Below, in pieces: positions 1 through 64,000 of a stretch of DNA of 64,000 nucleotides (position 1 is the first letter of the stretch; each line of letters starts with the position of its first letter). Location: NCBI RefSeq assembly GCF_002159705.1, contig NZ_NFJD01000002.1, forward strand, positions 248,001-312,000, written 5' to 3'. The position numbers were made by a program, and so were the translations under genes. The notes beneath the pieces were generated by a model. The model was not told the DNA's origin, did no database searches, and worked only from the letters and a program-made list of their open reading frames with translations. Source of the DNA: Elusimicrobium sp. An273 (GTDB taxonomy: Bacteria > Elusimicrobiota > Elusimicrobia > Elusimicrobiales > Elusimicrobiaceae).

Positions 1-144
1 CCTGACGCAGGGAGCGCGCTTTTTCCCTGGCGGCTCCAAACAGGGCAAATGTTTGCCCCTGTTTTGCCGTGGCCGGGCCGGCCCCCCGCGGCAAGGGGCG
101 GCAATCTTTTGGGCGCTGCGTTTGCCGGGTATCGTTTCCCGCAC

Positions 145-175
145 AAAAAAAAGGAGCGGGTAAAATACCCGCTCC
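145..175 (-). terminator. Rho-independent terminator of tig
   Basis: A perfect 10-bp inverted repeat (GGAGCGGGTA / TACCCGCTCC, 3-nt loop) at 153-175 is followed, reading the minus strand, by a run of eight T. It lies 120 nt past the tig stop codon. Bases 176-295 and 1-144 show no other gene I can support. Confidence 0.8.
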
Positions 176-295
176 CTGAGGTTAAAACCGTTTGTCCAGG
201 CCATATGCCGTGTTTTCATACGACTTGGAAAACGGCCCGTCCGGGGACGAAACACCCCGCCCGGCATGCGGACGGGGAAGTTCGTTCCGGCAAAT

Positions 296-1585
296 TTATT
301 TGTATTTCGCCTGTTCTTTGATGAAATCAAACACTTTGCGTTCGCTGAGCGTAGCCAAAATGTGCGCTTTGCGTTCGTTGAAGAAAGCTTTGATTTTCTT
401 TTCGTCTTCTTTATTTTGAGAATTGGCGGCGATGCTCTTGTCCAATTCGGCTTTCCAGTCGGCCTCGGTGGCTTCCAGGTTTTCCTTTTTGGCAATGGCG
501 TGCACGATGTATCCGATGCGCAAATCCTTCTCTACGCTGGGGCGGATGCGTTCTTCAAACGCTTTTTTCTGGTCGGCCGTCAGCTGTTCGGGTTTGAGCT
601 GGGTCATGCTGCGCACAAAGTTATTTAAAGAAGATTCCGTATATTCTTCCACCAGGCTCTGCGGCAAATCAAACTGGTTCATTTTAACCAAGTGGTTTTC
701 GATTTGGGCCACTTCGTCGCGGCGGGCGTTTTGCTTGGCTTCTTCGTCCAGGCTTTCTTTGACTTTGGCTTTCAGCGCGTCCAGCGTGTCAAAGCCCATG
801 TCCTTGGCGAAAGAATCGTCCAACGCGGGCACGATTTTGTTTTTAATATCGTCCACCGTTACGTGGTAGGAAATCGTATCGTTGCCTTCTTTGGTTTCAA
901 TGTCTTTTACGTCGCCTTTTTTGAGGCCTTTAATGCCTTCGGCCAAGCCGGGCATCGTCTGCGGGGCGGACATATCCACCAGTTCGCTGTCGGCGCTTAA
1001 TTTATAATCGTCCGTACCGTTGCGTTTGCCGCTGTAGTGAATAACGGCGTAGCATTTATCGTCAATCACCGCGCCTTCGGCCGCGCTTTCCAAGCGGGCG
1101 TTGGCGTCCAGCACGCGGTTTAAATTTTCGGCCACGTCCTGTTCGGTAGCGGTTTCCGGTTTTTTGGCAATTTCAATGCCTTTGTAATCTTTTACTTCAA
1201 ATTCCGGCGCCACATCCACCGCAATTTCAAACGGGAAGGCTTTTCCTTCCGCAAAGTTCATAAAATCGGCTTTGGTCAGCGTGGGGACGGCCACGGCGTC
1301 CAGCTTGGCGTCCGTGATGGCGGCGTTGATGGCGGCTTTGACCGTTAAGTCCAACGCGCGTTCCTTAATATGTCCGGCAAAATTTTGTTTGACCAAGTCC
1401 AACGGTACTTTGCCGGCGCGGAAACCTTGCATTTGCGCACGGGATTGGACTTGCACGGCGGCGTTTTGAAAGCTTTTGGTAACCAGTTCCGGGGAGGCTT
1501 CCACCGAAAGCGTTACGCGGCAGCCTTCTTTTTTCACTTGTTGGGTTTTTACTTCCCCGCTCTGGGCAGTTTTGAAGATGGACAT
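296..1585 (-). CDS. tig: Trigger factor (ribosome-associated chaperone, peptidyl-prolyl isomerase)
   Basis: Trigger factor binds the ribosome exit tunnel and shields nascent chains; its middle FKBP domain is a prolyl isomerase. The N-terminal ribosome-binding signature GFRAGKVP is seen near residue 54, followed by the FKBP-like middle part and a long helical, Lys/Glu-rich C-terminal chaperone domain. The length of 429 residues is normal for the family. I chose the ATG at 1585 because AGGAG lies 10 nt upstream; an in-frame ATG at 1615 has no such site and adds ten atypical residues. It stands alone before a terminator and is transcribed in the same direction as the two tRNA genes just upstream. 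Confidence 0.95.
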   Translation of the reverse strand: MSIFKTAQSGEVKTQQVKKEGCRVTLSVEASPELVTKSFQNAAVQVQSRAQMQGFRAGKVPLDLVKQNFAGHIKERALDLTVKAAINAAITDAKLDAVAVPTLTKADFMNFAEGKAFPFEIAVDVAPEFEVKDYKGIEIAKKPETATEQDVAENLNRVLDANARLESAAEGAVIDDKCYAVIHYSGKRNGTDDYKLSADSELVDMSAPQTMPGLAEGIKGLKKGDVKDIETKEGNDTISYHVTVDDIKNKIVPALDDSFAKDMGFDTLDALKAKVKESLDEEAKQNARRDEVAQIENHLVKMNQFDLPQSLVEEYTESSLNNFVRSMTQLKPEQLTADQKKAFEERIRPSVEKDLRIGYIVHAIAKKENLEATEADWKAELDKSIAANSQNKEDEKKIKAFFNERKAHILATLSERKVFDFIKEQAKYK

Positions 1586-1625
1586 ACTTAACTCACTCCT
1601 ATTCGTATCGGACATGCCGAAAATC

Positions 1626-1707
1626 TGGACGGAGAGGGACTTGAACCCTCACGGATTGCTCCATACGCTCCTAAGGCGTACGCGTCTACCGGTTCCGCCA
1701 TCCGTCC
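1626..1707 (-). tRNA. tRNA-Leu (UAG)
   Basis: The minus strand folds into a full cloverleaf: acceptor GGACGGA/TCCGTCC with discriminator A, anticodon stem TACGC/GCGTA around loop CTTAGGA (anticodon TAG), a class II variable arm (GGA-GCAA-TCC) and T arm GAGGG-TTCAAGT-CCCTC. The long variable arm and anticodon identify leucine. CCA is not encoded. Confidence 0.95.
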
Positions 1708-1733
1708 TAGTTTATGTAAGAAAAACGAAAATT

Positions 1734-1806
1734 TGGGCCATGTGAGGCTCGAACTCACGACCTTACGCTTAAGAGGCGTCTGCTCTACCAACTGAGCTAA
1801 TGGCCC
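1734..1806 (-). tRNA. tRNA-Lys (CUU)
   Basis: Minus-strand cloverleaf with acceptor GGGCCAT/ATGGCCC, discriminator A, D arm AGCTCAGTTGGTAGAGC, anticodon loop CTCTTAA (anticodon CTT) and T arm containing GTTCGAGC. The top pair of the anticodon stem is a G-A mismatch, which is tolerated in some lysine tRNAs. CCA is not encoded. It lies 26 nt upstream of tRNA-Leu, probably in one transcript. Confidence 0.95.
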
Positions 1807-1824
1807 GAAAGGGTTTCTGGTTAG

Positions 1825-1853
1825 ATTATAGCAAAATTAGAGAAACGGGTAAA
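1825..1853 (-). promoter_or_regulatory. Sigma70-type promoter of the tRNA pair
   Basis: On the minus strand: TTTACC, a 17-nt spacer ending in TTTTGC, then TATAAT, ending about 18 nt before tRNA-Lys. The TGC before the -10 box gives an extended -10 element, also found at other strong promoters of this window. Confidence 0.75.
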
Positions 1854-1953
1854 CGGCCTATGCGCCGTTTGAAGGAAAATCCGTTCCGAAGATATTTTAT
1901 TGTAGCAAATTTATTCCTCGCAGCGCAAACCCCTTTTTGGCGGAAAGAAACAA

Positions 1954-1983
1954 TTGACATCCTCCCCCCGCAAGCAATAAAAT
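1954..1983 (+). promoter_or_regulatory. Sigma70-type promoter of the 2040-5030 operon
   Basis: TTGACA at 1954-1959, an 18-nt spacer and TAAAAT at 1978-1983. The predicted start near 1990 gives a leader of about 50 nt before the first gene. Confidence 0.7.
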
Positions 1984-2039
1984 ACAAGTAAGGCCTTGCG
2001 GCCGGCGTCATATCTTCTTATTTAGCGATGGAACATAAA

Positions 2040-3182
2040 ATGAACATACTTCCCAAAACCCTCAAACACACGTTTCTTCTGGCAGGAGCCGTTGCTTTTT
2101 TTGCGCTTCCGTCTTACGGGCAACTCCCTGAAAAAATTCTCCCGGCGGCCAAAACAGCCCTTCAGCCCGCTTTTAAAGTACCGCTTGCGCAAAAAATTGC
2201 CGTTCCCGGCGGTCTGCGTCAAAATTTCGGCCCGGCGGTTTCCGTCTACACAGCGCGCCCGATTCCTACCCCGGAACCTCCTATCATTCCCAAAGTGTTT
2301 ATTGCCCGCTTTTACCCGCTGACGGACAGCCAAACCACACTGGTGCAGGGCTTGCTGCGCAAAAAACTGGCCAAACCGGCCCCCACTTTTTATGAAATGT
2401 TCAAACAAGCCGTCTATCTGCACCAAAAAAATCCGTCCGCTTTTAAAAAAGTCAGCCAAAGATATTATTATGAAATGACGCTGTTTTTAAAACATGCCGC
2501 GCACGTGACGCAGCAAGCCGGCTATCCGGCGGTGGCGGCGTATCTGAAGGAACATAAAGGGGATTTTCCCACCCTGCATTCCGGCGGAACGCTCTCCGCA
2601 AACGACAGATCCGCCCGTATGCTGACGTTTTATGCGTCCGAAGAAATGAATACACTGATGAACCAAATTTTATCCCGCCCGGCCGAAAAACAAATCATTA
2701 CCGACGACGAATGGGTGGCCATCAACGTGCTTAGCACCTTCTTCCCGGCCCAAACACGCCCGGCGTTCTATAATTTCTTGCTGGACAAGCAATATAAGGA
2801 ACTGCAAATTCTTTCCTTGGATCCTTATATGCACAATTCCGATACCCGCCGCCTGGTGCAAGGCACCATTGATCCGCAGTCCGTGCACGCGCCTTCTTTG
2901 GCCAAGCGCATTTCCTCGCGGGAAAGATACCTGCAATACTTAACCCAGCGCAAAGCCGCTCTGCCGGGGACGATTTCGCACAAACGGCAGCAATATGCCA
3001 AAAACCAAGTGATCTACGATATTTTATCCGCCGAAGGGGAAACCGCCCCCAGCGCCATTCAGGCCAAAAACGCGTTAGACAAGAGCTACCGCGAATATAC
3101 CCAAGCCTCCCTCCAATTAAAGGAGATTTCGGCAAAAATCGAACAGGTTACGGATGAATTAAACTTTTTACGCACGAAATAA
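2040..3182 (+). CDS. Secreted coiled-coil protein of unknown function
   Basis: I do not recognise this family. A signal peptide (MNILPKTLKHTFLLAGAVAF..., cleavage near SYG-Q) is followed by a Pro-rich segment with the motif KILPAAKTAL and then a helical body. The last 60 residues (SYREYTQASLQLKEISAKI...) are heptad-like and probably coiled coil. No cysteine pair, lipobox or enzyme motif is seen. The mature N-terminus resembles the QKxLLPAxRA motif of the eight secreted paralogues at 33-44 kb, but the catalytic GExH motif of that family is absent. The start at 2040 gives the cleanest signal peptide; an in-frame ATG at 2028 is also possible and neither has a strong ribosome site. The gene is 12 nt upstream of the DUF885 gene, in one operon. 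Confidence 0.75.
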   Translation: MNILPKTLKHTFLLAGAVAFFALPSYGQLPEKILPAAKTALQPAFKVPLAQKIAVPGGLRQNFGPAVSVYTARPIPTPEPPIIPKVFIARFYPLTDSQTTLVQGLLRKKLAKPAPTFYEMFKQAVYLHQKNPSAFKKVSQRYYYEMTLFLKHAAHVTQQAGYPAVAAYLKEHKGDFPTLHSGGTLSANDRSARMLTFYASEEMNTLMNQILSRPAEKQIITDDEWVAINVLSTFFPAQTRPAFYNFLLDKQYKELQILSLDPYMHNSDTRRLVQGTIDPQSVHAPSLAKRISSRERYLQYLTQRKAALPGTISHKRQQYAKNQVIYDILSAEGETAPSAIQAKNALDKSYREYTQASLQLKEISAKIEQVTDELNFLRTK

Positions 3183-3194
3183 ACGGAGACCTTT

Positions 3195-5030
3195 ATGAAA
3201 AGAACCCTATTGCCGGCTTTGGCAGGCTGTTTGGCCTGCTTGGCCTTTGCAGTGCCCGCGGCGGCGCAGCCCGCTTTTGATTTTGAAGACATAGATACCC
3301 TTTTGGAAGACAATGCGCTAAACGATGCCGCCAACCGCTATGCTTCCGTACTCTTGTCTTTCTTTCCGGAACGTGCCACCCGGCTGGGGTTTTCTTCGGC
3401 CAATTCCAAATTGACCGACCGCTCCGCCTCCAACAACGCGTTGGCGTTAAATGCGCTGCGTTCCGTAAAAGAAATGACGGATCAAATTACGCCTTCCCAG
3501 CTTTCAAAAGCCAACCAAACCGATTTGCTCCTCTTGCAAAACGCACTGGCTGCGGATATTTGGCAATTGGAACAAAACCGCCCCGAAACGGATCCCTTAT
3601 ATTATACGGAAGCGTTTGACGCCATTTACGATTTGATGCTTAAAAAAACGACGTCTTCCGCCCAGCAACGGGCCGATTTGCTGGCCCGCGTGAATGCCTT
3701 GCCCCAAGTAGCCCTTCAAGCTCAATCCAACCTGATTCAGCCGCCTGCTTTTCTTTCGCAGCTGGCCATGGAAAGAGCCTACTACGCGTATTTGTCGTTT
3801 GATGAAGTAACCGACTTTCTGCTCCAAGGCGTGGAAGACGAAGTCTCCATCTCCCAAATCAAGCGCGACGGGCAAACCGCCAAACGCGCCATTAAACAAA
3901 TGTTTGACTGGTTTAAAAGCTTATCCCAAGAACAGAACACGCAAGATTTCCGTTTGGGCACAGAGGCCTATGCCCAAATTCTAAAAGACCGGTACCAAAT
4001 CACGGAAAAACCGGCCAAATTGGAAAAGAAACTGCAAAAGGAATTCTTGTCCGCGCAGAAAAATTTAGCGCTGGCCTTGGAGCCGTTTACCATGGAAACG
4101 GCCGAAGAGGAAGTAACCGTTGTAGACGATTTAAACGCCAAACCTACCGTGCAGCAAACCCCGGCCAAAACAAAGAAAAAAGGCAAATTTGTCCCTCCAT
4201 CCGCGCAGGATTTTTATAAGGCCGCCCAGCGGGTGGCCGCCGCGCCCGCCGGCGGGGATTTAATTCGCGCGCTCTCCCAAGATGCCGCCTCCTTGGCCCA
4301 ATTTTTTGAACAAGACGGCACCCTGCCCGCCAGCGCCATTCGCTTTTCCGTCAAACAAATGCCGGCGTTTTACGCCTACACGCAGGCCTATTTGTTTGTA
4401 CCGCCTTTTGGCAACCAGCTTTCCCCCTCTTCGGATTTGTTCCTGCGGCTGCCTTCCGGCAACAAATTGGCCCGCCAGGAACAACTGAAAAAGGATTTCA
4501 ACGCGCCGGTTCGCAAATTGCTTTTAAGCGGAGAATTGGTGCCCGGCCGATACTATCAAACCGTGGCCGGGAAAAATTTATCCGCTATCCGCCGCTTGTA
4601 TCCGTCCCGCAGTTTGGCCAACGGCTGGAGCGCCTACGCCCAGCGCTTGGCGCGGGAACGCGGATATCTGGTAACGGATGAAGACTTGCTGTTTTTGGCG
4701 TGGAATGAATACCGCCGCGCCGCCGCGGCGTTGGTGGACGTACGGCTGCAAACCAAAGAATACTCATACGCGGACGCGCTGAACTTTCTGGTAACGGAAA
4801 ACGGCTTTGAACAGGAAGAAGCGGAAACCCTGCTAAAAGACATTTCGGCGCACCCGGCCGAAAGCCTCAGCTATATCTACGGATTGCAATCCCTTGAAAA
4901 CGCCCGCCAAAAATACGCCAAGAAAGAAGGAAAAGAATTTAATTTGTCTGCCTTTCATTCCCTGGTACTGCAAGCGGGCAATGTACCGCCCGACCAGTTA
5001 GAAAAAGAAATCAAACGCTTGAAAAAATAG
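3195..5030 (+). CDS. Secreted DUF885-family protein lacking the metal-binding motif
   Basis: 611 residues with a signal peptide (MKRTLLPALAGCLACLAFAV..AAAQ). The body follows the DUF885 family from end to end: an N-terminal SFFPERATRLGF block, a central helical region, and a C-terminal block (NGWSAYAQRLARERGY near residue 475, then AESLSYIYGLQSLENAR) that matches the EGWALYAE..L and GQALAYKIGQL blocks of the family. The family's putative zinc motif HExxPGHHxQ, expected before NGWSAY, reads GELVPGRYYQ here, so all three His are gone. I infer a non-catalytic relative with a structural or binding role outside the cytoplasm. A GGAG site 6 nt before the ATG supports the start. It is the second gene of its operon. 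Confidence 0.8.
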   Translation: MKRTLLPALAGCLACLAFAVPAAAQPAFDFEDIDTLLEDNALNDAANRYASVLLSFFPERATRLGFSSANSKLTDRSASNNALALNALRSVKEMTDQITPSQLSKANQTDLLLLQNALAADIWQLEQNRPETDPLYYTEAFDAIYDLMLKKTTSSAQQRADLLARVNALPQVALQAQSNLIQPPAFLSQLAMERAYYAYLSFDEVTDFLLQGVEDEVSISQIKRDGQTAKRAIKQMFDWFKSLSQEQNTQDFRLGTEAYAQILKDRYQITEKPAKLEKKLQKEFLSAQKNLALALEPFTMETAEEEVTVVDDLNAKPTVQQTPAKTKKKGKFVPPSAQDFYKAAQRVAAAPAGGDLIRALSQDAASLAQFFEQDGTLPASAIRFSVKQMPAFYAYTQAYLFVPPFGNQLSPSSDLFLRLPSGNKLARQEQLKKDFNAPVRKLLLSGELVPGRYYQTVAGKNLSAIRRLYPSRSLANGWSAYAQRLARERGYLVTDEDLLFLAWNEYRRAAAALVDVRLQTKEYSYADALNFLVTENGFEQEEAETLLKDISAHPAESLSYIYGLQSLENARQKYAKKEGKEFNLSAFHSLVLQAGNVPPDQLEKEIKRLKK

Positions 5031-5065
5031 AAAGTTAAACCTGTCTTTTCCTTTCTTATACAAAG

Positions 5066-5097
5066 AGCTCCCCCTTTATTTTACGGGGGAGCTTTTA
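5066..5097 (+). terminator. Terminator of the 2040-5030 operon
   Basis: AGCTCCCCC / GGGGGAGCT stem of 9 bp with a 10-nt loop, followed by a short T run. Confidence 0.8.
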
Positions 5098-5201
5098 GTT
5101 ACTTTCTTTTTAACAATACCCTGCTTATTTTAACGAAATATGTTGGTGAAAGAACCCTATCGAGCATGGGAAAAATGTAAAAGATAACATTTGTTACTCA
5201 C

Positions 5202-5231
5202 AAAAACCCCTCCAGTAAAACTGGAGGGGTT
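5202..5231 (-). terminator. Terminator of the Cys-rich secreted protein gene
   Basis: A 12-bp perfect stem (AACCCCTCCAGT / ACTGGAGGGGTT, loop AAA) ends directly before the stop codon at 5238 and has an A run on the plus strand, so a T run on the minus transcript. Bases 5098-5201 between this and the converging operon hold nothing I can identify. Confidence 0.85.
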
Positions 5232-5237
5232 GTAAAT

Positions 5238-6305
5238 TTACCAACCGTTTTTACACCGCGTAACTATACTTGTATCTATTTGACATTTCCACATTCCTAC
5301 CCCGCCATTATACGTTGCACTCACAAGGCCTCCTCCTGTCTTCCACTCACAAGCAATCCATGCATCTCCATCAAACACAATACATGTCTGTCCCGCATCG
5401 CTTTCCTCAACGCAAGCAATAGGTAATTGTTCGACACAGTTAGAAAAACCAGTTCCCGTTCCATATATAGCGAAAGTAAAGCCTTTCGTTAAAGCATAGG
5501 CCGTGGACTTCCAGCAAGAATATTCACCATAAAGTGCATCCCAGTCACCCGCCTCACCACTACATCTCCTGTGCGACCCATTTTCAGCCTTCCTAGAACA
5601 AGATCGTGCTATCCAATCACTTCCCAGAGCAGTTTCCACAGTTCCACCCAGCGGACCCCATGAGACACCATAGCAATCTTTATAACACACCGAGTCGCTA
5701 ACCGGCATTTGAGGACAACATTCACTCTTATGGTCTTTTCTATAGTCTGCATTTGAGCAATCAACTTGCTGGGGCGTACCGCACACCAAAAAGGTTTCTT
5801 CTTTATCTTTTATTTTTAATTTTTGCCACGATACCTGCGGCGCTCCGTCCGCTCCCGTAGCCGCACAGCTCGGGAAGTTATTGACGATTCTATTCGGAAA
5901 TAATTTAAGCGCATCCACCGTGAGTTGGCTTGTTTCCAGACTATAGCCATCATTTAGGTTTTTAATACGCAGCGAATCGTTAAAATCAATGTTGGCTTCC
6001 CCGGCATTTGCGCCTAACGACACGTTATTGCTTCGCACCGCAAGGGCTCTAGTTAAATCCAAGCTTCCGGTTTCTAAATACGCATCCTGCACGTGCAAAG
6101 GGCGCAGCCCCGCGTTGCCGCTTTCCGTACAGCCTAAGCTCATATTGCATACATTGGTCAGGCCGATGTCTAAAATCTTATCCACCTGCACCCGGCTGTA
6201 AGCAACATATGGCACCGGGAAATACGTTACCATTTCAATCTTGTTCGCCGCATAGCCGGCGGTTGATAAGAAAAATACACTCAATAAAGATATTAATTTT
6301 TTCAT
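5238..6305 (-). CDS. Secreted Cys-rich protein with TYFPVPY N-terminal motif
   Basis: 355 residues with a typical signal peptide (MKKLISLLSVFFLSTAGYAA). The mature protein opens with KIEMVTYFPVPYVAYSRVQV, a block that precedes many repeat-type exported proteins of Elusimicrobia and some deltaproteobacteria. Residues 30-130 look like stacked beta repeats (SLDLTRALAVRSNNVSLGAN and similar). The C-terminal half carries more than twenty cysteines, so disulfide-stabilised modules outside the cytoplasm are likely. No enzymatic motif is seen. AAAGGA 7 nt before the ATG supports the start. It is a single gene flanked by its own terminator. I infer a surface or adhesin-like role, without direct proof. 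Confidence 0.7.
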   Translation of the reverse strand: MKKLISLLSVFFLSTAGYAANKIEMVTYFPVPYVAYSRVQVDKILDIGLTNVCNMSLGCTESGNAGLRPLHVQDAYLETGSLDLTRALAVRSNNVSLGANAGEANIDFNDSLRIKNLNDGYSLETSQLTVDALKLFPNRIVNNFPSCAATGADGAPQVSWQKLKIKDKEETFLVCGTPQQVDCSNADYRKDHKSECCPQMPVSDSVCYKDCYGVSWGPLGGTVETALGSDWIARSCSRKAENGSHRRCSGEAGDWDALYGEYSCWKSTAYALTKGFTFAIYGTGTGFSNCVEQLPIACVEESDAGQTCIVFDGDAWIACEWKTGGGLVSATYNGGVGMWKCQIDTSIVTRCKNGW

Positions 6306-6384
6306 AATCTATCCTTTCATCCCACCCTATTTTATAAGGATAAGAATTCTTAGAGTAAAATTCAAGAGTTTTTTCTATTTTATT

Positions 6385-7479
6385 TCAGGTATAGCTCTCC
6401 AGATAGGTGTGCAGGCCTTCGGCCCGCGCCTGCGACACGCCGGCTTCGTACAATTCTTCCGCTTCCTGCGTTTGCCCCAGCGCATAAAGCACTTGGGCCA
6501 AGGAAAGCTTGGTAAGAATCTGGCCGCGGGTTTCGTCGGAATTGTCAAACAGTTCGCGCGCCTGCTGCAAGTCCTGCAGGGCGGCTTCCATTTTGTTTTT
6601 GCGTTTTAAGATATCGGCCCGGCCCCATTTTACAAACCCCAAGTCCACCGTGTCGTGAATGGAAGAATAGAGCTTATCCGCCACATTGTAGTGGCGCAGG
6701 GCTTCGTCGTATTTTCCCTGCTGGCGCAGGCCGTTGGCCATGCCGCAGTTGGTGTAGGCTTTGCCGAAAAGGTCTTCGCTCTTGCGGAAGATTTTTTCCG
6801 CCAGCTTATAATTTTTCACGCAATCGTCAATTTTTCCGCAAATGCGGCTGATGCCCGCCAGGCCGCAGTAGCCGTAGGCCAGGCTGATGCCGTCGCCCGC
6901 TTTTTTGGCTAAGGAAATAGCCTGTTTAAACTGGGCGATTCCTTCCTGAAAATGCCCCTGCAGACGGAAAATGCCGCCTTTGGCCCAGTGAATAAAACTC
7001 ATCCCCGCATAATCTTGCAGCTGCGTATAGGCGGCCAGCACGGCATCCAACAAATCCAACGCTTCTTCCAGCCGCCCCCAGGCGCGAAGAGCCATTCCCA
7101 TTTCCTGCATGGCGCGCACGACGAATTCGTCGTATTCCAATTCCTGTGCCATTTGAAAAGCTTCCTGCGCCAGTTCATACGCCGCGGCCGAATGCCCCAG
7201 CGTGCGGTAGCAGGCCGCCATGGCCAGCAGTACGTCCATACGGGTTTCGGCTTCGTCGGCCAACTGCAGCGCCTTGGCATAGCTGGCCAGCGCCGGTTCA
7301 AAAGCGCCCAACTGGCGCTGGGCCTCACCGGTCAAAAACCAGGCGGCCGCATCCTTGGTGCGGACGGCAAGCAATTTTTCCAACGCTTCGGAAGGCCGGT
7401 TGTTCTCCAGCAATTCTTCCAATTCGGTTACATTCAACTGGGCTTTTCGTTTGGCAGGTTGTTTTTTGGTTACGGGCAT
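6385..7479 (-). CDS. Cytoplasmic TPR-repeat protein
   Basis: 364 residues without signal peptide or membrane segment. A Lys-rich start (MPVTKKQPAKRKAQLN) is followed by about eight tetratricopeptide-type helix pairs from residue 30 to the C-terminus (for example AAWFLTGEAQRQLGAFEPAL, YCGLAGISRICGKIDDCVK, TNCGMANGLRQQGKYDEAL). Such solenoids bind partner proteins; no effector domain is attached. GGGAG lies 8 nt before the ATG. The gene is followed 46 nt upstream on the map by the response-regulator cluster in the same direction, which suggests but does not prove a signalling link. Confidence 0.8.
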   Translation of the reverse strand: MPVTKKQPAKRKAQLNVTELEELLENNRPSEALEKLLAVRTKDAAAWFLTGEAQRQLGAFEPALASYAKALQLADEAETRMDVLLAMAACYRTLGHSAAAYELAQEAFQMAQELEYDEFVVRAMQEMGMALRAWGRLEEALDLLDAVLAAYTQLQDYAGMSFIHWAKGGIFRLQGHFQEGIAQFKQAISLAKKAGDGISLAYGYCGLAGISRICGKIDDCVKNYKLAEKIFRKSEDLFGKAYTNCGMANGLRQQGKYDEALRHYNVADKLYSSIHDTVDLGFVKWGRADILKRKNKMEAALQDLQQARELFDNSDETRGQILTKLSLAQVLYALGQTQEAEELYEAGVSQARAEGLHTYLESYT

Positions 7480-7500
7480 GGTAGTTCTCCCTGTTCAATA

Positions 7501-7515
7501 AACCCCGCGCGGGGC
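7501..7515 (-). terminator. Weak GC-rich hairpin between response regulator and TPR gene
   Basis: CCCCGCGCGGGG self-complementary stem followed on the minus strand by TTTATT. It could partly terminate the upstream response-regulator transcript. Confidence 0.4.
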
Positions 7516-7525
7516 GGGGCTTTGA

Positions 7526-7891
7526 TTAAATTTTAAGAATTTTTTTAATTTCAGCCAAAGTGGAGGCTAAATCATACGGTTTCGGAATAAAATAATCCGC
7601 ACCGGCGTCGGTAGCGCGGTCGCGCGACTGCGGGTCGGACAGGGTGGACATAATGACCACCGGAATCCGCCACGTGCCGTCGTCCGTCTTCAGCAGTTTG
7701 CACACGTCAAAACCGCTTAATTTGGGCAGCATTAAATCCAGCAGCACCAAATCCGGCTTGAGCTGTTTGGCCAGCTGCACGCCGGACACACCGTTTTCGG
7801 CCCAGTGGGCCTCTATTCCTTCCACCTTCAGCGCCCCAATCAGTGCGTGGGCCAATACTTTGGAATCTTCTATCAACACGACTTTTTTCAT
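7526..7891 (-). CDS. Single-domain CheY-like response regulator
   Basis: 121 residues, a receiver domain only. The acidic pocket E8-D9, phospho-acceptor D52 (in LVLLDLMLPKLSGFD), the Ser/Thr switch at S82-T83 and K104 (IPKPYD) are all in place, so it should be phosphorylated by a histidine kinase. There is no output domain and no kinase in the window, so it must act on a partner protein. The ATG is 2 nt after the stop codon of the gamma-carbonic-anhydrase gene, so the two are co-transcribed with the UPF0104 gene. Confidence 0.9.
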   Translation of the reverse strand: MKKVVLIEDSKVLAHALIGALKVEGIEAHWAENGVSGVQLAKQLKPDLVLLDLMLPKLSGFDVCKLLKTDDGTWRIPVVIMSTLSDPQSRDRATDAGADYFIPKPYDLASTLAEIKKILKI

Positions 7892-7893
7892 TT

Positions 7894-8409
7894 TTACATC
7901 TCTTCGCAGTGGTCTTTGTAGAGCAAAATTGCTTCCGCATATTCGCGGGCGTTGCGCATCACGGCGTTTACTTCATCTTCTTCCAGTTTGCGCACAATTT
8001 TAGCCGGCACGCCCATCACAAGCGACCCCGCCGGAATGTTCTTTCCGGCCGGCACCACGGCTCCCGCCCCGATAATGCAGTTGGGGCCGATTTCGCTTTC
8101 CATCACCACGGCGTTCATACCGATCAGGCAGTTGTCGCCGATTTTGCTTCCGTGCACCACCGCGCCGTGCCCGACGCTTACCCCGCGCCCCAAAATGCAC
8201 GGAGCGCCATAGTTGACGTGCAGGCAGGCGTTTTCCTGAATGTTGGAATTATCCCCCACCGTAATGGGGGCGATGTCGCCGCGCAAAACGGCGCACGGCC
8301 AGACGGACACGTTTTCCCCCAGGGTTACATCGCCGATCAAAACCGATGTTTTATGCAAATAACAGCTGGCGCGCACGCTGGGCACTTGCTCGTTAATACG
8401 TTCTCTCAT
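7894..8409 (-). CDS. Gamma-carbonic-anhydrase-like left-handed beta-helix protein
   Basis: 171 residues made of hexapeptide repeats (VLIGDVTLGENVSVWPCAVL..., IGDNCLIGMNAVV) with the family signatures WPCAVLRGD, the metal-site His in ENACLHVNY and SVGHGAVVHG, and a C-terminal helix. These YrdA/PaaY-type trimers bind a metal between subunits; some are carbonic anhydrases and others have unknown substrates. I chose the ATG at 8409 because AAGGAG lies 7 nt upstream and the homologous region begins there; the longer frame runs into the neighbouring gene. It overlaps the end of the UPF0104 gene by 17 nt. Confidence 0.88.
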   Translation of the reverse strand: MRERINEQVPSVRASCYLHKTSVLIGDVTLGENVSVWPCAVLRGDIAPITVGDNSNIQENACLHVNYGAPCILGRGVSVGHGAVVHGSKIGDNCLIGMNAVVMESEIGPNCIIGAGAVVPAGKNIPAGSLVMGVPAKIVRKLEEDEVNAVMRNAREYAEAILLYKDHCEEM

Positions 8410-9457
8410 GAGAAAACTCCTTGGGTAATTTTTTCTTGCGGGGAGACGAAGGCGAAGAAAGCTGCAGCCCCCAATAAATGAAAATGCTGATAATGCCCGG
8501 GATAACATAATACACCACGCGGTAAATAAGCGCCGCCATCAGGGCGGAATCCCAGTCTATCCCCATTTGGGAGTAGACGGCCGTCATCGCCAGTTCCATG
8601 GCGCCCAGCCCGCCCGGCAGAATGGGAATTAGCGTAGTAACCATCCCCACCGCAAACCCGGCCACCAACACCCCCGCCGTAATGTGCACCCCTACGGCGC
8701 GGAAGGCGAAATACAGCACCAAAATCGTAAACAGCCAGTCCGCGCAGACGTAGACGATGGTCATCGTCAGTTTCTTTTTCTTTTTATGGATTAAGTCTAT
8801 GCCTTCGTCCAGCTGGTCCATAAACGAGTCGTACTTGTTTTTGGCAATCAGCGCGCGGAACACGTGATAGAGCACTTTGTTAATCATCCGGAAAATTTTG
8901 CGCAGCCAGCGCGAACGCCACTCGTTGTTAAATAAAAACGCCGTAATTACCGCGCAAACGGCGCACATGACCACAATCAGCGAGAAATTTTTGAGGATTT
9001 GCATGGTGGTAGCGGAAGAATTAAACAACATCAGCACCGACCCCTGCAAAATAATCACCGCCAACACAAAATACAGCAGCACCGTAATCACAATGCTGGC
9101 CGTAACGCACATGCCAAAAGGCACGCGGCGGCGGTTCAAAAGATGCGCCCGCAGGGCAAACCCGCTTACCCCCAGCGAAGACACCACATAATTGACCGTG
9201 GTGGACACCAAGGCAATGCCGATGGCGGCCCCTTTGCTCACGCGCCGGCCCATAATGCGCAGCACTTCGTAGAGGCTAAGGCCCATGGAAATGTAAATCA
9301 GGACGGAAGAAAGGAGCGAAAGGAACAGGTAGCGCGTGCTGACGCCCTGCCAGATTTTGACGAAACTGTCGCGCGTCTGATACACCATAAGAGCAATGAT
9401 GCCGACGGATAAAAAGGCGCCCAGAATGTAGCAAAGGATTTTAAGCGGTTTTTTCAC
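8393..9457 (-). CDS. UPF0104 / lysylphosphatidylglycerol-synthase-type membrane protein
   Basis: 354 residues with about eight hydrophobic segments. The family signature PILPGGLGAMELAM is near residue 270, and EVLRIMGRRV and SSLGVSGFALRAHLLNRRR match the conserved loops of the LPG-synthase TM / AglD family. Members flip or transfer lipid-linked groups; the soluble transferase domain of MprF is absent, so the substrate is unknown. I chose the GTG at 9457 with GGAG 9 nt upstream, because the upstream in-frame part lies antisense to uvrA and has no membrane-protein character. It is transcribed divergently from uvrA. Confidence 0.8.
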   Translation of the reverse strand: MKKPLKILCYILGAFLSVGIIALMVYQTRDSFVKIWQGVSTRYLFLSLLSSVLIYISMGLSLYEVLRIMGRRVSKGAAIGIALVSTTVNYVVSSLGVSGFALRAHLLNRRRVPFGMCVTASIVITVLLYFVLAVIILQGSVLMLFNSSATTMQILKNFSLIVVMCAVCAVITAFLFNNEWRSRWLRKIFRMINKVLYHVFRALIAKNKYDSFMDQLDEGIDLIHKKKKKLTMTIVYVCADWLFTILVLYFAFRAVGVHITAGVLVAGFAVGMVTTLIPILPGGLGAMELAMTAVYSQMGIDWDSALMAALIYRVVYYVIPGIISIFIYWGLQLSSPSSPRKKKLPKEFSHERTY

Positions 9458-9479
9458 GCGTTCGCTCCGGGATAAAGAG

Positions 9480-9503
9480 ATGTATAAATTATATAATTTA
9501 TTT
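9480..9503. promoter_or_regulatory. Divergent AT-rich promoter region between UPF0104 gene and uvrA
   Basis: The near-palindromic ATAAATTATATAATTTAT contains TATAAT-like boxes on both strands, between the two divergent genes. The -35 boxes are not convincing. Confidence 0.4.
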
Positions 9504-9578
9504 AGGGAAAAAACACCCGTTTCGCGGTTTTTGCACCGCCTAATTTCGGATTTATTTTGCAGGAAGGATTTTTTACGT

Positions 9579-12521
9579 ATGAAAAGCATCAAAGTCATCG
9601 GCGCAAAAGGCCACAATTTAAAAAATGTTACGGTAGAACTGCCCAAAGATAAAATGGTGGTGGTTACAGGCTTGTCCGGCTCGGGCAAGAGCTCCTTGGC
9701 GTTTGACACCATTTACGCCGAAGGCCAACGCCGCTACGTAGAAAGCATGTCCGCCTATGCCCGGCAGTTTTTGGAACTGATGGAAAAACCGGATGTAGAG
9801 CATATTGAAGGCCTTTCGCCGGCCATTTCCATTGAGCAGCGCAACCCTTCCAAAAACCCGCGTTCCACCGTGGCCACGGTAACCGAAATTTATGACTATT
9901 TGCGCTTGCTGTTTGCCCGCGTGGGGCACCGCTTTTGCCCGCAGTGCGGGCGGGAAGTGCAGTCCTGGAGCGTGCAGGGCATCGCGCAGGATATTTTAAA
10001 GAAATTTAACGAAAAAACGGTCTATATTCTCTCCCCCGTCGTGCGCGGGAGGGCCGGCACGTACGAAGAGTTGTTTGCCAAATTTAAAAAAGACGGCTAC
10101 GTCAAAGCGCGCGTAAACGGAACGGTGGTTTCACTGGAGCATACCCCCTCTTTGGAACGCTACAAAAAGCACACCATTGAACTGGTGGTGGACGAAATTT
10201 TCGTGGAAGAATTTGACCGCGAACGCTTGGTGGAAAGTTTGGAAGCCGCTTTAAAATACGCCAAAGGGCTGGTGCACGTGCTGGAAACGGAGGGCGACAA
10301 ACCGCGCGAATTTACCTACAGCGAAGAAAACGCCTGCGCCCATTGCGGGATTGGGTTTTCGGAGCTGGAGCCGAGGCTTTTTTCGTTCAACTCGCCCTAC
10401 GGCGCCTGCCCGGACTGCAACGGCCTGGGCCTTAAAATAGAAGTAGCCGAAGATTTGGTCGTCCCCGACCCGACGCTCTCCATCAACGAGGGCGCCATCG
10501 CCGCGTGGGATAATCCCGTTACCACCCGCACCCACCGCTGGAAAAATTCTTGGAGCGGGTATTATTACGACATTTTAAAACAAGTCTGCCGCCAAAACCG
10601 CATTAATATGAACACGCCTTGGAACAAGCTTTCCAAAGCCCAGCGCGATTTGCTGCTGTACGGCACGGGCGGGGCGAGCTATACGTCGCTTATCTCCGGC
10701 GGGGAACAGGATTTTGAGGGCGTGATTACCAACTTAAAACGCCGCTACCAGGAAAGCGAAAGCGATTTTGTGAAAGAAGAAGTCTACACCCGCTTTATGC
10801 GCGAAATTACCTGCCCCACCTGCCACGGCAAACGCCTCAAGCCCGAAGCTTTGGCCGTGCGCGTAGACGGCAAAAACATTCACGAAATCGTGGCCATGCA
10901 GGTTTCCGCCGCCAAAGCGTTTTTTGACCAAATCCACCTTTCCGACAAGGAAAAAATCATCGCCAAAGACGTTTTAAAAGAAATCCGCGCGCGGCTGGAA
11001 TTTTTAAACAGCGTGGGCCTTTCGTACCTGACGCTGGAACGCAAAAGCCAAACGCTCTCGGGCGGCGAAGCCCAGCGCATTCACCTGGCCACGCAAATCG
11101 GCTCGGGCCTGACGGGCGTGCTGTACGTGCTGGACGAGCCCACCATCGGGCTGCACTCCCGCGACAACGACCGCCTGATTGAAACGCTTAAAAACCTGCG
11201 CGACTTGGACAATACGCTTATTATCGTAGAGCACGACAAAGACACCATTTTGGCCTCCGACTACGTGGTGGAGCTCGGCCCCGCCGCGGGCGAAAACGGC
11301 GGCCAAATTGTGGCGGCGGAACCGACGGCCGATTTCCTGCGGGACGAAAAATCCCTCACGGCCTCGTACTTAAACGGGCGGCGGATGATTCTGCCGCGCG
11401 AAGAACTGCGCAAAGGAAACGGCAAATTTTTGGAAATTGTGGGCGCCAAACAATTTAACTTAAAAAACATTGACGTAAAATTTCCGTTAGGCAAATTCAT
11501 CTGCGTAACGGGCGTATCGGGCTCGGGCAAGAGTACGCTTATCCACCAAATTTTGTACAAAGCCCTCGCCCAAAAATTCTACGGCGCCAAAGACGCCCCC
11601 GGCAAACACAAGGAAATCAAAGGGCTTGAAAATATAGACAAGGTCATCATCGTAGACCAAAGCCCCATCGGCAAAACGCCGCGCTCCAACCCCGCCACCT
11701 ACACGGGCGTTTTCTCGCACATCCGCGATTTGTTTGCCGAAATGCCCGAAGCCAAACGCCGCGGCTACAAGCCGGGCAGATTCTCCTTTAACGTAAAAGG
11801 AGGCCGGTGTGAAAAATGCCAGGGCGACGGCATCTTGAAAATTCAAATGCAGTTCCTGCCCGACATTTACGTAAAATGCGAAGAATGCGACGGCAAACGC
11901 TTTAACGAAGATACCCTTCAAGTAAAATTCAAAGGCAAAAATATTGCCGAAGTGTTGGATATGAGCGTCTCGCAGGCGTTGGAATTTTTTGACAGCATCC
12001 CCAAAATCAAACGCTACTTAAAAACGCTAAACGACGTGGGCCTGGGCTACATCAAGCTCGGGCAGGCGGCCACCACGTTATCGGGCGGCGAAGCCCAGCG
12101 CGTAAAACTGGCGGATGAACTCTCCCGCAAGGGGACGGGCAAAACGCTCTATATTCTGGACGAGCCCACCACCGGGCTTCACTTTGCAGACATTGATAAA
12201 CTCCTGCAAGTGCTCCACGGCCTGGCTGACAAAGGCAACACCGTGCTGATTATCGAGCACAACCTGGACGTAATTAAAACGGCGGACTGGATTATAGACC
12301 TCGGCCCCGAAGGCGGCGACAAAGGCGGCCAGATCGTCGTGGCCGGCACGCCGCGCCAAGTGGCCGCATGCCCCAAATCCTACACGGGCAAATACTTAAA
12401 GCCGGAACTGGACGCCGTGGATAAATTTCTGGCCCAACACCCGGAACAAAAATTGCACGCGCCAAAAAATGCGGCCGCAAAAAAAGCGTCCTCCCCGGTC
12501 AAAAAATCCAAAAAGAAATAA
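9579..12521 (+). CDS. uvrA: Excinuclease ABC subunit A
   Basis: UvrA is the damage-sensing ATPase of nucleotide excision repair and loads UvrB at lesions. The 980 residues hold both ABC modules: Walker A TGLSGSGKSS at 30-39 and TGVSGSGKST in the second half, two LSGGEAQR signatures, and the Walker B/D-loop strings VLDEPTIGLH and ILDEPTTGLH. Zinc modules are seen as CPQCG, CAHCG and CEKC...CEEC. The C-terminus has a Lys/Ala-rich tail (HAPKNAAAKKASSPVKKSKKK region) longer than in most orthologues. The ATG at 9579 follows AGGAAGG and gives the conserved start MKSIKVIGAKGHNLKN. Confidence 0.98.
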   Translation: MKSIKVIGAKGHNLKNVTVELPKDKMVVVTGLSGSGKSSLAFDTIYAEGQRRYVESMSAYARQFLELMEKPDVEHIEGLSPAISIEQRNPSKNPRSTVATVTEIYDYLRLLFARVGHRFCPQCGREVQSWSVQGIAQDILKKFNEKTVYILSPVVRGRAGTYEELFAKFKKDGYVKARVNGTVVSLEHTPSLERYKKHTIELVVDEIFVEEFDRERLVESLEAALKYAKGLVHVLETEGDKPREFTYSEENACAHCGIGFSELEPRLFSFNSPYGACPDCNGLGLKIEVAEDLVVPDPTLSINEGAIAAWDNPVTTRTHRWKNSWSGYYYDILKQVCRQNRINMNTPWNKLSKAQRDLLLYGTGGASYTSLISGGEQDFEGVITNLKRRYQESESDFVKEEVYTRFMREITCPTCHGKRLKPEALAVRVDGKNIHEIVAMQVSAAKAFFDQIHLSDKEKIIAKDVLKEIRARLEFLNSVGLSYLTLERKSQTLSGGEAQRIHLATQIGSGLTGVLYVLDEPTIGLHSRDNDRLIETLKNLRDLDNTLIIVEHDKDTILASDYVVELGPAAGENGGQIVAAEPTADFLRDEKSLTASYLNGRRMILPREELRKGNGKFLEIVGAKQFNLKNIDVKFPLGKFICVTGVSGSGKSTLIHQILYKALAQKFYGAKDAPGKHKEIKGLENIDKVIIVDQSPIGKTPRSNPATYTGVFSHIRDLFAEMPEAKRRGYKPGRFSFNVKGGRCEKCQGDGILKIQMQFLPDIYVKCEECDGKRFNEDTLQVKFKGKNIAEVLDMSVSQALEFFDSIPKIKRYLKTLNDVGLGYIKLGQAATTLSGGEAQRVKLADELSRKGTGKTLYILDEPTTGLHFADIDKLLQVLHGLADKGNTVLIIEHNLDVIKTADWIIDLGPEGGDKGGQIVVAGTPRQVAACPKSYTGKYLKPELDAVDKFLAQHPEQKLHAPKNAAAKKASSPVKKSKKK

Positions 12522-12522
12522 A

Positions 12523-12549
12523 AAAGCCCCGGCAAAACGCCGGGGCTTT
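12523..12549. terminator. Bidirectional terminator between uvrA and the pilin gene
   Basis: AAAGCCCCGGC / GCCGGGGCTTT, an 11-bp stem with A and T runs on both sides, shared by the two convergent genes. Confidence 0.9.
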
Positions 12550-12561
12550 AAATTTGCTTAA

Positions 12562-13032
12562 CTATTTAATGACACACGCCGCTGCGTTAATAATAGTAAG
12601 AGCATTGACGCTGTAAGTGGAATCTTGGCAATCGGATGAAGAAAAATATTTTCTGCACTTTCCGGAACAATACCATTTTCCTTTTCCATCTTCAAAATAG
12701 GCCACAATCGTAATATCACGATCTCCCCAAGTGGGACTCAGCAAAACAAAGGACTCTGCCCCCTGATTTCCCGTCATAGAGCCAATTTGAAAATATTTCA
12801 TTGGATAGGAATCCCGTATATCAAAATATATGTCGTTAGGAATATAATTATTGGCCAGATAAGCCATCGTTTGCTCTTTCTCTATGTAAGACAAAACCGT
12901 CATTGCCTCGGTCGTTTTGGCTCTATTTACCGATTTTTCATATTGCGGCACAGCCACCGCCGCCAAAATGCCAATAATCAACACTACAACCAGCAATTCA
13001 ATTAACGTAAAACCCGTATGTGTTTTATGCAT
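12562..13032 (-). CDS. Type IV pilin-like protein
   Basis: 156 residues. The prepilin signature THTG-FTLIELLVVVLII has a short positively charged leader, the Gly before the cleavage site, F+1 and E+5, then VAVPQYEKSVNRAKTTEAM. The C-terminal half has a globular pilin head with cysteines (WYCSGKCRKYFSSSDC) that can close a D-region disulfide. The protein would be processed by a prepilin peptidase and assembled into a pilus or pseudopilus; no assembly ATPase is nearby. AGGAG 8 nt upstream supports the ATG. Together with the gene at 17318 it suggests scattered pilin genes served by machinery elsewhere. Confidence 0.9.
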   Translation of the reverse strand: MHKTHTGFTLIELLVVVLIIGILAAVAVPQYEKSVNRAKTTEAMTVLSYIEKEQTMAYLANNYIPNDIYFDIRDSYPMKYFQIGSMTGNQGAESFVLLSPTWGDRDITIVAYFEDGKGKWYCSGKCRKYFSSSDCQDSTYSVNALTIINAAACVIK

Positions 13033-13074
13033 GGGGCAAACTCCTTTCCGTGTTACGAATCATTTATAAAATTC

Positions 13075-13080
13075 TATAAT
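13075..13080 (+). promoter_or_regulatory. -10 box of ybaK
   Basis: TATAAT 23 nt before the ybaK ATG, with AAGGA between. The -35 is weak (TTACGA at 16 nt). Confidence 0.4.
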
Positions 13081-13102
13081 ATTCATAAAGGATTTTCCAG
13101 CC

Positions 13103-13582
13103 ATGAAAAACAAAATTCACAAAACCAACGCCGCCCGCCGATTAGACGAACTGGGAATTTCCTACGAACTTATCCCGTACGAAGTGGATGAAGAAAACCT
13201 AAGCGCGGTGCACGTGGCCCAAACGCTGGGGCAAAATATAGACCAAGTCTATAAAACCCTTGTCCTGCGTGGCGATAAAACGGGTTTTTTTGTATGCGTC
13301 ATTCCCGGCGGGGCGGAGCTGGATATGAAAGCCGCCGCCCGCGCCAGCGGAAATAAATCCTGCGAAATGCTGCACGTAAAGGAACTCGTGCCCGTAACGG
13401 GTTATATGCGCGGCGGCTGCAGCCCGTTGGGGATGAAAAAACACTTCCCCACCTACCTTCACGAAGATTGCATTTTGTGGGACTTCATCTACGTCAGCGC
13501 CGGCCTGCGCGGCCTGCAAATTAAACTCAACCCCAACGACTTGCTCCGCGCCGCCCAAGCCTCCGCGGTTCAATTGTGCTAA
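13103..13582 (+). CDS. ybaK: Cys-tRNA(Pro)/Cys-tRNA(Cys) deacylase, YbaK/EbsC type
   Basis: 159 residues of the YbaK/ProX trans-editing family, which hydrolyses mischarged Cys-tRNA(Pro). The substrate pocket motif VYKTLVLRGD carries the catalytic Lys, and GYMRGGCSPLGMKK is the conserved GGxSPxG loop. The length is usual for the family. AAGGA stands 11 nt before the ATG. It is monocistronic, divergent from the pilin gene and with no relation to its neighbours. Confidence 0.93.
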   Translation: MKNKIHKTNAARRLDELGISYELIPYEVDEENLSAVHVAQTLGQNIDQVYKTLVLRGDKTGFFVCVIPGGAELDMKAAARASGNKSCEMLHVKELVPVTGYMRGGCSPLGMKKHFPTYLHEDCILWDFIYVSAGLRGLQIKLNPNDLLRAAQASAVQLC

Positions 13583-13651
13583 GGCCCACAAGCCCTTGCG
13601 CAAAACGCCCAAACGTGTATACTATAAGAGTAGTTACACGGGAGGTGCGCT

Positions 13652-14482
13652 ATGTACGCAAGCGTTTGGAAACGGTTTTTTGCTTTTTTAATTGACGCGG
13701 TTGTGTTTGCGGTTCTGTTTTGGGTGCTGGCCCAGATGATGGATAACGCATCGGTTTCGCTGGTGCTGTTGGTGATTATCTGGCTGTATTATGCTTTGTT
13801 GGAAAGCTCCCCTCTGCAGGCCAGCGTGGGCAAAATCATTATGGGCATCAAGGTGGTAGACCGCCGCGGCCGCCGCCTTAGCTTTTGGCAGGCCACGGAG
13901 CGCATTTTCTCCAAACTGGTTACCAACGTAACGTTCTACTTCGGTTTTTTTATCGCCGCCTTTGACAAGAAAAAACGCACCCTGCACGACCGCATCAGCC
14001 ACAGCGCCGTCATTTCCAAAAACGCCGATTTTGACCCCGACGCCTACGCCGAGCCCGAGGAAGAAGCCTCTTTTACCTTTATAACGGTGGTGTCGGTTTT
14101 GCTGGCGCTGGTCTTTGTGGCGCTGATGTTGGTGGCGGTGGCGCTGCCGCAATACCAAAAGACAGAACGCCATGTGCAGCTCTCGCGCGTGCTGAGCGCC
14201 TTGGATTATGCCGCCCGCAAGCAACTGAAAGACGCCCAAGCCCCGGGGGCCGATCCGCGCGTGTGGCTGGGCGAGTATAAAAAATGCCAGCGGATCAGCC
14301 CGGAAAAATTATCCTGCGACGGGTTTGAACTTCTACTAGAGCCCGGAGGCGTAAAAGCCAGCGCGCGCAACCACGCAATGGATATTTTGTACACCCTCTA
14401 TTATCCGTTTGACGGCGGCCCGGTGCAATGCACGGCGCTGACGCCGCAGGGCGAAGAAATCTGCTCCACCCTAAACAGCTGA
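13652..14482 (+). CDS. RDD-family membrane protein with degenerate pilin-like C-terminal domain
   Basis: 276 residues. The N-terminal 130 form an RDD domain: Arg and Asp in RFFAFLIDAV, a second hydrophobic segment, QASVGKIIMGIKVVD, and RTLHDRISHSAVI. RDD proteins are small membrane proteins, some acting in ion exchange. After an acidic linker, residues 146 to 276 resemble a type IV pilin: FTFITVVSVLLALVF, then VALPQYQKTERHVQLSRVL, and a Cys-bearing end (GGPVQCTALTPQGEEICSTL) like pilin C-termini of this lineage. The processing Gly and Glu+5 are missing, so the pilin part cannot be cleaved and would stay as a third membrane segment with an external head. GGGAGG precedes the ATG. Confidence 0.82.
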   Translation: MYASVWKRFFAFLIDAVVFAVLFWVLAQMMDNASVSLVLLVIIWLYYALLESSPLQASVGKIIMGIKVVDRRGRRLSFWQATERIFSKLVTNVTFYFGFFIAAFDKKKRTLHDRISHSAVISKNADFDPDAYAEPEEEASFTFITVVSVLLALVFVALMLVAVALPQYQKTERHVQLSRVLSALDYAARKQLKDAQAPGADPRVWLGEYKKCQRISPEKLSCDGFELLLEPGGVKASARNHAMDILYTLYYPFDGGPVQCTALTPQGEEICSTLNS

Positions 14483-14487
14483 AATTT

Positions 14488-14512
14488 CCCCCGCCCGCCG
14501 GCGGGGGTTTTT
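14488..14512 (+). terminator. Terminator of the RDD-protein gene
   Basis: CCCCCGCC / GGCGGGGG stem with a 4-nt loop and TTTTT after it, 5 nt past the stop codon. Confidence 0.85.
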
Positions 14513-14554
14513 GTATCCGCCCCAAAACGCGGGTGGCGGGTTTTGCCGCAAAAT

Positions 14555-14563
14555 TGTTAAGAT
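14555..14563 (+). promoter_or_regulatory. Extended -10 directly before the ligase gene (leaderless)
   Basis: TGTTAAGAT is an extended -10 element that ends exactly 6 nt before the ATG at 14570. There is no Shine-Dalgarno sequence, so the mRNA is predicted to start at or next to the start codon. Confidence 0.5.
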
Positions 14564-14569
14564 GTATTT

Positions 14570-16870
14570 ATGGCTTCCAAAAAAACGCTTTCCCGCACTA
14601 AAAAATCCGCCCGCGCCGCGCAGGCTTCTGTAGCAGCCGGCGGACGGGAAATTCCTTTTTTGCATAAAGCGCTGGTGCACGTAACCGGCTGGCTGTGCTT
14701 GCTGGTGAGCATTTCCTTTTTTACCGCCACGTACGATACGGCACAGGTAAAGCTGACCCTCTTGCATTGCGGGGCGGTTGTGTTATTTGCCTTGTGGAGC
14801 GCGCTGCAGCTGGCGGAGCGGAAAAATCCGTTCACCCGCCAAAATTTACCGTTTTTACTGCCGGTCTTTGCCTACTTGGCGTGGAATATCGTTTCCTTTA
14901 TCGGGGCTCCGTATAAAATGGAAGCCGCCGAAGAATTTATCCGCTTGCTGATGTACGGCGCCATCACGCTGCTGATTGCCTGCCAATTCCGCCGGCAAGA
15001 CGTAAAAACCGTAACCCGCTACATCCTGGCGGCCGCGTGGATTTCGTTTGGTTATGCACTGCTGCAGATTATAGACGGATTTTTCCCGGGGGCGGATTTT
15101 ATGCCCTGGAGAGGATTTTTTACGCGGCGGGTTTTTTCCACCCACGCCAACCCGAACTTTTTTGGCGCGTTTGCGGTATTTGCCTCGTGCCTGGCGGCCG
15201 CCCAATACCTGCTGACCCGCCAAAAGAAACTGCTGGCCCTGCTGGCGGCGGGCCTGTTGGGCGTATTTTTTACCGAAAGCAAAGGCGCGTGGCTGGCGTA
15301 TGCGGCCGCGGCCGCGTGTTTTGCGGGGCTGTATACCAATTTTTTCTTGTCGGGAGCCGCCAAAAAATACGTTAAAAAAATTAATCTGGCCGCGTTGTGC
15401 CTGCTGTTATTAGCCTTGGCAGGCGCCGGCTTTTATACCGCCAAACGTTTTCAATCCGTCAGCTTCCGCACGTTTACCTGGCTTTCCGCTTGGGAAATGG
15501 TGCAGGATTCACCCGTTATGGGCACCGGGCCGGGCAGTTTTAAAATCATCTATCCCGCCTACCGCCGCCCGCAAATTTTTTATATAGAAAACTCCCACAA
15601 CACCGAAACCCAACACGCCGAAAACGAATACCTGGAACAATGGGCCACTACGGGAACGGTCGGGCTGGCGGTGTTTTTATGGCTAATCGGGTTTATCTTT
15701 TACTGCGCCGTACGCAACCTGAAACAACCCCTTCCCGCCCCGTCGGATGAACCCCTGCGCGAGCGCAATTTGTACCTGCTGGGCTACGCCAGCGCGTTCT
15801 TTGGGCTGATGGTGCACGCGGGGGTGGACATCAGCATCCGCTTTGCGTCCAGCGGCCTCTTTTTTGCGGTGTTTTGCGGCGTGATTTTGGCATTATGCCA
15901 GCCGGAGGAATCGGCAGCCCCCGCGGGCGAAAAGGCATCCGCTCCCGCTTGGCCGTGGGCGGCGCGGCTGCTACTGTGCACGGCGCTGGTCTATGGCGGG
16001 TGGCACACGGCCGCCCAATTTGCCCAAGTAACCCGCGTACTGCAGGCCGGCTCGTTTGGCGAAGGGCTTTTGATTGCCGTGGCGTGGGCGGTGTTTCTTT
16101 TTTGTCTGGCGGGCACGGCCTACGTGTATTTGCGCGCGGCGTTTTTGGGCAAACGGGCACTGCCCTGCTTTGTGCTGGCAGCCTCGGTTCCGTTTCTGAT
16201 TTTCTTCTATGGTTTCTTTCAGGCCAACCACTACTACAGTTTGGGCGTCAGCCTGGTATCCAAAGGCAATGCGGAAGGGGCGCTGGGATATTTTACCAAA
16301 GCCGTTCGTCTAAACCCGCTCTTGACGGAATACCGCCAATTCCGCGCCAATACGTTTGCCACTACGCTTCAGTTAACCGATTCTTTCTCCCCCGACCGGG
16401 GCGACCGTACGGCCCCGTCTAACGATTATGAACGGGCCTTGGCGGATTTTGCCGTCGTGCTAAAACGGGCGCCCAACCACTCGATGGTGCATCAAAACAT
16501 CGGGCAGCTGTATTACGCCATGGCGGTGCGGCAAGCCCAAAGCGCGGGCCAAGCCGTCAATGCGGCGGAATATGCCCGCCTGAGCCAATATGCCCGGCAA
16601 AATATGGAACAAGCCAAACGCGCATTTGAACGCTCGATTAAAATAGACCCGGTCAACCCGGCCACATACGCCTTTTTGACCAGCATTGCCCTGATGGAGC
16701 GCAACCCGGAGCACGCCCAACAATGGATAGACGCTTACCGCCGCGGCCCGGCAGGCGTAACGGAACCCGAATTTTTAGACAAACACCGCAAAAACCCGCA
16801 GTTTGACGCACTGCAACAACAGGTGGATTTGATGCGCGCCTCCGTCGGAAAAAGCGCCCATAAAAAATAA
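14570..16870 (+). CDS. O-antigen ligase/Wzy-type membrane protein with C-terminal TPRs
   Basis: 766 residues with about twelve membrane segments over residues 40-560, then a TPR-like region (GYFTKAVRLNPLLTEY near 575; the 590-740 stretch with AFERSIKIDPVNPATYAF). The Wzy_C family motifs are present: VFSTHANPNFFGAF near 195, ESKGAWLAY, GTGPGSFKIIYPAYRRP, and HAENEYLEQWATTGTVGL. Such proteins join or polymerise lipid-linked glycans outside the inner membrane; the TPR tail is typical for the group that may glycosylate pilins or other surface proteins. The substrate cannot be told from the sequence. The pilin genes on both sides make pilin glycosylation a reasonable guess only. Confidence 0.85.
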   Translation: MASKKTLSRTKKSARAAQASVAAGGREIPFLHKALVHVTGWLCLLVSISFFTATYDTAQVKLTLLHCGAVVLFALWSALQLAERKNPFTRQNLPFLLPVFAYLAWNIVSFIGAPYKMEAAEEFIRLLMYGAITLLIACQFRRQDVKTVTRYILAAAWISFGYALLQIIDGFFPGADFMPWRGFFTRRVFSTHANPNFFGAFAVFASCLAAAQYLLTRQKKLLALLAAGLLGVFFTESKGAWLAYAAAAACFAGLYTNFFLSGAAKKYVKKINLAALCLLLLALAGAGFYTAKRFQSVSFRTFTWLSAWEMVQDSPVMGTGPGSFKIIYPAYRRPQIFYIENSHNTETQHAENEYLEQWATTGTVGLAVFLWLIGFIFYCAVRNLKQPLPAPSDEPLRERNLYLLGYASAFFGLMVHAGVDISIRFASSGLFFAVFCGVILALCQPEESAAPAGEKASAPAWPWAARLLLCTALVYGGWHTAAQFAQVTRVLQAGSFGEGLLIAVAWAVFLFCLAGTAYVYLRAAFLGKRALPCFVLAASVPFLIFFYGFFQANHYYSLGVSLVSKGNAEGALGYFTKAVRLNPLLTEYRQFRANTFATTLQLTDSFSPDRGDRTAPSNDYERALADFAVVLKRAPNHSMVHQNIGQLYYAMAVRQAQSAGQAVNAAEYARLSQYARQNMEQAKRAFERSIKIDPVNPATYAFLTSIALMERNPEHAQQWIDAYRRGPAGVTEPEFLDKHRKNPQFDALQQQVDLMRASVGKSAHKK

Positions 16871-16928
16871 GGAAATGCAAAACGCGTCATTTTTTTGTAG
16901 AATATATACAACAAAAGAAGATTTGATT

Positions 16929-17001
16929 GCCAAGATAGCTCAGCTGGTAGAGCAACCGCTTCGTAAGCGGTAGGTCGGGGGTTCGATCCCCCCTCTTGGC
17001 T
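16929..17001 (+). tRNA. tRNA-Thr (CGU)
   Basis: Cloverleaf with acceptor GCCAAGA/TCTTGGC, D arm AGCTCAGCTGGTAGAGC, anticodon stem ACCGC/GCGGT with loop TTCGTAA (anticodon CGT) and T arm GGGGG-TTCGATC-CCCCC. The discriminator is T and CCA is not encoded. It decodes ACG. Confidence 0.95.
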
Positions 17002-17010
17002 CTTTTTTAT

Positions 17011-17034
17011 GCCCTCCGTCGGAGGGCTTTTTTA
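17011..17034 (+). terminator. Terminator of tRNA-Thr
   Basis: GCCCTCC / GGAGGGC stem, 3-nt loop, then TTTTTT, 10 nt after the tRNA. Confidence 0.9.
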
Positions 17035-17246
17035 CACCACAAAAAACTCTTTTTAAGGCATTTTGCCGACGATACCCCCGCGGCATGCGCGAAAAAGCGA
17101 ACACGCGCAAGACGCATGTCTGTCTGCAAAATGTCAGCAGGGAGAAGCCACCGATTGGCTGTTTTTCTCTAAAATGTTTCCCGTTGCCTTATTTCCTGCC
17201 CGCTTGCTTACGCCGTTTGGTCTGGTCATTACTTTTCAGTTTTTCT

Positions 17247-17275
17247 TTTTTCTTATTTTTGTTTTTTGCTATACT
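17247..17275 (+). promoter_or_regulatory. Promoter of the second pilin gene
   Basis: TGC-TATACT (extended -10, 17267-17275) behind a pyrimidine-rich T tract. The -35 is poor (TTTTTC), which an extended -10 can offset. The leader would be about 36 nt. Confidence 0.5.
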
Positions 17276-17317
17276 ATGAATGGAGAAATCCGCTTGTATC
17301 AAAAAAGGGAGATGCGT

Positions 17318-17821
17318 ATGAATAAAGGTTTTACGTTAATTGAATTGTTGGTGGTGGTGCTGATTATCGGCATTTTGTCCGCTGTGGCCCTGCCCCAATA
17401 CACCACCGCGGTAGAAAAAGCCCGCGCCACCGAAGCACTGACGTTGATGAGCGCCATTCGCCAATCGGCCGAAAGATACCAGCTGCAAAAAGACGTCTGG
17501 CCCACCAGCAACAATTTTTCGGTGTTGGATATTGAAGTACCCAAAGTGCCCGGAAGCACCACTCAATATGGCGGCAAAAACTTCACCATCACCATGGCCC
17601 CTACGGGCGGAAATAAGTATTTCGTCATCAACGCCCTTCGCAACATTACCAAAGGCAAATATGCCCTTAAAACGGTCTTAACCGTAGAAACCGACGGCAC
17701 CATTTCCGCCAAACGTTTTTGCGGAACCAATACCGGATTAGGAATCGGATATTCCGCCCCGACGGGCGATGCCGAAAAATTCTGCAGTGCCATTACCAGC
17801 GGCCATAACGACAATTTTTAA
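17318..17821 (+). CDS. Type IV pilin-like protein
   Basis: 167 residues beginning MNKG-FTLIELLVVVLIIG, a minimal four-residue leader with Gly-1, F+1 and E+5, then the membrane helix and VALPQYTTAVEKARATEAL. The head has a central beta region and a C-terminal pair of Cys (KRFCGTNTG...EKFCSAITS) for the D-region disulfide. The longer upstream frame is not used: GGGAG sits 7 nt before this ATG and the leader must be short for prepilin peptidase. It is the last host gene before the phage cassette. Confidence 0.92.
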   Translation: MNKGFTLIELLVVVLIIGILSAVALPQYTTAVEKARATEALTLMSAIRQSAERYQLQKDVWPTSNNFSVLDIEVPKVPGSTTQYGGKNFTITMAPTGGNKYFVINALRNITKGKYALKTVLTVETDGTISAKRFCGTNTGLGIGYSAPTGDAEKFCSAITSGHNDNF

Positions 17822-17833
17822 CTCTTTGGCCCT

Positions 17834-17867
17834 AAAAAACCCGGAGCACACCGCTCCGGGTTTTTTT
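17834..17867. terminator. Bidirectional terminator at the host/phage junction
   Basis: AAAAAACCCGGAGC / GCTCCGGGTTTTTT stem with loop ACACC. It ends both the pilin transcript and the minus-strand phage late transcript, whose last stop codon (17866) touches it. Confidence 0.9.
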
Positions 17868-18081
17868 ATGGTTTGACGGCAAGCCGCCCGCAGGCCGTTT
17901 CCAAAACAAGTACCGCGCGTTGATTCTCCGCGCGCAGCGCCTGCAGGGCGGGGTCTGCCAAGTCAAACCGAATGCGGCAAAAAACCGCCTTATTTTTTAT
18001 CTGCCTCGGCGCGCAGGAACTTAGGCAAATCAGCATCATTAATCCGGCCCACGCGCCGCATAATTTCATCCATTTGTTCAT
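17866..18081 (-). CDS. Outer-membrane spanin lipoprotein (Rz1-like)
   Basis: 71 residues. A lipoprotein signal (GLMMLICLSSC, lipobox LSSC) is followed by a short mature part. The reading frame overlaps the Rz-like gene out of frame over 92 nt, the nested arrangement of Rz/Rz1 pairs. Together they would span the periplasm and fuse the two membranes in the last step of lysis. It implies a diderm host. The start at 18081 has GGAG about 10 nt upstream. Confidence 0.7.
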   Translation of the reverse strand: MNKWMKLCGAWAGLMMLICLSSCAPRQIKNKAVFCRIRFDLADPALQALRAENQRAVLVLETACGRLAVKP

Positions 18082-18208
18082 CTTCTTTGCGCTCCTGCTG
18101 CACGTGGCGCAAGCGCTCCTGCTGGCGGGCCAGGGCGCCCGATAACCGGCACAAACCATACACGGCGCCCACCCCGGCCAGACAGAGCATCAAGGCCGTC
18201 CACATCAT
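17990..18208 (-). CDS. Inner-membrane spanin (Rz-like)
   Basis: 72 residues: one N-terminal membrane helix (WTALMLCLAGVGAVYGL) and a charged coiled-coil region (ARQQERLRHVQQERKEDEQM). The size, topology and overlap with a lipoprotein gene in another frame fit the Rz partner of a two-component spanin. Its ATG overlaps the stop of the holin-like gene (AAATGATG), so translation is probably coupled. An extra ATG directly upstream (18205) is the next codon. Confidence 0.65.
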   Translation of the reverse strand: MMWTALMLCLAGVGAVYGLCRLSGALARQQERLRHVQQERKEDEQMDEIMRRVGRINDADLPKFLRAEADKK

Positions 18209-18393
18209 TTGGCCTTGCCGATTAAAGAGCCGTCCGGGTTGCACAGCGAAAGCGCCGAAAGAACCTTTAGCACTTGCGCCCAAACGGTATCGTCTTTATC
18301 GGTGGCGGTTAACTTGACGACGACGGTTACAATCAAAATCACCGCGCCTACCAGGCTCAGCACATCATTCCAGTTGTTTTGTATCCATTCCAT
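18205..18393 (-). CDS. Small phage membrane protein, holin candidate
   Basis: 62 residues with one clear membrane helix (VLSLVGAVILIVTVVVKL) after a short amphipathic N-terminus, and a polar C-terminus. Its place between endolysin and spanins suggests a holin, but no family signature is visible. It overlaps the Rz-like start by 4 nt. Confidence 0.55.
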   Translation of the reverse strand: MEWIQNNWNDVLSLVGAVILIVTVVVKLTATDKDDTVWAQVLKVLSALSLCNPDGSLIGKAK

Positions 18394-18394
18394 T

Positions 18395-18784
18395 TTATTT
18401 CTCCTTTATTTCAATGTGCGGAAAGTCTTTTAAGGTATCCCACTCTCCGCCCCATTCAAATTCACTCGTTATTTCTTCGCGCCCGCGCATCAGTTGGGCA
18501 AGCGCGTCAAAACGGTGCCACATTTCGCGAAAGCGCGCCAGGTTATTCCAGTCTATCGGGTACGGGGCCAAATCCACCGCGTGGCTGGGTGTTTTATTAT
18601 GGGAGCTTTGCGGGTATTGTAAACGGCTGGCACCGCACGAAAACGCTTTATTTTGCTCCTCGCGGGTGCGGTGGCCGCACAAAACGGAAAAATCATATTG
18701 CTTGATGAGTTCCCGGCAGACGGCCACAATATCCGGATGGCAAGTGGCAAGACGCGTTTGACTGACGGAGGAAAGCACCGGCAT
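18395..18784 (-). CDS. Phage endolysin, M15-type L-Ala-D-Glu / D,D-peptidase
   Basis: 129 residues of the phage M15 peptidase type, which cuts peptidoglycan stem peptides and uses zinc. GHRTREEQNKAF (37-48) is the family's first block; the metal residues are H62 in SSHNK, D71 in SHAVDLAPYP and H123 in DFPHIEI. No signal peptide is present, so export needs a holin. It shares one base with the upstream small membrane-protein gene. Confidence 0.88.
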   Translation of the reverse strand: MPVLSSVSQTRLATCHPDIVAVCRELIKQYDFSVLCGHRTREEQNKAFSCGASRLQYPQSSHNKTPSHAVDLAPYPIDWNNLARFREMWHRFDALAQLMRGREEITSEFEWGGEWDTLKDFPHIEIKEK

Positions 18785-19014
18785 TAATTAGTCCTCCCGT
18801 GAAAATTTAAAATATGCGTTTTAATGGTTTTCACGTCGTCTAAAATAATGTCTATTTTGACCGTGCTTTCCGCGAGTTTGCGGTCGTGCTCGCGCACGCG
18901 CTCCTCCAGCTTATCCACCCGCGGCGGAAGCCCGTACATCGTAAAACACCAAAACAATACGGCACAAGCCACCCCGATCAGATAAATCCAATGATGGATT
19001 TTTTCCGTATTCAT
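18784..19014 (-). CDS. XhlA-like membrane-anchored coiled-coil protein
   Basis: 76 residues: an N-terminal membrane helix (IYLIGVACAVLFWCFTMYG) and then a charged coiled coil (VDKLEERVREHDRKLAEST) resembling the XhlA/hemolysin-type phage lysis accessory proteins, although the order of helix and coil is reversed relative to XhlA. It directly precedes the endolysin, so a lysis role is likely. Confidence 0.5.
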   Translation of the reverse strand: MNTEKIHHWIYLIGVACAVLFWCFTMYGLPPRVDKLEERVREHDRKLAESTVKIDIILDDVKTIKTHILNFHGRTN

Positions 19015-19021
19015 AACAGGT

Positions 19022-19318
19022 TCACTCCCGCAGGGGCGCGGCCATCGCTTCTATTTCCTGCGCCTGCTTGCGGACGTATTCGCTCGCACCCGAGTTCTCC
19101 GCCAGCACCAGTTCCCGCACCGCCCGCGTAAGGCCCATTTGCGCTTCCTTGGCTTGCACCAGTTCTTCGGCCGTAGGCGCGGCGGGGGCGGGCGTTTTGA
19201 CTACTACAAAATAATCCCCCTCCAACTTCATTTCCGCCTGATGCTCATTGCACCATTTCGCCGCCTGTTGGTATGCTTCCGACAACATTTCTTCTTTTTT
19301 GATTTTTGTTCCTAACAT
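19022..19318 (-). CDS. Small phage protein of unknown function after the tail fibre
   Basis: 98 residues, no membrane segment. An N-terminal mixed region (CNEHQAEMKLEGDYFVVV) is followed by a Pro/Ala linker and a helical C-terminus (ELVQAKEAQMGLTRAVREL). Its place immediately downstream of the tail fibre is typical of fibre-assembly chaperones, but I see no family signature. AAGGAG 8 nt upstream supports the start. Confidence 0.55.
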   Translation of the reverse strand: MLGTKIKKEEMLSEAYQQAAKWCNEHQAEMKLEGDYFVVVKTPAPAAPTAEELVQAKEAQMGLTRAVRELVLAENSGASEYVRKQAQEIEAMAAPLRE

Positions 19319-19322
19319 ATCC

Positions 19323-21152
19323 TTAACTCCTTGCCAAATAATCTACCACGTCCACCCGCTTGATATAGATATCTCTCCCAAGCGATGTGAATGCCGTAAT
19401 ATAGCCGCCTGCACAGGTTACGTTCATCACGCAGTCGTAATCACGGTCGGTCTGGTCGCCGCCCCAGTTCAGGCTACCCACCACAATCCCAAGCGGTGCA
19501 AATACGCTTGGAATTACAGAGGTATAACTCTTTCCTTTTGCAGTATAAACCACTTCCAAATATCGCGCGTCTTTCGCTTTTATAGGGGTTGGAAACGTAA
19601 TCGTTGCGTTGGAGCCGTCCGAAGAATAAACAGTAGTTCGTTTATACACGTCGCCATAATCCACGGCCCGAAAAACGTTTTGCGGCATTAACGATACGAT
19701 GTTCCCCCCTTCTGTGCGGATGGCCCGTCCTACCAGCGCATAAGAGGCGGTCGTTCCGTTAGAGGTGTATATGTTTTTGTTTTGGGTTTCGTCGTAATCA
19801 ATAGCCGCTTCCCCCACGTCCGAAAAGTCGTTGCTTTTTAAATACACTTCTTTCTGCCCGGCAGAAGAAGAAGTATATGTCATCACGGCATTTACGATAA
19901 CAGAAACATTATTTAAAGAGCCATCCGCATTTCTTCCGTTCGGATATAACCCTTCCACTCCGGGCAAAACAAAAATCGTTTTTCCAATAAACCCAAACCC
20001 GTTAAACACTTGGTCTACAGAAGTAATCTGCCCGGAAGCAGTACATACCCCCAGCGGCAAAGATACTTCCGTAGGCGTATTGGCGGAAGCATAATACGAA
20101 ACCGTTTTTGTGGAAGTGTTGTAGTAGACGGTGTTTTCCGTTTGCGGGTCGGAAGTGCCGGAAGAACAATTCGCCAAAGGACACAGCACAAGCGCACTGG
20201 CATCCGCCTTTGCAAACACTAAAAAAGAGCCTGCGCCGGAAGAAGATGCCGTTAAATTTTGCGTGATGTTAATTACGCTGCCACTTCCGCTGTATGCTTT
20301 GGAGCCGGAGCCGAGCGTGAGCGTGCCGGAAGATACAGACAGCTTGATATCCTGCGGAATTTTGGTCAGGCAGTTGGATATTTTATTAATCATCGCCGCC
20401 GTAGAAGCCGCCTGCGCCGCCTCTTGGGCGTATTTTTTGGCGGAGAACTCTTCCCCTTCCACCGGCCCGTCGGTCTTCAGCGCCCAGTTTTTAGCCGTTT
20501 GCGCCTGTTGGGCGGCTTGGGCTACATACCCTTCTGCCGCTTGATAAATGGATTGCTCCTTGTTTTGTAAATTTTCGCTGAAAGTTTCTGTTTCCTGCGT
20601 AAAATTTTGCTGGGCCTGCGTAATGGTTTGCTGGGCGTCGGAAGCCGTTTGCTGAGCCGCTTGGGCCGAGTGGGCGGCCTCCTGCGAGGCAAGCACGGCC
20701 GCCTCTTTTGCCGATAAGATATTGGCCAAAAAATTATCCGTTTCCAAATCATTTTCCTGCGAGGAAACCGGATACTTGATGCTGCGGTCTACCTTCTCCT
20801 CCAATTCCTGCACCAGCAGGGTCAATTTATCGTATCCTTCTTCCAGCACTTCTGCGTCCAATTCGCCCTGGCGCAGCAAGTCAATTTCCTGCGTAAGCGG
20901 CGTGGCCCGCACGGCGGTCAGTTTCCAGCCGTCCGCCAGCGCGGCTTTGCCGCTTTCGTCGGTGGGATACGTCAAGGTATGGGTTAACAAATCCACGCTG
21001 AAATCGGACGAAATTTCTTCCTCCGCCCCTTGCGGGGAAGTAACGTAAATCCGCAAATCGGCCGCCGATAAGAGCGGAAAATCCACATCCCACTTGCGCG
21101 TGATTCCGTTGCCTTGATAAATACGTTTGGTAATTTGCATTGAAACAGTCAT
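19323..21152 (-). CDS. Podoviral tail fibre
   Basis: 609 residues. The N-terminal 130 (QITKRIYQGNGITRKWDVDF, LRIYVTSPQG, LTHTLTYPT) resemble the tail-attachment domain of T7-type fibres. A long Ala/Gln-rich coiled coil follows (near 160-260; AQQTASDAQQTITQAQQNF), then a Ser/Thr/Gly-rich beta part ending in a head with no recognised receptor domain. Trimeric fibres of this kind choose the host cell. I moved the start to 21152, where AGGAG precedes the ATG; the longer frame adds 14 residues without a ribosome site. Confidence 0.82.
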   Translation of the reverse strand: MTVSMQITKRIYQGNGITRKWDVDFPLLSAADLRIYVTSPQGAEEEISSDFSVDLLTHTLTYPTDESGKAALADGWKLTAVRATPLTQEIDLLRQGELDAEVLEEGYDKLTLLVQELEEKVDRSIKYPVSSQENDLETDNFLANILSAKEAAVLASQEAAHSAQAAQQTASDAQQTITQAQQNFTQETETFSENLQNKEQSIYQAAEGYVAQAAQQAQTAKNWALKTDGPVEGEEFSAKKYAQEAAQAASTAAMINKISNCLTKIPQDIKLSVSSGTLTLGSGSKAYSGSGSVINITQNLTASSSGAGSFLVFAKADASALVLCPLANCSSGTSDPQTENTVYYNTSTKTVSYYASANTPTEVSLPLGVCTASGQITSVDQVFNGFGFIGKTIFVLPGVEGLYPNGRNADGSLNNVSVIVNAVMTYTSSSAGQKEVYLKSNDFSDVGEAAIDYDETQNKNIYTSNGTTASYALVGRAIRTEGGNIVSLMPQNVFRAVDYGDVYKRTTVYSSDGSNATITFPTPIKAKDARYLEVVYTAKGKSYTSVIPSVFAPLGIVVGSLNWGGDQTDRDYDCVMNVTCAGGYITAFTSLGRDIYIKRVDVVDYLARS

Positions 21153-21160
21153 ATACTCTC

Positions 21161-22609
21161 CTAATTCTCCAACAGCGCTTTCATGCGCTGCCAAGCGGCC
21201 CGTTGGTTTTCTATTCCCCCATCCGCCGACAAGACCTTGTACTTTATTTCCGCCGTTTCCTGCACAGACAGCTCGTTTTTCTTCCCCCAGTTTTCAATGC
21301 CGCGCGCTAAAAAACGGCTTTCCGAGGATTCCGCTCCGGCGGCGCGCTCGTGCAAAACCGCTTGCAGCAAGCAATAATCGCGCGCCGAGAGCTGGTTTTT
21401 TTCAAAGGCGCGGTCAATTTCTTTTTCCGTACCGGAAAAATACAAGGTGTTGAATGTGTCCGCTCGGGTGGGAACCGACACGCCGCCGTCTGCTTGTTGG
21501 GCGGCGCGGTACGCCAAAGAAAGCCGGGCGGAAGCCAGCCCTTCCCGAGTGTTCAACACGGCCCGTGCCGAACCGGCCTGCGCCGAAGCGACCGCGCGGT
21601 ACACCTGCGCCAGCGCCTGGTGTTGGCGCTGTTGGGCCGACGCCGCAAGCAGATCTAAACTTTTTTGCACGTCCGTTTTTAAGTCCGCCTGCTTTTCTTC
21701 CGTCAGTTGCTGCCGGGCCCATGCGTTGCATTGCTCGGGCGTTCCGTCCGTTTCCGCTTGCGCCCGATTCCACAGCCGGTTGGCATATCCTTCCGCCGCC
21801 GACAGACGGATTTTTTCGCGGCATTCTTCCCGCTGGCGCGGCGGCATCTCTTTTTCATACCGGGAAAACACTTCCTGCGCCGCGCTGTAATTTCCCGCCG
21901 CCACGGAACGGCGCACATTTTCCAAAGCGGTCTGCGCGCGCACGCCAGCCAATTGCCGCGCCAAGTTTTTTGGGTCGCTTCCGTTTTCCTGCAGGCGTTT
22001 TTCCAAAGCCGGCAGCTGGGCCTCCAAATAGGCGTCCAGCGCCGCGGCGGAGGAAGCCGTCGCGCCTACCGTTCTTACCAAATTTTCTTCCTGCCGGGCC
22101 GCGCGGATATTTTGCCCGCGGGTCTGCAAGGCTTGCTCCTCTTGGGCGGCGCGGCGCAGCATCAGGTAATCCCGCGCGGCAGGGGTATCGGCCTGTTGGG
22201 GCGTTAGGCGTTGGGCGGCAAATTCGTCCAAATCCGAAGGATCTACGGCGCGCCCCTCGGAAACGCGCTCTCGCACGGAGCTCGCCAAATCCAAGCGCAA
22301 CTGCAAGTCTTCATCGGCCTGAACAGAAGATTTTTCCGCTTGGCCGCCGGTATTTTCTGCCTTTTCAAACGACAGGGAAGATAACCTGTTTTCCACCCCT
22401 GAAGCAGCAGCGGAAGAGCGCCCCTTTTTTTCTTCTTTTTCCGGTTGTCGCTGCAGGTATGCCAACGCCTGGCTGGAAAAAGAGCCGAATTCCTGCAGGG
22501 TATTTTCGTAGGCTCTTCCCAAGCGTTGGGGTGCCGGGGCACCGGTTTGCACGCCGGGCGCTTGGTAACGCTCCTGGCGGCGGTACGTAGGAATAATGGG
22601 CATAGGCAC
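21161..22609 (-). CDS. Large internal virion protein (gp15/gp16 position)
   Basis: 482 residues, highly helical, rich in Ala, Glu and Gln, without membrane segments. It sits between the gp14-like gene and the tail fibre, where T7 carries its core proteins gp15 and gp16, but it is much shorter than their sum and no lytic transglycosylase motif is visible. I infer an ejection-tunnel or core protein. The assignment rests on position and composition. Confidence 0.55.
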   Translation of the reverse strand: MPMPIIPTYRRQERYQAPGVQTGAPAPQRLGRAYENTLQEFGSFSSQALAYLQRQPEKEEKKGRSSAAASGVENRLSSLSFEKAENTGGQAEKSSVQADEDLQLRLDLASSVRERVSEGRAVDPSDLDEFAAQRLTPQQADTPAARDYLMLRRAAQEEQALQTRGQNIRAARQEENLVRTVGATASSAAALDAYLEAQLPALEKRLQENGSDPKNLARQLAGVRAQTALENVRRSVAAGNYSAAQEVFSRYEKEMPPRQREECREKIRLSAAEGYANRLWNRAQAETDGTPEQCNAWARQQLTEEKQADLKTDVQKSLDLLAASAQQRQHQALAQVYRAVASAQAGSARAVLNTREGLASARLSLAYRAAQQADGGVSVPTRADTFNTLYFSGTEKEIDRAFEKNQLSARDYCLLQAVLHERAAGAESSESRFLARGIENWGKKNELSVQETAEIKYKVLSADGGIENQRAAWQRMKALLEN

Positions 22610-22611
22610 TC

Positions 22612-23097
22612 CTAACTAAATAAACTTAAAATGTTGCTTCCGAGTTTCCACCAGGATCCCCGGTTTTGCGCCGCACGGCGGTATTGGGCAGCCGTTTCGT
22701 TTAAGCTGTAAATATGTTCCGCGGCGGAGACATTATTTTCGTACAAGGCGTCCTGCAGCGATTCCTGTAAAGCCTGCTGATCCAAAAGGGCATTAAAGCG
22801 GCTGTTTTTAAGAATCGTTTGCACCGTGGCCGAGCTGGACGTCAGCCCCGAAGCGGCCAGCGCCGTTTTTTGCGAGCCGGCCGTCTGCCGGTAGTTTTCA
22901 TATAGCTCCCGCCCTTTCTCGGCGGCGGACTTGAACAAATACGTTGCCTGCCGCTCGGACGCGGCGGCCGTATAGCGGGCCTGCCGGTCTGCATCGCGGG
23001 CCAAGGCATCGTAATAATCTATTTCGGATTTGCGGTCTCCCAGCAACGAAGCGGCACTGGAAATGACTTGCCCGCCCGCTTTCCAAATTCCTCCCAT
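22612..23097 (-). CDS. Internal virion protein, gp14-like
   Basis: 161 residues starting MGGIWKAGGQVISSAASLLG; Ala/Gln-rich with KTALAASGLTSSSATVQTIL near residue 75 and many Tyr and Asn later. The small membrane-active gp14 of T7-type phages has the same look (SAsGvd/ASGLtsSS block) and the same map position. A strong TCAGGAGG site 7 nt before 23097 fixes the start; the longer frame is the antisense tail of the neighbour. Confidence 0.7.
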   Translation of the reverse strand: MGGIWKAGGQVISSAASLLGDRKSEIDYYDALARDADRQARYTAAASERQATYLFKSAAEKGRELYENYRQTAGSQKTALAASGLTSSSATVQTILKNSRFNALLDQQALQESLQDALYENNVSAAEHIYSLNETAAQYRRAAQNRGSWWKLGSNILSLFS

Positions 23098-23098
23098 A

Positions 23099-23581
23099 TT
23101 ATTTCCTCCTGAAAGTGAATCGTAAAAATGGGGCGCAACCGGTTTGACAAACCGTCCCGTCAAACGTTCCGCCCAGCCGCCGGATAAAACGCAGCGCCGC
23201 TGCATATCGTCCGTCGGCAAAATTGTACAGTTCTTCATACCGCCGCAAGGCGCCCGCCAGCAGGGCCCGCGCCACCCGCACAAAAGTTTTGGCAATCCGG
23301 CGCACGCGGCGGCCCGTCAGCAGCCACACGCAGGCCCGCCGCCCCATCCACACGTCCGGCGCCACGCCAAACAACGCGGCCGGTTCACCTTCGTATTCCA
23401 GCACAAAGCACGCACTGGAGCGTTTAAAAAAATGGACGAGCAACTCCTGCGGCTCTTGTGCAGGATGAGAGGCCGCCAGCTCGGCGCGGTCTTCTGGGCG
23501 CAAAACGGCCGCCAAACGCAGGCAGTCCTCCCGTCGGGCGCGGCGCAGCAGTATCTGATTTTTCTGGTATAAGAAGTCCAT
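23099..23581 (-). CDS. gp13-like GNAT-fold virion protein (DUF2833)
   Basis: 160 residues with the GNAT-like layout of T7 gp13/DUF2833: RRARREDCLRLAAVLRPEDR at the start, CFVLEYEGEPAALFGVAPD in the middle, then LYNFADGRYAAALRFIRRL. In T7 this is an internal virion protein needed for particle assembly or ejection. The acetyltransferase P-loop is not clear, so enzymatic activity is doubtful. The ATG at 23581 has no ribosome site; TATTAT ends 7 nt upstream, so initiation may be leaderless. Confidence 0.72.
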   Translation of the reverse strand: MDFLYQKNQILLRRARREDCLRLAAVLRPEDRAELAASHPAQEPQELLVHFFKRSSACFVLEYEGEPAALFGVAPDVWMGRRACVWLLTGRRVRRIAKTFVRVARALLAGALRRYEELYNFADGRYAAALRFIRRLGGTFDGTVCQTGCAPFLRFTFRRK

Positions 23582-23624
23582 AAAAACTATAATAGAGAGA
23601 ATTATTTTAGAATAAGGAGTGTGT

Positions 23625-24443
23625 ATGACCCTATTGGTTATCTTGGCATTGCTTGCCGTTGTTGCCGTGTATGCGGTGTTTTTCCTGGTGTTTAAACTGA
23701 TTTGGATTCTGCTTAAAAAGAACTCCAACAAATGGCCTTTGATTTGGGCCGGCGTTTGCACCGTGGTGTTTGGGGTGTTGTTTGTCGGGTTTACGGCGTG
23801 GGGCGTGTATAAGGTGGTTTCTCCCTTTAAAGGAATGATTACCCGCCTGCAAAACAATCCGCAGCCCGTCTACGGGGAACGCGTCTATACCGACCCGGTA
23901 TACCGCTTTGATTTGGATGTATTTAACGGAATGGATTTTTCCAACTGGATGGAGTTTGACGACCTTGACGCCAAAGTGGGCGTGGATATGAACGCCTTCC
24001 GCAACTATCCGTCCGACGAAGAGGAAGACGCCAACGAGCGTCAGTTTATGGCAGTACTGCTGCTTCGGCAGGATGATGTGGATGAAGGGCATCCTTTGCA
24101 GGCGCTTCGCGAAGCGTTGGCCTCCACCGACCACCGGCAAGATCTTGAAATCCTGTCGCAAGAAGATTTCACGCTGGACGGTTATCCGGCCATGTTTGCC
24201 ACCGGCCGCGCCTACGCCCGCAACGGCAAACGGATGTTTCTGGCCGTAACGGCCGTGGCGGATGCCTACCGACAGGTTTTCTACGTCATTGCCTTTTCGC
24301 CGGATTATCCCGAAGCGGTAGAAAACGCCACCCAAACGGCCCGGAGCCTGCGTTTGGAAAACGGCTCTTCCCTGCCGGGTGAAACCGCCCCGGCCCTGCC
24401 GCAGGAAGAAGCGGCGGCCCCGGCGGCTGAAACGACCAAATAA
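23625..24443 (+). CDS. Membrane protein inserted against the phage operon (moron-like)
   Basis: 272 residues on the strand opposite to all tail genes. Two N-terminal membrane helices (LLVILALLAVVAVYAVFFLV and WAGVCTVVFGVLFVGFTAWG) precede an extracytoplasmic domain whose core (DFTLDGYPAMFATGRAYAR, FLAVTAVADAYRQVFYVIAF) looks like a DcrB/PsbP-type lipocalin-like fold, ending in a Glu/Ala/Pro tail. AAGGAG precedes the ATG at 23625 and a strong terminator follows, so it is an autonomous unit. This is the layout of a phage moron that changes the lysogen. Its function is unknown. Confidence 0.8.
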   Translation: MTLLVILALLAVVAVYAVFFLVFKLIWILLKKNSNKWPLIWAGVCTVVFGVLFVGFTAWGVYKVVSPFKGMITRLQNNPQPVYGERVYTDPVYRFDLDVFNGMDFSNWMEFDDLDAKVGVDMNAFRNYPSDEEEDANERQFMAVLLLRQDDVDEGHPLQALREALASTDHRQDLEILSQEDFTLDGYPAMFATGRAYARNGKRMFLAVTAVADAYRQVFYVIAFSPDYPEAVENATQTARSLRLENGSSLPGETAPALPQEEAAAPAAETTK

Positions 24444-24463
24444 ACAGGAAAACGGTTTTTACA

Positions 24464-24496
24464 GGGGGCTTCCTTGAAAGGGAAGCCCCCTTTTTT
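24464..24496 (+). terminator. Terminator of the plus-strand membrane-protein gene
   Basis: GGGGGCTTCC / GGAAGCCCCC stem with loop TTGAAAG and six T. Confidence 0.92.
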
Positions 24497-24502
24497 CCGT
24501 TT

Positions 24503-27112
24503 TTATACGATGCGGCTGATAAACGCCAGCAACGTAACCGGCAGGGGATCGGTCTGTTTGAACAAGACCGAAGGCACCAACGAATGCGTGCCGGAAAGCG
24601 CCAGCACATAATCCTTGGTTTGCAGGGCGATAGGGGTATTAAAATTTTCCGTACCGCGCTGAATAATGTCATTTAAAGGCCCGTTTTCCGTGCCTACTTG
24701 GCCGCCGCGGCTGTCCAGCATTTTAACCGTAACGGAGACAAGCCGCCGCAGCCGGTCTTGCGCGGTGCCGTCGGAGCGGTCAAAGGCGGCAGGCAGGGTT
24801 TGCAGTTCGGCCTCATACGAAAGCCCCGCATGCACGCAATTCATCGGGCGCGGCAGGATAATTTTTCCGCTCCGTACCACCAGCCCCGCCAACGGGCTGC
24901 CGTCCGCCAGCACGCCCACTTCTTTTCCTTCCAAATGTTCCAGCCCGTCCAGCTCCGAGAAAGCCGTCTCGCTCTTGCGGGAAACGGCCGCATCCAAAAA
25001 CAGCTGGTCTTCCGGCGCCTTGCTGGCCAAACGCTGTACCAAGCGTTCAATAAAATACTGCCCGTCCCGTTCCACCGCAAACCAAATTTCGTCGTAGCCG
25101 CGGTTGGGAATGGTGCAGATGCTTCGGTATTTGCCCTGCGTATCGTGGCGGCTCCACGCGCAGACATTTTGCTCCGCCAAATAGGTCAGCACGGCCAGGG
25201 TGCCGTCGTCCAGCACGCACCAAATCAGGTTATCGGGTTCCTGTTGGTAGCAAATCTCGCGGATTTCGCGGTTAAAAAAGATATGCTTGGCATACAGCGT
25301 CAAATCGTTGCTGGTGTAGGAGGCGGAATTGTAGTCGTAATAAAAATCCCGCAGCACGCCGCCGCGCGCCTGCACATACAGGGCTTTGTTGCCCACCATC
25401 ACCGGGGCGGTGCGGCTGGCGCCGCGTTCGCTTTGCTGCTGCACTTGGATGTTGTAAGGCGTCAGCGCGCCGGAACTGCTGATCGTCCACTCGCTGCCGG
25501 CGGTAAACACCAGCAGTTTATTGGACACCGCCACCGAATGAATGGCGTTTAATTTTTTGCCTGAAAGATTGACGCTGATCGAGTCGGAATCCTCCAGGGT
25601 ATTGCGGGCGTGGCCAAAGTCGGAATAGGCTCCGGTTTTGGAAAACCAAATGGTCTGCGCCTCGGCCTGCGTGCCGGCCAAGCCCAGGCGGTCTTGGTAA
25701 AAAAACACGCAAGACGGATATCCCGCCGCCGGGCTAAAAGAGCCTTCGGCCCATTCGTCCGTCCACTCGTCCGAGCCAAACGGCCGTTCCACTTCCACCA
25801 CCACTTTTTGCCCGTTTACGAAATCTTTCACGACAAAAATCCCCTCTTGCCGGAAGGAATCCGCCTGCAGTTCAAACCCCGCCTCCCCGCTGATTTGGCG
25901 GGCCGTCAGGCGCAGGTAATACAAACTGTTTTGGTCATCCAGCTGGCCAAAGGTGTTGAGGTTTTCGTCCCCGGTTTCGCGCGAGAAAAATTTGATGGTT
26001 TCCCACGTTTTTCCCATATCGCCAGACATTTCCAACTCCAGTTTTCCCGTCCACTCGCCGGTGGTGCGCAGTTTCCAGTCGCCCCCGCTTTTGACAGACG
26101 CGGAGCTGTCTTCATACCCCAGCGTTCCGGTAAGCATTTGGCTGGGCACTTTGTGCGTCAAGGCGAAACGTCCGCCCACGTGGCCCGGTTTAAAGCACTC
26201 AAAATCGCTTTCCAGCTGGTATTGGTTTTCGCCTTGGGAAATCAGCTGGCCTTTATTGGAGCCGCCGCTTAACGTTTGGGTAAACGAAATTACGGGCGGG
26301 CGCAGCAGGCCGTCGTGAAAGTTGATGACCAGCTGTTTGCCGTTGCAGTCGCCCCCCGTATCTTTGGGCGATTCTATTTTCACCAATCCCCCCAAGTTGT
26401 AGGCTTTGTAGCCGGCGGCTTCAAACGAACGGTTAAAATACGTTACCATCAGCCCTACGTCCAACCCGAAATCCGGCCCCACGAAGAAACGTACCCCGTC
26501 AAAATACACAAACGCCACCATATTGGGGTAAGAAATCGGCAAGAACGAAAGCGTCGCGCTTACGCCTACGGATTCCTCGGTTTCTTGGTGCAGAACGGCG
26601 CGCATTTTTTTTGTTTTGTCGCTGTTTGCCAGCATAAACGGCCCGTATTTAATCGGCACGTCCGTAAACTCAAACAACCCGCTTTCTACCCGGCGCAGCT
26701 GCTTGGGCGGATATTGCGGGTGGGTTAAAAAGAGGGTCTGGTCGTACTGGGTGTAATTCAGGTAGCGCACGTCATACGCTTCGTAAGGGGTTTCTATTTC
26801 ATACGGCTGTCCGTCCGCCGACGAAATCCGCCCGCCGGAAGCATATACCCGCAAGTAATGTTCCCCCAGCTCCAGTACGTAGGCTTCCTCTTCCCCCAAT
26901 ACAAAAGGAATGATGCGGCAGTCCTTTTGCTCGTATTTGGCCTGCCCCATAAACAGGGTGCCGGGGCGGTTGGAGGCTCCGCCTTGGGGATGAATGTAAA
27001 AATTGCGGACGGTTTTTAACCAAGAAGCATAGGCCGCGCTGTCGGCCCGGCCGTGCAAAGCGGGGCTGATTTCCCCCCCGGAAAAAGACGGTTGCAAGTA
27101 ATGAATCGGCAT
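24503..27112 (-). CDS. Tail tubular protein B (gp12-like, tail nozzle)
   Basis: 869 residues, beta-rich. The opening MPIHYLQPSFSGGEISPALH, followed by RNFYIHPQGGASNRPGTLF, is the usual start of podoviral tail-nozzle proteins, and CVFFYQDRLGLAGTQAEAQT with IWFSKTGAYSDFG is a second hallmark. Six copies would form the tail tube tip. It shares one base with the end of the tail tubular A gene, the normal T7-type pairing. Confidence 0.88.
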   Translation of the reverse strand: MPIHYLQPSFSGGEISPALHGRADSAAYASWLKTVRNFYIHPQGGASNRPGTLFMGQAKYEQKDCRIIPFVLGEEEAYVLELGEHYLRVYASGGRISSADGQPYEIETPYEAYDVRYLNYTQYDQTLFLTHPQYPPKQLRRVESGLFEFTDVPIKYGPFMLANSDKTKKMRAVLHQETEESVGVSATLSFLPISYPNMVAFVYFDGVRFFVGPDFGLDVGLMVTYFNRSFEAAGYKAYNLGGLVKIESPKDTGGDCNGKQLVINFHDGLLRPPVISFTQTLSGGSNKGQLISQGENQYQLESDFECFKPGHVGGRFALTHKVPSQMLTGTLGYEDSSASVKSGGDWKLRTTGEWTGKLELEMSGDMGKTWETIKFFSRETGDENLNTFGQLDDQNSLYYLRLTARQISGEAGFELQADSFRQEGIFVVKDFVNGQKVVVEVERPFGSDEWTDEWAEGSFSPAAGYPSCVFFYQDRLGLAGTQAEAQTIWFSKTGAYSDFGHARNTLEDSDSISVNLSGKKLNAIHSVAVSNKLLVFTAGSEWTISSSGALTPYNIQVQQQSERGASRTAPVMVGNKALYVQARGGVLRDFYYDYNSASYTSNDLTLYAKHIFFNREIREICYQQEPDNLIWCVLDDGTLAVLTYLAEQNVCAWSRHDTQGKYRSICTIPNRGYDEIWFAVERDGQYFIERLVQRLASKAPEDQLFLDAAVSRKSETAFSELDGLEHLEGKEVGVLADGSPLAGLVVRSGKIILPRPMNCVHAGLSYEAELQTLPAAFDRSDGTAQDRLRRLVSVTVKMLDSRGGQVGTENGPLNDIIQRGTENFNTPIALQTKDYVLALSGTHSLVPSVLFKQTDPLPVTLLAFISRIV

Positions 27113-27699
27113 CAGCGCACCTCGGTAAACGCGTCGGAAGCGTCGGCGCGGGTAAAGTTTTCCGTCATGTTGCTGCGCCGGGCTTCATCTAAGCTAAGGG
27201 TATATTTTTGCAGCAGTTGGCTAGCCAGGGCGGAATCCCCCGTCAGGGCAATGGCCAAATCACACGCCAGTGCCAGCGAAAAAGACTTTACAAACGCCGG
27301 ATCAAACAAATTTTCATCCAAAATCCGCCGGGTATATTCGGCATAGGCGCGCTCGGCCGGCACTTCCAGCACGCGGCAGTGCAAATCGGTGCGGAACACC
27401 TCCCGGAATTTGAGCGCCTTCACAGCCTGTTCCGGCACAAATACGCGCCGCACAAATAACGCCTCCGCCGGGTACTTATAAATACAGCGCCCCGGCGCTT
27501 CCTGCGGTTTTTCAATCAATACCAGCGGCTCCTCTGCCCCGGCAAATGCCCAATTATGGGTACGGAGCACCTCATCGCGCACCGGTTCATAAAACAAATT
27601 AAGCCGCCGAGCCTTTTCGTCATCTTGTTCCAATGAAGATATAGGAGCTTGGCCTAACTGTGCCAAAGCCAAATTACAGATGGTTATTTTGGATATCAT
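27112..27699 (-). CDS. Tail tubular protein A (gp11-like, gatekeeper)
   Basis: 195 residues. ICNLALAQLGQAPISSLEQDD and LFYEPVRDEVLRTHNWAFA are the family signature blocks of podoviral gp11-type adaptor proteins that join portal and nozzle. It is the first gene after the AT-rich gap and its ATG (27699) is preceded by AGGAGATAAAA. Confidence 0.9.
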   Translation of the reverse strand: MISKITICNLALAQLGQAPISSLEQDDEKARRLNLFYEPVRDEVLRTHNWAFAGAEEPLVLIEKPQEAPGRCIYKYPAEALFVRRVFVPEQAVKALKFREVFRTDLHCRVLEVPAERAYAEYTRRILDENLFDPAFVKSFSLALACDLAIALTGDSALASQLLQKYTLSLDEARRSNMTENFTRADASDAFTEVR

Positions 27700-27728
27700 T
27701 TTTATCTCCTATTTTATTTTTATATAAA

Positions 27729-27764
27729 TTTTAAGTATTTTTTATTTTATACATCAACGTTTAA
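27729..27764. repeat. Copy 1 of an imperfect direct repeat in the AT-rich island
   Basis: TTTAAGTATTTTT followed by ATTTT-ACATC-AC-TTTAA is repeated about 206 nt further on (27935-27967) with a few differences over 33-36 nt. Confidence 0.6.
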
Positions 27765-27934
27765 TACCTGTTTTTTAAAGTTATTTTTATACTATTATTT
27801 TATTTATTCTTATTTTTTAATAATTTTTATTTTTAATATATATTTTACAGTGAACTGAAATTTAAATATTTTGCACTGATTTATAAAGTTTATTTTGTTA
27901 TTATTTTTAATGTTATTTTTAAAAATACTTATTA

Positions 27935-27967
27935 TTTAAGTATTTTTATTTTTACATCTACTTTTAA
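27935..27967. repeat. Copy 2 of the direct repeat; overlaps a 12-bp hairpin
   Basis: Second copy of the repeat at 27729-27764. Its 5' end forms the right arm of the TAAAAATACTTA / TAAGTATTTTTA hairpin (27920-27948). Confidence 0.6.
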
Positions 27968-28332
27968 CAATCAAAAATCAAAACCATATTTCGTTTTTTA
28001 AAAAACAAAAACAGTTGTTAGATGTTTCCTTTGTTAGGCCAAATAAAAAGCCCTATACGCATGCAGGTTGACCCGTTCGTTTGGGATTCTGGCTACGCGG
28101 ATGGGTAAAAAAGAGGCCGTTATCCTAAAAATCTCCCTTTTCAGCCCAATTTAAGCGGAACAGCGACAGCAAAATGGCTTTTTTAGCCCTCTTTTGAGCA
28201 AAAACCCCTCTTATTTCGGCTTTTGGGAAGGGGGCGGCGTCTTTACTTGCGAAAAAGCAGAAAAAACAGCCTGAAAAACGCTGGCGGCCAGGTTGGAATC
28301 GTAAAAAAAGAGGAAGCAGCGGTTGGGGCAAC

Positions 28333-28369
28333 CGGCCGGGCGGGGGATGAGTGCCGCCCGGCCGTTTTT
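28333..28369 (+). terminator. Plus-oriented GC-rich terminator inside a minus-strand operon
   Basis: An 11-bp perfect stem (CGGCCGGGCGG / CCGCCCGGCCG, 10-nt loop) followed on the plus strand by TTTTT. No T run exists on the minus side, so it should stop a plus-strand transcript although every gene nearby is on the minus strand. Confidence 0.7.
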
Positions 28370-28406
28370 GGCAAGGAATCCTTTCCCTGCCCCCCAGACT
28401 ACCAGA

Positions 28407-28790
28407 CTAGTGCATATCTACGCCATCGGTCAGAAAGCAGGAAAGCTTGCCTGCCGTACCCGAACCGCTGACGGTATAATACGCCCGTAAAAAGCGCTTG
28501 GCGCCGTTGGGCAGAACGACGGCAAACAGATTTTTGACGCTTTGCAGATCGGCCAAGGCAAACGTAACGGCCATCAGCTCCTGCGCGGCGGAAAAATCGG
28601 CCGTATCATCCGTTTGCAGCGACACCTTTACCTGGGTTACCCCGCTAAACGCTTCATCGGTGCGGCAGACCGCAAACAAAGCACCCGGCACGGCGTTTGA
28701 GGCGGCGCCCAAATCAAGGATATTTTCGGACGCGGCCGTAGCGGCAACCGCCTGCTTGTCGGACATCATGGCATTTTGATCAAGTAACAT
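28407..28790 (-). CDS. Capsid cement protein, Bbp16-like
   Basis: 127 residues beginning MLLDQNAMMSDKQAVAATAAS, then NILDLGA and a beta-rich body (VKVSLQTDDTADFSAAQELM). This matches the look and position of the Bordetella phage BPP-1 cement protein Bbp16, which decorates and stabilises the capsid. It directly follows the major capsid gene. AGGAGG is 4 nt before the ATG. Confidence 0.82.
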   Translation of the reverse strand: MLLDQNAMMSDKQAVAATAASENILDLGAASNAVPGALFAVCRTDEAFSGVTQVKVSLQTDDTADFSAAQELMAVTFALADLQSVKNLFAVVLPNGAKRFLRAYYTVSGSGTAGKLSCFLTDGVDMH

Positions 28791-28798
28791 AGTTCCTC

Positions 28799-29776
28799 CT
28801 ATTTCACCACATCTTCGGTGTCGGTAATCGCATCGCAGATGTGCACCGGGATTTCGTTAAACGTCATCAGCGGGCGGGACGTAATCTGATCCGGCGTGTA
28901 CTGCACGTTGGTGCGGTTGCTGGTCAGCTTTCTAAGGGCTGCCTTGACGGTGCGGTTCATATACCACACGGGTTTGCCCATAGACAGGCTTTGAATGCGT
29001 TCTTCCAATTCGCACATTTGGTCAATCAAGTCCGCGGGCACATTCGTCACGTCAATGTTGCAAATGCGGCCGGCGTATCTCCAGTCCTGCACCGCCAGCC
29101 CCAGCTTCCATTCAAAGTATTCTTTATAAGCCGGGTATTCGTTGCCGTCGGCGTCCACATGGTTTACCAGGCCGTAGTCCACGCGTTGGATGCCGGCTTT
29201 GGAACCTTTGGGGAAGAACGTGAACACTTTGTCGGTATCCCAGACCACGAGGTAAATCGAGGAGTTTTGCCCTTCGGTTTCTCCGCCGGCGTCAATGACG
29301 TTGCGGGAGCTTTCGGCCCCGTCCAGTTCGCAGTAGCGCGCGGCCAAGCCCGTAAAGCGTTCCGGGTGCTGCCCGGCATTGCCGTAGATCAGGTTGGACG
29401 CCATGGTGTTGGACATACCGGCGATAATCGCGCGGGACTGCCCGGTGCGCACGGCTTCCACATGGCCGCCTTTTTCGGCCACCAGTTTATCCACTACGGA
29501 ATAGGCCGACAAGGTGCCATACGATTCCACCACCACTTTGGTCGTGGCTTTGGCGGGTTCAATGCCCTGATAGGCGCGGCGCCACGTGCCTTCGGGAATG
29601 CCGGTGCGTACGGCGTATTCGTGGCCGCTGTCCAACGAGCTTTCGGTTACCAGGGCATCGGCGATGATGTCGTTGGACTGGCTTAATACCTCGGCAATGG
29701 CCAGCTCTTGGCCGGAGGGATCAAATTGTTTGGCGTAATCCACCAAACTGTAATGTTTGTCAGCAATAATTGCCAT
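28799..29776 (-). CDS. Major capsid protein (Bbp17-like, HK97 fold)
   Basis: 325 residues. ALVTESSLDSGHEYAVRTGI, PEGTWRRAYQGIEPAKATT and GKPVWYMNRTVKAALRKL are typical blocks of BPP-1-type podoviral capsid proteins. No N-terminal delta domain is present, in keeping with a separate scaffold gene just upstream. AAGGAG precedes the ATG. It is expected to be the most abundant phage protein. Confidence 0.9.
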   Translation of the reverse strand: MAIIADKHYSLVDYAKQFDPSGQELAIAEVLSQSNDIIADALVTESSLDSGHEYAVRTGIPEGTWRRAYQGIEPAKATTKVVVESYGTLSAYSVVDKLVAEKGGHVEAVRTGQSRAIIAGMSNTMASNLIYGNAGQHPERFTGLAARYCELDGAESSRNVIDAGGETEGQNSSIYLVVWDTDKVFTFFPKGSKAGIQRVDYGLVNHVDADGNEYPAYKEYFEWKLGLAVQDWRYAGRICNIDVTNVPADLIDQMCELEERIQSLSMGKPVWYMNRTVKAALRKLTSNRTNVQYTPDQITSRPLMTFNEIPVHICDAITDTEDVVK

Positions 29777-29786
29777 TTAATTCTCC

Positions 29787-30392
29787 TTAATTGTTTTTTC
29801 CGTACAACGCCTCGGCGAATGTTTTATCCTGCGGGGCGGCGGGTTTGCCGCCGGGCAAAACGTCTTCGCTGATACTTTTCCCGATCTCGTAAAAGGTACG
29901 GACAATGACGGGATGGTTCCCCAGCCCCGTGGCTTCCAACAGCCCGCGCAGTTCCGGGCCACCAAACGCGTCCGCCGCGCGCACCGCCAGCGAAATGACT
30001 TCGCCGCATTGGGCGCCGTAGAGCGCTTGGGTTTGTTCGGCCCACCGTTCCAGCAGTTGGCGTTTTTCTTCCGCGCCGTGCTGGGCGCCAGAGCGGACGA
30101 AGCGGGCTTCCAAATCAAGCAGTTTTTGCACCTGATCTTCGGAAAGGCCCATTTCCTGCGAAAGCGTTTTAAAATCTTCCAACGCCGCTTCCGGGAAGGA
30201 AACGTCCTCGGGCAGTTGTAAGTTGGGATAAGCCGCCGGGTCTGGGGCGGCGTCCGTCCGCGAGGTGTTCTGGTCAGGAGGGGTCTCCTCCCTGCCCGGA
30301 ACCGGGTCGGCCTGGGGCCGCGCGGACGGGGCGTTTAAATCGGATGGTTCTTGGGGGGCGGCTTGCGGGGCCGCCGTTTCGGCTGGGTTCAT
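29787..30392 (-). CDS. Capsid scaffolding protein
   Basis: 201 residues: a disordered Pro/Ala/Asp-rich first 75 residues, then helices (FPEAALEDFKTLSQEMGLSE, DQVQKLLDLEARFVRSGAQ) and a basic, Gly/Pro-containing C-terminus. Composition and position directly before the capsid gene fit a scaffold that is removed during maturation. AGGAGG stands 10 nt before the ATG, which overlaps the stop of the Bbp19-like gene by 4 nt. Confidence 0.78.
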   Translation of the reverse strand: MNPAETAAPQAAPQEPSDLNAPSARPQADPVPGREETPPDQNTSRTDAAPDPAAYPNLQLPEDVSFPEAALEDFKTLSQEMGLSEDQVQKLLDLEARFVRSGAQHGAEEKRQLLERWAEQTQALYGAQCGEVISLAVRAADAFGGPELRGLLEATGLGNHPVIVRTFYEIGKSISEDVLPGGKPAAPQDKTFAEALYGKNN

Positions 30393-30694
30393 GCGTTTAG
30401 TTCCTCCTGTTGGCGGTTAATTTCATTCTGCTCCGACTGCACCTGCGACAGGTATTCCCCCCGCATTTGCAGGTAGGCGGCAGGGGCGGCGTCCGTAATT
30501 TGCGCCAGCAGAAAAAGCCCTATGCTCTGCTGCCCGCAGTGAAATGCGGTGGCGTACGGATCGCCGGGGACGAAACCGTGCTGGCCGATTTGAGCCGCTT
30601 GCAAAATCCGCCACAGCAAACGGCGGCCCTGCACGGTTTTTAAGACGGCCTGCAAATCGCAGGCGTTGCGTTTTTTAAGTTGTTTTTCGTTCAT
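30389..30694 (-). CDS. Bbp19-like phage head protein
   Basis: 101 residues with DLQAVLKTVQGRRLLWRIL, then HGFVPGDPYATAFHCGQQSI and GLFLLAQI, the pattern of the Bbp19-type phage domain found between portal and scaffold in BPP-1-like phages. Its role in the head is not established. The ATG has no Shine-Dalgarno sequence; instead a 14-bp hairpin ends 11 nt upstream. Confidence 0.72.
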   Translation of the reverse strand: MNEKQLKKRNACDLQAVLKTVQGRRLLWRILQAAQIGQHGFVPGDPYATAFHCGQQSIGLFLLAQITDAAPAAYLQMRGEYLSQVQSEQNEINRQQEELNA

Positions 30695-30704
30695 AGGAAG
30701 GGTT

Positions 30705-30741
30705 GGAAAGAAAGACGGTTTCCGGAGCCGTCTTTCTTTCC
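30705..30741 (-). other. 14-bp perfect hairpin before the Bbp19-like gene
   Basis: GGAAAGAAAGACGG / CCGTCTTTCTTTCC with a 9-nt loop. There is no T run, so it is an mRNA structure rather than a terminator. It may replace the missing ribosome site or mark an RNase cleavage point. Confidence 0.7.
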
Positions 30742-30795
30742 CGTCCGCGCAGCGCTCGCTTATGTAGGCGCCTGCGGCGGAACCTTTAAATCGGG

Positions 30796-30829
30796 CGGAA
30801 AGGGCGCCGCGCCGGGCGGCGCCTTTCCG
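30796..30829 (-). other. Second hairpin between portal and Bbp19-like gene
   Basis: CGGAAAGGGCGCCGC pairs with GCGGCGCCTTTCCG, with one bulged G and a short loop. The arms share the GGAAAG motif with the hairpin at 30705. The 190-nt gap holds no gene. Confidence 0.6.
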
Positions 30830-30884
30830 TTCTGTGCCGGGCCGTACCGCTTATGAAGACGCGCCCGCAAGCACAGAGCCTCTT

Positions 30885-32486
30885 TTATTTTTCCGGAGAA
30901 GGGGCCGCCCCGGCTGCGGCGGGCGCCTGCGCCGCAGCCGCCAATTGCTGGGCCGCCTGCATGCGTTCGGCGCGGATTTGGCGGGTTTCCTGCTCGCTAC
31001 GTAACAGAGCAGGCGCCACTCCCAGCGTGGTAAGACCTTCTTCCAAGGCGCGGTCGTAATCTACGCGGTCTAACACTTCCGGCCGCGAGGCCGCCAAGGA
31101 AGCCGCATAATTAAGGCCCTTCACCAGGGCCGATAGTCCGGCCGCTTTTTGCGCTTGTGCAATCATAGACACGTATTCCACCTCCATCTCAAGTCCTTCA
31201 ATGCTCTGGGGCGGCGGCGGCAATAAGCCTTGGCGGAACAACAGGTTAAACGCGCGGTCTATCAGCGGGTCTAAGAGTTCGTTTTTCAGCCGTTCCAGCA
31301 CCGGCCCCAATACAAGCAGCTTTTCCTGATGGCGTTCGGCCACTTCGGCGGCGGTCATATTGGAATAATTTTGCGTGGAAAGCATTAAAAACACGTCTGC
31401 AAAAAACTGGGCGCGGATGGTGTCGCGCACGCTTTGGATGGAAGCTTCCAGCGATTTTAAATCCGGCTGCACTTCATAGGCCGGCTTCACGGCGGCGTCC
31501 GTGGTGCCGTTGTAGCGGGTAATGCCGCCCGGCAGCAGGTTCACTTCCCCCTGCACGTTGGAAGAAACCATCATCGGCGGGTTGGTGCTTTTGTCCAAGG
31601 CGACGAGTTTTGTTTTCTGCATTTTTTGCAGCATTTTCACGTCGCCCAAGCACTTCCACCCCGGGCCGCGGCCGTAAACGTCGGAAGCGTTTTTCACTTC
31701 CCAGCGCGCCGCGATGACCGGAAATTCCCGGTAACCGCTTTGGCGCAGCAAATGGCCGTTGTCCGTTAAATACACGGACAGATAAGGCATATGCGCGCTG
31801 TCTTGGCGGGCGGGGTTTTGCGCCGGGTTGGGCAAAATCAAATGAATAATTTTATGCCAGCGGAAGGTGCGGTTTTCGTCGCACTCGCGGGCAACGGCCG
31901 GCGGCAGGTGCTCCGGGCCGAACGTATCTTTCATTTGCTCGGCCGTCATAAAAAATTCCCGCCCAAAACGGTTTACCCGGCCGGCGGCGTCGGTTCCCAA
32001 GGCGTATTCCCCAATGGTAAACGGACGGCAGCGGATGCCTTTTTGCGGGTCTTCTTCCACCAAAAACGCGGCCGTGCCGAATACGGAAATTTCCTGATAA
32101 AACCCGTGCAGCACGCTGTAGACGTTGCTCTTGGCAAACACGTCTTCCAAACGTTTTTTAATTTCAAACATCCACTCCCGCGCGCCGGGCAGGTTCATCA
32201 GTTCTTCGGGGGCAAGCGTGAGGTCAAACCAGCTGCGCGAGGGGCTGGTCAGCCCGCTCATCATGCCGGCGCACAGCACTTCCACCGCCAGGCACGGGTC
32301 GGAATCCAGCAGGGTTTTGTGGTCAATGCGGCGGCCTTGATTGGGGGTTTGCCCGTCAAAAAAGCCGCGGGTGGGCGCCAAATAAGCGCTGAGTTCTTTC
32401 CAAGCGGGCGTCCAGGAGGCGCGCTCGCTTTTCAGCTCGTCATAGAGGCGCAAATAATCGGTTGTTTGTTGTGTATTATGTTTCAT
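30885..32486 (-). CDS. Portal (head-tail connector) protein
   Basis: 533 residues of the podoviral head-tail connector type. YDELKSERASWTPAWKELSAYL, then GLTSPSRSWFDLTLAP and WKCLGDVKMLQKMQKTKL are the conserved blocks; the C-terminus is Ala-rich. Twelve copies form the ring through which DNA is packaged. The ATG lacks a ribosome site (GGACTCCCT precedes it), but family alignment supports this start. Its probable promoter lies 400 nt upstream. Confidence 0.92.
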   Translation of the reverse strand: MKHNTQQTTDYLRLYDELKSERASWTPAWKELSAYLAPTRGFFDGQTPNQGRRIDHKTLLDSDPCLAVEVLCAGMMSGLTSPSRSWFDLTLAPEELMNLPGAREWMFEIKKRLEDVFAKSNVYSVLHGFYQEISVFGTAAFLVEEDPQKGIRCRPFTIGEYALGTDAAGRVNRFGREFFMTAEQMKDTFGPEHLPPAVARECDENRTFRWHKIIHLILPNPAQNPARQDSAHMPYLSVYLTDNGHLLRQSGYREFPVIAARWEVKNASDVYGRGPGWKCLGDVKMLQKMQKTKLVALDKSTNPPMMVSSNVQGEVNLLPGGITRYNGTTDAAVKPAYEVQPDLKSLEASIQSVRDTIRAQFFADVFLMLSTQNYSNMTAAEVAERHQEKLLVLGPVLERLKNELLDPLIDRAFNLLFRQGLLPPPPQSIEGLEMEVEYVSMIAQAQKAAGLSALVKGLNYAASLAASRPEVLDRVDYDRALEEGLTTLGVAPALLRSEQETRQIRAERMQAAQQLAAAAQAPAAAGAAPSPEK

Positions 32487-32565
32487 AGGGAGTCCGAGAA
32501 ACCAAAAGAGGCGTGCGAAGAAAAAAGAAATTTACTAAGATAAAAGAAAGAAGGAGGGCTTTTTT

Positions 32566-32745
32566 ATGATGGGTATTATTACGATTTTGATTTTTGTAGT
32601 GTTGTTGGCGGTGCCGGGGTTTTACATCATTACCCGGAAAGTATTTCCGAAAGGAAGCAAAAAATCAGCGATGTGGATTTCTATTCTGCTGACGATTTTG
32701 TTGGTAGGAATTCTGGCGGCCGTAACGGCAACTACACCGGTATAA
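32566..32745 (+). CDS. Small two-helix membrane protein opposite to the phage operon
   Basis: 59 residues with two membrane helices (IITILIFVVLLAVPGFYII and SAMWISILLTILLVGILAAV) joined by the basic loop RKVFPKGSKK. AAGGAGGG lies 9 nt before the first ATG (a second ATG follows directly) and a terminator lies 24 nt after the stop, so it is a real unit despite its size. It has no family signature. Phage-encoded small membrane proteins of this shape often act in superinfection exclusion or as toxins or antiholins. Which applies here cannot be told. Confidence 0.72.
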   Translation: MMGIITILIFVVLLAVPGFYIITRKVFPKGSKKSAMWISILLTILLVGILAAVTATTPV

Positions 32746-32768
32746 CTGCAACGGCTTTTTAAAACATC

Positions 32769-32794
32769 CCCACCCCAAGCGGGTGGGTTTTTTT
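32769..32794 (+). terminator. Terminator of the small membrane-protein gene
   Basis: CCCACCC / GGGTGGG stem with a 5-nt loop and seven T. Confidence 0.85.
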
Positions 32795-32893
32795 ATGCAA
32801 AAAACAGCAGCGGATATATAAAATACAGCCGTCAAACCAAGAAACGAATCAAAATAAAGGAATTTACTGCGGTAGGATTACTTCTATTTCTTA

Positions 32894-32923
32894 ATTATAG
32901 CATAAAAATATGGGAGTTGTCAA
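32894..32923 (-). promoter_or_regulatory. Consensus promoter upstream of the portal-to-lysis operon
   Basis: On the minus strand: TTGACA, an 18-nt spacer ending ATGC, and TATAAT. It is the only strong promoter between the paralogue array and the portal gene. It would give a leader of about 400 nt that runs antisense to the small membrane-protein gene. Bases 32924-33108 hold no gene I can support. Confidence 0.75.
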
Positions 32924-33108
32924 GTAAAATTTCAAAACGAAGCCCAAAATTTATTTTCTCTTCTAAAATCAGCTAACAAGACAAGAAGCCAACGGGCAGG
33001 CAACCACCCGCGAGGGCAGGGCCCCTTAAAAAGCGGCATGAAAAGCATATTGTGGAAAGAAAGGATTCCCGTTTACAGGCGGTCAGACATCCGCAAGCCG
33101 CGGCCTTT

Positions 33109-34233
33109 TTATTCTTCCGACTGAAGAATTACCGTCATATCCGAGCCAAGAATTTTCTTATACGGCGAGGGTTTTACCCAGCTTTCCACCAACCGGGCCC
33201 GCGGCGAAGAATGAAATTGGGCCCGCACGGCAGCTTCTTCCCGGAAATAAATAAACAAAGGGTTATTCAGCGTGAGATATTCCGGCACCGTAAACAGTAC
33301 CACAAAAGAATCTCCCCCCAGCATAGAAGGGAGGTTAAAGTCCTGATTATACCCTACGTGGCCAAAGCCCGCATAGACGACAATCAGCGCATCCGGCTCC
33401 TGCTGGCGCAGCGCCCGCAGGTATTGCGCCCACATTTTGTTGCGCAGGCGCACGCCTTCAAACGAGCAAGAAAAATCTTCATACATTTGATCGGTCGGTT
33501 TTTGGCGGGTCGTCCGCACGATGAAATTTTGCAGTTCATTCTCCCGCTCTAATCCAATCACCGGTATCCCCGCTTTTACCGCGGCGTACAACACCCGTAC
33601 CGATACCCGCCGCGTATCCGGCAGCAGCTGCGCGATTTCTTCCGGGCGCGTAACGGTCCGGTCTGCCCCCAGCGGCAATTGTTCATAAGCCGGCAAGAAC
33701 TCCGTGGCCAAATAAATTTTCCGCCCGGGATACAGCTTCGGCAACGCTTGGATGAGGCGGGTTACTTCCTCCGCCAAGGGCACTATGCCATGCACTTCCC
33801 CCAAGTAGAGCGTTTTTAAATCTTTGGGAAGGTAGGCCGCGTAAGGGATGTCGCCGGTATACACACAGCTCTGGATGCGCCCGACAATGGAAGCGGAATG
33901 CGCATGAAATTTTTCATAATTTTGGGTAAACCGCTGGAGAGATTTAAAAATATAGGCATTATTTTTCTTGGAAACAGCCCCGTAAAGCGCAGGATCCAAC
34001 TGGGCAGAAATATGCGTATTCCATAAGTCCGCCCCATGGGCAGACATAACCGCCGGCGGCAAATACATATACATATTGCCCAATTCAAACGAAAGGCATT
34101 TTCCACCGGCCGCCTGTACGCCGGATTTGGAAAGTGCCGGCAGCAGCGGGCGCAGCGCTTTGGCCGCTTGGGCAAATGCGCTTTGCGGGAACACCAGAAC
34201 AACCAGAAGTAAAAAACAGACGATTTTTTTCAT
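33109..34233 (-). CDS. Secreted ChaN/EreA-like protein, paralogue 8 (most divergent)
   Basis: 374 residues with a signal peptide (MKKIVCFLLLVVLVFPQSAFA-Q). The core motifs of the array are kept: LYLGEVHG at 142-149 (GExH, H148), IYLATEF near 173, RLRNKMWAQYLR near 262 and DALIVVYAGFGHVGY with H292. GExH and the late GxGH are the paired metal or haem-ligand motifs of the ChaN/TIKI/EreA superfamily. The N-terminal QKxLLPAxRA motif is altered (QAAKALRPLLPAL), the YPLED block is replaced by GLEREN and the GFDY ending is lost, so this copy is the most divergent. GAGGG before the ATG overlaps the previous stop, so it is the operon's last gene. Confidence 0.75.
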   Translation of the reverse strand: MKKIVCFLLLVVLVFPQSAFAQAAKALRPLLPALSKSGVQAAGGKCLSFELGNMYMYLPPAVMSAHGADLWNTHISAQLDPALYGAVSKKNNAYIFKSLQRFTQNYEKFHAHSASIVGRIQSCVYTGDIPYAAYLPKDLKTLYLGEVHGIVPLAEEVTRLIQALPKLYPGRKIYLATEFLPAYEQLPLGADRTVTRPEEIAQLLPDTRRVSVRVLYAAVKAGIPVIGLERENELQNFIVRTTRQKPTDQMYEDFSCSFEGVRLRNKMWAQYLRALRQQEPDALIVVYAGFGHVGYNQDFNLPSMLGGDSFVVLFTVPEYLTLNNPLFIYFREEAAVRAQFHSSPRARLVESWVKPSPYKKILGSDMTVILQSEE

Positions 34234-34242
34234 ATTCCCTCT

Positions 34243-35658
34243 TTATTTTTGGGGCACCGCCCACGCATAATCAAACCCTACCTGCCGGCCTAATAAACGG
34301 GCGTTTTCTCCCGTCCAATAATACAAGCTGGAAGTAATATGATTGCGCACAAAGAACGGGTCTTCTTTTCCCCACACGTGATAGAGCAGGGAGTGGCGAG
34401 AAGGCACTTCGGAAGTAACGTCCAACACTACGGGGTGTTCGCCGGCAAAAAATTTAGGAAGCGCAAAAGGCATTAACCACGAAGTATGCCCGACACCGGC
34501 ATAGACCAAGAACAACGCGTCCGGATCCTGCTTGCGGATTTCCGTCATTTTTTCTTCTATGACGCGCGCCCAAATTTTATTGCGTTCCGACAACGCAAAG
34601 AGCGACAAAAATTCTGCTTTCGTCATATTTTGATGAAACATTTTAAACTGGGTCGGATCTTCCAGCGGGTACACCTCCACATTTCTCATCAAGGCCACAA
34701 AGAAGAACGACAGGGCGTACCCGATTTGGTCGCTGTGTTTAAGAGTAATCGGCTCCAGCGGCGTTTCTGGCACGCGGCGGTAATAGGTGGCAATGGTATT
34801 GCGGGAACCCGCCTGGGCCGGCGGCAAATCTATAAATTCCGTGAACAGGACAATCCGGCGGTTCGGATTCTGTTGCCGAATCTCATTTAACAAAGAGGCC
34901 AAGTTGTATTGAATTTCATCATGATGATGCGTTTCTCCAAAGAAAACGAGTTTTTCTTTGGACAGTCGGGATGCCAAATAGCTGATTTCATCTTCCCCTT
35001 GATAGCGGACTAACTCGTTTTTCCCCTGCCCGGGGTATTTGCGCAGCCAGTCGGATTTATCGGCAAATCCGCGGCTGAAAAACAGGCTCAGTTTATTGGT
35101 TTTCAAAGCCGTTTCGCTAGGGGTAAGCTGCGGCATAAAAATGGCTCTTAATACAGGAATATCTTCTTCGGGCGCGAAGCGGGCCTTCCAAAGATCCATA
35201 ACGGCTTTATAACTTTCGTATACTTCCCGCTGCAGGCCTTCGGCCTTGCCCGCCGTCACTTCTTCCGGCAAGGCAGTCAAATCCGCAATGACACTCGATT
35301 TCTTTTTAGGCTTTGCAAACAGGCGGATTTTTTTTAAAGACGCATCCAAAAGCTGTTTCCAATTTTTTGAATCAGACGTTGTTTTTTTGTTAAAAAAGAT
35401 TCCCTGTACGGCCGCCGGGTCGCTCCAAGAAGCCACTTCAGCGCTTCCCAAGCCGGACTGCAGCGCCTGCACCTTTGCGACGGAAGGAGAAACGACCTTT
35501 CCCGCCGCACCGGGCAAACGGCCCGCCTGTGGGGCAACGGCCTTGGGCCCCGCCGTCAGCGCGCGTACGGCTGGCACCGCTTTTTTCTGTGCCCATACCG
35601 GCACGCCCGCCCCCACCACACAACAGGCCAACAACAAAATACGAAAAAACTTACCCAT
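34243..35658 (-). CDS. Secreted ChaN/EreA-like protein, paralogue 7
   Basis: 471 residues, signal peptide ending near VWA-Q. The mature start is QKKAVPAVRAL. The N-terminal 220 residues are a helical region special to the array. The core has LVFFGETHHHDEIQ (GETH, H244; the extra His run is unique to this copy), RRIVLFTEFIDLP, EVYPLED, RNKIWARVIEEKM and ALFLVYAGVGHTSW (H391). It ends GFDYAWAVPQK. The fold should be ChaN-like; haem binding or metal hydrolase activity are both possible. AGGAG stands 6 nt before the ATG. Its stop is 9 nt before the next start, so the genes are one operon. Confidence 0.78.
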   Translation of the reverse strand: MGKFFRILLLACCVVGAGVPVWAQKKAVPAVRALTAGPKAVAPQAGRLPGAAGKVVSPSVAKVQALQSGLGSAEVASWSDPAAVQGIFFNKKTTSDSKNWKQLLDASLKKIRLFAKPKKKSSVIADLTALPEEVTAGKAEGLQREVYESYKAVMDLWKARFAPEEDIPVLRAIFMPQLTPSETALKTNKLSLFFSRGFADKSDWLRKYPGQGKNELVRYQGEDEISYLASRLSKEKLVFFGETHHHDEIQYNLASLLNEIRQQNPNRRIVLFTEFIDLPPAQAGSRNTIATYYRRVPETPLEPITLKHSDQIGYALSFFFVALMRNVEVYPLEDPTQFKMFHQNMTKAEFLSLFALSERNKIWARVIEEKMTEIRKQDPDALFLVYAGVGHTSWLMPFALPKFFAGEHPVVLDVTSEVPSRHSLLYHVWGKEDPFFVRNHITSSLYYWTGENARLLGRQVGFDYAWAVPQK

Positions 35659-35671
35659 ATTAAACTCCTAT

Positions 35672-36949
35672 TTAAGGCATTGCCGGCGTTTCAAACGGAA
35701 GCAGTACCTGAGCGTCAAAGCCCAAAACAGATGAATAATTTGAATCTTTTTTCCAAGTCATTAAATACGGTTTATCCACTTCAGCCATGCGGTAAGGAGT
35801 TTTCCCTTGCAGCAACCCCAAAAAACCGCTTTGAAAACCGTTTCTAAGTTCGATGCAAAAAGGCTTTTTGTCTTGCAGCATGCGGGCCAGCGACTCCGCA
35901 ATGCTCTTACTAATATGCTTGTTCCCGGCATATACAAAAAACACGGCATCGGGCGTCTGGCGAAGCGTTTGCTCCATCACCCGCCGGATAATGCCTTCCC
36001 AATACTTATTGCGCACCGGCATCACCCGAAAAGACGTATTGGCCACCGTAAACTCCAGTTGGCTCAGCTCCACCGTTTTTTGATACGTAAACCGGATATC
36101 TTCCAGCCCGTAAATATCCATTGACAGCGACTGCCCCAGCCGATAAATTTCGTTCGCAAAATCGGGATTCTTTTCAAAAAAGTCCGCCGGCACCGCTTGC
36201 CCGGCCTGCCAAAAGGACGGATGACTGCTTGGCAAAAACTCAGAAAACAAAACGATTTTCCGCTTCGGATAGCGCGCATGATACTGCCGCAGCAGCGCCG
36301 CCATTTCCGCCTGCAAATTGGCCCGTCCGTGCACTTCCCCCACCAGAATCAGGCGGTTTTCCGGCCCAATCGTCTGCGCCAACAGCCCGGGGCGGTCTAT
36401 TTCCGTAATTTGTAAAGCGGCGTGGATATCCGCCTGATGCGCCATTACATACGCGGCCTGTTTTTTAAAGTTCGGCGCAATCCGCAGCAGCCAGTCGTTG
36501 TTTTCGACTGCAAAGCGGGTATTCGTCGTCAAGAAAGGGTACCAATCCAAAAACAGCCGGGCCTGTTCGGCCGTAAAACCCAACGCAAGGAATTTAACGG
36601 CCTGCAAACGCAGGGCTTGGGGCGCGTTGCTAAAAATAAACTTTTCTATCTCGTCCAGTTCCCGCAAGGTGCCGCGGCGGCTCTGCTGCAACAGCACCGA
36701 GCGGTTCACCGCCGCAGACAAACTTTCCAGCTGTTGTAAGGAAATCTGCACCGGCGGCACATACGAAAACGGCCCCTTTACGCTGACGGGAGGAGCCCAA
36801 TGCAAGACGGACGCGCCGGCGGCTTTCTTCACGCTTCCGGCACCGGCCGCGCGCAACGCCGGAACAAGCTGCTTTTGGGCCCACGCCTGTAGAGGCGTTC
36901 CCAAACTGCTCAGGATGAATAGGCTGCCCAGCAAGATGCGTTTTAACAT
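35672..36949 (-). CDS. Secreted ChaN/EreA-like protein, paralogue 6
   Basis: 425 residues with signal peptide (cleavage near AWA-Q) and mature start QKQLVPALRAA. Core motifs: LILVGEVHGRANLQ (H207), KRKIVLFSEFLP, IYGLEDIRF in place of YPLED, RNKYWEGIIRRVM and DAVFFVYAGNKHISKS (H345). It ends GFDAQVLLP. The late motif reads GNKH instead of GxGHTS, so this copy diverges at the second active-site element together with paralogue 8. AGGTG just before the ATG overlaps the TGA of the preceding gene. Confidence 0.76.
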   Translation of the reverse strand: MLKRILLGSLFILSSLGTPLQAWAQKQLVPALRAAGAGSVKKAAGASVLHWAPPVSVKGPFSYVPPVQISLQQLESLSAAVNRSVLLQQSRRGTLRELDEIEKFIFSNAPQALRLQAVKFLALGFTAEQARLFLDWYPFLTTNTRFAVENNDWLLRIAPNFKKQAAYVMAHQADIHAALQITEIDRPGLLAQTIGPENRLILVGEVHGRANLQAEMAALLRQYHARYPKRKIVLFSEFLPSSHPSFWQAGQAVPADFFEKNPDFANEIYRLGQSLSMDIYGLEDIRFTYQKTVELSQLEFTVANTSFRVMPVRNKYWEGIIRRVMEQTLRQTPDAVFFVYAGNKHISKSIAESLARMLQDKKPFCIELRNGFQSGFLGLLQGKTPYRMAEVDKPYLMTWKKDSNYSSVLGFDAQVLLPFETPAMP

Positions 36950-36953
36950 ACGT

Positions 36954-38297
36954 TCACCTGTTTTCTTCCGGCACTACCAAGGCATAATCAAAACCTGTTT
37001 TCTGCGCAAAAATGCGCCCCAGTCCGCTTTTCCAATAGTATAGCGTTAAATCGGAATGAGGGGTAAAGAAGACATCCTCTTTTCCCCACACGGTATACAA
37101 GGCGGAAACGGACGAAGGCTGACCAAGCGTTACTTCTACCACCGCCGGTTTTTCAGCGGCGAAAAACTTGGGCAACGAATAGGGCAACAGCCACGAAGTA
37201 TGCCCGATTCCGGCATACACCACAAACAAGGCGTTGGGATCGGTCTGCCGAACGGCGGCCATTTTGCGCTCTATAATCCGCGCCCAGGTTTTATTGCGAA
37301 GCGAAATGGAAAGCGCCGGATTTTTGACCTGGCATATAGGCCCGCATTCCTGTTCCAACACTTCCATCAGCCGGCGGTCTTCCAGCGGATAAATTTCCAC
37401 TTTTTCTTGGAACAAACGCAAAAATAAATTGGCTGCATAATCGATGCGCGCGGCGGACGAAAAATCTTCTTGGTTTAATTTGTCCAAAGACATTTCCTTG
37501 GTTTTCAAATAATAGTCCGACAGGGAACTTCCTTCCCGGGGAGCGTTGGAATTTAAATCAATAAATTCCGTAAATAAAATCACCCGGCGGCGCGGATTTT
37601 GCTTTTTTAAAAACAAAACTAATTTGGTGATGGTCTGCTGTACGGAAGAAATCCCGTGCTGTTCGCCGATAAGGATCATTCTTTCTTTGTTTAATTTTTG
37701 GGCAAATTCGCCCAGCACATTGTCCGACTGCAGCCGCCCCAATAATTTGCGCCCTTGGTCGGGCACGTTGGCGAGCCACTGCATTTTGCCAAAGAAATTT
37801 CTGCTGGCTAGCAAAACGATTTTGTTGTTTTTTACCGCAAATTCGGACGGCCATTCAATCGGCTTATAAATGCTTTTAAACAGCCAATTGTTTAAAAACT
37901 GGTTGTTCCATAACCAAAGTTTCTTTACTTCCGTTACCACTTCCCGGTTCCGCTTCGCCCATTCCGAACTCACGTTGGCCTGATAATACAGCTCCAATAA
38001 CTGCGAAAGCAGATCTTCCATTTCTTCTTGCTGAACCCGTATGTTTTTTAACGAAACATTGGCCAAAAACGCCTCTTCCGCCGCCGCAGCGTCTGCCACT
38101 TCCTCCAACTCTTTGCCTAACGCCGAGCGAAAACCGGACGTTCCTGTTTTCCCCGTTTGCCCGCCAACCGCATTTTTTACGGCGTCTCCTTTTACGGCAC
38201 GCGCAATGGGCAGCAGGCGTTTTTGCGCCCACAACGAAGGGGCCGCCAGCATGCCGCATCCGAGCAAAAGGAGTACAAATACAATTCTTTTTTTCAT
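36954..38297 (-). CDS. Secreted ChaN/EreA-like protein, paralogue 5
   Basis: 447 residues. The signal peptide ends near LWA-Q and the mature start is QKRLLPIARAV. A helical N-terminal region with an acidic stretch (KELEEVADAAAAEEAFL) precedes the core: MILIGEQHGISSVQ (H214), RRVILFTEFIDLN, EIYPLEDRR, RNKTWARIIERKM and ALFVVYAGIGHTSW (H366). It ends GFDYALVVPEENR. The start is preceded by TATAGT 11 nt upstream and lacks a good ribosome site, so a second internal promoter is likely here (-35 weak). Confidence 0.78.
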   Translation of the reverse strand: MKKRIVFVLLLLGCGMLAAPSLWAQKRLLPIARAVKGDAVKNAVGGQTGKTGTSGFRSALGKELEEVADAAAAEEAFLANVSLKNIRVQQEEMEDLLSQLLELYYQANVSSEWAKRNREVVTEVKKLWLWNNQFLNNWLFKSIYKPIEWPSEFAVKNNKIVLLASRNFFGKMQWLANVPDQGRKLLGRLQSDNVLGEFAQKLNKERMILIGEQHGISSVQQTITKLVLFLKKQNPRRRVILFTEFIDLNSNAPREGSSLSDYYLKTKEMSLDKLNQEDFSSAARIDYAANLFLRLFQEKVEIYPLEDRRLMEVLEQECGPICQVKNPALSISLRNKTWARIIERKMAAVRQTDPNALFVVYAGIGHTSWLLPYSLPKFFAAEKPAVVEVTLGQPSSVSALYTVWGKEDVFFTPHSDLTLYYWKSGLGRIFAQKTGFDYALVVPEENR

Positions 38298-38342
38298 CTT
38301 TAACTTATACTATATTTCTTTTTTTAAGTTCTATAAAAATTT

Positions 38343-39743
38343 CTACTGCATCCGCTCCGCCCACGCAAGGTATTGGCGCAGCAGTTTCCCTCTGAAAGAA
38401 GCCGGCAGCACCCACAAGTAATCAAACCCGCTGTTTTGAACCAATTGCTTGGCGTCCGCCCCTTCCCAGTACGAAAGGGAGGCCTGCTGGGGGTTGGAAA
38501 ACGGCGCGCTGTCCGCCCCCCACAGGGCGTACAGAACATTATTTTTAAAAGCAAGATCAAACTGAAATTCTACGACGACCGGTTTTTCCGGGGCGAAGAA
38601 AGCCGGCAGCGGGCTTTGGCGCCGCCAAGACGTATGGCCCGTCCCGGCGTACACGATAAACAACGCATCGGGATCCGTCCGGCGGATTTCATCCATTTTT
38701 TGCCGGATAATCCGCGCCCAGGTTTTGTTGCGGTACGAAACCCCCAACGCCTGCGCTTCTTGTCCGCCAGACGCCTTCAGCAAATCCGAAAAATCCCGAT
38801 CTTCCAAGGGATATACTTCCACCCGGGCCTGCAGCAACCGCTGGAACACGCCTCTGGCATAGGGTTGTTTGGCCGCGGCTTGTTTGGAAAGCTGCGGCGC
38901 CGTATGCGCATCTATTCTTCGGTAATAGGTTTCCAAAGTTTGATTGGCAATTTGTTTTCCTTGCGAAGGCAACGCTAAAAATTCCGAAAACACCACTATT
39001 CGGCGGGCGGGATTTTGTTTTTTGAGCTGTACAATCAAATCCCCCACCGCTTGTTGTACTTCAAATCTAAAATGCGTTTCCCCCAGCAGAATCAATTTTT
39101 CCTGCTGCAGGCGTGCGGCCAGCTGCCGGGCCAGATTGCCGGAAGTAACGGTTTTCAGGGCCTGGCGCCCTTGGTTCGGATACCGATCCATCCACGTAAA
39201 TTTTTGATACAGGCGCTGTAAATAATTTAAAAGCAGTCTGTTGTTGGCCACCGCTACCGAAGAATACTCCCGCATCGGCATAATTCCCTGCATATACTTC
39301 AGCATTTTTTGAAAACGTCTATCGCCAAGGCCCACGTTATCTATTTCCTGCAGCGTTTCCTGAAATTCGCCCAACGTTTGCAAATGCCCGGTGCCCGTGC
39401 CTCCGGCCGCCAGATGTTTGCGCCACGCGGTTACGGGGCGGTGCAAATCCACCCGTTTCAACAAAACCTGCTGTTTGAGGCGTCTCCAAAGAGCGGACTC
39501 TTTGGGGGACGCCATAAAACGCTGCGGCATTTTTACCGAAGGCTGCCAGGAGAGGCAAGCGTCTTTTAAATGTTCCGAATAAGGAACCGAAACGCCCTTT
39601 ATGAGGTTTTTTTGCACTTGCAGCGGCTGTTTAACGGCCCCGGCCCGAACGGCCGGCAGCAGCTGTTTTTGCGCAAACGACGTCCCGGCCCCGAACAGGC
39701 CGACGGTGATGAAGATAAATAAAAATTTCTTTTGTATCCTCAT
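38343..39743 (-). CDS. Secreted ChaN/EreA-like protein, paralogue 4
   Basis: 466 residues. Signal peptide to SFA-Q, mature start QKQLLPAVRAG. The long N-terminal helical region is closest to paralogue 1 (shared TSVTNWRKH/VTAWRKH and EFQxTLxxID blocks). Core: LILLGETHFRFEVQ (H224), RRIVVFSEFLALP, EVYPLEDRDF, RNKTWARIIRQKM and ALFIVYAGTGHTSW (H370). After GFDYLWVLP it carries an extra basic tail (RGKLLRQYLAWAERMQ), again as in paralogue 1. The ATG follows the previous stop by 2 nt without a ribosome site, so it depends on translational coupling. Confidence 0.78.
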   Translation of the reverse strand: MRIQKKFLFIFITVGLFGAGTSFAQKQLLPAVRAGAVKQPLQVQKNLIKGVSVPYSEHLKDACLSWQPSVKMPQRFMASPKESALWRRLKQQVLLKRVDLHRPVTAWRKHLAAGGTGTGHLQTLGEFQETLQEIDNVGLGDRRFQKMLKYMQGIMPMREYSSVAVANNRLLLNYLQRLYQKFTWMDRYPNQGRQALKTVTSGNLARQLAARLQQEKLILLGETHFRFEVQQAVGDLIVQLKKQNPARRIVVFSEFLALPSQGKQIANQTLETYYRRIDAHTAPQLSKQAAAKQPYARGVFQRLLQARVEVYPLEDRDFSDLLKASGGQEAQALGVSYRNKTWARIIRQKMDEIRRTDPDALFIVYAGTGHTSWRRQSPLPAFFAPEKPVVVEFQFDLAFKNNVLYALWGADSAPFSNPQQASLSYWEGADAKQLVQNSGFDYLWVLPASFRGKLLRQYLAWAERMQ

Positions 39744-39745
39744 TT

Positions 39746-41008
39746 TTAGGGCAATATCAGTGCGTAATCAAAGCCGGTCTGCCTGCCTAACAGACGGGCC
39801 TCCCGCCCCTGCCAATAGAACAACGCCTGCTTGCGGAAATACGGATGTTCCCGATCCCACACCCCGCAAAGCGTATTTATTTCGGAAGGTTCCCCCACCG
39901 AAAATTCCACCACGGACGTTTTTTCTTTGGCAAAAAATTTGGGCAGGGCATACGGCATAATCCAGGAGGTATGCGCCATGCCGGCGTACACCACAAACAG
40001 CGCATCCGGATCCGTCTTGCGGATCTGCGCCATTTTATGCTCCATCATCCGCGCCCAGGTTTTGTTGCGAAGGGTAATAGCCAAGGCAGACACCTGCATA
40101 TCCCGCAGCAGGCCCTCTTCCTGATAAATCATCGAGCACAGCTTGCGGTCTTCCAGCGGATAAATTTCAAAATGATCGTCCAGTAAAATTTCAAACAAAT
40201 CCCGCGCATAATCCAACCGCTTAAAAAGATGCGGATCATCCTCTTGGATCCGTTCGGTGGGGAACTCGCTGGCGCGGCGATAGTAAGAAGCCAGCGAAGC
40301 GGGAGCTCCCTCCCGTGCCGTGGGCGGCAAATCTATAAACTCGGTAAACAACACAATGCGCCGGCCCTGGTTACGATCTTTCAATGCATAGAGCAGCTGC
40401 CCCACCGCCCGCTGGATTTCCGGCACATAATGAAATTCCCCCAGGAAAACGATATGGCTGTCCTCCACTTTGGCCGCCAGCTGCTTGATTAAATTGCCCG
40501 AAGATACATAGCCTAACTCCGCTTGCCCCTGTCCTTTGCGTTGTTTGAGCCACTGGGTTTTTTGCAACAGTGATTTGCTGGCCGCCAGCACGATTTGATT
40601 GTTCTGATAGGCAAACGGGGTGTTCTCCTGTAGCGGCGTATACAACGTTTCATACGCGCCGCCATAGATTAAATCTTCATTTTGTTCCCACGTTTGGTCA
40701 ATCTGGCGCAATAACTCGTCGTTTTTTGCCTGTCTTGTTTTATCCACCTGAAAAAGCGCGCGGCGCTGCAAGCTGTGCTGAAACTTCAGCCGGGAAGCAG
40801 GCGGCACTGCTTGGGCGGCAGGAAAACGGGTTAAAGCCCGAGCGGCAGTGGTGGCGCCAAACGAAGAGGCACTTCCACAGGCGCGGGCGGCCGTTTTGGG
40901 CGCATTTGTAAGCAAGGCGCGGCCCGCCGGCACCAGATTTTTCTGAGCCCATACCGGCGCCGCCGGAACAGATAAAATAAAAAACAACAACAGGACTAAA
41001 TTTTTCAT
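39746..41008 (-). CDS. Secreted ChaN/EreA-like protein, paralogue 3
   Basis: 420 residues. Signal peptide to VWA-Q, mature start QKNLVPAGRAL. Core: IVFLGEFHYVPEIQ (H193), RRIVLFTEFIDLP, EIYPLEDRK, RNKTWARMMEHKM and ALFVVYAGMAHTSW (H346). It ends GFDYALILP. I chose the ATG at 41008 because the signal peptide begins there; the longer frame adds 64 residues of noncoding character. The -10 box TATAGT ends 6 nt before the ATG and no ribosome site exists, so the mRNA is predicted leaderless. The promoter and its upstream repeats are a copy of those before paralogue 1. Confidence 0.8.
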   Translation of the reverse strand: MKNLVLLLFFILSVPAAPVWAQKNLVPAGRALLTNAPKTAARACGSASSFGATTAARALTRFPAAQAVPPASRLKFQHSLQRRALFQVDKTRQAKNDELLRQIDQTWEQNEDLIYGGAYETLYTPLQENTPFAYQNNQIVLAASKSLLQKTQWLKQRKGQGQAELGYVSSGNLIKQLAAKVEDSHIVFLGEFHYVPEIQRAVGQLLYALKDRNQGRRIVLFTEFIDLPPTAREGAPASLASYYRRASEFPTERIQEDDPHLFKRLDYARDLFEILLDDHFEIYPLEDRKLCSMIYQEEGLLRDMQVSALAITLRNKTWARMMEHKMAQIRKTDPDALFVVYAGMAHTSWIMPYALPKFFAKEKTSVVEFSVGEPSEINTLCGVWDREHPYFRKQALFYWQGREARLLGRQTGFDYALILP

Positions 41009-41014
41009 ACTATT

Positions 41015-41043
41015 ACTATATCGTTTTACCGTCTTAAAAAACA
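41015..41043 (-). promoter_or_regulatory. Leaderless promoter of paralogue 3 (copy of the 44051 promoter)
   Basis: TGTTTT, 17-nt spacer, TATAGT, then AATAGT and the ATG. Spacing to the ATG and to the upstream repeats is identical to the promoter at 44051-44079. Confidence 0.65.
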
Positions 41044-41051
41044 GAGTCTTT

Positions 41052-41097
41052 AGGCCTATTGTTTCCCTCCAAAAAGGCCTATTTACCTCTAGGCCCT
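41052..41097. repeat. Three phased AGGCCTAT-type repeats upstream of paralogue 3
   Basis: AGGCCTAT at 41052 and 41075 and AGGCCCT at 41091. Relative to the predicted start they lie at about -44, -67 and -83, positions usual for activator sites. The same set with the same spacing lies before paralogue 1. Confidence 0.7.
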
Positions 41098-41145
41098 CGG
41101 CGGGGCAAAAAGCGCGTCGGACGTTCTTGTAAGGTTTCTTTTTAA

Positions 41146-41178
41146 GCGGCGCTCCGCCGCCCGGATAATCCCGGGCGG
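41146..41178 (-). other. Two mutually exclusive GC hairpins after paralogue 2
   Basis: GCGGCG/CGCCGC (41146-41160) and CCGCCCGG/CCGGGCGG (41157-41178) share four bases, so only one can form at a time. They lie 30-60 nt past the paralogue 2 stop codon on the minus strand. No T run follows, so termination is uncertain. Confidence 0.5.
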
Positions 41179-41209
41179 GAAAAGCGACATTTGGTAACAA
41201 GCAGGAGGA

Positions 41210-42544
41210 TTATTCTCCGGGCACAACGAGCAGGTAATCAAAACCGCTGCAGTTGGCCAGCTGGCGGGAGTCTTCGCCTTGCCAGGAGAAGAAACTGGGA
41301 TGCAAAGGCGGATTTATAAAAAGCGGATCATCGGAAGGCCAAAGGATTTTAAGCGAGGTATGATCCAGCAATCTGTTTAAAGCCAGTTCCACCACCACCG
41401 GTTTTTCAGCGGCGAAAAATTTGGGCAATGCCATCGGAGAAAGCCACGAAGTATGCGCTTGGCCGGCATAGACAATAAAAAGCGCGTCCGGATCTGTTTG
41501 GCGTATTTCCGCCATTTTAGCCGCCATCACCCGCACCCACGATTTGTTGCGCGCAGTCGTAATGACAGGCGCATCCAGCGAACCGCTCGTCTCTTTGGCC
41601 AATAAGGCAAACTGCCGGGTATCTTCCAGCGGATAGACTTCCACTTGGTGCTTAATTAACTGACGAAAAAGCGACGGAGCGTATAAAAACAGCCTTTGGT
41701 CTGTCGCCGCCAGCGGCTGAATTTCTGGTGCGGTAAAGTGTTTGTAATAAGTTGCCAAAGTCTGCCCGTTGCCGCTCTTTTCTTTGGGAAGCGGGATAAA
41801 CTCCGTAAACAGCACGACGCGGCGGTTTGGGTTTTGCTTTTTTAAAGTCAGCACCAAATTCACTACCGCCCGCTGAAAGGCCGGAACAAAATGATACTCC
41901 CCCAGCATAATTAATTTTTCTTGGCTTAACTGCCGCGCTAATTGGGCAAAAACGTTGCTTCCGCCTTCGGCCCCTTGCGGCTGATGCTGCGGATCTGCTC
42001 CCTTCACAAAAGCCTCTTTTGCCAGGTTCGTGTTCTGTTGGAGCCATTTCATTTTTTGAATATAATGGTTCAGGGTATGCAAAACGATTTGGTTGTTTTG
42101 TATGGCAAGCGGAGAAAAAACCGTCATATGGAAAAAAGAAGTCGAAAAGAGCTGCGCGTAATCAAACGAGCTGTAGGTGGTTTTCAAGCGTTCAATTTCG
42201 GCATACGTATTGATAAATTTTTGCAATTGCTGCAGGTCATTTTCTTTCAGTTCCCGCTCATATCCCCGGGCAGAAAAACTTTTTAGCAACCCGGCAGACG
42301 CATCTGACGCGCCGGTTTGAGCACTGAATAGGTCTTTTAAAGTGAAATGGCGGCTTACAGGCGCCCCTTGGCCCGCAGGCAATGCAAAAGCGGCGCCAGT
42401 GGCCAAAGCGGGCAAGGCGGGCGTTTTTACGGCCGTTTGCAGTGCCGTTTTTCCAACGACCGCTTTTGCGGCGGGCAGCATATTTTTTTGCGCCGCCGCC
42501 GGAAGCGCCAAACAAAACACCAAAAATAAAATTATTTTTCTCAT
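41210..42544 (-). CDS. Secreted ChaN/EreA-like protein, paralogue 2
   Basis: 444 residues. Signal peptide MRKIILFLVFCLALPAAA-Q, mature start QKNMLPAAKAV, then an Ala-rich region. Core: LIMLGEYHFVPAFQ (H218), RRVVLFTEFIPLP, EVYPLEDTRQ, ARNKSWVRVMAAKM and ALFIVYAGQAHTSW (H364). It ends GFDYLLVVPGE. An in-frame ATG at 42559 is possible, but the signal peptide begins at 42544. TAAAAT lies about 13 nt upstream; the phased GGCCTAT repeats of paralogues 1 and 3 are not present here. Confidence 0.78.
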   Translation of the reverse strand: MRKIILFLVFCLALPAAAQKNMLPAAKAVVGKTALQTAVKTPALPALATGAAFALPAGQGAPVSRHFTLKDLFSAQTGASDASAGLLKSFSARGYERELKENDLQQLQKFINTYAEIERLKTTYSSFDYAQLFSTSFFHMTVFSPLAIQNNQIVLHTLNHYIQKMKWLQQNTNLAKEAFVKGADPQHQPQGAEGGSNVFAQLARQLSQEKLIMLGEYHFVPAFQRAVVNLVLTLKKQNPNRRVVLFTEFIPLPKEKSGNGQTLATYYKHFTAPEIQPLAATDQRLFLYAPSLFRQLIKHQVEVYPLEDTRQFALLAKETSGSLDAPVITTARNKSWVRVMAAKMAEIRQTDPDALFIVYAGQAHTSWLSPMALPKFFAAEKPVVVELALNRLLDHTSLKILWPSDDPLFINPPLHPSFFSWQGEDSRQLANCSGFDYLLVVPGE

Positions 42545-42649
42545 TTCTGCATTTACCATTTTAAAATCCGTTTTTAGCCCGATCCATTTGGAGTTTTTCC
42601 CCCGTCTTTGGGCCCAGCCAAACGCTGGCCCGGCGGGCGAAATTCCGCC

Positions 42650-44044
42650 CTAGAGCGAATTTATAAAAGAAACATACTTGCGCTGCAGTTTCCCTTTCAG
42701 CGAATGCGGCACCACCACCAAATAATCAAATCCGCTGTTGCGCGCCAGCAGCGAAGCGTCTTCTCCCGTCCAATACGAGAAAGAAGCCCGAAGCGGCCTT
42801 GCAAAGAGCGGAACTTCTTCCCCCCACAAAAAATGGAGGATATTCTTTTTTACAAACGGATCAAACTGAAATTCCACCGTTACCGGTTTTTCCGGCGCAA
42901 AAAAGGCGGCCAACGGATATTGCCGCTGACGGTTTACGTGACCTAAGCCCGCATATACAATAAACAATGCATCCGGATCGGTTTTGCGGATCTGCGCCAT
43001 TTTATATTCCATCACCCGCGCCCATATTTTATTGCGGGAAGCCACTTGCAGTAACATGGCTTTTTGTCTGTTCGCCGCCTTTAATAAATCAATCAGCACC
43101 ACATCTTCCAGCGGATAAACTTCCACCTGCGCACGAACCAGCCGCAGCAGCACATCCCGTGCGTATCTTTTTTGCTGGGCTTGTTCTACAGAGAGCTGCG
43201 GCGAAGTGCTCTCGTCCACCCGGCGGTAATACGTTTCGGCCGTTTGGTTGACGACCTGCGGCCCGGCTACGGGCAAATGTGCAAATTCGGAAAACACTAC
43301 AATGCGGCGGTTGGGGTTTTGCTTTTTCAGTTCCAAAATCAAATCGCCCACGGCCTGCTGCACTTCCAGCTGATAATGTCCTTCTCCCAGCATAATCAAT
43401 TTTTCCTGCCGCAGCCGGCCCGCCAGTTGGCGCACCACATTCCCCCACGAGGATATGACCGAATGCAGTGCATCGCGGCCTTGGTTGGGGTAGTGTTTCA
43501 TCCAGTTAAACTTTTGATGCAGATACTGTAAATGACTGACGAGCAGTTTATTGTTCAGTACGGCCTCGGCGGAATAGTCCGATAAGAGGGATGCCTCGGG
43601 GCGGAAGAAAAGGAATTTCTTAAAGTCCGGATCCTGCAACGTCATCCGGTCAATTTGTCTTAATGTCGCTTGGAATTCTTCGGGGGTTTGCAAACTGCTT
43701 TCATAGGAGGCGGCCTGGTGTTTGCGCCAGTTTGTTACAGACGCATAAGGCGTCAGAAACGGCTTACTCAACTGTTTTCGAATAAACTCCCTCAGCAAAA
43801 ATTTATCGGCCCCCGGCAATCGTTTTATCCTCTCATAGGCAGCCGGAACGTTTCTTCCGCCAAAAACAGCGGCATCCGGCGGCAAATTTAAGCCGGGCAC
43901 CCCCACCGCGGAGATTCCTTTTGCCAGATGCTGAGACACCCCCGCTGGCCGGGCCATCCCCGCGCGCACGGCCGGCAGCAGATTTTTCTGCGCATAGGCG
44001 GGCACCGTTAAACATAACATAAAAAACAAATAAGACTTTCTCAT
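42650..44044 (-). CDS. Secreted ChaN/EreA-like protein, paralogue 1
   Basis: 464 residues. Signal peptide to AYA-Q, mature start QKNLLPAVRAG. The N-terminal helical region matches paralogue 4. Core: LIMLGEGHYQLEVQ (H223), RRIVVFSEFAHLP, EVYPLEDVV, SRNKIWARVMEYKM and ALFIVYAGLGHVNR (H369). After GFDYLVVVP comes the tail SLKGKLQRKYVSFINSL. ChaN relatives bind haem; EreA and TIKI relatives with the same GExH fold hydrolyse esters or peptides, so the function stays open. The start at 44044 is 6 nt after TATAGT with no ribosome site (leaderless). It is the first gene after terL. Confidence 0.8.
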   Translation of the reverse strand: MRKSYLFFMLCLTVPAYAQKNLLPAVRAGMARPAGVSQHLAKGISAVGVPGLNLPPDAAVFGGRNVPAAYERIKRLPGADKFLLREFIRKQLSKPFLTPYASVTNWRKHQAASYESSLQTPEEFQATLRQIDRMTLQDPDFKKFLFFRPEASLLSDYSAEAVLNNKLLVSHLQYLHQKFNWMKHYPNQGRDALHSVISSWGNVVRQLAGRLRQEKLIMLGEGHYQLEVQQAVGDLILELKKQNPNRRIVVFSEFAHLPVAGPQVVNQTAETYYRRVDESTSPQLSVEQAQQKRYARDVLLRLVRAQVEVYPLEDVVLIDLLKAANRQKAMLLQVASRNKIWARVMEYKMAQIRKTDPDALFIVYAGLGHVNRQRQYPLAAFFAPEKPVTVEFQFDPFVKKNILHFLWGEEVPLFARPLRASFSYWTGEDASLLARNSGFDYLVVVPHSLKGKLQRKYVSFINSL

Positions 44045-44050
44045 ATTATT

Positions 44051-44079
44051 ACTATACCGCTTTCGGCCTTCCAAGAACA
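44051..44079 (-). promoter_or_regulatory. Leaderless promoter of paralogue 1
   Basis: TGTTCT, 17-nt spacer, TATAGT, then AATAAT and the ATG. The region up to 44132 is homologous to that upstream of paralogue 3. Confidence 0.65.
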
Positions 44080-44087
44080 GAGTCATT

Positions 44088-44132
44088 GGGCCTATAAATT
44101 TTTTTCCAAAAGTCCTATTCTTTTTGGGCCCT
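44088..44132. repeat. Three phased GGGCCTAT-type repeats upstream of paralogue 1
   Basis: GGGCCTAT at 44088, AGTCCTAT at 44111 and GGGCCCT at 44126. The steps of 23 and 15 nt match the 23 and 16 nt before paralogue 3. They fill the gap between promoter and the terL stop codon. Confidence 0.7.
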
Positions 44133-44140
44133 GATTTGCT

Positions 44141-45463
44141 TTACAGCACCTCGTACTCGCTGTTGGCAAATTCGCATTTGCCACCCGCGCTTCGCGCGCG
44201 CACGGGAGCGGCAAACGTAAGGGCCAGGGCGTCTGCCGTGTCGGGGCTTTTGCCGCAGCGCTCTTTGATTTTTTCTTTCGGCTCCAGGCGCAAGCGTCCG
44301 GCGGCGTCAAAGTCATAACACACTTGGCACAAATCCGCTTTCAGTTCCGCACACTCCGGCAGGGCGCCTCCCGCCTTTATCCACGCCGCCATTTCCCCCC
44401 ACATTTCCGCCCGCTTGTTGGCATACTGCCCCGGGCGGGCCGGCGCGCCGCCGAAAGGCACTTCCGTTACGCTAAACCCCAGCTGGCGCAGGCGGTCAAT
44501 CACGCCGCCGCCGCAACCGGCATCCACAAACACCGCATCAGGATGAAACGTTTCTATCTGCCGGGCCGCCCGTTCGGCCAGGGCCATATTGTCCAACTGC
44601 CGAAATACCAGCGGCTCCCACGTTTTTAACCCCTGACGCAAAAAGATGACGCTGCGGTCGTTTCCGAAACGGGCCGGATCAATGCCGATGATTTTGGGTG
44701 CAAAACGCACTTCGGCCGGCGCATAACGGCGCGCACAGGCCTGCAGGACGCAGTCTATGGGGATTAATACATTCTCCGCCGAGGCCGTAAAATCGCACAG
44801 GTATTCCTGCCTGAAAATGTTGGCGGGTGTTTCCCGGCGCAGGCGCTCGAGTTCCCCCGGAGAGATGACGCCCGATTCATCGGCGCGGAATACGCCCACC
44901 CACCACACGCCGGGCTCTTCCTGCGCGGCCTTTTGGGCGCGGTTAAACAGTTCAAAAAATGCGTTTTGCCCTTTGGGCGTACCCATAAACACGGCCCACC
45001 CTTCCCGCGAAAGAAGCATCGGGCGGATAATTTCGGTAAACACATCGGGCTTAATCTGGGCGTATTCGTCCAACACAACGCCGTCTGCATATGTGCCGCG
45101 CAGGGCGTCTGGATTATCGGCGCCGCACACCCAAATCCGCGCGCCGTTGGGCAGGCGCAGGCACAGTTCCGCTTCGTTTACGCCCACGCCCGGCAGCGGG
45201 GCCGAATAACGTTTTAAATAATCCCAGGCAATCATTTTGGCCTGCTTTAAAAAAGGCGCCAAATAGAAATAGCGCGAATGCGGCCGCGTGTTCTGCAGGG
45301 CTTTTTTAAGCAAGTGATTAACGGCGCAGACGGTCTTGCCCAGCTGGCGATGGGTAACCAGCACGCAAAAGCGGTGCGTTTCCAGCTGGGGGTGAATTTG
45401 ACGCTGCGCCAGGCGCGGATGATAGGGGATGGTAATCAGCCAATCGGAAGGTTGTTTTTTCAT
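44141..45463 (-). CDS. Terminase large subunit
   Basis: 440 residues. The packaging ATPase half has the Walker A-like THRQLGKTVCA (37-47, QLGKT variant), Walker B with catalytic Glu in GVVLDEYA (128-135) and the coupling motif FMGTPKGQN. The nuclease half begins at IIGIDPARFGNDRS with its first metal Asp. It pumps DNA into the head and cuts it. The ATG at 45463 overlaps the terS stop by 4 nt; the longer frame is the antisense of terS in another phase. All key residues are intact. Confidence 0.93.
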   Translation of the reverse strand: MKKQPSDWLITIPYHPRLAQRQIHPQLETHRFCVLVTHRQLGKTVCAVNHLLKKALQNTRPHSRYFYLAPFLKQAKMIAWDYLKRYSAPLPGVGVNEAELCLRLPNGARIWVCGADNPDALRGTYADGVVLDEYAQIKPDVFTEIIRPMLLSREGWAVFMGTPKGQNAFFELFNRAQKAAQEEPGVWWVGVFRADESGVISPGELERLRRETPANIFRQEYLCDFTASAENVLIPIDCVLQACARRYAPAEVRFAPKIIGIDPARFGNDRSVIFLRQGLKTWEPLVFRQLDNMALAERAARQIETFHPDAVFVDAGCGGGVIDRLRQLGFSVTEVPFGGAPARPGQYANKRAEMWGEMAAWIKAGGALPECAELKADLCQVCYDFDAAGRLRLEPKEKIKERCGKSPDTADALALTFAAPVRARSAGGKCEFANSEYEVL

Positions 45464-45894
45464 TTCTCGCTCTCCCAGCGCACCACCAGCGGCGCAGGTT
45501 GGGAAGGTTCTTCTTTGCCGTCCTTCCAACCCAAAAGATTTTTGGCGGTAAATACCGCAAAGGAAGCGGAATAATTGCCGCGCAGGCTGTTTTGAATTAA
45601 GATATTGCCCTGCAAATCGCGCGCTTTGGCGGCGGCTTGGCGAAAGGCGGGATGTTTTTCTTCCCATTCTTTCAGCACGCGGCACGTCGTGCCAAGCATT
45701 TTGGCAAAGGCGGCAAAAGTGGGCAATTCGGCGGCGGTTTCCACGAGGGAAATGCTTCCGTCGCGTTTGGCTACTTCCGTTACGGTAAAAGGCGCAACGT
45801 CAAAAAACCGCAGCAGACGCTCGCAAAATTCAGGTTGGTATTTTAACGGTTTTTCCCGCGTTTTTAACGTGCGGGCACGGGTTTTGGCAGGCAT
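45460..45894 (-). CDS. Terminase small subunit
   Basis: 144 residues. A basic N-terminus (MPAKTRARTLKTREK) and a helix-turn-helix-like region (LPTFAAFAKMLGTTCRVLKE-W) followed by helices fit DNA-binding small terminases that recognise the packaging start. It overlaps terL by 4 nt. AAGGAG precedes the ATG at 45894; the longer frame has no ribosome site. A consensus promoter lies 150 nt upstream. Confidence 0.85.
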   Translation of the reverse strand: MPAKTRARTLKTREKPLKYQPEFCERLLRFFDVAPFTVTEVAKRDGSISLVETAAELPTFAAFAKMLGTTCRVLKEWEEKHPAFRQAAAKARDLQGNILIQNSLRGNYSASFAVFTAKNLLGWKDGKEEPSQPAPLVVRWESEK

Positions 45895-46037
45895 AAAAAC
45901 TCCTTGGTAAGCAAACGGCATGACAGCCAAGCCTGTACAAACAGGCACGGCCAAAACCGGAAAAAGAAAAGAGGAAAACGGGCGGACGCCCCAGATAAAA
46001 AAATTACAAACCGCACAGTGCGTTTTATAATAAAATT

Positions 46038-46066
46038 ATTATAGCAAAATAAGTGCTTTTTGTCAA
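46038..46066 (-). promoter_or_regulatory. Consensus promoter of the terminase operon
   Basis: TTGACA, a 17-nt spacer ending TTTTGC and TATAAT on the minus strand. It is nearly identical in its -10 region to the tRNA promoter at 1825, so host RNA polymerase can read it without phage factors. The leader is about 140 nt. Confidence 0.85.
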
Positions 46067-46107
46067 TAGAAAAAGCAACCAACACCCCGTTAAACTCCGC
46101 CGCAGAC

Positions 46108-46140
46108 AAAAAAACGCGGCCCTTTAACAGGCCGCGTTTT
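46108..46140 (-). terminator. Terminator of the MATE gene
   Basis: AAAACGCGGCC / GGCCGCGTTTT, an 11-bp stem with an 8-nt loop; a T run follows on the minus strand. It marks the right edge of the phage region. Confidence 0.9.
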
Positions 46141-46158
46141 AAAACCAACTTGCCCACG

Positions 46159-47529
46159 CTACACGCCGGTTACGTTAAAATGTTTCCACCGACCGGAGAG
46201 AAACCGCCCCAGCATAAAAACCGCCGTTAGCGCCGCGTAGAACGTCAGCCAGCTCCATACCCAAAACACAGACCACTGCAGCTTATACACAATCAGCCAC
46301 GTACCGGGAATCAGCAACCCCCATGCACAGAACAGCATGATGTACATATAAAACTTGGTATCGCCCGCACCGCGGATGGCCTCGCCGAAAATCAAATACG
46401 TCGCGTCAAAAATTACAAAGAAGCTTACCAGTTTCATCAGCGGATAGGTCTTTTCGCTGATCAAGGCCGCATCCGGCGACGAGGCCGGGATAAACAGCCC
46501 CACAAAAAACGGCGCGAAAAAGAAGAACGCCACTCCCACCGCGCCCGCATAGGCATACCCGATTTTGCAGGCATTTTTAATGACCTGCACGCTCAAATCC
46601 GGCCGCTTTAGGCCTTGGTATTTGCTGACCAGAATTTGGATGCCGATGCCCAGGCCTAAAATAACCGTAAACACCACCGGCTGCATGGACATTACCACAT
46701 TGCTCGCCTGCAAAGAAAGCGTATCAATGTTGCCAATCATAAACGTAAAGAGGGTAAAAGAAAGAATGTCCATCAAAAACCCAAATCCGTTGGGCAGCCC
46801 AAAGCGAAGCAGGCGGGAAAAAACGGGTTTATAAAATCCGGCCAAGCGGCTTATTTTAAATTCCTTGCGCGTTTTTCCGGCAAAAATCAGGGTGCAGAAA
46901 ATAAGCGTAATAGACGCACTGCCGATAATCGTGGCCCACGCCGCACCCTTAATGCCCATGGCCGGAAAACCCAGCTTGCCGAAAATCATCACATAATCCA
47001 ACCCCACGTTGACGAGGTTTCCCACCACGGCCGCCCACATGGGAATTTTGGTATGCCCGCGCCCGCTGAAAAAGCTGGCCAGCGCGTTATTGATGACCGC
47101 CAGCCCGCCAAAAATGTTTAAAATTGCAAAGTACTCCAGTTCCAGCACGCGCACGGGGGCATCGTGCCCGAAGGCATTAATGACCGCCTTTCCGGCAGGC
47201 GTCAGCCCTGCCAGCACCAGTGACGACAGCACCGCCAGCAGAATCCCCTGCCACAGCGAAACCGTTACCGAGGCGTATTTTTTCTTTGCATAGTACTGGG
47301 AAATAAAAACACTGGTATAACTGGCCAGCCCCATAAACATAGCGGCAAACGTCATAGCCAGTACGCCGGCCGGCACACAGGCCGCCAGCGCCTCGTGGGA
47401 ATACCACGCCAAAAACATCCGGTCTACAAATTGCATGACTACTTGCGCGGCCATGGTTACAACCAGCGGATACGATAAATGCCACAGCTCGCCCAGCGAG
47501 GCCTGCGGATATATTTTCTTCGCCATCAC
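46159..47529 (-). CDS. MATE-family cation-coupled multidrug exporter
   Basis: 456 residues with twelve membrane helices in two repeated halves, the MATE topology (NorM-like). LWHLSYPLVVTMAAQVVMQFVDRMF and FSGRGHTKIP are the first-half signatures, and AIRGAGDTKFYMYIML is the second-half counterpart. Such proteins expel cationic drugs or metabolites in exchange for Na+ or H+. The GTG at 47529 stands 8 nt after GGAGG and the next codon is ATG, so either may start translation. No regulator is adjacent. Confidence 0.9.
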   Translation of the reverse strand: MMAKKIYPQASLGELWHLSYPLVVTMAAQVVMQFVDRMFLAWYSHEALAACVPAGVLAMTFAAMFMGLASYTSVFISQYYAKKKYASVTVSLWQGILLAVLSSLVLAGLTPAGKAVINAFGHDAPVRVLELEYFAILNIFGGLAVINNALASFFSGRGHTKIPMWAAVVGNLVNVGLDYVMIFGKLGFPAMGIKGAAWATIIGSASITLIFCTLIFAGKTRKEFKISRLAGFYKPVFSRLLRFGLPNGFGFLMDILSFTLFTFMIGNIDTLSLQASNVVMSMQPVVFTVILGLGIGIQILVSKYQGLKRPDLSVQVIKNACKIGYAYAGAVGVAFFFFAPFFVGLFIPASSPDAALISEKTYPLMKLVSFFVIFDATYLIFGEAIRGAGDTKFYMYIMLFCAWGLLIPGTWLIVYKLQWSVFWVWSWLTFYAALTAVFMLGRFLSGRWKHFNVTGV

Positions 47530-47566
47530 AACAACTTCCTCCTTCTTTTCTGCCTTAGTCAGGCAG

Positions 47567-47601
47567 AAAAAAGCCCTGAGCCTGACGGTTCAGGGCTTTT
47601 T
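47567..47601 (-). terminator. Terminator of the cold-shock gene
   Basis: AAAAAGCCCTGA / TCAGGGCTTTTT, a 12-bp stem with a 10-nt loop and a T run on the minus strand. Confidence 0.9.
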
Positions 47602-47617
47602 AAAAGTCTTTCAAAAA

Positions 47618-47821
47618 TTACAGTTTGACGACTTTTACGGCCTTGGGGCCTTTTTCGGATTCCACGACTTCGAATTCCACTTCCTGACCTTCGGCCAAGG
47701 TTTTGAAACCGTCGCCCTGAATTTCCTGATAGTGAACAAAGAGATCTTTAGAACCGTCTTCGGGGGTTACGAAACCGTAACCTTTCTGGTCATTAAACCA
47801 CTTAACTTTTCCTTTAGGCAT
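47618..47821 (-). CDS. Cold-shock-domain RNA chaperone (CspA family)
   Basis: 67 residues forming one cold-shock domain. RNP1 is KGYGFV (13-18), RNP2 is LFVHY (27-31), and KWF near the start completes the RNA-binding face. These proteins melt mRNA structure and bind single-stranded nucleic acid. AGGAAG before the ATG and a 9-bp hairpin in the leader are visible. It has its own promoter and terminator. Confidence 0.95.
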
Positions 47822-47851
47822 TTTACTATATACTTCCTTTTATGAATTATC

Positions 47852-47876
47852 AGGTACTTAAACTTAATAAGTACCT
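47852..47876 (-). other. Hairpin in the cold-shock gene leader
   Basis: AGGTACTTA / TAAGTACCT with a 7-nt loop, about 30 nt before the start codon and right after the predicted transcription start. Long structured leaders are typical thermosensors of csp genes; this one is short. Confidence 0.65.
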
Positions 47877-47882
47877 ACAACT

Positions 47883-47888
47883 ATTATA
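47883..47888 (-). promoter_or_regulatory. -10 box of the cold-shock gene
   Basis: TATAAT on the minus strand upstream of the leader hairpin. No clear -35 (GTGCCA at 17 nt). Confidence 0.5.
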
Positions 47889-47958
47889 CTATAAATCTGC
47901 AAAAATGGCACATTTGTTTTTAGAAAATTTTTTCAACGGGGTTTTTCCGTAAAAGGGG

Positions 47959-47964
47959 TATAAT
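47959..47964 (+). promoter_or_regulatory. -10 box directly before ftcD (leaderless)
   Basis: TATAAT followed by GATTAT and the ATG at 47971. There is no ribosome site, so the transcript should begin at the start codon. The -35 is weak. Confidence 0.55.
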
Positions 47965-47970
47965 GATTAT

Positions 47971-48951
47971 ATGAAAATAATGGAAGCCGTGCCCAATATA
48001 TCAGAAGGAAAAGACCCCAAGATTATAGCGGCCTGCGCCCAAGCGGCCCGGCAGGCGTGCGCGCAGGCAAAACTGCTGCACACAGACAGCAACCCCGACG
48101 CCAACCGCACCGTGCTGACGCTGGCCGGCACGCCCGAAGGAGTGCGCCGCGCGGCTTTTGCGCTGATGCAAACAGCCACCCGGCTGATTGACATGCGCCT
48201 TCAACACGGGGCCCACCCGCGCTTGGGCGCGGTGGACGTGTGCCCGTTTGTGCCCGTAGCGGGCATGACGCTGGCCGAAGCCACCGAACAAGCGCGCCTA
48301 CTAGGGCAGGAAGCCGCCGAACAATTAGGCATTCCCGTTTATTTTTACGAAGCCAACGCCCGGCAGGAAAACCGCAAAAATTTGGCTTTTATCCGCCGCG
48401 GCGAATACGAAAGCCTGCCCCAAAAACTTGCCGAACTGCCGCCCGATTTGGGCCCGCGGGAATTTTCGCCGCATGTTGCCAAAACGGGTGCAGTGGTGAT
48501 CGGCGCACGGAATTTTTTACTGGCGTTTAACGTGTCCTTAAACACGCAGGATACGGCGGCCGCCAAGGAAATAGCGGGCGTCCTGCGCGAAAAAAACGGC
48601 GGACTGCCCGCCGTAAAAGCCATCGGCTGGCTGATGCCGGGCTACCAAGCTGCGCAGGTTTCGTTTAACCTGACGGATTTTCATAAAACAGGCTTGGCGC
48701 AAGTCTTTGAAGCGTGCCGGCGGGAAGCTGAGGCGCGCGGGCTAAGCGTAACGGGCAGCGAGCTTATTGGACTGGCCCCGCAAGAAGCGTTGGCGGCGGC
48801 GGGGCGTTTTTACCTGCCTGACTGCCAAGACACGCACACGCTCCTTCGGCAAGCCGTCCTGCGTTTAGGGCTAAATAAAATCCGCCCGTTTCACCTGCGC
48901 GAGCGGATATTGGAATTCCGGCTTCAAGAAGAACTACAACAGGGCAAATAG
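47971..48951 (+). CDS. ftcD: Glutamate formimidoyltransferase
   Basis: 326 residues. The start MKIMEAVPNISEGKD is the family hallmark, followed by LLHTDSNPDANRTVLTLAG, HGAHPRLGAVDVCPFVP and the C-terminal formiminotransferase subdomain. The enzyme moves the formimino group from formiminoglutamate (histidine breakdown) to tetrahydrofolate. The cyclodeaminase half of the vertebrate enzyme is absent and no other hut gene is near. The last 18 bases overlap the convergent rsmA gene. Confidence 0.92.
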   Translation: MKIMEAVPNISEGKDPKIIAACAQAARQACAQAKLLHTDSNPDANRTVLTLAGTPEGVRRAAFALMQTATRLIDMRLQHGAHPRLGAVDVCPFVPVAGMTLAEATEQARLLGQEAAEQLGIPVYFYEANARQENRKNLAFIRRGEYESLPQKLAELPPDLGPREFSPHVAKTGAVVIGARNFLLAFNVSLNTQDTAAAKEIAGVLREKNGGLPAVKAIGWLMPGYQAAQVSFNLTDFHKTGLAQVFEACRREAEARGLSVTGSELIGLAPQEALAAAGRFYLPDCQDTHTLLRQAVLRLGLNKIRPFHLRERILEFRLQEELQQGK

Positions 48952-49701
48952 CCGCGCGTATGTTTCGGGCGGCACTTGTTCGGGGCGGACGGACGGCGCC
49001 AGCGAAAGCGCCTGCAAGGCGTGCTGAATTTTTTGCGGTTCATACCCGCCCAAGCTCCAGGCATTGGCCAATGTTTTGCGCCGGTGCAAAAAGGCGGCCT
49101 GCACCATTTTTTTAAACCGCTGCCAATCGCCGAGCGGCACAAGCCAAGGCGATTTTTTTTCAAACGCCAACACCATACTTTCCACTTTCGGCGGCGGATT
49201 AAAACACCCGCGCCCCACCTTGCAAATAGGGCTGATCCGCGCGCGCAGCTGGCTAAACACGGACAGCGGGCCATACCCTTCCTCCTGCGCGCGGGCGCGG
49301 ATACGCTGGGCCTGTTCTTTTTGAAACATAAACACTGCCGCGTGAAACAGCGGGAAAGAAAGCACTTTATCCAAAATATCCGCCGCGTCAATATAGGGAA
49401 GATTGCTTACAAACAACGCCGGGCGCGTAACCAAAGAAGCCAAATCCGTTTTTAAAAAATCCGCCTCTTTCAGCTGCACCTTTGCCTGCGGCGGCAGCGT
49501 TTGGCGCAGGTACTGCACCATTTTGGGGTCTATTTCCACCGCCGTAAAATTTTGTTCTCCCCGCTCAATCAGCCGCTGCGTAAGCGCGCCTTTCCCGGGG
49601 CCGATTTCCACCAGCTGCGCCGCTTTTAACAAAAGAGCCGCATCCACAATTTGGCGGATGACGTTTTCGCTGATTAAAAAGTGCTGTCCGTATTTTTGCA
49701 T
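48934..49701 (-). CDS. rsmA: 16S rRNA dimethyladenosine transferase
   Basis: 255 residues. RsmA (KsgA) dimethylates two adenines in the 3' hairpin of 16S rRNA during small-subunit assembly. YGQHFLISENVI opens the protein, the SAM-binding motif EIGPGKGALT is at 32-41, the acidic motif AVEIDPKM follows, and NLPY at 100-103 is the catalytic motif; FLHRRKTLAN marks the C-terminal domain. Its ATG follows the stop of the TPR gene by 2 nt without a ribosome site, so it is translationally coupled to that gene. Confidence 0.95.
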   Translation of the reverse strand: MQKYGQHFLISENVIRQIVDAALLLKAAQLVEIGPGKGALTQRLIERGEQNFTAVEIDPKMVQYLRQTLPPQAKVQLKEADFLKTDLASLVTRPALFVSNLPYIDAADILDKVLSFPLFHAAVFMFQKEQAQRIRARAQEEGYGPLSVFSQLRARISPICKVGRGCFNPPPKVESMVLAFEKKSPWLVPLGDWQRFKKMVQAAFLHRRKTLANAWSLGGYEPQKIQHALQALSLAPSVRPEQVPPETYARLFALL

Positions 49702-49703
49702 TG

Positions 49704-51401
49704 TTAATCTGCCAGTATTTTTAAATTGCGTTTGGCTATTTTATTTTTGGGATCTGCTTTTAGCGCCTGCCGGTAATAATTTTGGGCGGCTGCATCATCC
49801 CCCGCTACGACGGCCGCCGTCCCTAGTCCAAGCCATGCCAGCGCGTCCTGCGGCGCTTGTTTCCCGGCTTGCTCAAACGCGTCCGCCGCCAGCGCGGCGT
49901 CTCCGCGCGCCAGCGCCGCTACACCCTGCAGCAACCGGCACAATCCGTCTGCCGGGCACTGCGGCGCATAATCGGCCAGTTCTTCTTCTGCGTCGTCCAC
50001 AAACGCAAGCCATGTGCGTCCCATGACCCAAAGCCCCATATCATTGCCTACGATGCGCGGGTCATACACGGCTTTTGGGGCCGTGGTATTATCCTGCGTC
50101 AGAGCGGAAGGGGAAGCGTAGTCCGGCGTGCGGCCCTGCAAAGATAAATTAATGTTATACCCCTCGCCCGCTTGGGCCAGCGTCTGCTCCAAGCCCGCTA
50201 CAAACTGTTCAATCTGCTCGGCGCGCTCTTGCGAAGATCCCGCCGGAAGCGAAAAAATGCGTTTAAACGTGCGCGAGGCCGAAGCCCCCGCCAAATTGCC
50301 GTCCGCCCGCAGGCGCTGGTAGGCCTGCTCAAATGTGTTGCCGCGGCGGGAATCGGAAGCGTTTTGGGGAGAAGAAACGGGGTTATATTCCAAAGACACT
50401 TCTATATTGACCGTTTTGGACGGAGATACTTTTTCCAAGCTGTTTTGAAACTGGCGTATTTCTTCGCGAAAAGCCTCCGCCCCGCGGCCGCTGGCGCGGT
50501 AGACGGCATTCAGCGCTAATCCGTCCGCCTTAAAACGCGTAATGGAAAACGCCTCCTCCAGCACCTCCCGTGCCTTGTCCGCCTCGCCTTGGCGCATGAG
50601 TAAAGAAGCATAGCGCAGGCGGGCCACATAGTCCCCCGGTTTGGTGCGTACGGCCTTTTTATAGTATTTTAAAGCGTCCTGCGGGCGGTTTAATTTTTCG
50701 TATAAAGCCCCCAAGCTCAGCTGGGCGTCTTCGTAATAGGGAAATAATTTAAGCGCTTTTTTAAACGATTTTTCGGCTTGTTCATCCCGCCCCAAGGCCT
50801 CGTAAAGCGTGCCCAGCTGATAGTGGTACAGCGGCTCGCGCGGGGAGAGTTCTGCGGCGCGGCGGAAATGTTCCAGCGCTTTATCCAAATTTAACTGCAC
50901 CGCGTAGGTGGAACCCAAATTCATATGCGTGTCGGCCTTGTTGGGATCGAGCGCGTTGGCCTTTAAAAAGTATTCCTGCGCCTGGGGCACGTCTCCCTTC
51001 CAGCCGCTGGCAATCCCCAGCAATTGGTAAGCCATGGCATTGGAAGGATCCAAACGAAGCGCTTCTTGGTATTCACTTTCGGCCGAGTCCACCTGCCCCA
51101 TCCAGTAAAGCGACGCGCCCAGCAGCAAGTAAGGAAGCGGGTCTTTGGAATTTTTGATCACGGCTTTGGCAAAACTGTTAGACGCGTCTTTATAGCGGGC
51201 TTGCGCCATTTCCCCCATGCCGCGGCGCATATCGGTAACGGACTGCTCCAGCATAATTCTGTCCCACACGGTTTGGGAATAGTCGGTCTTTAGCTCCTGC
51301 TTGCGAAAGGAAAACGGGAAAAAGGCCCCCGCACCAGGCGGGTGCGCCCCAAAAAGCATTTCCATTCCTACCAGCAGGGCCAACGTGCGTTTCCAGTTCA
51401 T
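49704..51401 (-). CDS. Secreted or membrane-anchored TPR protein
   Basis: 565 residues. An N-terminal signal or anchor (MNWKRTLALLVGMEMLFG) is followed by about eight TPRs between residues 70 and 330 (for example PYLLLGASLYWMGQVDSAES, LSLGALYEKLNRPQDALKYY), a middle Ser/Asn-rich region without repeats, and two more TPRs at the C-terminus (PQDALAWLGLGTAAVVAGDD). It is a likely scaffold for an envelope complex. I chose the ATG at 51401, where the signal begins; TATCAT ends 6 nt upstream and there is no ribosome site, so initiation is probably leaderless. It is co-transcribed with rsmA. Confidence 0.82.
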   Translation of the reverse strand: MNWKRTLALLVGMEMLFGAHPPGAGAFFPFSFRKQELKTDYSQTVWDRIMLEQSVTDMRRGMGEMAQARYKDASNSFAKAVIKNSKDPLPYLLLGASLYWMGQVDSAESEYQEALRLDPSNAMAYQLLGIASGWKGDVPQAQEYFLKANALDPNKADTHMNLGSTYAVQLNLDKALEHFRRAAELSPREPLYHYQLGTLYEALGRDEQAEKSFKKALKLFPYYEDAQLSLGALYEKLNRPQDALKYYKKAVRTKPGDYVARLRYASLLMRQGEADKAREVLEEAFSITRFKADGLALNAVYRASGRGAEAFREEIRQFQNSLEKVSPSKTVNIEVSLEYNPVSSPQNASDSRRGNTFEQAYQRLRADGNLAGASASRTFKRIFSLPAGSSQERAEQIEQFVAGLEQTLAQAGEGYNINLSLQGRTPDYASPSALTQDNTTAPKAVYDPRIVGNDMGLWVMGRTWLAFVDDAEEELADYAPQCPADGLCRLLQGVAALARGDAALAADAFEQAGKQAPQDALAWLGLGTAAVVAGDDAAAQNYYRQALKADPKNKIAKRNLKILAD

Positions 51402-51446
51402 ATGTATATGATAAATAAAAACAGACGGCCGGGGCAAACAGGGCAT

Positions 51447-51477
51447 AAAAAATCCCCGGGATCAACCCGGGGATTTT
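51447..51477 (-). terminator. Terminator of the 63996-51488 envelope locus
   Basis: AAAATCCCCGGG / CCCGGGGATTTT, a 12-bp stem with a 5-nt loop and a T run on the minus strand, 10 nt past the stop of the 1291-residue gene. Confidence 0.9.
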
Positions 51478-51487
51478 GTTGTTCAAA

Positions 51488-54400
51488 CTATTCTATCGTA
51501 ACTGATTCAGTCACTGTTTCACCGGCTACTTGTCCGCCAGGCGTTCCGGTGGCAGAAGACCGCTTATACTGGCCTCCGCACGCCGAGAAATTTCCATTGC
51601 TCGGTTTGGCGTTTTTGCCGTTTACGCATACCGCGCCAACATACTGCAGCGCTTCCGCCACCGGCATATTGCCTTCTAAGCCGCACGAGGTATCCGAATC
51701 GTTAAAGATACGGGAATACGCCCGAACGTAGTTTTGACGGTTGATATCGTCAATCGTGGCGTTGGTGCTGAAATCTGCCAGCTCTTTATCCGTGGCAGAT
51801 ATCTGCTGCTCAAAGCCTACCGCATCCGCAATGGCATGCAGCGGATACGTAGACGGGTTAAACCCGTTTTTGGCCCAACCGCCCTCCGTAATTTGCTTTA
51901 AGTAAGAATCACGGCCCGTGCTGCCCGCATAGGTGGAATACCGGGCGCGATCGCCGACTCTTTTATGGTTCCAGTTATAGCGTCCGTAGTGATAAGGGAC
52001 TACCTCCTTCTTAGCATATACGGTCGTTCCCTTGACTTCTTGGGCAGAACCGCAACCTAAGAAACGGCGGTCTACAATCTTTTTCCCGTCGGCATCAACC
52101 GCAAACAAAGCCGGGAAGTACGAGGAGTTCGGCCCCGTATAGGCGGCAAACGCACCAAACGTATTTCTCCAAACTTCTTTTTCTTGGATCATCTGCGGAT
52201 CATACGAGTTGTAGCCAATCGTCTTACCCAGCGCGCAGACCACGTTCAGCGGTACCTGCGCCTGCGGATTGCGGGAATACGCAATCGTCATGGCGTCTAC
52301 CAACTGAGGCACGGTGACGGTTCCGCTATGGACGAATTTCGTTTTGGCATCGGTAAACTCTTGGCTGGCGTTTACTTCCGCGATGACACTGTCCACATAT
52401 TTCTTGACTTCTTCCTGGTTCATCATCTTGGCGGAACCTTGGCCGGATTTGCGCGTGCTGCCTACTGCCGTACAATTATCGGTAGACAAGGCACTTTTAT
52501 AGGAACGTTCGCCTCCTCTGGCAAAAACGCTCATCGTCGGGAATTGAAGCAAGGCTACACGTTCCTTGGCAAAGCGGAACGAAATGCCAAAATCGCCGTT
52601 CATTTTATCGGCCAATTCCAAGGTAATCGTGCCTTCCGGTTCCGGATCCGGTTCCGGATCCGGTTCCGGGTCATCGGCCGGCGGATCTTCTGGGTCTTCC
52701 TCTATGTCCGTTTCAAAACCAATCGGCTCCGAATTGTCGCTGTAGTAGCAAGTGGCCGTGCTGACGATATTACCCGGTTTATCTGCGCCTAACGCAGCGC
52801 CCGGCTTGCCGTCTGCAGTCAACGCCCGGATATTGCCGTTTTGGCAGCCGCCTTTGGTAATAGAACTGCCATCCGTAGTAAGCGAATCGCACTGGCGCAC
52901 TTCCCACGTGATGACGACACGCCCGCCGGCATTGCGCAATGCCGCAATTTCAGAAGACGTAGCTACCACTTGGTAGTCATCCCCCGCACCCGGCAGCTTG
53001 GCGCGTTCTTTGCCCAAGCTCTGGGTTACAAAACCCGCATTGGTGATATTTTCACTCCACGCGCCTTGAAACGGCCGGACATCTTGGTGCGGAATATAGA
53101 ACCACTGGCCGCCATCGGACGTTTTGGTAGACGTTGTAATCGCCGCGGGCTGGGTGTTATTTTCCCCTTGGATCGTATACGAGAGCAGGAAACGGCTCTT
53201 CATCGCGTTATACGCCTGGGCACCCATCATCCCGTTCGTAAACGTCAAATGCGCATACGGAAAGCTCTGCTGCGTTTCTCCTTTGTTATTGGAGATATTC
53301 GCCAAGTAATCGCAGCTGATGCGCACCAGCGGGAACGGACAACGCGCTCCCGTTACCCAATCTTTGCCTTCTTTGGCTTTTTTGGTGGAAATACCCAGAT
53401 TTTGCTTCGTTCCCACTTTTACCGCATCCCGGATGATGCCGCCTTCTCTAAGCGTATCCATGAACGCTTTGTAAGTGGGCAGAGAACCGCCGTCCACCAA
53501 AGCTACCATTTTTTTAGCTTTGTCGACATCCGTTGCCTGTTCGTTGATGGCGTTTAAACAGTCCTGCTGCACAGGCCACTTCATGGCGCGGCACTTGGCA
53601 ATGGCTTCATCATACGTTTTGGCTTTAAAAGCCCCCGCCTTGCCTTCTTTATTTAAGCCCCAATAGCCGCTGTAATTGTAGCCCTCAGGCGATTTTTCCT
53701 GCAACTCGGTCTTTTTGATTTTTTTATTTTTAATGGCAACGCTTTCCACAAACATCGGAACAAAATTGCTGCGTTGCGTAATCGCCGTGATGTTACTGTT
53801 AAATTCGGGGCCTTTACCGATATATCCCACCACCAAAGCAGCTTCCTGTTCATCCGGCGGCAGGTTGTAGTACGCGTTTAATTGCGCCGTCGGAACACCC
53901 ACCACATAGTGGTACACGCTCCAACCGTCTTTGGTGCTGGAGAAGTCGGCATAATAGACGCCGTCTTTGGAAAAGGTATTGCAGTCGCCCGCTTCCGGGA
54001 AAGTGCCCACATTTTTGCCGGCAACTCTGTTCCACCAAGCCATCAATCTGGCACCCAAGCCGTTGCTCAAGCAATCCATACGCTGGGCAATGGGGCCCAT
54101 GGAAACTTCATTAGAGGTGCTCCCTTCCCACGGGTCTTGAACATCTTTCTCAATGCCATAGCGGAAATGGGCTCGGCAATTGTCTTTATCAAAAGGAATC
54201 GTCGGATAAGATCTGTTCCATTCCTTTTCAGTCAATCCGGCACATTCGGCTTCAGATCCTGCACCGGCCTTTGCGCCCAAAAATTTACCCATAGACCAGT
54301 CGTCCGTCCCCGTGATAATACAAGAGAGGAAACCGTCCAAGAATTTCTGCGCTAAGCCGACGCCGAATTTAATCCAATCCCATTTGTGGTTGAACCGCGC

Positions 54401-55363
54401 TTCCCATTCCATCTGGGAGCGGCGTTTCATCATATCCCACCACCAGGGTTCTTTGCCGTTAAAAGCAAACCGGCGTTCCAAATTGCCGTTTCCGCCGCCG
54501 GGGCCAAAAGAACCGCCCGAAAGCCCGCCAATTTTGCCGGGTTCAATCGGTCTCATTTGGGCGTCCATCAAGGCCTGCATGGCGTTGGCTTTAGACATGG
54601 CGTCTTTCGAACGTCTGGCTTCCGCCGCCGCGCCTTGCCCAAAATAACTGCGGCTCGGTTTACCCGCCGCCTGCAACGGCTGCAGAGAAACCGGTTTGGG
54701 ACTGTTGCGCGGGCCTTCGGCCGCTACACGCTGTGCGGCCGTTTTTAAACCGCCGCCCCACATGCCGACACCCAGCTTAGACCCGCTGCGGCTGGTCAGC
54801 CCAGCATTAGAAAGCGGGTTGATCTTCGTCGTCGCACGGCGGAAAGCCGCACGCGTAGCGGGGGCTGCGGTGTTTCTGTAAATGTTGGTATTATTTTCTT
54901 CCACAGAGGTTCCGGTATAGGAAGAATCATCCAAACCGCTGCGGTCAATATCGTACAGACTGGAATCATCCGCCGGTTCCTCATCCGAGCCAAATCCTTT
55001 AATCAAGCTCAGGGGGTCGCGGCCGGCAAGTTGCGCAATCTGTCCTTCCGGATCCCCGGTAACCGTATCAAAACCATACCGTTCGGGATCGAATATAGAT
55101 TCCTCGCTTCCGGGAGTAATCATCGGTTCTTCATTTACTTGCCCGCTGTATTTATACAGGAACGGCAGCAACAACAATGCTACCAAGGCCGCAATAAAGA
55201 ACGGGGCATCCCTTTTGGTTCTCTCAAAGAGAGTCTTTTTGGGTTTGCCATCGCTCCCAATTTTGGAGGAAATACGATTAGCAAAAGATTTAAAAGCAGC
55301 GGGTTTGCTGTTTTTAATCTTATCGCTAAAGGTAAAACTATCCTTCTTTTTTTCCTCTGGCAT
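51488..55363 (-). CDS. Very large single-anchor envelope protein of unknown function
   Basis: 1291 residues. A basic cytoplasmic tail of about 50 residues precedes one membrane helix (APFFIAALVALLLLPFLY), then a long outside part. Residues 80-300 are low-complexity Ser/Gly/Ala, 300-880 hold a globular region with many Cys (SCIITGTDDW, DNCRAHFRYG, RCPFPLVRISCDYL), a Glu-Pro-Asp-Pro linker lies near 900, and a second globular Cys-containing part closes the protein. No known domain is recognised. The shared topology with the five genes upstream suggests one envelope complex. AGGAGG is 5 nt before the ATG and the gene has its own promoter and structured leader. Confidence 0.75.
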   Translation of the reverse strand: MPEEKKKDSFTFSDKIKNSKPAAFKSFANRISSKIGSDGKPKKTLFERTKRDAPFFIAALVALLLLPFLYKYSGQVNEEPMITPGSEESIFDPERYGFDTVTGDPEGQIAQLAGRDPLSLIKGFGSDEEPADDSSLYDIDRSGLDDSSYTGTSVEENNTNIYRNTAAPATRAAFRRATTKINPLSNAGLTSRSGSKLGVGMWGGGLKTAAQRVAAEGPRNSPKPVSLQPLQAAGKPSRSYFGQGAAAEARRSKDAMSKANAMQALMDAQMRPIEPGKIGGLSGGSFGPGGGNGNLERRFAFNGKEPWWWDMMKRRSQMEWEARFNHKWDWIKFGVGLAQKFLDGFLSCIITGTDDWSMGKFLGAKAGAGSEAECAGLTEKEWNRSYPTIPFDKDNCRAHFRYGIEKDVQDPWEGSTSNEVSMGPIAQRMDCLSNGLGARLMAWWNRVAGKNVGTFPEAGDCNTFSKDGVYYADFSSTKDGWSVYHYVVGVPTAQLNAYYNLPPDEQEAALVVGYIGKGPEFNSNITAITQRSNFVPMFVESVAIKNKKIKKTELQEKSPEGYNYSGYWGLNKEGKAGAFKAKTYDEAIAKCRAMKWPVQQDCLNAINEQATDVDKAKKMVALVDGGSLPTYKAFMDTLREGGIIRDAVKVGTKQNLGISTKKAKEGKDWVTGARCPFPLVRISCDYLANISNNKGETQQSFPYAHLTFTNGMMGAQAYNAMKSRFLLSYTIQGENNTQPAAITTSTKTSDGGQWFYIPHQDVRPFQGAWSENITNAGFVTQSLGKERAKLPGAGDDYQVVATSSEIAALRNAGGRVVITWEVRQCDSLTTDGSSITKGGCQNGNIRALTADGKPGAALGADKPGNIVSTATCYYSDNSEPIGFETDIEEDPEDPPADDPEPDPEPDPEPEGTITLELADKMNGDFGISFRFAKERVALLQFPTMSVFARGGERSYKSALSTDNCTAVGSTRKSGQGSAKMMNQEEVKKYVDSVIAEVNASQEFTDAKTKFVHSGTVTVPQLVDAMTIAYSRNPQAQVPLNVVCALGKTIGYNSYDPQMIQEKEVWRNTFGAFAAYTGPNSSYFPALFAVDADGKKIVDRRFLGCGSAQEVKGTTVYAKKEVVPYHYGRYNWNHKRVGDRARYSTYAGSTGRDSYLKQITEGGWAKNGFNPSTYPLHAIADAVGFEQQISATDKELADFSTNATIDDINRQNYVRAYSRIFNDSDTSCGLEGNMPVAEALQYVGAVCVNGKNAKPSNGNFSACGGQYKRSSATGTPGGQVAGETVTESVTIE
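52635..52670. repeat. 12-bp tandem repeat encoding the Glu-Pro-Asp-Pro linker
   Basis: Three copies of the unit TCCGGTTCCGGA lie in frame inside the 1291-residue gene and encode alternating EPDP residues (about residues 898-910). Confidence 0.8.
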
Positions 55364-55537
55364 AAATGCCTCCTATCAAAATAAAACTGCCGGTTCGGCT
55401 TTTTTCAAAGCCTTGGAAAGAATTTCTCCGTCGGAGATTCTTCCACGTACTGCATTTTTCTATAATAAAGAAATGCGTTGTTCAGAGATGGTCCCCCACT
55501 CCGTAACAACTTTCTTTATACACACTTCCTTACTTCT
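55364..55537 (-). promoter_or_regulatory. Structured 5' leader of the 1291-residue gene (candidate regulatory RNA)
   Basis: The predicted 165-nt leader can form in order: a long hairpin at 55477-55510 (GTTGTT...AACAAC outer, GGAG/CTCT and TGG/CCA inner, GGGA loop), a hairpin at 55421-55443 (CTCC/GGAG with AGAAT/ATTCT), GGCTTT-GAAA-AAAGCC, and GCCG-AAC-CGGC just before AGGAGG. I match no known riboswitch. Confidence 0.5.
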
Positions 55538-55565
55538 ATTATACAATTAAATCCATTTTTTTCAA
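55538..55565 (-). promoter_or_regulatory. Promoter of the 1291-residue gene
   Basis: TTGAAA, 16-nt spacer, TATAAT on the minus strand, starting 6 nt after the stop codon of the upstream gene. Confidence 0.7.
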
Positions 55566-55570
55566 GGGGT

Positions 55571-57094
55571 TTAATACATATTCATGCTTCCCCAATCCGT
55601 CTCCGGGAAGAAATCCCCCGCATTGGGGTCTACCGGTTCTCCGTTTACCCCTACGTTAAACGTGCCTTTTACCAAATTTGCCACGCCGCTTTCCGAGCAA
55701 CCGCCGTTATAGCAGTCGCCTTCTTCATAATCGGCCGCGGCCTTAATTTCGCCTAAGCAGGCTTTTTGCTCGTCCGGGGTTTCCAAAGCGGCGCATTTTT
55801 CTTGTTCTTCTGCACAATAGGACGCGTATTGATCGTACCGGCCCTGCAAATTATTGGTCGTACAAGTGCCCTCTCTGCCCGATTTTACGGCTACGCCGCA
55901 AAAAGTGCTTAAGTCCGAATAGGCCAGTTTAATTTGTTCGCATTGATTGCGCAACACGGAAAGACGGTTGGAAAAATCCCCGTTTACGTCTTCGCACGTT
56001 TTCGGAAAGGCGGCGGCCAGCGCATTAATTCCGGCTTTTGCCGCCTGCAACTGGTTCGTGAGCGTCTCCCCGGAGGAACTCATGGCCCGCTCGCATTCTT
56101 TCTCGTTTTCCAAGCGCAATTTAATCGTATCCACATCGGCCACCACGTCATCGGGATTAATACCGATGCCCGAAAATCCGGAAGAATCAAACACCTTTTT
56201 AGGCATATCCGCCCCGTCAAAACCGGCGCTCGCTAAGGTTTTTTTGAGCACCACATTGGGCGTACGGCGGGCACTCATGCCCGTCAGCCAGGCATAATAC
56301 ATATCCCGCTGGGCTTTATGATTGCCGATTTCCGTAATAGGATTTAACTGCGAAAGCGTCCCCCCCGTTTCCAGCGATTTGGCCAGATTTTGAAGGCCCG
56401 CGTCGGAACGAGTGGCTTTATCCACCAAGCGCCCTAGCCAATCGTTCTGGCTGGCGCCCGCAATATGAGGGTTGGCAATTTTTTTAAGCGAGTTTACCGA
56501 ATTAAATCCATCTTTGGGATCACGGGCTAAGGTGGAAGCATCCGCCCCGAAAAAGACTTCCCCCGGGGCCGTTTGATTTGCTTGGGTGTTGGCCGAGTCC
56601 CCCGTAATGCGGGCAGCAGGAGATTTGTTATCATCTCCGGAAAAGGAACCCGCAATCAAATCCCGCGCTTTGCCCTGATTGGCAAGGGCCACATTGACCG
56701 CCCGCAAATTGATTAAATTGGAGTCTTTCTGCGCCGTCATCCGTTCATGCGCGGTCGCAAATCCTCCGTCGTTTCCAAACACGCCGGCGGCCGTCGGATC
56801 GGGCAGTTCCCCGCGGGCTATTTTGGCATGTTCATTCCAAGACAAAAGCGCCTTTAAAAAAGACATCTCCTGCGTTTCTTCCGGGGTGTATCCCATGGCC
56901 CAAGCCAAATTGCGCAGAAACGGAATTTTGCTAACGGGTACCAACCCCGTCAGCAAAAGAAGAAAAAAGAACAAAATAAACACCGCCCACGCTTTTTTAG
57001 AGCGGGCAAGACGTTTTAGCTCCCCCCACAAAACCGCCAAGGAGCTTTGTTTGACAGTGTTTTCCGTCTGTGTTTGTTTATTTTGTTCTTTCAT
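55571..57094 (-). CDS. Single-anchor envelope protein with Cys-rich C-terminus
   Basis: 507 residues. A cytoplasmic tail with basic KRLARSKKA precedes one membrane helix (WAVFILFFFLLLLTGLVPV). The outer part is mostly polar, and residues 370-480 hold about twelve Cys (KTCEDVNGDF, NQCEQIK, TFCGVAVKSG, DCYNGGCSES). No known domain is recognised. It follows the 503-residue paralogue gene by 54 nt, which hold a 12-bp hairpin. The start lacks a clear ribosome site. I infer a structural member of the same envelope assembly. Confidence 0.72.
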   Translation of the reverse strand: MKEQNKQTQTENTVKQSSLAVLWGELKRLARSKKAWAVFILFFFLLLLTGLVPVSKIPFLRNLAWAMGYTPEETQEMSFLKALLSWNEHAKIARGELPDPTAAGVFGNDGGFATAHERMTAQKDSNLINLRAVNVALANQGKARDLIAGSFSGDDNKSPAARITGDSANTQANQTAPGEVFFGADASTLARDPKDGFNSVNSLKKIANPHIAGASQNDWLGRLVDKATRSDAGLQNLAKSLETGGTLSQLNPITEIGNHKAQRDMYYAWLTGMSARRTPNVVLKKTLASAGFDGADMPKKVFDSSGFSGIGINPDDVVADVDTIKLRLENEKECERAMSSSGETLTNQLQAAKAGINALAAAFPKTCEDVNGDFSNRLSVLRNQCEQIKLAYSDLSTFCGVAVKSGREGTCTTNNLQGRYDQYASYCAEEQEKCAALETPDEQKACLGEIKAAADYEEGDCYNGGCSESGVANLVKGTFNVGVNGEPVDPNAGDFFPETDWGSMNMY

Positions 57095-57106
57095 CTTTTG
57101 ATACGT

Positions 57107-57138
57107 ACGGAAGGAACGCCTTTCAGCGTTCCTTCCGT
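57107..57138 (-). other. 12-bp hairpin between two envelope genes
   Basis: ACGGAAGGAACG / CGTTCCTTCCGT with an 8-nt loop, 12 nt before the start codon at 57094. No T run follows on the minus strand. The arm near the start holds no ribosome site, while the distal arm contains AAGGAA; it may set processing or relative expression. Confidence 0.65.
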
Positions 57139-57148
57139 TAGATTTTCA

Positions 57149-58660
57149 TTAAGCCTGTTGGTTAGAATCCGCATTTGCTTTGGCATCACTTTCCATGCCT
57201 TTCTGAACCAAAGCAGAACCGCCTTGTGTTAATCCCATCATACCAACTGTTTTGACGGCTCCCATTGCTTTTGCCATAAATTTAGCATTAGCCGCAGCAG
57301 AGCCAGTTTCTTTGACAGCTGAAATTCCAGCATAAAGCAAGGCAACAATAGCTCCCATGGATAATCCATATCCCATTAGTGGCATAAACCATCCCTTATA
57401 GTGCCGTTGATAATCTGCCGCAAAGCCGAACACCACTGCCGCATAAGCCATTGCAATGCCCAAGACAATCCAGCCATAAGCCATCATGGAAATTCCCAAG
57501 AAGCCCGCTTTTTTCCCTTGTGCAATCAAGTGATATCCAAGCGGAATAGCAACAACCGTAACGGCCACCAATGCCAGTGCCATCCACATCAAACGTTTAC
57601 GAGCTTTATCCTGTTTTTCCGCTTCTTCATCCACTGTGGGTATATAGTCACCGATGCCCTTCAGTTTTTGCTGCGTAGGGTTTTCAAAATCAGCCGAACC
57701 GCCAGATTCTGAAGCATTGGGAAGATCATCTATCTGCATACCGCCCGAGTTTTTATAACTGGCAAACCACGCCCGGGAGGCTTCGTTTGCCGCACGGTTG
57801 CGGTTGGAAGCCACATCGGCAGAACGTTTGCTAATATCTTTCAGTTCATTTTTTTCCTTAAACGATCTGCGCGATCTGGAAACGGAAGAATCTCTTCCGC
57901 CCGCCGTAAAAGAGCTGGAACGGCGCGCATTGGTCAAAGAGGAAACCGCATTGCTGCCGCTGGGCATTGCACCGGAAAATTGATACCCTTCCGAAGGCCC
58001 GCCCGCTCCTCTCCCGCCGGATGCCACACCAGAAGAGCTTCTCGCCGCAGAAGACCCGGAACCGGAAGAAGAAGCCACCGGGCCGGAGGTAGCATTAAAA
58101 GCGTTTCCAGACGCCCGAGCCATAGAGGCAGACGCCAAGGTAGGCCCGGCACCCTCTCCCGAACCGGCTCCCATAGCGGCGGCCGCAACGGCCCCCGCCG
58201 GCACCTGGGAGGAAGAACCCGCCGGCGCATTCCGCACGGAAGAGCCCACTTCCATCGCTTTATTGGCGCCCATGCCTAAGCCGTCAGTCGCTGAGGTTTC
58301 CGCCGCAGGCCCGAACGATACATTTTTAATGTTGTCTACCGCATCTAACCCAAAGTTATCCGCCGAACCGGAACCGGCTTCTATAGCGGCACGTTCTTCC
58401 GCGGTAGCCACTTGGTTTAACGAATCTTTGATGTTAATAGAGGTAAGCAGCCCGTTCTTTTGGCGGCGCAGGCCTTCCTGCGCGGAAGAACTGCTAATGG
58501 CCGACACCGAACGCAGGGCACGTTCTTTGTTGGCGACTGTATTATCCGCCTCATAGGCGCCGTAAACGGCTAAGACACCCACCCCGGCAATAGCCGTCAG
58601 CTGGGGGATACCCATCACCAGTTTACCGGATATGCTTTTTAAAAATTTAAACACATTCAT
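57149..58660 (-). CDS. Envelope protein, paralogue B (C-terminal multi-helix membrane domain)
   Basis: 503 residues. An N-terminal membrane helix (MGIPQLTAIAGVGVLAVYGA) is followed by a Ser/Gly/Ala-rich low-complexity part with DGLGMGANKA and then SADVASNRNRAANEASRAW near residue 300. The C-terminal 150 residues have four membrane helices (LMWMALALVAVTVVAIPLGY and later). The gene at 58966-60531 has the same order of parts and the same motifs, so they are paralogues. The function is unknown. GGGAG 8 nt upstream supports the ATG at 58660 rather than 58666. Confidence 0.75.
   Translation of the reverse strand: MNVFKFLKSISGKLVMGIPQLTAIAGVGVLAVYGAYEADNTVANKERALRSVSAISSSSAQEGLRRQKNGLLTSINIKDSLNQVATAEERAAIEAGSGSADNFGLDAVDNIKNVSFGPAAETSATDGLGMGANKAMEVGSSVRNAPAGSSSQVPAGAVAAAAMGAGSGEGAGPTLASASMARASGNAFNATSGPVASSSGSGSSAARSSSGVASGGRGAGGPSEGYQFSGAMPSGSNAVSSLTNARRSSSFTAGGRDSSVSRSRRSFKEKNELKDISKRSADVASNRNRAANEASRAWFASYKNSGGMQIDDLPNASESGGSADFENPTQQKLKGIGDYIPTVDEEAEKQDKARKRLMWMALALVAVTVVAIPLGYHLIAQGKKAGFLGISMMAYGWIVLGIAMAYAAVVFGFAADYQRHYKGWFMPLMGYGLSMGAIVALLYAGISAVKETGSAAANAKFMAKAMGAVKTVGMMGLTQGGSALVQKGMESDAKANADSNQQA
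57765..57805. repeat. 41-nt perfect direct repeat (copy 1) in the paralogue pair
   Basis: Identical to 59588-59628. It encodes the NRNRAANEASRAW motif in both proteins, although the flanking DNA is much less similar. Confidence 0.85.
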
Positions 58661-58672
58661 ATGCATTTCTCC

Positions 58673-58957
58673 CTACTGTTTCAATGCGTCCACCGCGTTT
58701 TGCACGCCCGATTGCACCGCCTGCTGTTCCATAGAAGCCCGCTGATAAATAGCCCGCCGGCGCAATAATTCTTCCTCTCGTTGCTGTTTCTGTTTCAGTT
58801 CGGCAATTTGCCGTTCCGTTTCTTTTACTTGGGAATAAAAGTAAAAAATACCAATTACCCAAACGAGCAAAACGATTAACACCACCGCCCGCGCAATAAA
58901 AATCATTTTTCGCGAAACCTGAATAGGATGAGTAGATCTTTTTTTATTCTCATTCAT
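58673..58957 (-). CDS. Small membrane-anchored coiled-coil protein
   Basis: 94 residues: basic cytoplasmic tail, one membrane helix (IARAVVLIVLLVWVIGIFYF) and a heptad-rich coiled coil (VKETERQIAELKQKQQREEE). The shape is like FtsB/DivIC or a pilus-assembly link protein, but no signature allows a name. It lies between the two paralogues with AGGAG before the ATG, so it is part of the same assembly. Confidence 0.72.
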   Translation of the reverse strand: MNENKKRSTHPIQVSRKMIFIARAVVLIVLLVWVIGIFYFYSQVKETERQIAELKQKQQREEELLRRRAIYQRASMEQQAVQSGVQNAVDALKQ

Positions 58958-58965
58958 AAAAACTC

Positions 58966-60531
58966 CTATTTGTTCTGCTCATCATTTTGCCCATTCATAT
59001 CCAAGTCCGGGTTTTCCGAATCCAAGGTTGCATCCTTCGTTCCCGAGTTTACCCACCAGGCACCCAACGCACCCAGACCGGCTGCACCACCGCCCAACAA
59101 TAACTGGGCCCAAGTTGCCCACTTGACGGCAAATCCGACTCCGGGAATAAACGCGGCGCCAATGCCGGCCGTTAATATTGATCCAATGGTTATACCCCAT
59201 GTGGATAAGGAAGAACCACTGTATTCTTTGGCGTATTTGGCACTGGTTATTAACAAAGAAAGCACCGGAATTAAGGCAACCGCCGCAATAGCGGCCGCAA
59301 AAATCCATCCAGCACCAAATATCCATCCTGCGGAAGCAATGGCCGCCGGAATGGCCACCATGGCCGCCAGCGCCGTGGGAATGGCGATCCACATCCACAT
59401 ACGGATATTATCTCTGGCTTTTTTGCGCTCCAAGGCTTTCTGCTCTAATGGGGTGGTTGCATACGTCTGAATCCCTCTTAATTGAGCTTCCGTAGCATCA
59501 TTAAAATCTTTGGATCCCTGCCCCTGCCCGGTGGTTACGCTTTCGCCGCTAATGATGCTCATCCCGCCGGAAACTTTGGTACCGTCCAACCACGCCCGGG
59601 AGGCTTCGTTTGCCGCACGGTTGCGGTTAGCCGCGGCATCGGCAGAGCGTTTGCGGATAAAAGCCAAGTCCGATTTTTCTCTGGAAGAGCGGCCATCCAA
59701 AGCTTTTAAATTTTTATCAGACGCCAGCATTTCATCTTCCCCAAAGCTGGCACGGGCGCGTAAGCGGGCATTTTCCTGTGCAGACGCCACTTGCGATTGA
59801 AAATTTTTCATAATTTGCTCAGGCGTCTGGTTCTGTCCGGCGGCACCAGCCCCTTTGCCGCCATTTTTGGTGCTGTCCTGCACGACAAAAGAGGAATTAA
59901 ACGAGTTACCACCACCACCGCTGCCGCCTTTCGTCGCCGCGGAAGAGCCCCAATCGCGGCTGGCGCTGGCCAACGTTCCGGCCGGGGCCGCTCCTTGCGC
60001 TTGTCCGCCCGCGGCGGCCGCTTGCTGGGCCTGTGCTTGGGCTTGGGCTTGCGCAATGGCATCCGACACGCCGGAGAGCGATTGTTTGGCAAAAGCCATC
60101 GGATTATTTTTTAATTCTTCTTCATTCGCGCGGTTTGCTCCCATACCTAACCCTTCCGTACCGCCCATTTGATACGCTTGCGGATTCGAAGGAGCCAAGG
60201 CCTCGTCCGAAACAGAGTCCTCATATTCTTCGGCCCGTTTTTGGGCAAGAGCAAATTTTTCCGTCATCTCAATGGCTTTGGAGGGCGTCGCCAAAAAGGA
60301 GGACTGCACCTCTCCATTGGCTCCATACGAGCCGCCGGAGGCGCCGGCCACGTAAACCACTTCACCCGGGTTGTACTGCCCGCCCAGATTGAAAGCCGTG
60401 TTATCCGAAGGAGTATCCAAGTATTGCCACGCAGCAATACCCGCCACCCCTACCACGGCTGAAAGGCCCACTGCCTGCGCAGCGGAAAGGGCAATTTTGC
60501 CGCTTTTTCCCAGCCATTTAAAGATATTCAT
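58966..60531 (-). CDS. Envelope protein, paralogue A (C-terminal multi-helix membrane domain)
   Basis: 521 residues. N-terminal membrane helix (AAQAVGLSAVVGVAGIAAWQ), then a low-complexity part with EGLGMGANRA, an AQAQAQAQQAAAAGG stretch and the motif SADAAANRNRAANEASRAW. The C-terminal part has a Lys/Arg cluster (EQKALERKKARDNIR) and about four membrane helices rich in Ala and Gly. It is a paralogue of the 503-residue protein. I chose the ATG at 60531, 6 nt after GGGAGG. Its stop codon is 8 nt before the small coiled-coil gene. Confidence 0.75.
   Translation of the reverse strand: MNIFKWLGKSGKIALSAAQAVGLSAVVGVAGIAAWQYLDTPSDNTAFNLGGQYNPGEVVYVAGASGGSYGANGEVQSSFLATPSKAIEMTEKFALAQKRAEEYEDSVSDEALAPSNPQAYQMGGTEGLGMGANRANEEELKNNPMAFAKQSLSGVSDAIAQAQAQAQAQQAAAAGGQAQGAAPAGTLASASRDWGSSAATKGGSGGGGNSFNSSFVVQDSTKNGGKGAGAAGQNQTPEQIMKNFQSQVASAQENARLRARASFGEDEMLASDKNLKALDGRSSREKSDLAFIRKRSADAAANRNRAANEASRAWLDGTKVSGGMSIISGESVTTGQGQGSKDFNDATEAQLRGIQTYATTPLEQKALERKKARDNIRMWMWIAIPTALAAMVAIPAAIASAGWIFGAGWIFAAAIAAVALIPVLSLLITSAKYAKEYSGSSLSTWGITIGSILTAGIGAAFIPGVGFAVKWATWAQLLLGGGAAGLGALGAWWVNSGTKDATLDSENPDLDMNGQNDEQNK
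59588..59628. repeat. 41-nt perfect direct repeat (copy 2) in the paralogue pair
   Basis: Second copy of the repeat at 57765-57805, in the same reading frame of paralogue A. Confidence 0.85.
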
Positions 60532-60556
60532 AAATTCCTCCCGATCTCTCACAAAA

Positions 60557-62200
60557 CTAATTGCGTTTTAACAAAACTTCTTTAACATCCGTCTCCACTG
60601 GCAACTCATTGACATATGTTTCATACTGTGTACGTGTAGTAAAATCACTTGGAGATTTAAATTTTATATCTTGTTTCCCGCCAGTAGTCCCAGTTGAAAA
60701 ATTACTTGTATCAATTTTAGTTCTCCCTGTATGCGCGGTAAACTCAGCATCATATACTTCGTGCCATCCTTTGTTGTAAAAGGTATCAGCCAGGGATCCG
60801 TCACGGTTAGCTTTCAGATCAGATGTAAATTCCTTTCTGATTTGATCTTCCCATTTTTTATCCTGTTTTTTAAGAGCTGCTATTCTCTCTTTTTCCAGCA
60901 ACTCAGCTTGATTGGCATCGACATTGCCCTTGCTGCTGCTTTTTGTTTTCCCGATTTCTACAGTTTCAGATTCCGTACTGGGCCGTTCCGACGGACGTGT
61001 AAATTTTTCGCTTGCAGAGGTATCCGATCCCGCTAAGCCTTTTTTATAATTTGCATAATCATCGCGCAAGGGCCCCTTCACATTCGCCATGTCCGCTTCG
61101 GTTTTTCCTGTTAGTTTTAAATAAACATCTTTTTGATCAGCTGACAATTCCGACCAATCCTTGGATAAGATATCTTCCGCCACCTGATTATTATATCGTC
61201 TTCCAGCAGAATGACCGCTCATCACCCCACCTAAGGCGTCAATTCCTTTTCCCAGCAAATTGCCCATCGTTTGCATACCCAAATTAATCATTCCGCTCCA
61301 CAACTGTTCCAACAGGCGGTCAGCCATATCTTGTGTTAATTCGTCTTTTTCCTCTTTGCCTTGCTGTGCCGCATCGGAAAGGGCATCGTCCAAATTACTT
61401 AAATCGGCCGAAGAAACCGGCGCATTTGTATCCAACGCAAGACCGCCGCTTTTGCTTAAATCCACACCGTTTTCCGTAAAAGCTTCACTGCCTTGCACGT
61501 GGCCGCCCATCAACGCTCTTTTGGCGTTGGCGCCTTTGGAATCGCGCAATCCGGCAGCCGCCCGGCTGGTTTGCGCAAACTGCGACAAAGCCCGGCGGGC
61601 ATCTTGGTTTTTTAATTGTTGAAAAGGCGCTTCGGTTCCTTTTTCCTGGCTCTTATACGGAGAGAAGTCCCCCCGCGGGGCACCCCAAGAAGTGTTAACG
61701 CCGCTCCCGCTGGCGTGGCTGACGCTGGCATTATCCAACTGTCCGATTTGGGTCGGCCCGGAGGAAGCCCCCCCGCCGCTATACCCGCCGCCGGAACCGC
61801 CATATCCGCCGGGAACGTAATCCGCCGAGTCCATGCCGCTGGCGGAAACGTCCTCCTCCGCCGCCGCTTCTTCTGCGGCCGCGGCATCTTCTTCTTGGCG
61901 GGCTTCTTTTTCGGCAGCCGAATACAGCATCGTAGAATTGTTGCCTTGCATATCCGGATATTTGGAAGCCAGCAGATATTCTTCCGCCTCGTCATTTAAA
62001 AAGGGCATCTGGGCCAAATCGTACCCGCGGGTGTTAAATCCGTCGAAAGACGATTCATCTGCATCTCCCATAAAAGAAGCCAGCGTAAGCAATGCGACAA
62101 AACAAACGACGATAATGGCCCCCCACGTATACGCCTGCTTACGGTCCATTTTATTAATCTTTTGGAATACATTTCCCGGTTTTAGTTTTAATTTAAACAT
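60557..62200 (-). CDS. Single-anchor low-complexity envelope protein
   Basis: 547 residues. A basic tail (MFKLKLKPGNVFQKINKMDR) precedes one membrane helix (YTWGAIIVVCFVALLTLASF). The outside part has an Ala/Glu run near residue 105, a Gly/Ser/Tyr-rich stretch (GGYGGSGGGYSGGGASSG), and a helical charged C-terminus (AELLEKERIAALKKQDKKWE). No known domain is seen. GAGG is 5 nt before the ATG. It is the first gene after the strong promoter at 62297 and is read together with the genes down to 55571. Confidence 0.75.
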   Translation of the reverse strand: MFKLKLKPGNVFQKINKMDRKQAYTWGAIIVVCFVALLTLASFMGDADESSFDGFNTRGYDLAQMPFLNDEAEEYLLASKYPDMQGNNSTMLYSAAEKEARQEEDAAAAEEAAAEEDVSASGMDSADYVPGGYGGSGGGYSGGGASSGPTQIGQLDNASVSHASGSGVNTSWGAPRGDFSPYKSQEKGTEAPFQQLKNQDARRALSQFAQTSRAAAGLRDSKGANAKRALMGGHVQGSEAFTENGVDLSKSGGLALDTNAPVSSADLSNLDDALSDAAQQGKEEKDELTQDMADRLLEQLWSGMINLGMQTMGNLLGKGIDALGGVMSGHSAGRRYNNQVAEDILSKDWSELSADQKDVYLKLTGKTEADMANVKGPLRDDYANYKKGLAGSDTSASEKFTRPSERPSTESETVEIGKTKSSSKGNVDANQAELLEKERIAALKKQDKKWEDQIRKEFTSDLKANRDGSLADTFYNKGWHEVYDAEFTAHTGRTKIDTSNFSTGTTGGKQDIKFKSPSDFTTRTQYETYVNELPVETDVKEVLLKRN

Positions 62201-62280
62201 AAAAACCTCTTAAATATATAATAAAAACTACTCTTGTTGACCCGTACCCGCCGGATACGCTCAAACACAGAGTTACACAT
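62188..62280 (-). CDS. Possible 30-residue leader ORF overlapping the next gene
   Basis: Begins MCNSVFERIRRVRVNK directly after AGGAG, about 10 nt past the predicted transcription start, and ends 10 nt inside the 547-residue gene in another frame. The ribosome site is too close to the ATG for certainty. It could couple or attenuate translation of the main gene. Confidence 0.3.
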   Translation of the reverse strand: MCNSVFERIRRVRVNKSSFYYIFKRFLCLN

Positions 62281-62296
62281 TCTCCTGCTAATAATT

Positions 62297-62325
62297 AGTA
62301 TAGGCAGAAAATAGCCTATTGTCAA
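62297..62325 (-). promoter_or_regulatory. Promoter with an internal ATAGGC palindrome
   Basis: TTGACA, 17-nt spacer, TATACT on the minus strand. The inverted repeat ATAGGC-N8-GCCTAT at 62300-62319 fills the spacer and touches the -10 box, the right place for a repressor or a spacer-twisting activator. Confidence 0.75.
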
Positions 62326-62338
62326 GGCTAAAAAGCCG

Positions 62339-62884
62339 CTAGCGTCCTTCCGGCCGCTGATACGGGGCAGGGCGTTCATTATGCCCCACATACTTAATAA
62401 TTTCTACCTGTCCGCCCGTTTCACACAAGAAAGCATAGCCTTTAAGGCATTTGCCATCCCGGTCGCAGACTTGGTCTTTGTTATAATTGCACAGGAAACG
62501 AATCCGGGGCGGACGGGTGTGCGCCGTCAGGACGACCTTCGTCCACGTGCCGGACGTTTCAATATCCATTTTTAATTCACTTAAACTCAGAAATTTGCGC
62601 ATTCCCGGGTTATCAAAACCCAAATAATTTTCCACCTTTTTCTGGATATCTTTTTTTAAAAAGCGTCTGTCCCATGTATTGGCATAATAGTCGGTTTCGT
62701 GCGACTGCAGCTGAAACCGGCGCGCCGCATAAAACCCCGCAATTTCCATTTTCTGGCTTAAAATCAGCAGTCCGAAAATTTTAATGATGAACAAAATAAA
62801 AATGACAAACAACGGGAACAGCAACACCACTTCCGTGGTGGCCTGCCCTTTTTTAGAACGGAAAGAAAAAAGACGTTTCATCAT
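62339..62884 (-). CDS. TadE-like pseudopilin
   Basis: 181 residues. The N-terminus KKGQATTEVVLLFPLFVIF is the TadE signature: basic residues, Gly, Glu at 18, then a membrane helix with Pro. The outer part has a Tyr-rich stretch and four Cys (FLCNYNKDQVCDRDGKC, FLCETGG). TadE proteins are processed minor pilins of Flp/Tad pili. The start at 62884 overlaps the stop of the upstream gene (TGATG); the longer frame is its antisense-phase extension. Confidence 0.8.
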   Translation of the reverse strand: MMKRLFSFRSKKGQATTEVVLLFPLFVIFILFIIKIFGLLILSQKMEIAGFYAARRFQLQSHETDYYANTWDRRFLKKDIQKKVENYLGFDNPGMRKFLSLSELKMDIETSGTWTKVVLTAHTRPPRIRFLCNYNKDQVCDRDGKCLKGYAFLCETGGQVEIIKYVGHNERPAPYQRPEGR

Positions 62885-63996
62885 CACGGATCCAATGTTA
62901 CCGTATATTTCGGCAACGGGTCTGGCCACACGCAGTTGTTGCTGTTGCGCGGGCAGGACAACACCACCGTGTTGCGCACATACGGCTTATATTTTTGTTC
63001 CAGATTAATGTTAAAATGGTTCCGCGGCAGTTTAAAAGGCTGTTTAAGCACCACCCCGCGCCCTAAGGTGCGTAACTTGCTGCGCGAACTGGAATCCAAA
63101 TAAGCAAATTGGAACAGCTTGGTTTTAATAATTTCGGACATCGGCAAATCCAAGTTAATGGCACCGCCGTGTTCCCCGCTTAAACCGGAGTCTGATGCAT
63201 AAAAACGCACTTTATCGAGTTCAAACGGCTTGGTAGAAAGCGTGATATACCGGCGCAGCTGCGAAGCGCTTTGCCGGGCGCAGTCTGACTTTTTGCAGTC
63301 GTTCGTATTCAAATAATACGCTTCGCGGAACATGACCGCATTTTTGCTGACTTCTTTATACACATAAGACTGCGACTCGTAAATAGACCCTACCTGCACG
63401 TATGTTTCCAGATAGTTCTGAATGACAACCGTGGCGTAACGAAGCGCCGGGAAATAATAATCGTTGACCAAAGAACGGCTGACTACCGGCACCCACGTAT
63501 TGGAATCCGGTTCCCGGGGATCTTCGCGTTCCCAATCCGTACGCGGAAAATCCTGAATAGCCGGATCATAGCGCACTCCCCAGTCATCCTTTTCAGCAGG
63601 TGGCGGATTATTGATGCCGGTGTCATAGTTGGGAGCAATGGTAGGCACGCCGCCGCCGTGATAGAAAAGCTCAAAAATGCTAATCGGCTGCTTGCCGGCT
63701 TGCGCCGCCGTCTCCTTAGGATTCAACTTTTGGTCTTTGTAATAAAGCATGACGCGGTAGGGAAGCGGCCCGTTGACCATTGCCACGGCGTTTAAATACG
63801 TGCTGGCCGAAGATACTTGGGAGTAAGCCGCATTATCCAGGGCAAACTGCTGGCGCACTTTGGTCATCGAAACTTTGGCCGTTTCAAACAACAAATAAAT
63901 GACCAATATAAAAATAGGCGCCAAAAGCACCGAAGGCAGCAAAATTTGCGCCTTTCGGTCTTGCAGTTTCCATACGGCATGGCGGATAAAATGCAT
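62884..63996 (-). CDS. TadG-like membrane-anchored protein
   Basis: 370 residues. KLQDRKAQILLPSVLLAPIF near the start, followed by an aliphatic helix and ETAKVSMTKVRQQFALDNAAY, resembles the Tad-pilus TadG/TadE type anchor and the helix after it. A Tyr-rich middle and a beta-rich Cys-containing C-terminus (VLSCPRNSNNCVWP) follow. It sits directly before the TadE-like gene with a 1-nt overlap. The ATG at 63996 is 4 nt from the window edge, so the ribosome site cannot be judged and an earlier start is possible. Confidence 0.65.
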   Translation of the reverse strand: MHFIRHAVWKLQDRKAQILLPSVLLAPIFILVIYLLFETAKVSMTKVRQQFALDNAAYSQVSSASTYLNAVAMVNGPLPYRVMLYYKDQKLNPKETAAQAGKQPISIFELFYHGGGVPTIAPNYDTGINNPPPAEKDDWGVRYDPAIQDFPRTDWEREDPREPDSNTWVPVVSRSLVNDYYFPALRYATVVIQNYLETYVQVGSIYESQSYVYKEVSKNAVMFREAYYLNTNDCKKSDCARQSASQLRRYITLSTKPFELDKVRFYASDSGLSGEHGGAINLDLPMSEIIKTKLFQFAYLDSSSRSKLRTLGRGVVLKQPFKLPRNHFNINLEQKYKPYVRNTVVLSCPRNSNNCVWPDPLPKYTVTLDP

Positions 63997-64000
63997 AATC

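What the first reader, a model, noticed from the sequence alone, without database searches (positions are those of the whole stretch)
51488..63996. Undescribed Tad-like envelope assembly built from TadG/TadE-like proteins plus six large single-anchor proteins
Eight adjacent minus-strand genes share one topology: short basic cytoplasmic tail, one membrane helix near the N-terminus and a long, low-complexity or Cys-rich outside part. Two begin like Tad pseudopilins. No ATPase, secretin or prepilin peptidase is in view, but the locus runs off the window. The six others match no family I know.
Basis: partly seen in the sequence, partly recalled or inferred. Interest (0 to 1): 0.65.

Follow-up and report, generated by a model that had tools for sequence, protein, structure and literature searches.

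The report
Six-protein envelope module beside Tad pilus
Next to the genes for a known kind of bacterial hair (a Tad pilus), these little-studied gut bacteria and their wider class carry a conserved set of large membrane-anchored proteins that match no known family, probably extra parts of the pilus machine that reach out across the cell envelope.

Summary
The eight genes are real. Six have the single N-terminal anchor described; B and D also carry about three C-terminal helices, and C is small. The missing machinery lies just past the window edge on the same strand: PorV-like protein, two Flp-like pilins, TadE, RcpC, short secretin, TadZ-TadA fusion, TadB, TadC. So the TadG/TadE pair closes a lineage-typical tad locus. 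The six other proteins (A-F) match no Pfam or NCBIfam family. They are not a local oddity: collinear A-B-D-E-F clusters occur in families f1, f2, f7 and f8 of the class, with B/D-E-F in f12. They sit closely behind TadG/TadE in f1, f7 and f8, elsewhere in f2, and are dispersed but kept in a genome of Elusimicrobium minutum's size. E keeps five invariant cysteines in 12 of 12 sequences; F keeps its N-terminal region while its distal part changes cassette-like between species. Best reading: a class-wide accessory module of the Tad apparatus, an inner-membrane scaffold plus a variable outward-reaching protein. The Tad link rests on gene position, not on experiment. An independent, undescribed envelope machine is not excluded.

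The parts
62884..63996 (-). TadG-like pseudopilin, 370 aa, one N-terminal helix
   Evidence: ORF; helix 18-36; PF07811 E 0.22 (below cut-off); same place in 15 of 17 relatives read
62339..62884 (-). TadE-like pseudopilin, 181 aa, class III-type leader KKGQATTEV
   Evidence: PF07811 E 0.0015, 19.1 of 22.9 bits; helix 19-37
60557..62200 (-). Protein A, 547 aa: basic cytoplasmic tail, one helix (27-45), conserved post-helix motif DLA.MPF..DEAE..LL, then low-complexity region
   Evidence: alignment A5; in 75 of 294 phylum genomes
58966..60531 (-). Protein B, 521 aa from ATG: N-terminal helix, Ser/Gly/Ala-rich middle with KRSADxAxNxNRxANE-type motif, C-terminal multi-helix block
   Evidence: paralogue of D (E 4.9e-48)
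58673..58957 (-). Protein C, 94 aa, one helix plus coiled-coil-like tail; weak GspM/FliL-like matches far below cut-offs
57149..58666 (-). Protein D, 505 aa, paralogue of B with the same topology
   Evidence: B/D profile in 68 of 294 phylum genomes, three of them marginal
55571..57094 (-). Protein E, 507 aa: one helix (37-55), Cys-rich helical distal domain (10 Cys)
   Evidence: model pLDDT about 80 over 330-450, mean 60.9; five Cys columns invariant in 12 of 12 sequences across the class
51488..55363 (-). Protein F, 1291 aa: conserved 51-residue cytoplasmic tail, one helix (52-70), conserved region to about 310, then variable Cys-rich distal part (18 Cys)
   Evidence: in 72 of 294 phylum genomes with the genus-built profile
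49704..51446 (-). TPR protein (580 aa) that follows F in most relatives; probable module member
   Evidence: Pfam TPR; F-TPR-KsgA order; E-TPR-KsgA in G128; F-TPR-KsgA in g15

Best explanation
A-F (probably with the TPR protein) are a conserved accessory module of the Elusimicrobia-class Tad pilus apparatus. Shown: the proteins have an N-terminal helix, with conserved N-terminal tails in E and F; homologous, collinear clusters exist across the class; they lie closely behind TadG/TadE in three families; the E core has invariant cysteines; the distal part of F diverges cassette-like while its N-terminal region is kept. Inferred: the short tails of E and F dock on the cytoplasmic face, near the TadB/TadC/TadZ-A platform. 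B and D, with their C-terminal helix blocks, form the inner-membrane base. The long Ala/Gly/Ser-rich stretches act as flexible periplasmic struts. E and the Cys-rich distal part of F are folded with help from the locus's own DsbA/thioredoxin-like protein and sit at or beyond the outer membrane, beside the short secretin. There F makes the species-specific contact (adhesion or recognition), while the scaffold couples it to pilus extension or retraction.
For: Complete tad machinery next door (Flp-like ORFs). TadE-A adjacency in 16 of 18 genomes and 26 of 27 named loci; the block again within two ORFs of TadE in family f7 (G207) and of TadG-TadE in f8 (G276). One-to-one profile matches between f2 clusters and this genus: B 8.9e-10, D 8.5e-8, E 2.4e-8, F 2.5e-11, A 4.6e-6, with the other pairings against A-F, f2A, TadG, TadE and CpaB 8.7e-4 or weaker; the head gene kA1 matches the post-TadE protein of f2 tad loci at 7.7e-9. 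F cassette signal: G011-G004 KsgA 77%, F-N 80%, F-C 82%; G011-G015 KsgA 83%, F-N 74%, F-C 19%. dN/dS between G000 and G024 is 0.00-0.07 for the genes PorV to TadE and 0.07-0.26 for A-F. Thioredoxin/DsbA-like gene in the locus, matches just below cut-off.
Against: No experiment and no known-fold match: Foldseek none at E <= 0.001 for E or F. Tad is nearly universal here (TadZA in 97 of 101 relatives), so co-occurrence cannot prove dependence. In f2 the cluster is away from tad beside dnaX-recR-comEC; in G030, G004 and G128 it is unlinked. Three f2 genomes with E (G060, G090, G093) gave no TadZA at the strict 1e-60 threshold. Four g12 tad loci (G113, G132, G169, G267) have none of A-F behind TadE in the DNA read. 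Low complexity may inflate the weak A-D, A-B/D and A-F matches.
Confidence: 0.5

Rival explanations
1. A-F form an envelope machine of their own (a trans-envelope channel or contact device) that only shares a neighbourhood with tad; B/D are its membrane base, E and F its outward arm.
For: Collinear cluster away from tad throughout the f2 loci read and in G004, G030, G261 and G239; dispersed yet kept in G128.
Against: No ATPase or outer-membrane channel was seen by eye with the cluster in the loci read; repeated placement closely behind TadG/TadE in f1, f7 and f8.
Confidence: 0.25
2. A-F are surface cargo: anchored adhesins or effectors displayed or handed out by the Tad machine, not structural parts.
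For: Fast divergence and cassette-like change of the F distal part; Cys-rich distal domains.
Against: E keeps five cysteines and E/F keep parts of their N-terminal tails over the class; B and D are polytopic, odd for cargo; a fixed gene order suggests a complex.
Confidence: 0.15
3. An ordinary tad locus followed by unrelated fast-evolving membrane proteins kept together by operon inertia.
For: Weak or absent similarity among A, C, E and F.
Against: Same order A-B-D-E-F in other families at different genome positions; set kept while dispersed in G128.
Confidence: 0.05

Closest known systems
Tad (Flp, T4c) pilus system
   Same: TadA, TadB, TadC, TadZ-like domain, RcpC, secretin, Flp-like pilins and TadE/TadG-like pseudopilins in one strand-consistent locus
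   Different: TadZ fused to TadA; secretin only 248 aa with just the secretin domain found; PorV-like protein, thioredoxin-like protein and two-component genes inside; prepilin peptidase unlinked; six extra anchored proteins
RcpC alignment complex of the P. aeruginosa Tad pilus (PMC12307814, passages seen)
   Same: Inner-membrane-anchored protein with a periplasmic part; an RcpC homologue is present (65.3 bits)
   Different: A-F are separate, mostly much larger, and the f2 A-F proteins show no significant match to CpaB (hhalign)
Kil apparatus of Myxococcus xanthus (PMC8460266, passages seen)
   Same: Tad-like core, short secretin (described there as lacking N0), many associated genes of unknown function
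   Different: KilF ATPase carries an FHA domain; here the ATPase carries a ParA/MinD-type domain; no evidence here for killing
T4P/T2SS inner-membrane assembly proteins (PilNOP, GspCLM)
   Same: Bitopic, N-in topology (recalled); C has weak GspM/FliL-like matches
   Different: All matches far below curated cut-offs

Membership tests
Tad pilus system | TadA-type extension ATPase | tested here: met
   T2SSE PF00437 208 bits in L005 12395-14722
[quoted passage not shown]
   T2SSF 62.3 and 58.4 bits, over the 25.2 cut-off
Tad pilus system | TadZ-like ParA/MinD protein | tested here: met
   CbiA domain 34.2 bits at residues 15-232 of the ATPase protein, i.e. as a fusion
Tad pilus system | RcpC/CpaB | tested here: met
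   PF16976 65.3 bits
Tad pilus system | Secretin RcpA with periplasmic N-domain | tested here: inconclusive
   Secretin domain 143.5 bits at 87-248 of 248; no N-domain family listed at E <= 0.01
Tad pilus system | Flp major pilin | tested here: inconclusive
   PF04964 14.5 bits, cut-off 32.2; two small ORFs with GQTAVEY/GQNTIEY-type leaders in the expected place in most loci
Tad pilus system | TadE/TadF/TadG pseudopilins | tested here: met
   Upstream TadE 42.2 bits over the 22.9 cut-off; window pair below the cut-off
Tad pilus system | Prepilin peptidase | tested here: met
   Peptidase_A24 78.2 bits on another contig, C4:78056; unlinked
Tad pilus system (membership of A-F) | A-F needed for, or part of, the pilus machine | not testable with these tools
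   Only gene position and co-retention available
TrbL/VirB6 polytopic conjugation proteins (for B/D) | Profile match over cut-off | tested here: not met
   1 of 25 B/D sequences at E 0.01
Kil apparatus | FHA-domain ATPase | tested here: not met
   No FHA family listed for the ATPase protein at E <= 0.01
GspM/PilO-type proteins (for C) | Profile match over cut-off | tested here: not met
   GspM 19.7 of 60 bits

The most novel reading that the evidence does not exclude
A-F are the core of an undescribed, class-wide trans-envelope contact apparatus of Elusimicrobia. It is older than its present gene neighbourhoods, with a polytopic B/D base and a giant, cassette-variable anchored protein F as its outer arm, and it borrows the Tad motor or works beside it.
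Probability: 0.27. Interest if true: 0.85.

Novelty: new variant of a known kind. Interest (0 to 1): 0.62.

Why it matters
Tad pili are widespread surface machines whose core is thought to be largely known. A bacterial class seems to have built a five- or six-protein inner-membrane module onto it, with a secretin reduced to little more than its barrel domain. That offers a natural test of which Tad parts can be replaced. The variable giant protein F is a clear candidate for what these gut and groundwater bacteria touch.

Tried and rejected
Single-protein search with E found it only in the genus (34 of 61). That suggested a genus-only invention, which profile searches later overturned.

The idea that the post-TadE protein of f2 tad loci (f2A) is protein A itself was rejected: no f1 genome hit, hhalign not significant. 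It instead matches kA1, the head gene of the f2 cluster.

The idea that F belongs to the type IV pilus cluster in G128 was rejected: they are separated by minus-strand lpt-type genes.

Fold searches gave no usable family. The E model's best hits are generic helical bundles. In F only an Ig-like stretch (model 373-575, F about 678-880) reached Z 5-6, which the tool calls common; absence of other folds proves nothing. PDB sequence search: none for F, one chance-level hit for E.

Weak A-D, A-B/D and A-F similarity is reported as suggestive only, because of low complexity.

Full report
What was claimed and what is there. The window is bases 248001-312000 of contig C2 of a 1.50 Mb, 14-contig genome. 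The eight minus-strand genes at 51488-63996 exist. I call them TadG, TadE, A (547 aa), B (521 aa from its ATG), C (94 aa), D (505 aa), E (507 aa) and F (1291 aa); a TPR protein and KsgA follow. A hydropathy scan finds one N-terminal helix in TadG, TadE, A, C, E and F, but one N-terminal plus three C-terminal helices in B and D. So the 'one topology' claim holds for six of eight.

The DNA beyond the window. L005 (C2:310000-328396) carries, all on the same strand: a PorV-like protein; two small Flp-like ORFs; TadE (42.2 bits); RcpC (65.3 bits); a 248-aa secretin with only the secretin domain found; a 775-aa protein with an N-terminal ParA/MinD-type domain and a T2SSE ATPase domain (208 bits); TadB and TadC; a TPR protein; a HAMP-type protein; and a thioredoxin/DsbA-like protein (domains; the HAMP, PorV-type and thioredoxin matches are just below cut-off). 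Then come what read by eye as a histidine kinase, a receiver-kinase hybrid and a response regulator (not scanned), and then the window's TadG and TadE. The only prepilin peptidase match is on another contig. This is a tad locus.

Families. Pfam and NCBIfam give nothing above cut-off for A, B, C, D, E or F. None of 8 E sequences matches Pfam at E 0.01, and the 25 B/D sequences give only scattered membrane-protein matches. The F profile matches no PDB sequence, the E profile one at E 0.022.

Conservation in the genus. Of 18 genomes whose locus was read (this one and 17 relatives), 16 have A directly after TadE; the exceptions are G030 and G004, where A-F is intact elsewhere. In G030 tad is at C4:3.6 kb and E at C4:218 kb. 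Among 35 named loci from public genomes (titles include Elusimicrobia bacterium UBA1436 and Candidatus Avelusimicrobium excrementipullorum), D and E are neighbours in 35 of 35 (counting those few with C placed between them), and TadE precedes A in 26 of the 27 whose DNA reaches past A. Some of these named loci are the same assemblies as the G genomes, so the two counts are not independent.

Distribution. In the same draw of 294 phylum genomes: F profile 72, all in family f1; A profile 75, all f1; B/D profile 68, of which three marginal ones are outside f1; E profile 73, of which six are in family f2. Those six led to a separate cluster in f2 genus g5: kA1, kA2, kB, kD, kE, kF, in the order A-B-D-E-F, with the same topologies, beside dnaX-recR-comEC (gene names by eye) and away from tad. 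Profile-profile comparison matches them one to one with this genus: kA2-A 4.6e-6, kB-B/D 8.9e-10, kD-B/D 8.5e-8, kE-E 2.4e-8, kF-F 2.5e-11, kA1 with the f2 post-TadE protein 7.7e-9. The other pairings with A-F, f2A, TadG, TadE or CpaB are 8.7e-4 or weaker; among the f2 proteins themselves kB-kD is 1.6e-28, kA2-kB 3.4e-5 and the rest 8.5e-4 or weaker.

Across the class. A profile of six f2 E proteins with one g16 and one g13 sequence (A7) hits 69 of 294 genomes in 25 of 90 genera, including families f7, f8, f12 and f13 of the same class; many of the f7, f8 and f13 hits are weak (E 1e-5 to 4e-4). I read 14 of these loci. An F-type gene follows E, directly or after one gene, in 14 of 14. In f8 G276 the order is TadG, TadE, two further ORFs (one A-type by topology), B, one more polytopic ORF, D, E, F. 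In f7 G207 it is TadE, two ORFs, an A-type ORF, B, D, one more polytopic ORF, E, F (E-values). In f8 G261 and f7 G239 the cluster is away from tad. In g16 G197 (f1) a similar run follows TadE. So the block recurs closely behind TadG/TadE in three families and stands alone in others.

The case of G128. This single-contig genome of 1,643,562 bases has the size I recall for Elusimicrobium minutum Pei191. Its tad locus ends at TadE with no A-E behind it. A, a B-type gene and a C-sized gene are together near 711.5 kb; E followed by TPR and KsgA is at about 772.7 kb; F is at 646.3 kb. The set is scattered but kept.

Anatomy of E and F. In 12 sequences across the class five cysteine columns of E are invariant (12 of 12), and the N-terminus of F keeps a short basic juxtamembrane motif (R.K....KD before the helix in most non-g1 rows; TLFER.KRD in this genus), followed after the helix in several rows by an RDP.SLI-type motif. 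Within the genus, F residues 1-360 stay at 54-83% mean pairwise identity per 60-residue block and the remainder at 19-46%. The distal part is discordant with its neighbours: G011 and G004 share KsgA 77%, E 57%, F-N 80%, F-middle 71%, F-C 82%, while G011 and G015 share KsgA 83%, E 51%, F-N 74%, F-middle 25%, F-C 19%. This looks like replacement or exchange of the distal part; I did not test recombination formally. Pairwise dN/dS between G000 and G024 is 0.00-0.07 for PorV to TadE, and 0.23, 0.15, 0.19, 0.24, 0.07 and 0.26 for A to F: faster, still below 1. E alone is no faster than TadG.

Structure. The E model (18 sequences) has mean pLDDT 60.9, with a helical Cys-rich part around 80. The F model, residues 306-1291 (15 sequences), has mean 63.9, with 80-93 over much of about residues 915-1255. 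Neither has a Foldseek match at E 0.001. Only an Ig-like stretch of F gave Z 5-6.

How it most likely works. Shown: helices, shared order, conserved tails, conserved cysteines, variable distal F, and position behind TadG/TadE in three families. Inferred: B/D base, strut-like linkers, disulphide folding by the thioredoxin-like protein, and an outward contact role for F coupled to the pilus. In the P. aeruginosa system RcpC binds the N-domain of the secretin RcpA (PMC12307814, passages seen). Here no N-domain was recognised in the short secretin, so a different link between membranes would be useful; that A-F provide it is a guess. The Kil apparatus, also with a short secretin and many unknown associated genes (PMC8460266, passages seen), shows that Tad cores can be reworked into contact devices.

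What is known. Denise et al. report many Tad systems in Elusimicrobia (PMC6668835, passages seen), and a Tad-like region in E. minutum and Endomicrobium is mentioned in PMC8809381 (passages seen). The type IV filament review PMC10191384 (passages seen) lists no such extra parts in its table of essential Tad proteins. My searches (listings only apart from the papers named) showed no paper on A-F; the library holds only open-licence papers, the E. minutum genome paper was looked up by an id I recalled and is not held, and I read none of these papers in full. So 'undescribed' is limited to that.

Limits. Tad is almost universal among these genomes (97 of 101; 21 of 22 further or repeated f1 genomes), so co-occurrence says little. 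G060, G090 and G093 have E but no TadZA at 1e-60; whether tad is missing or only fragmented was not resolved. Most genomes are MAGs. Start codons, helices and gene names read by eye are approximate. Class and genus names come from record titles and recall; the G genomes bear only kinship labels.

Noticed in passing
window 24503-45954: Prophage-like stretch: terminase (44141-45685), head-tail connector (30885-32486) and GP7-type major capsid protein (28799-29776) reach Pfam cut-offs.
   Followed up: partly
window 33109-44086: Eight tandem, look-alike ORFs of 374-484 aa with signal-peptide-like starts lie between the terminase and connector genes; three of the eight were scanned and match ChaN/Tiki-type haem-binding PF04187 just below cut-off. 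An array like this inside phage structural genes is odd.
   Followed up: partly
L005 12395-14722: TadZ-like and TadA domains are fused in one protein; the query matches one ORF over about 12-732 of 775 at 55-59% identity in most f2 genomes, so the fusion looks lineage-wide.
   Followed up: partly
L005 14728-15474: Secretin of only 248 aa; about 239-267 aa in most f2 loci too.
   Followed up: partly
L191 1828-7943: In f8 genome G261 the B/D genes are amplified to four matched copies in a row.
   Followed up: no
L193, L194, L195: In f7 loci F is followed by two very large ORFs (866 aa and more), the first with an apparent signal peptide.
   Followed up: no
L087-L088 (G128): Upstream of the orphan F gene, beyond minus-strand lpt-type genes, lie type IV pilus-like genes with six small pilin-like ORFs.
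   Followed up: no
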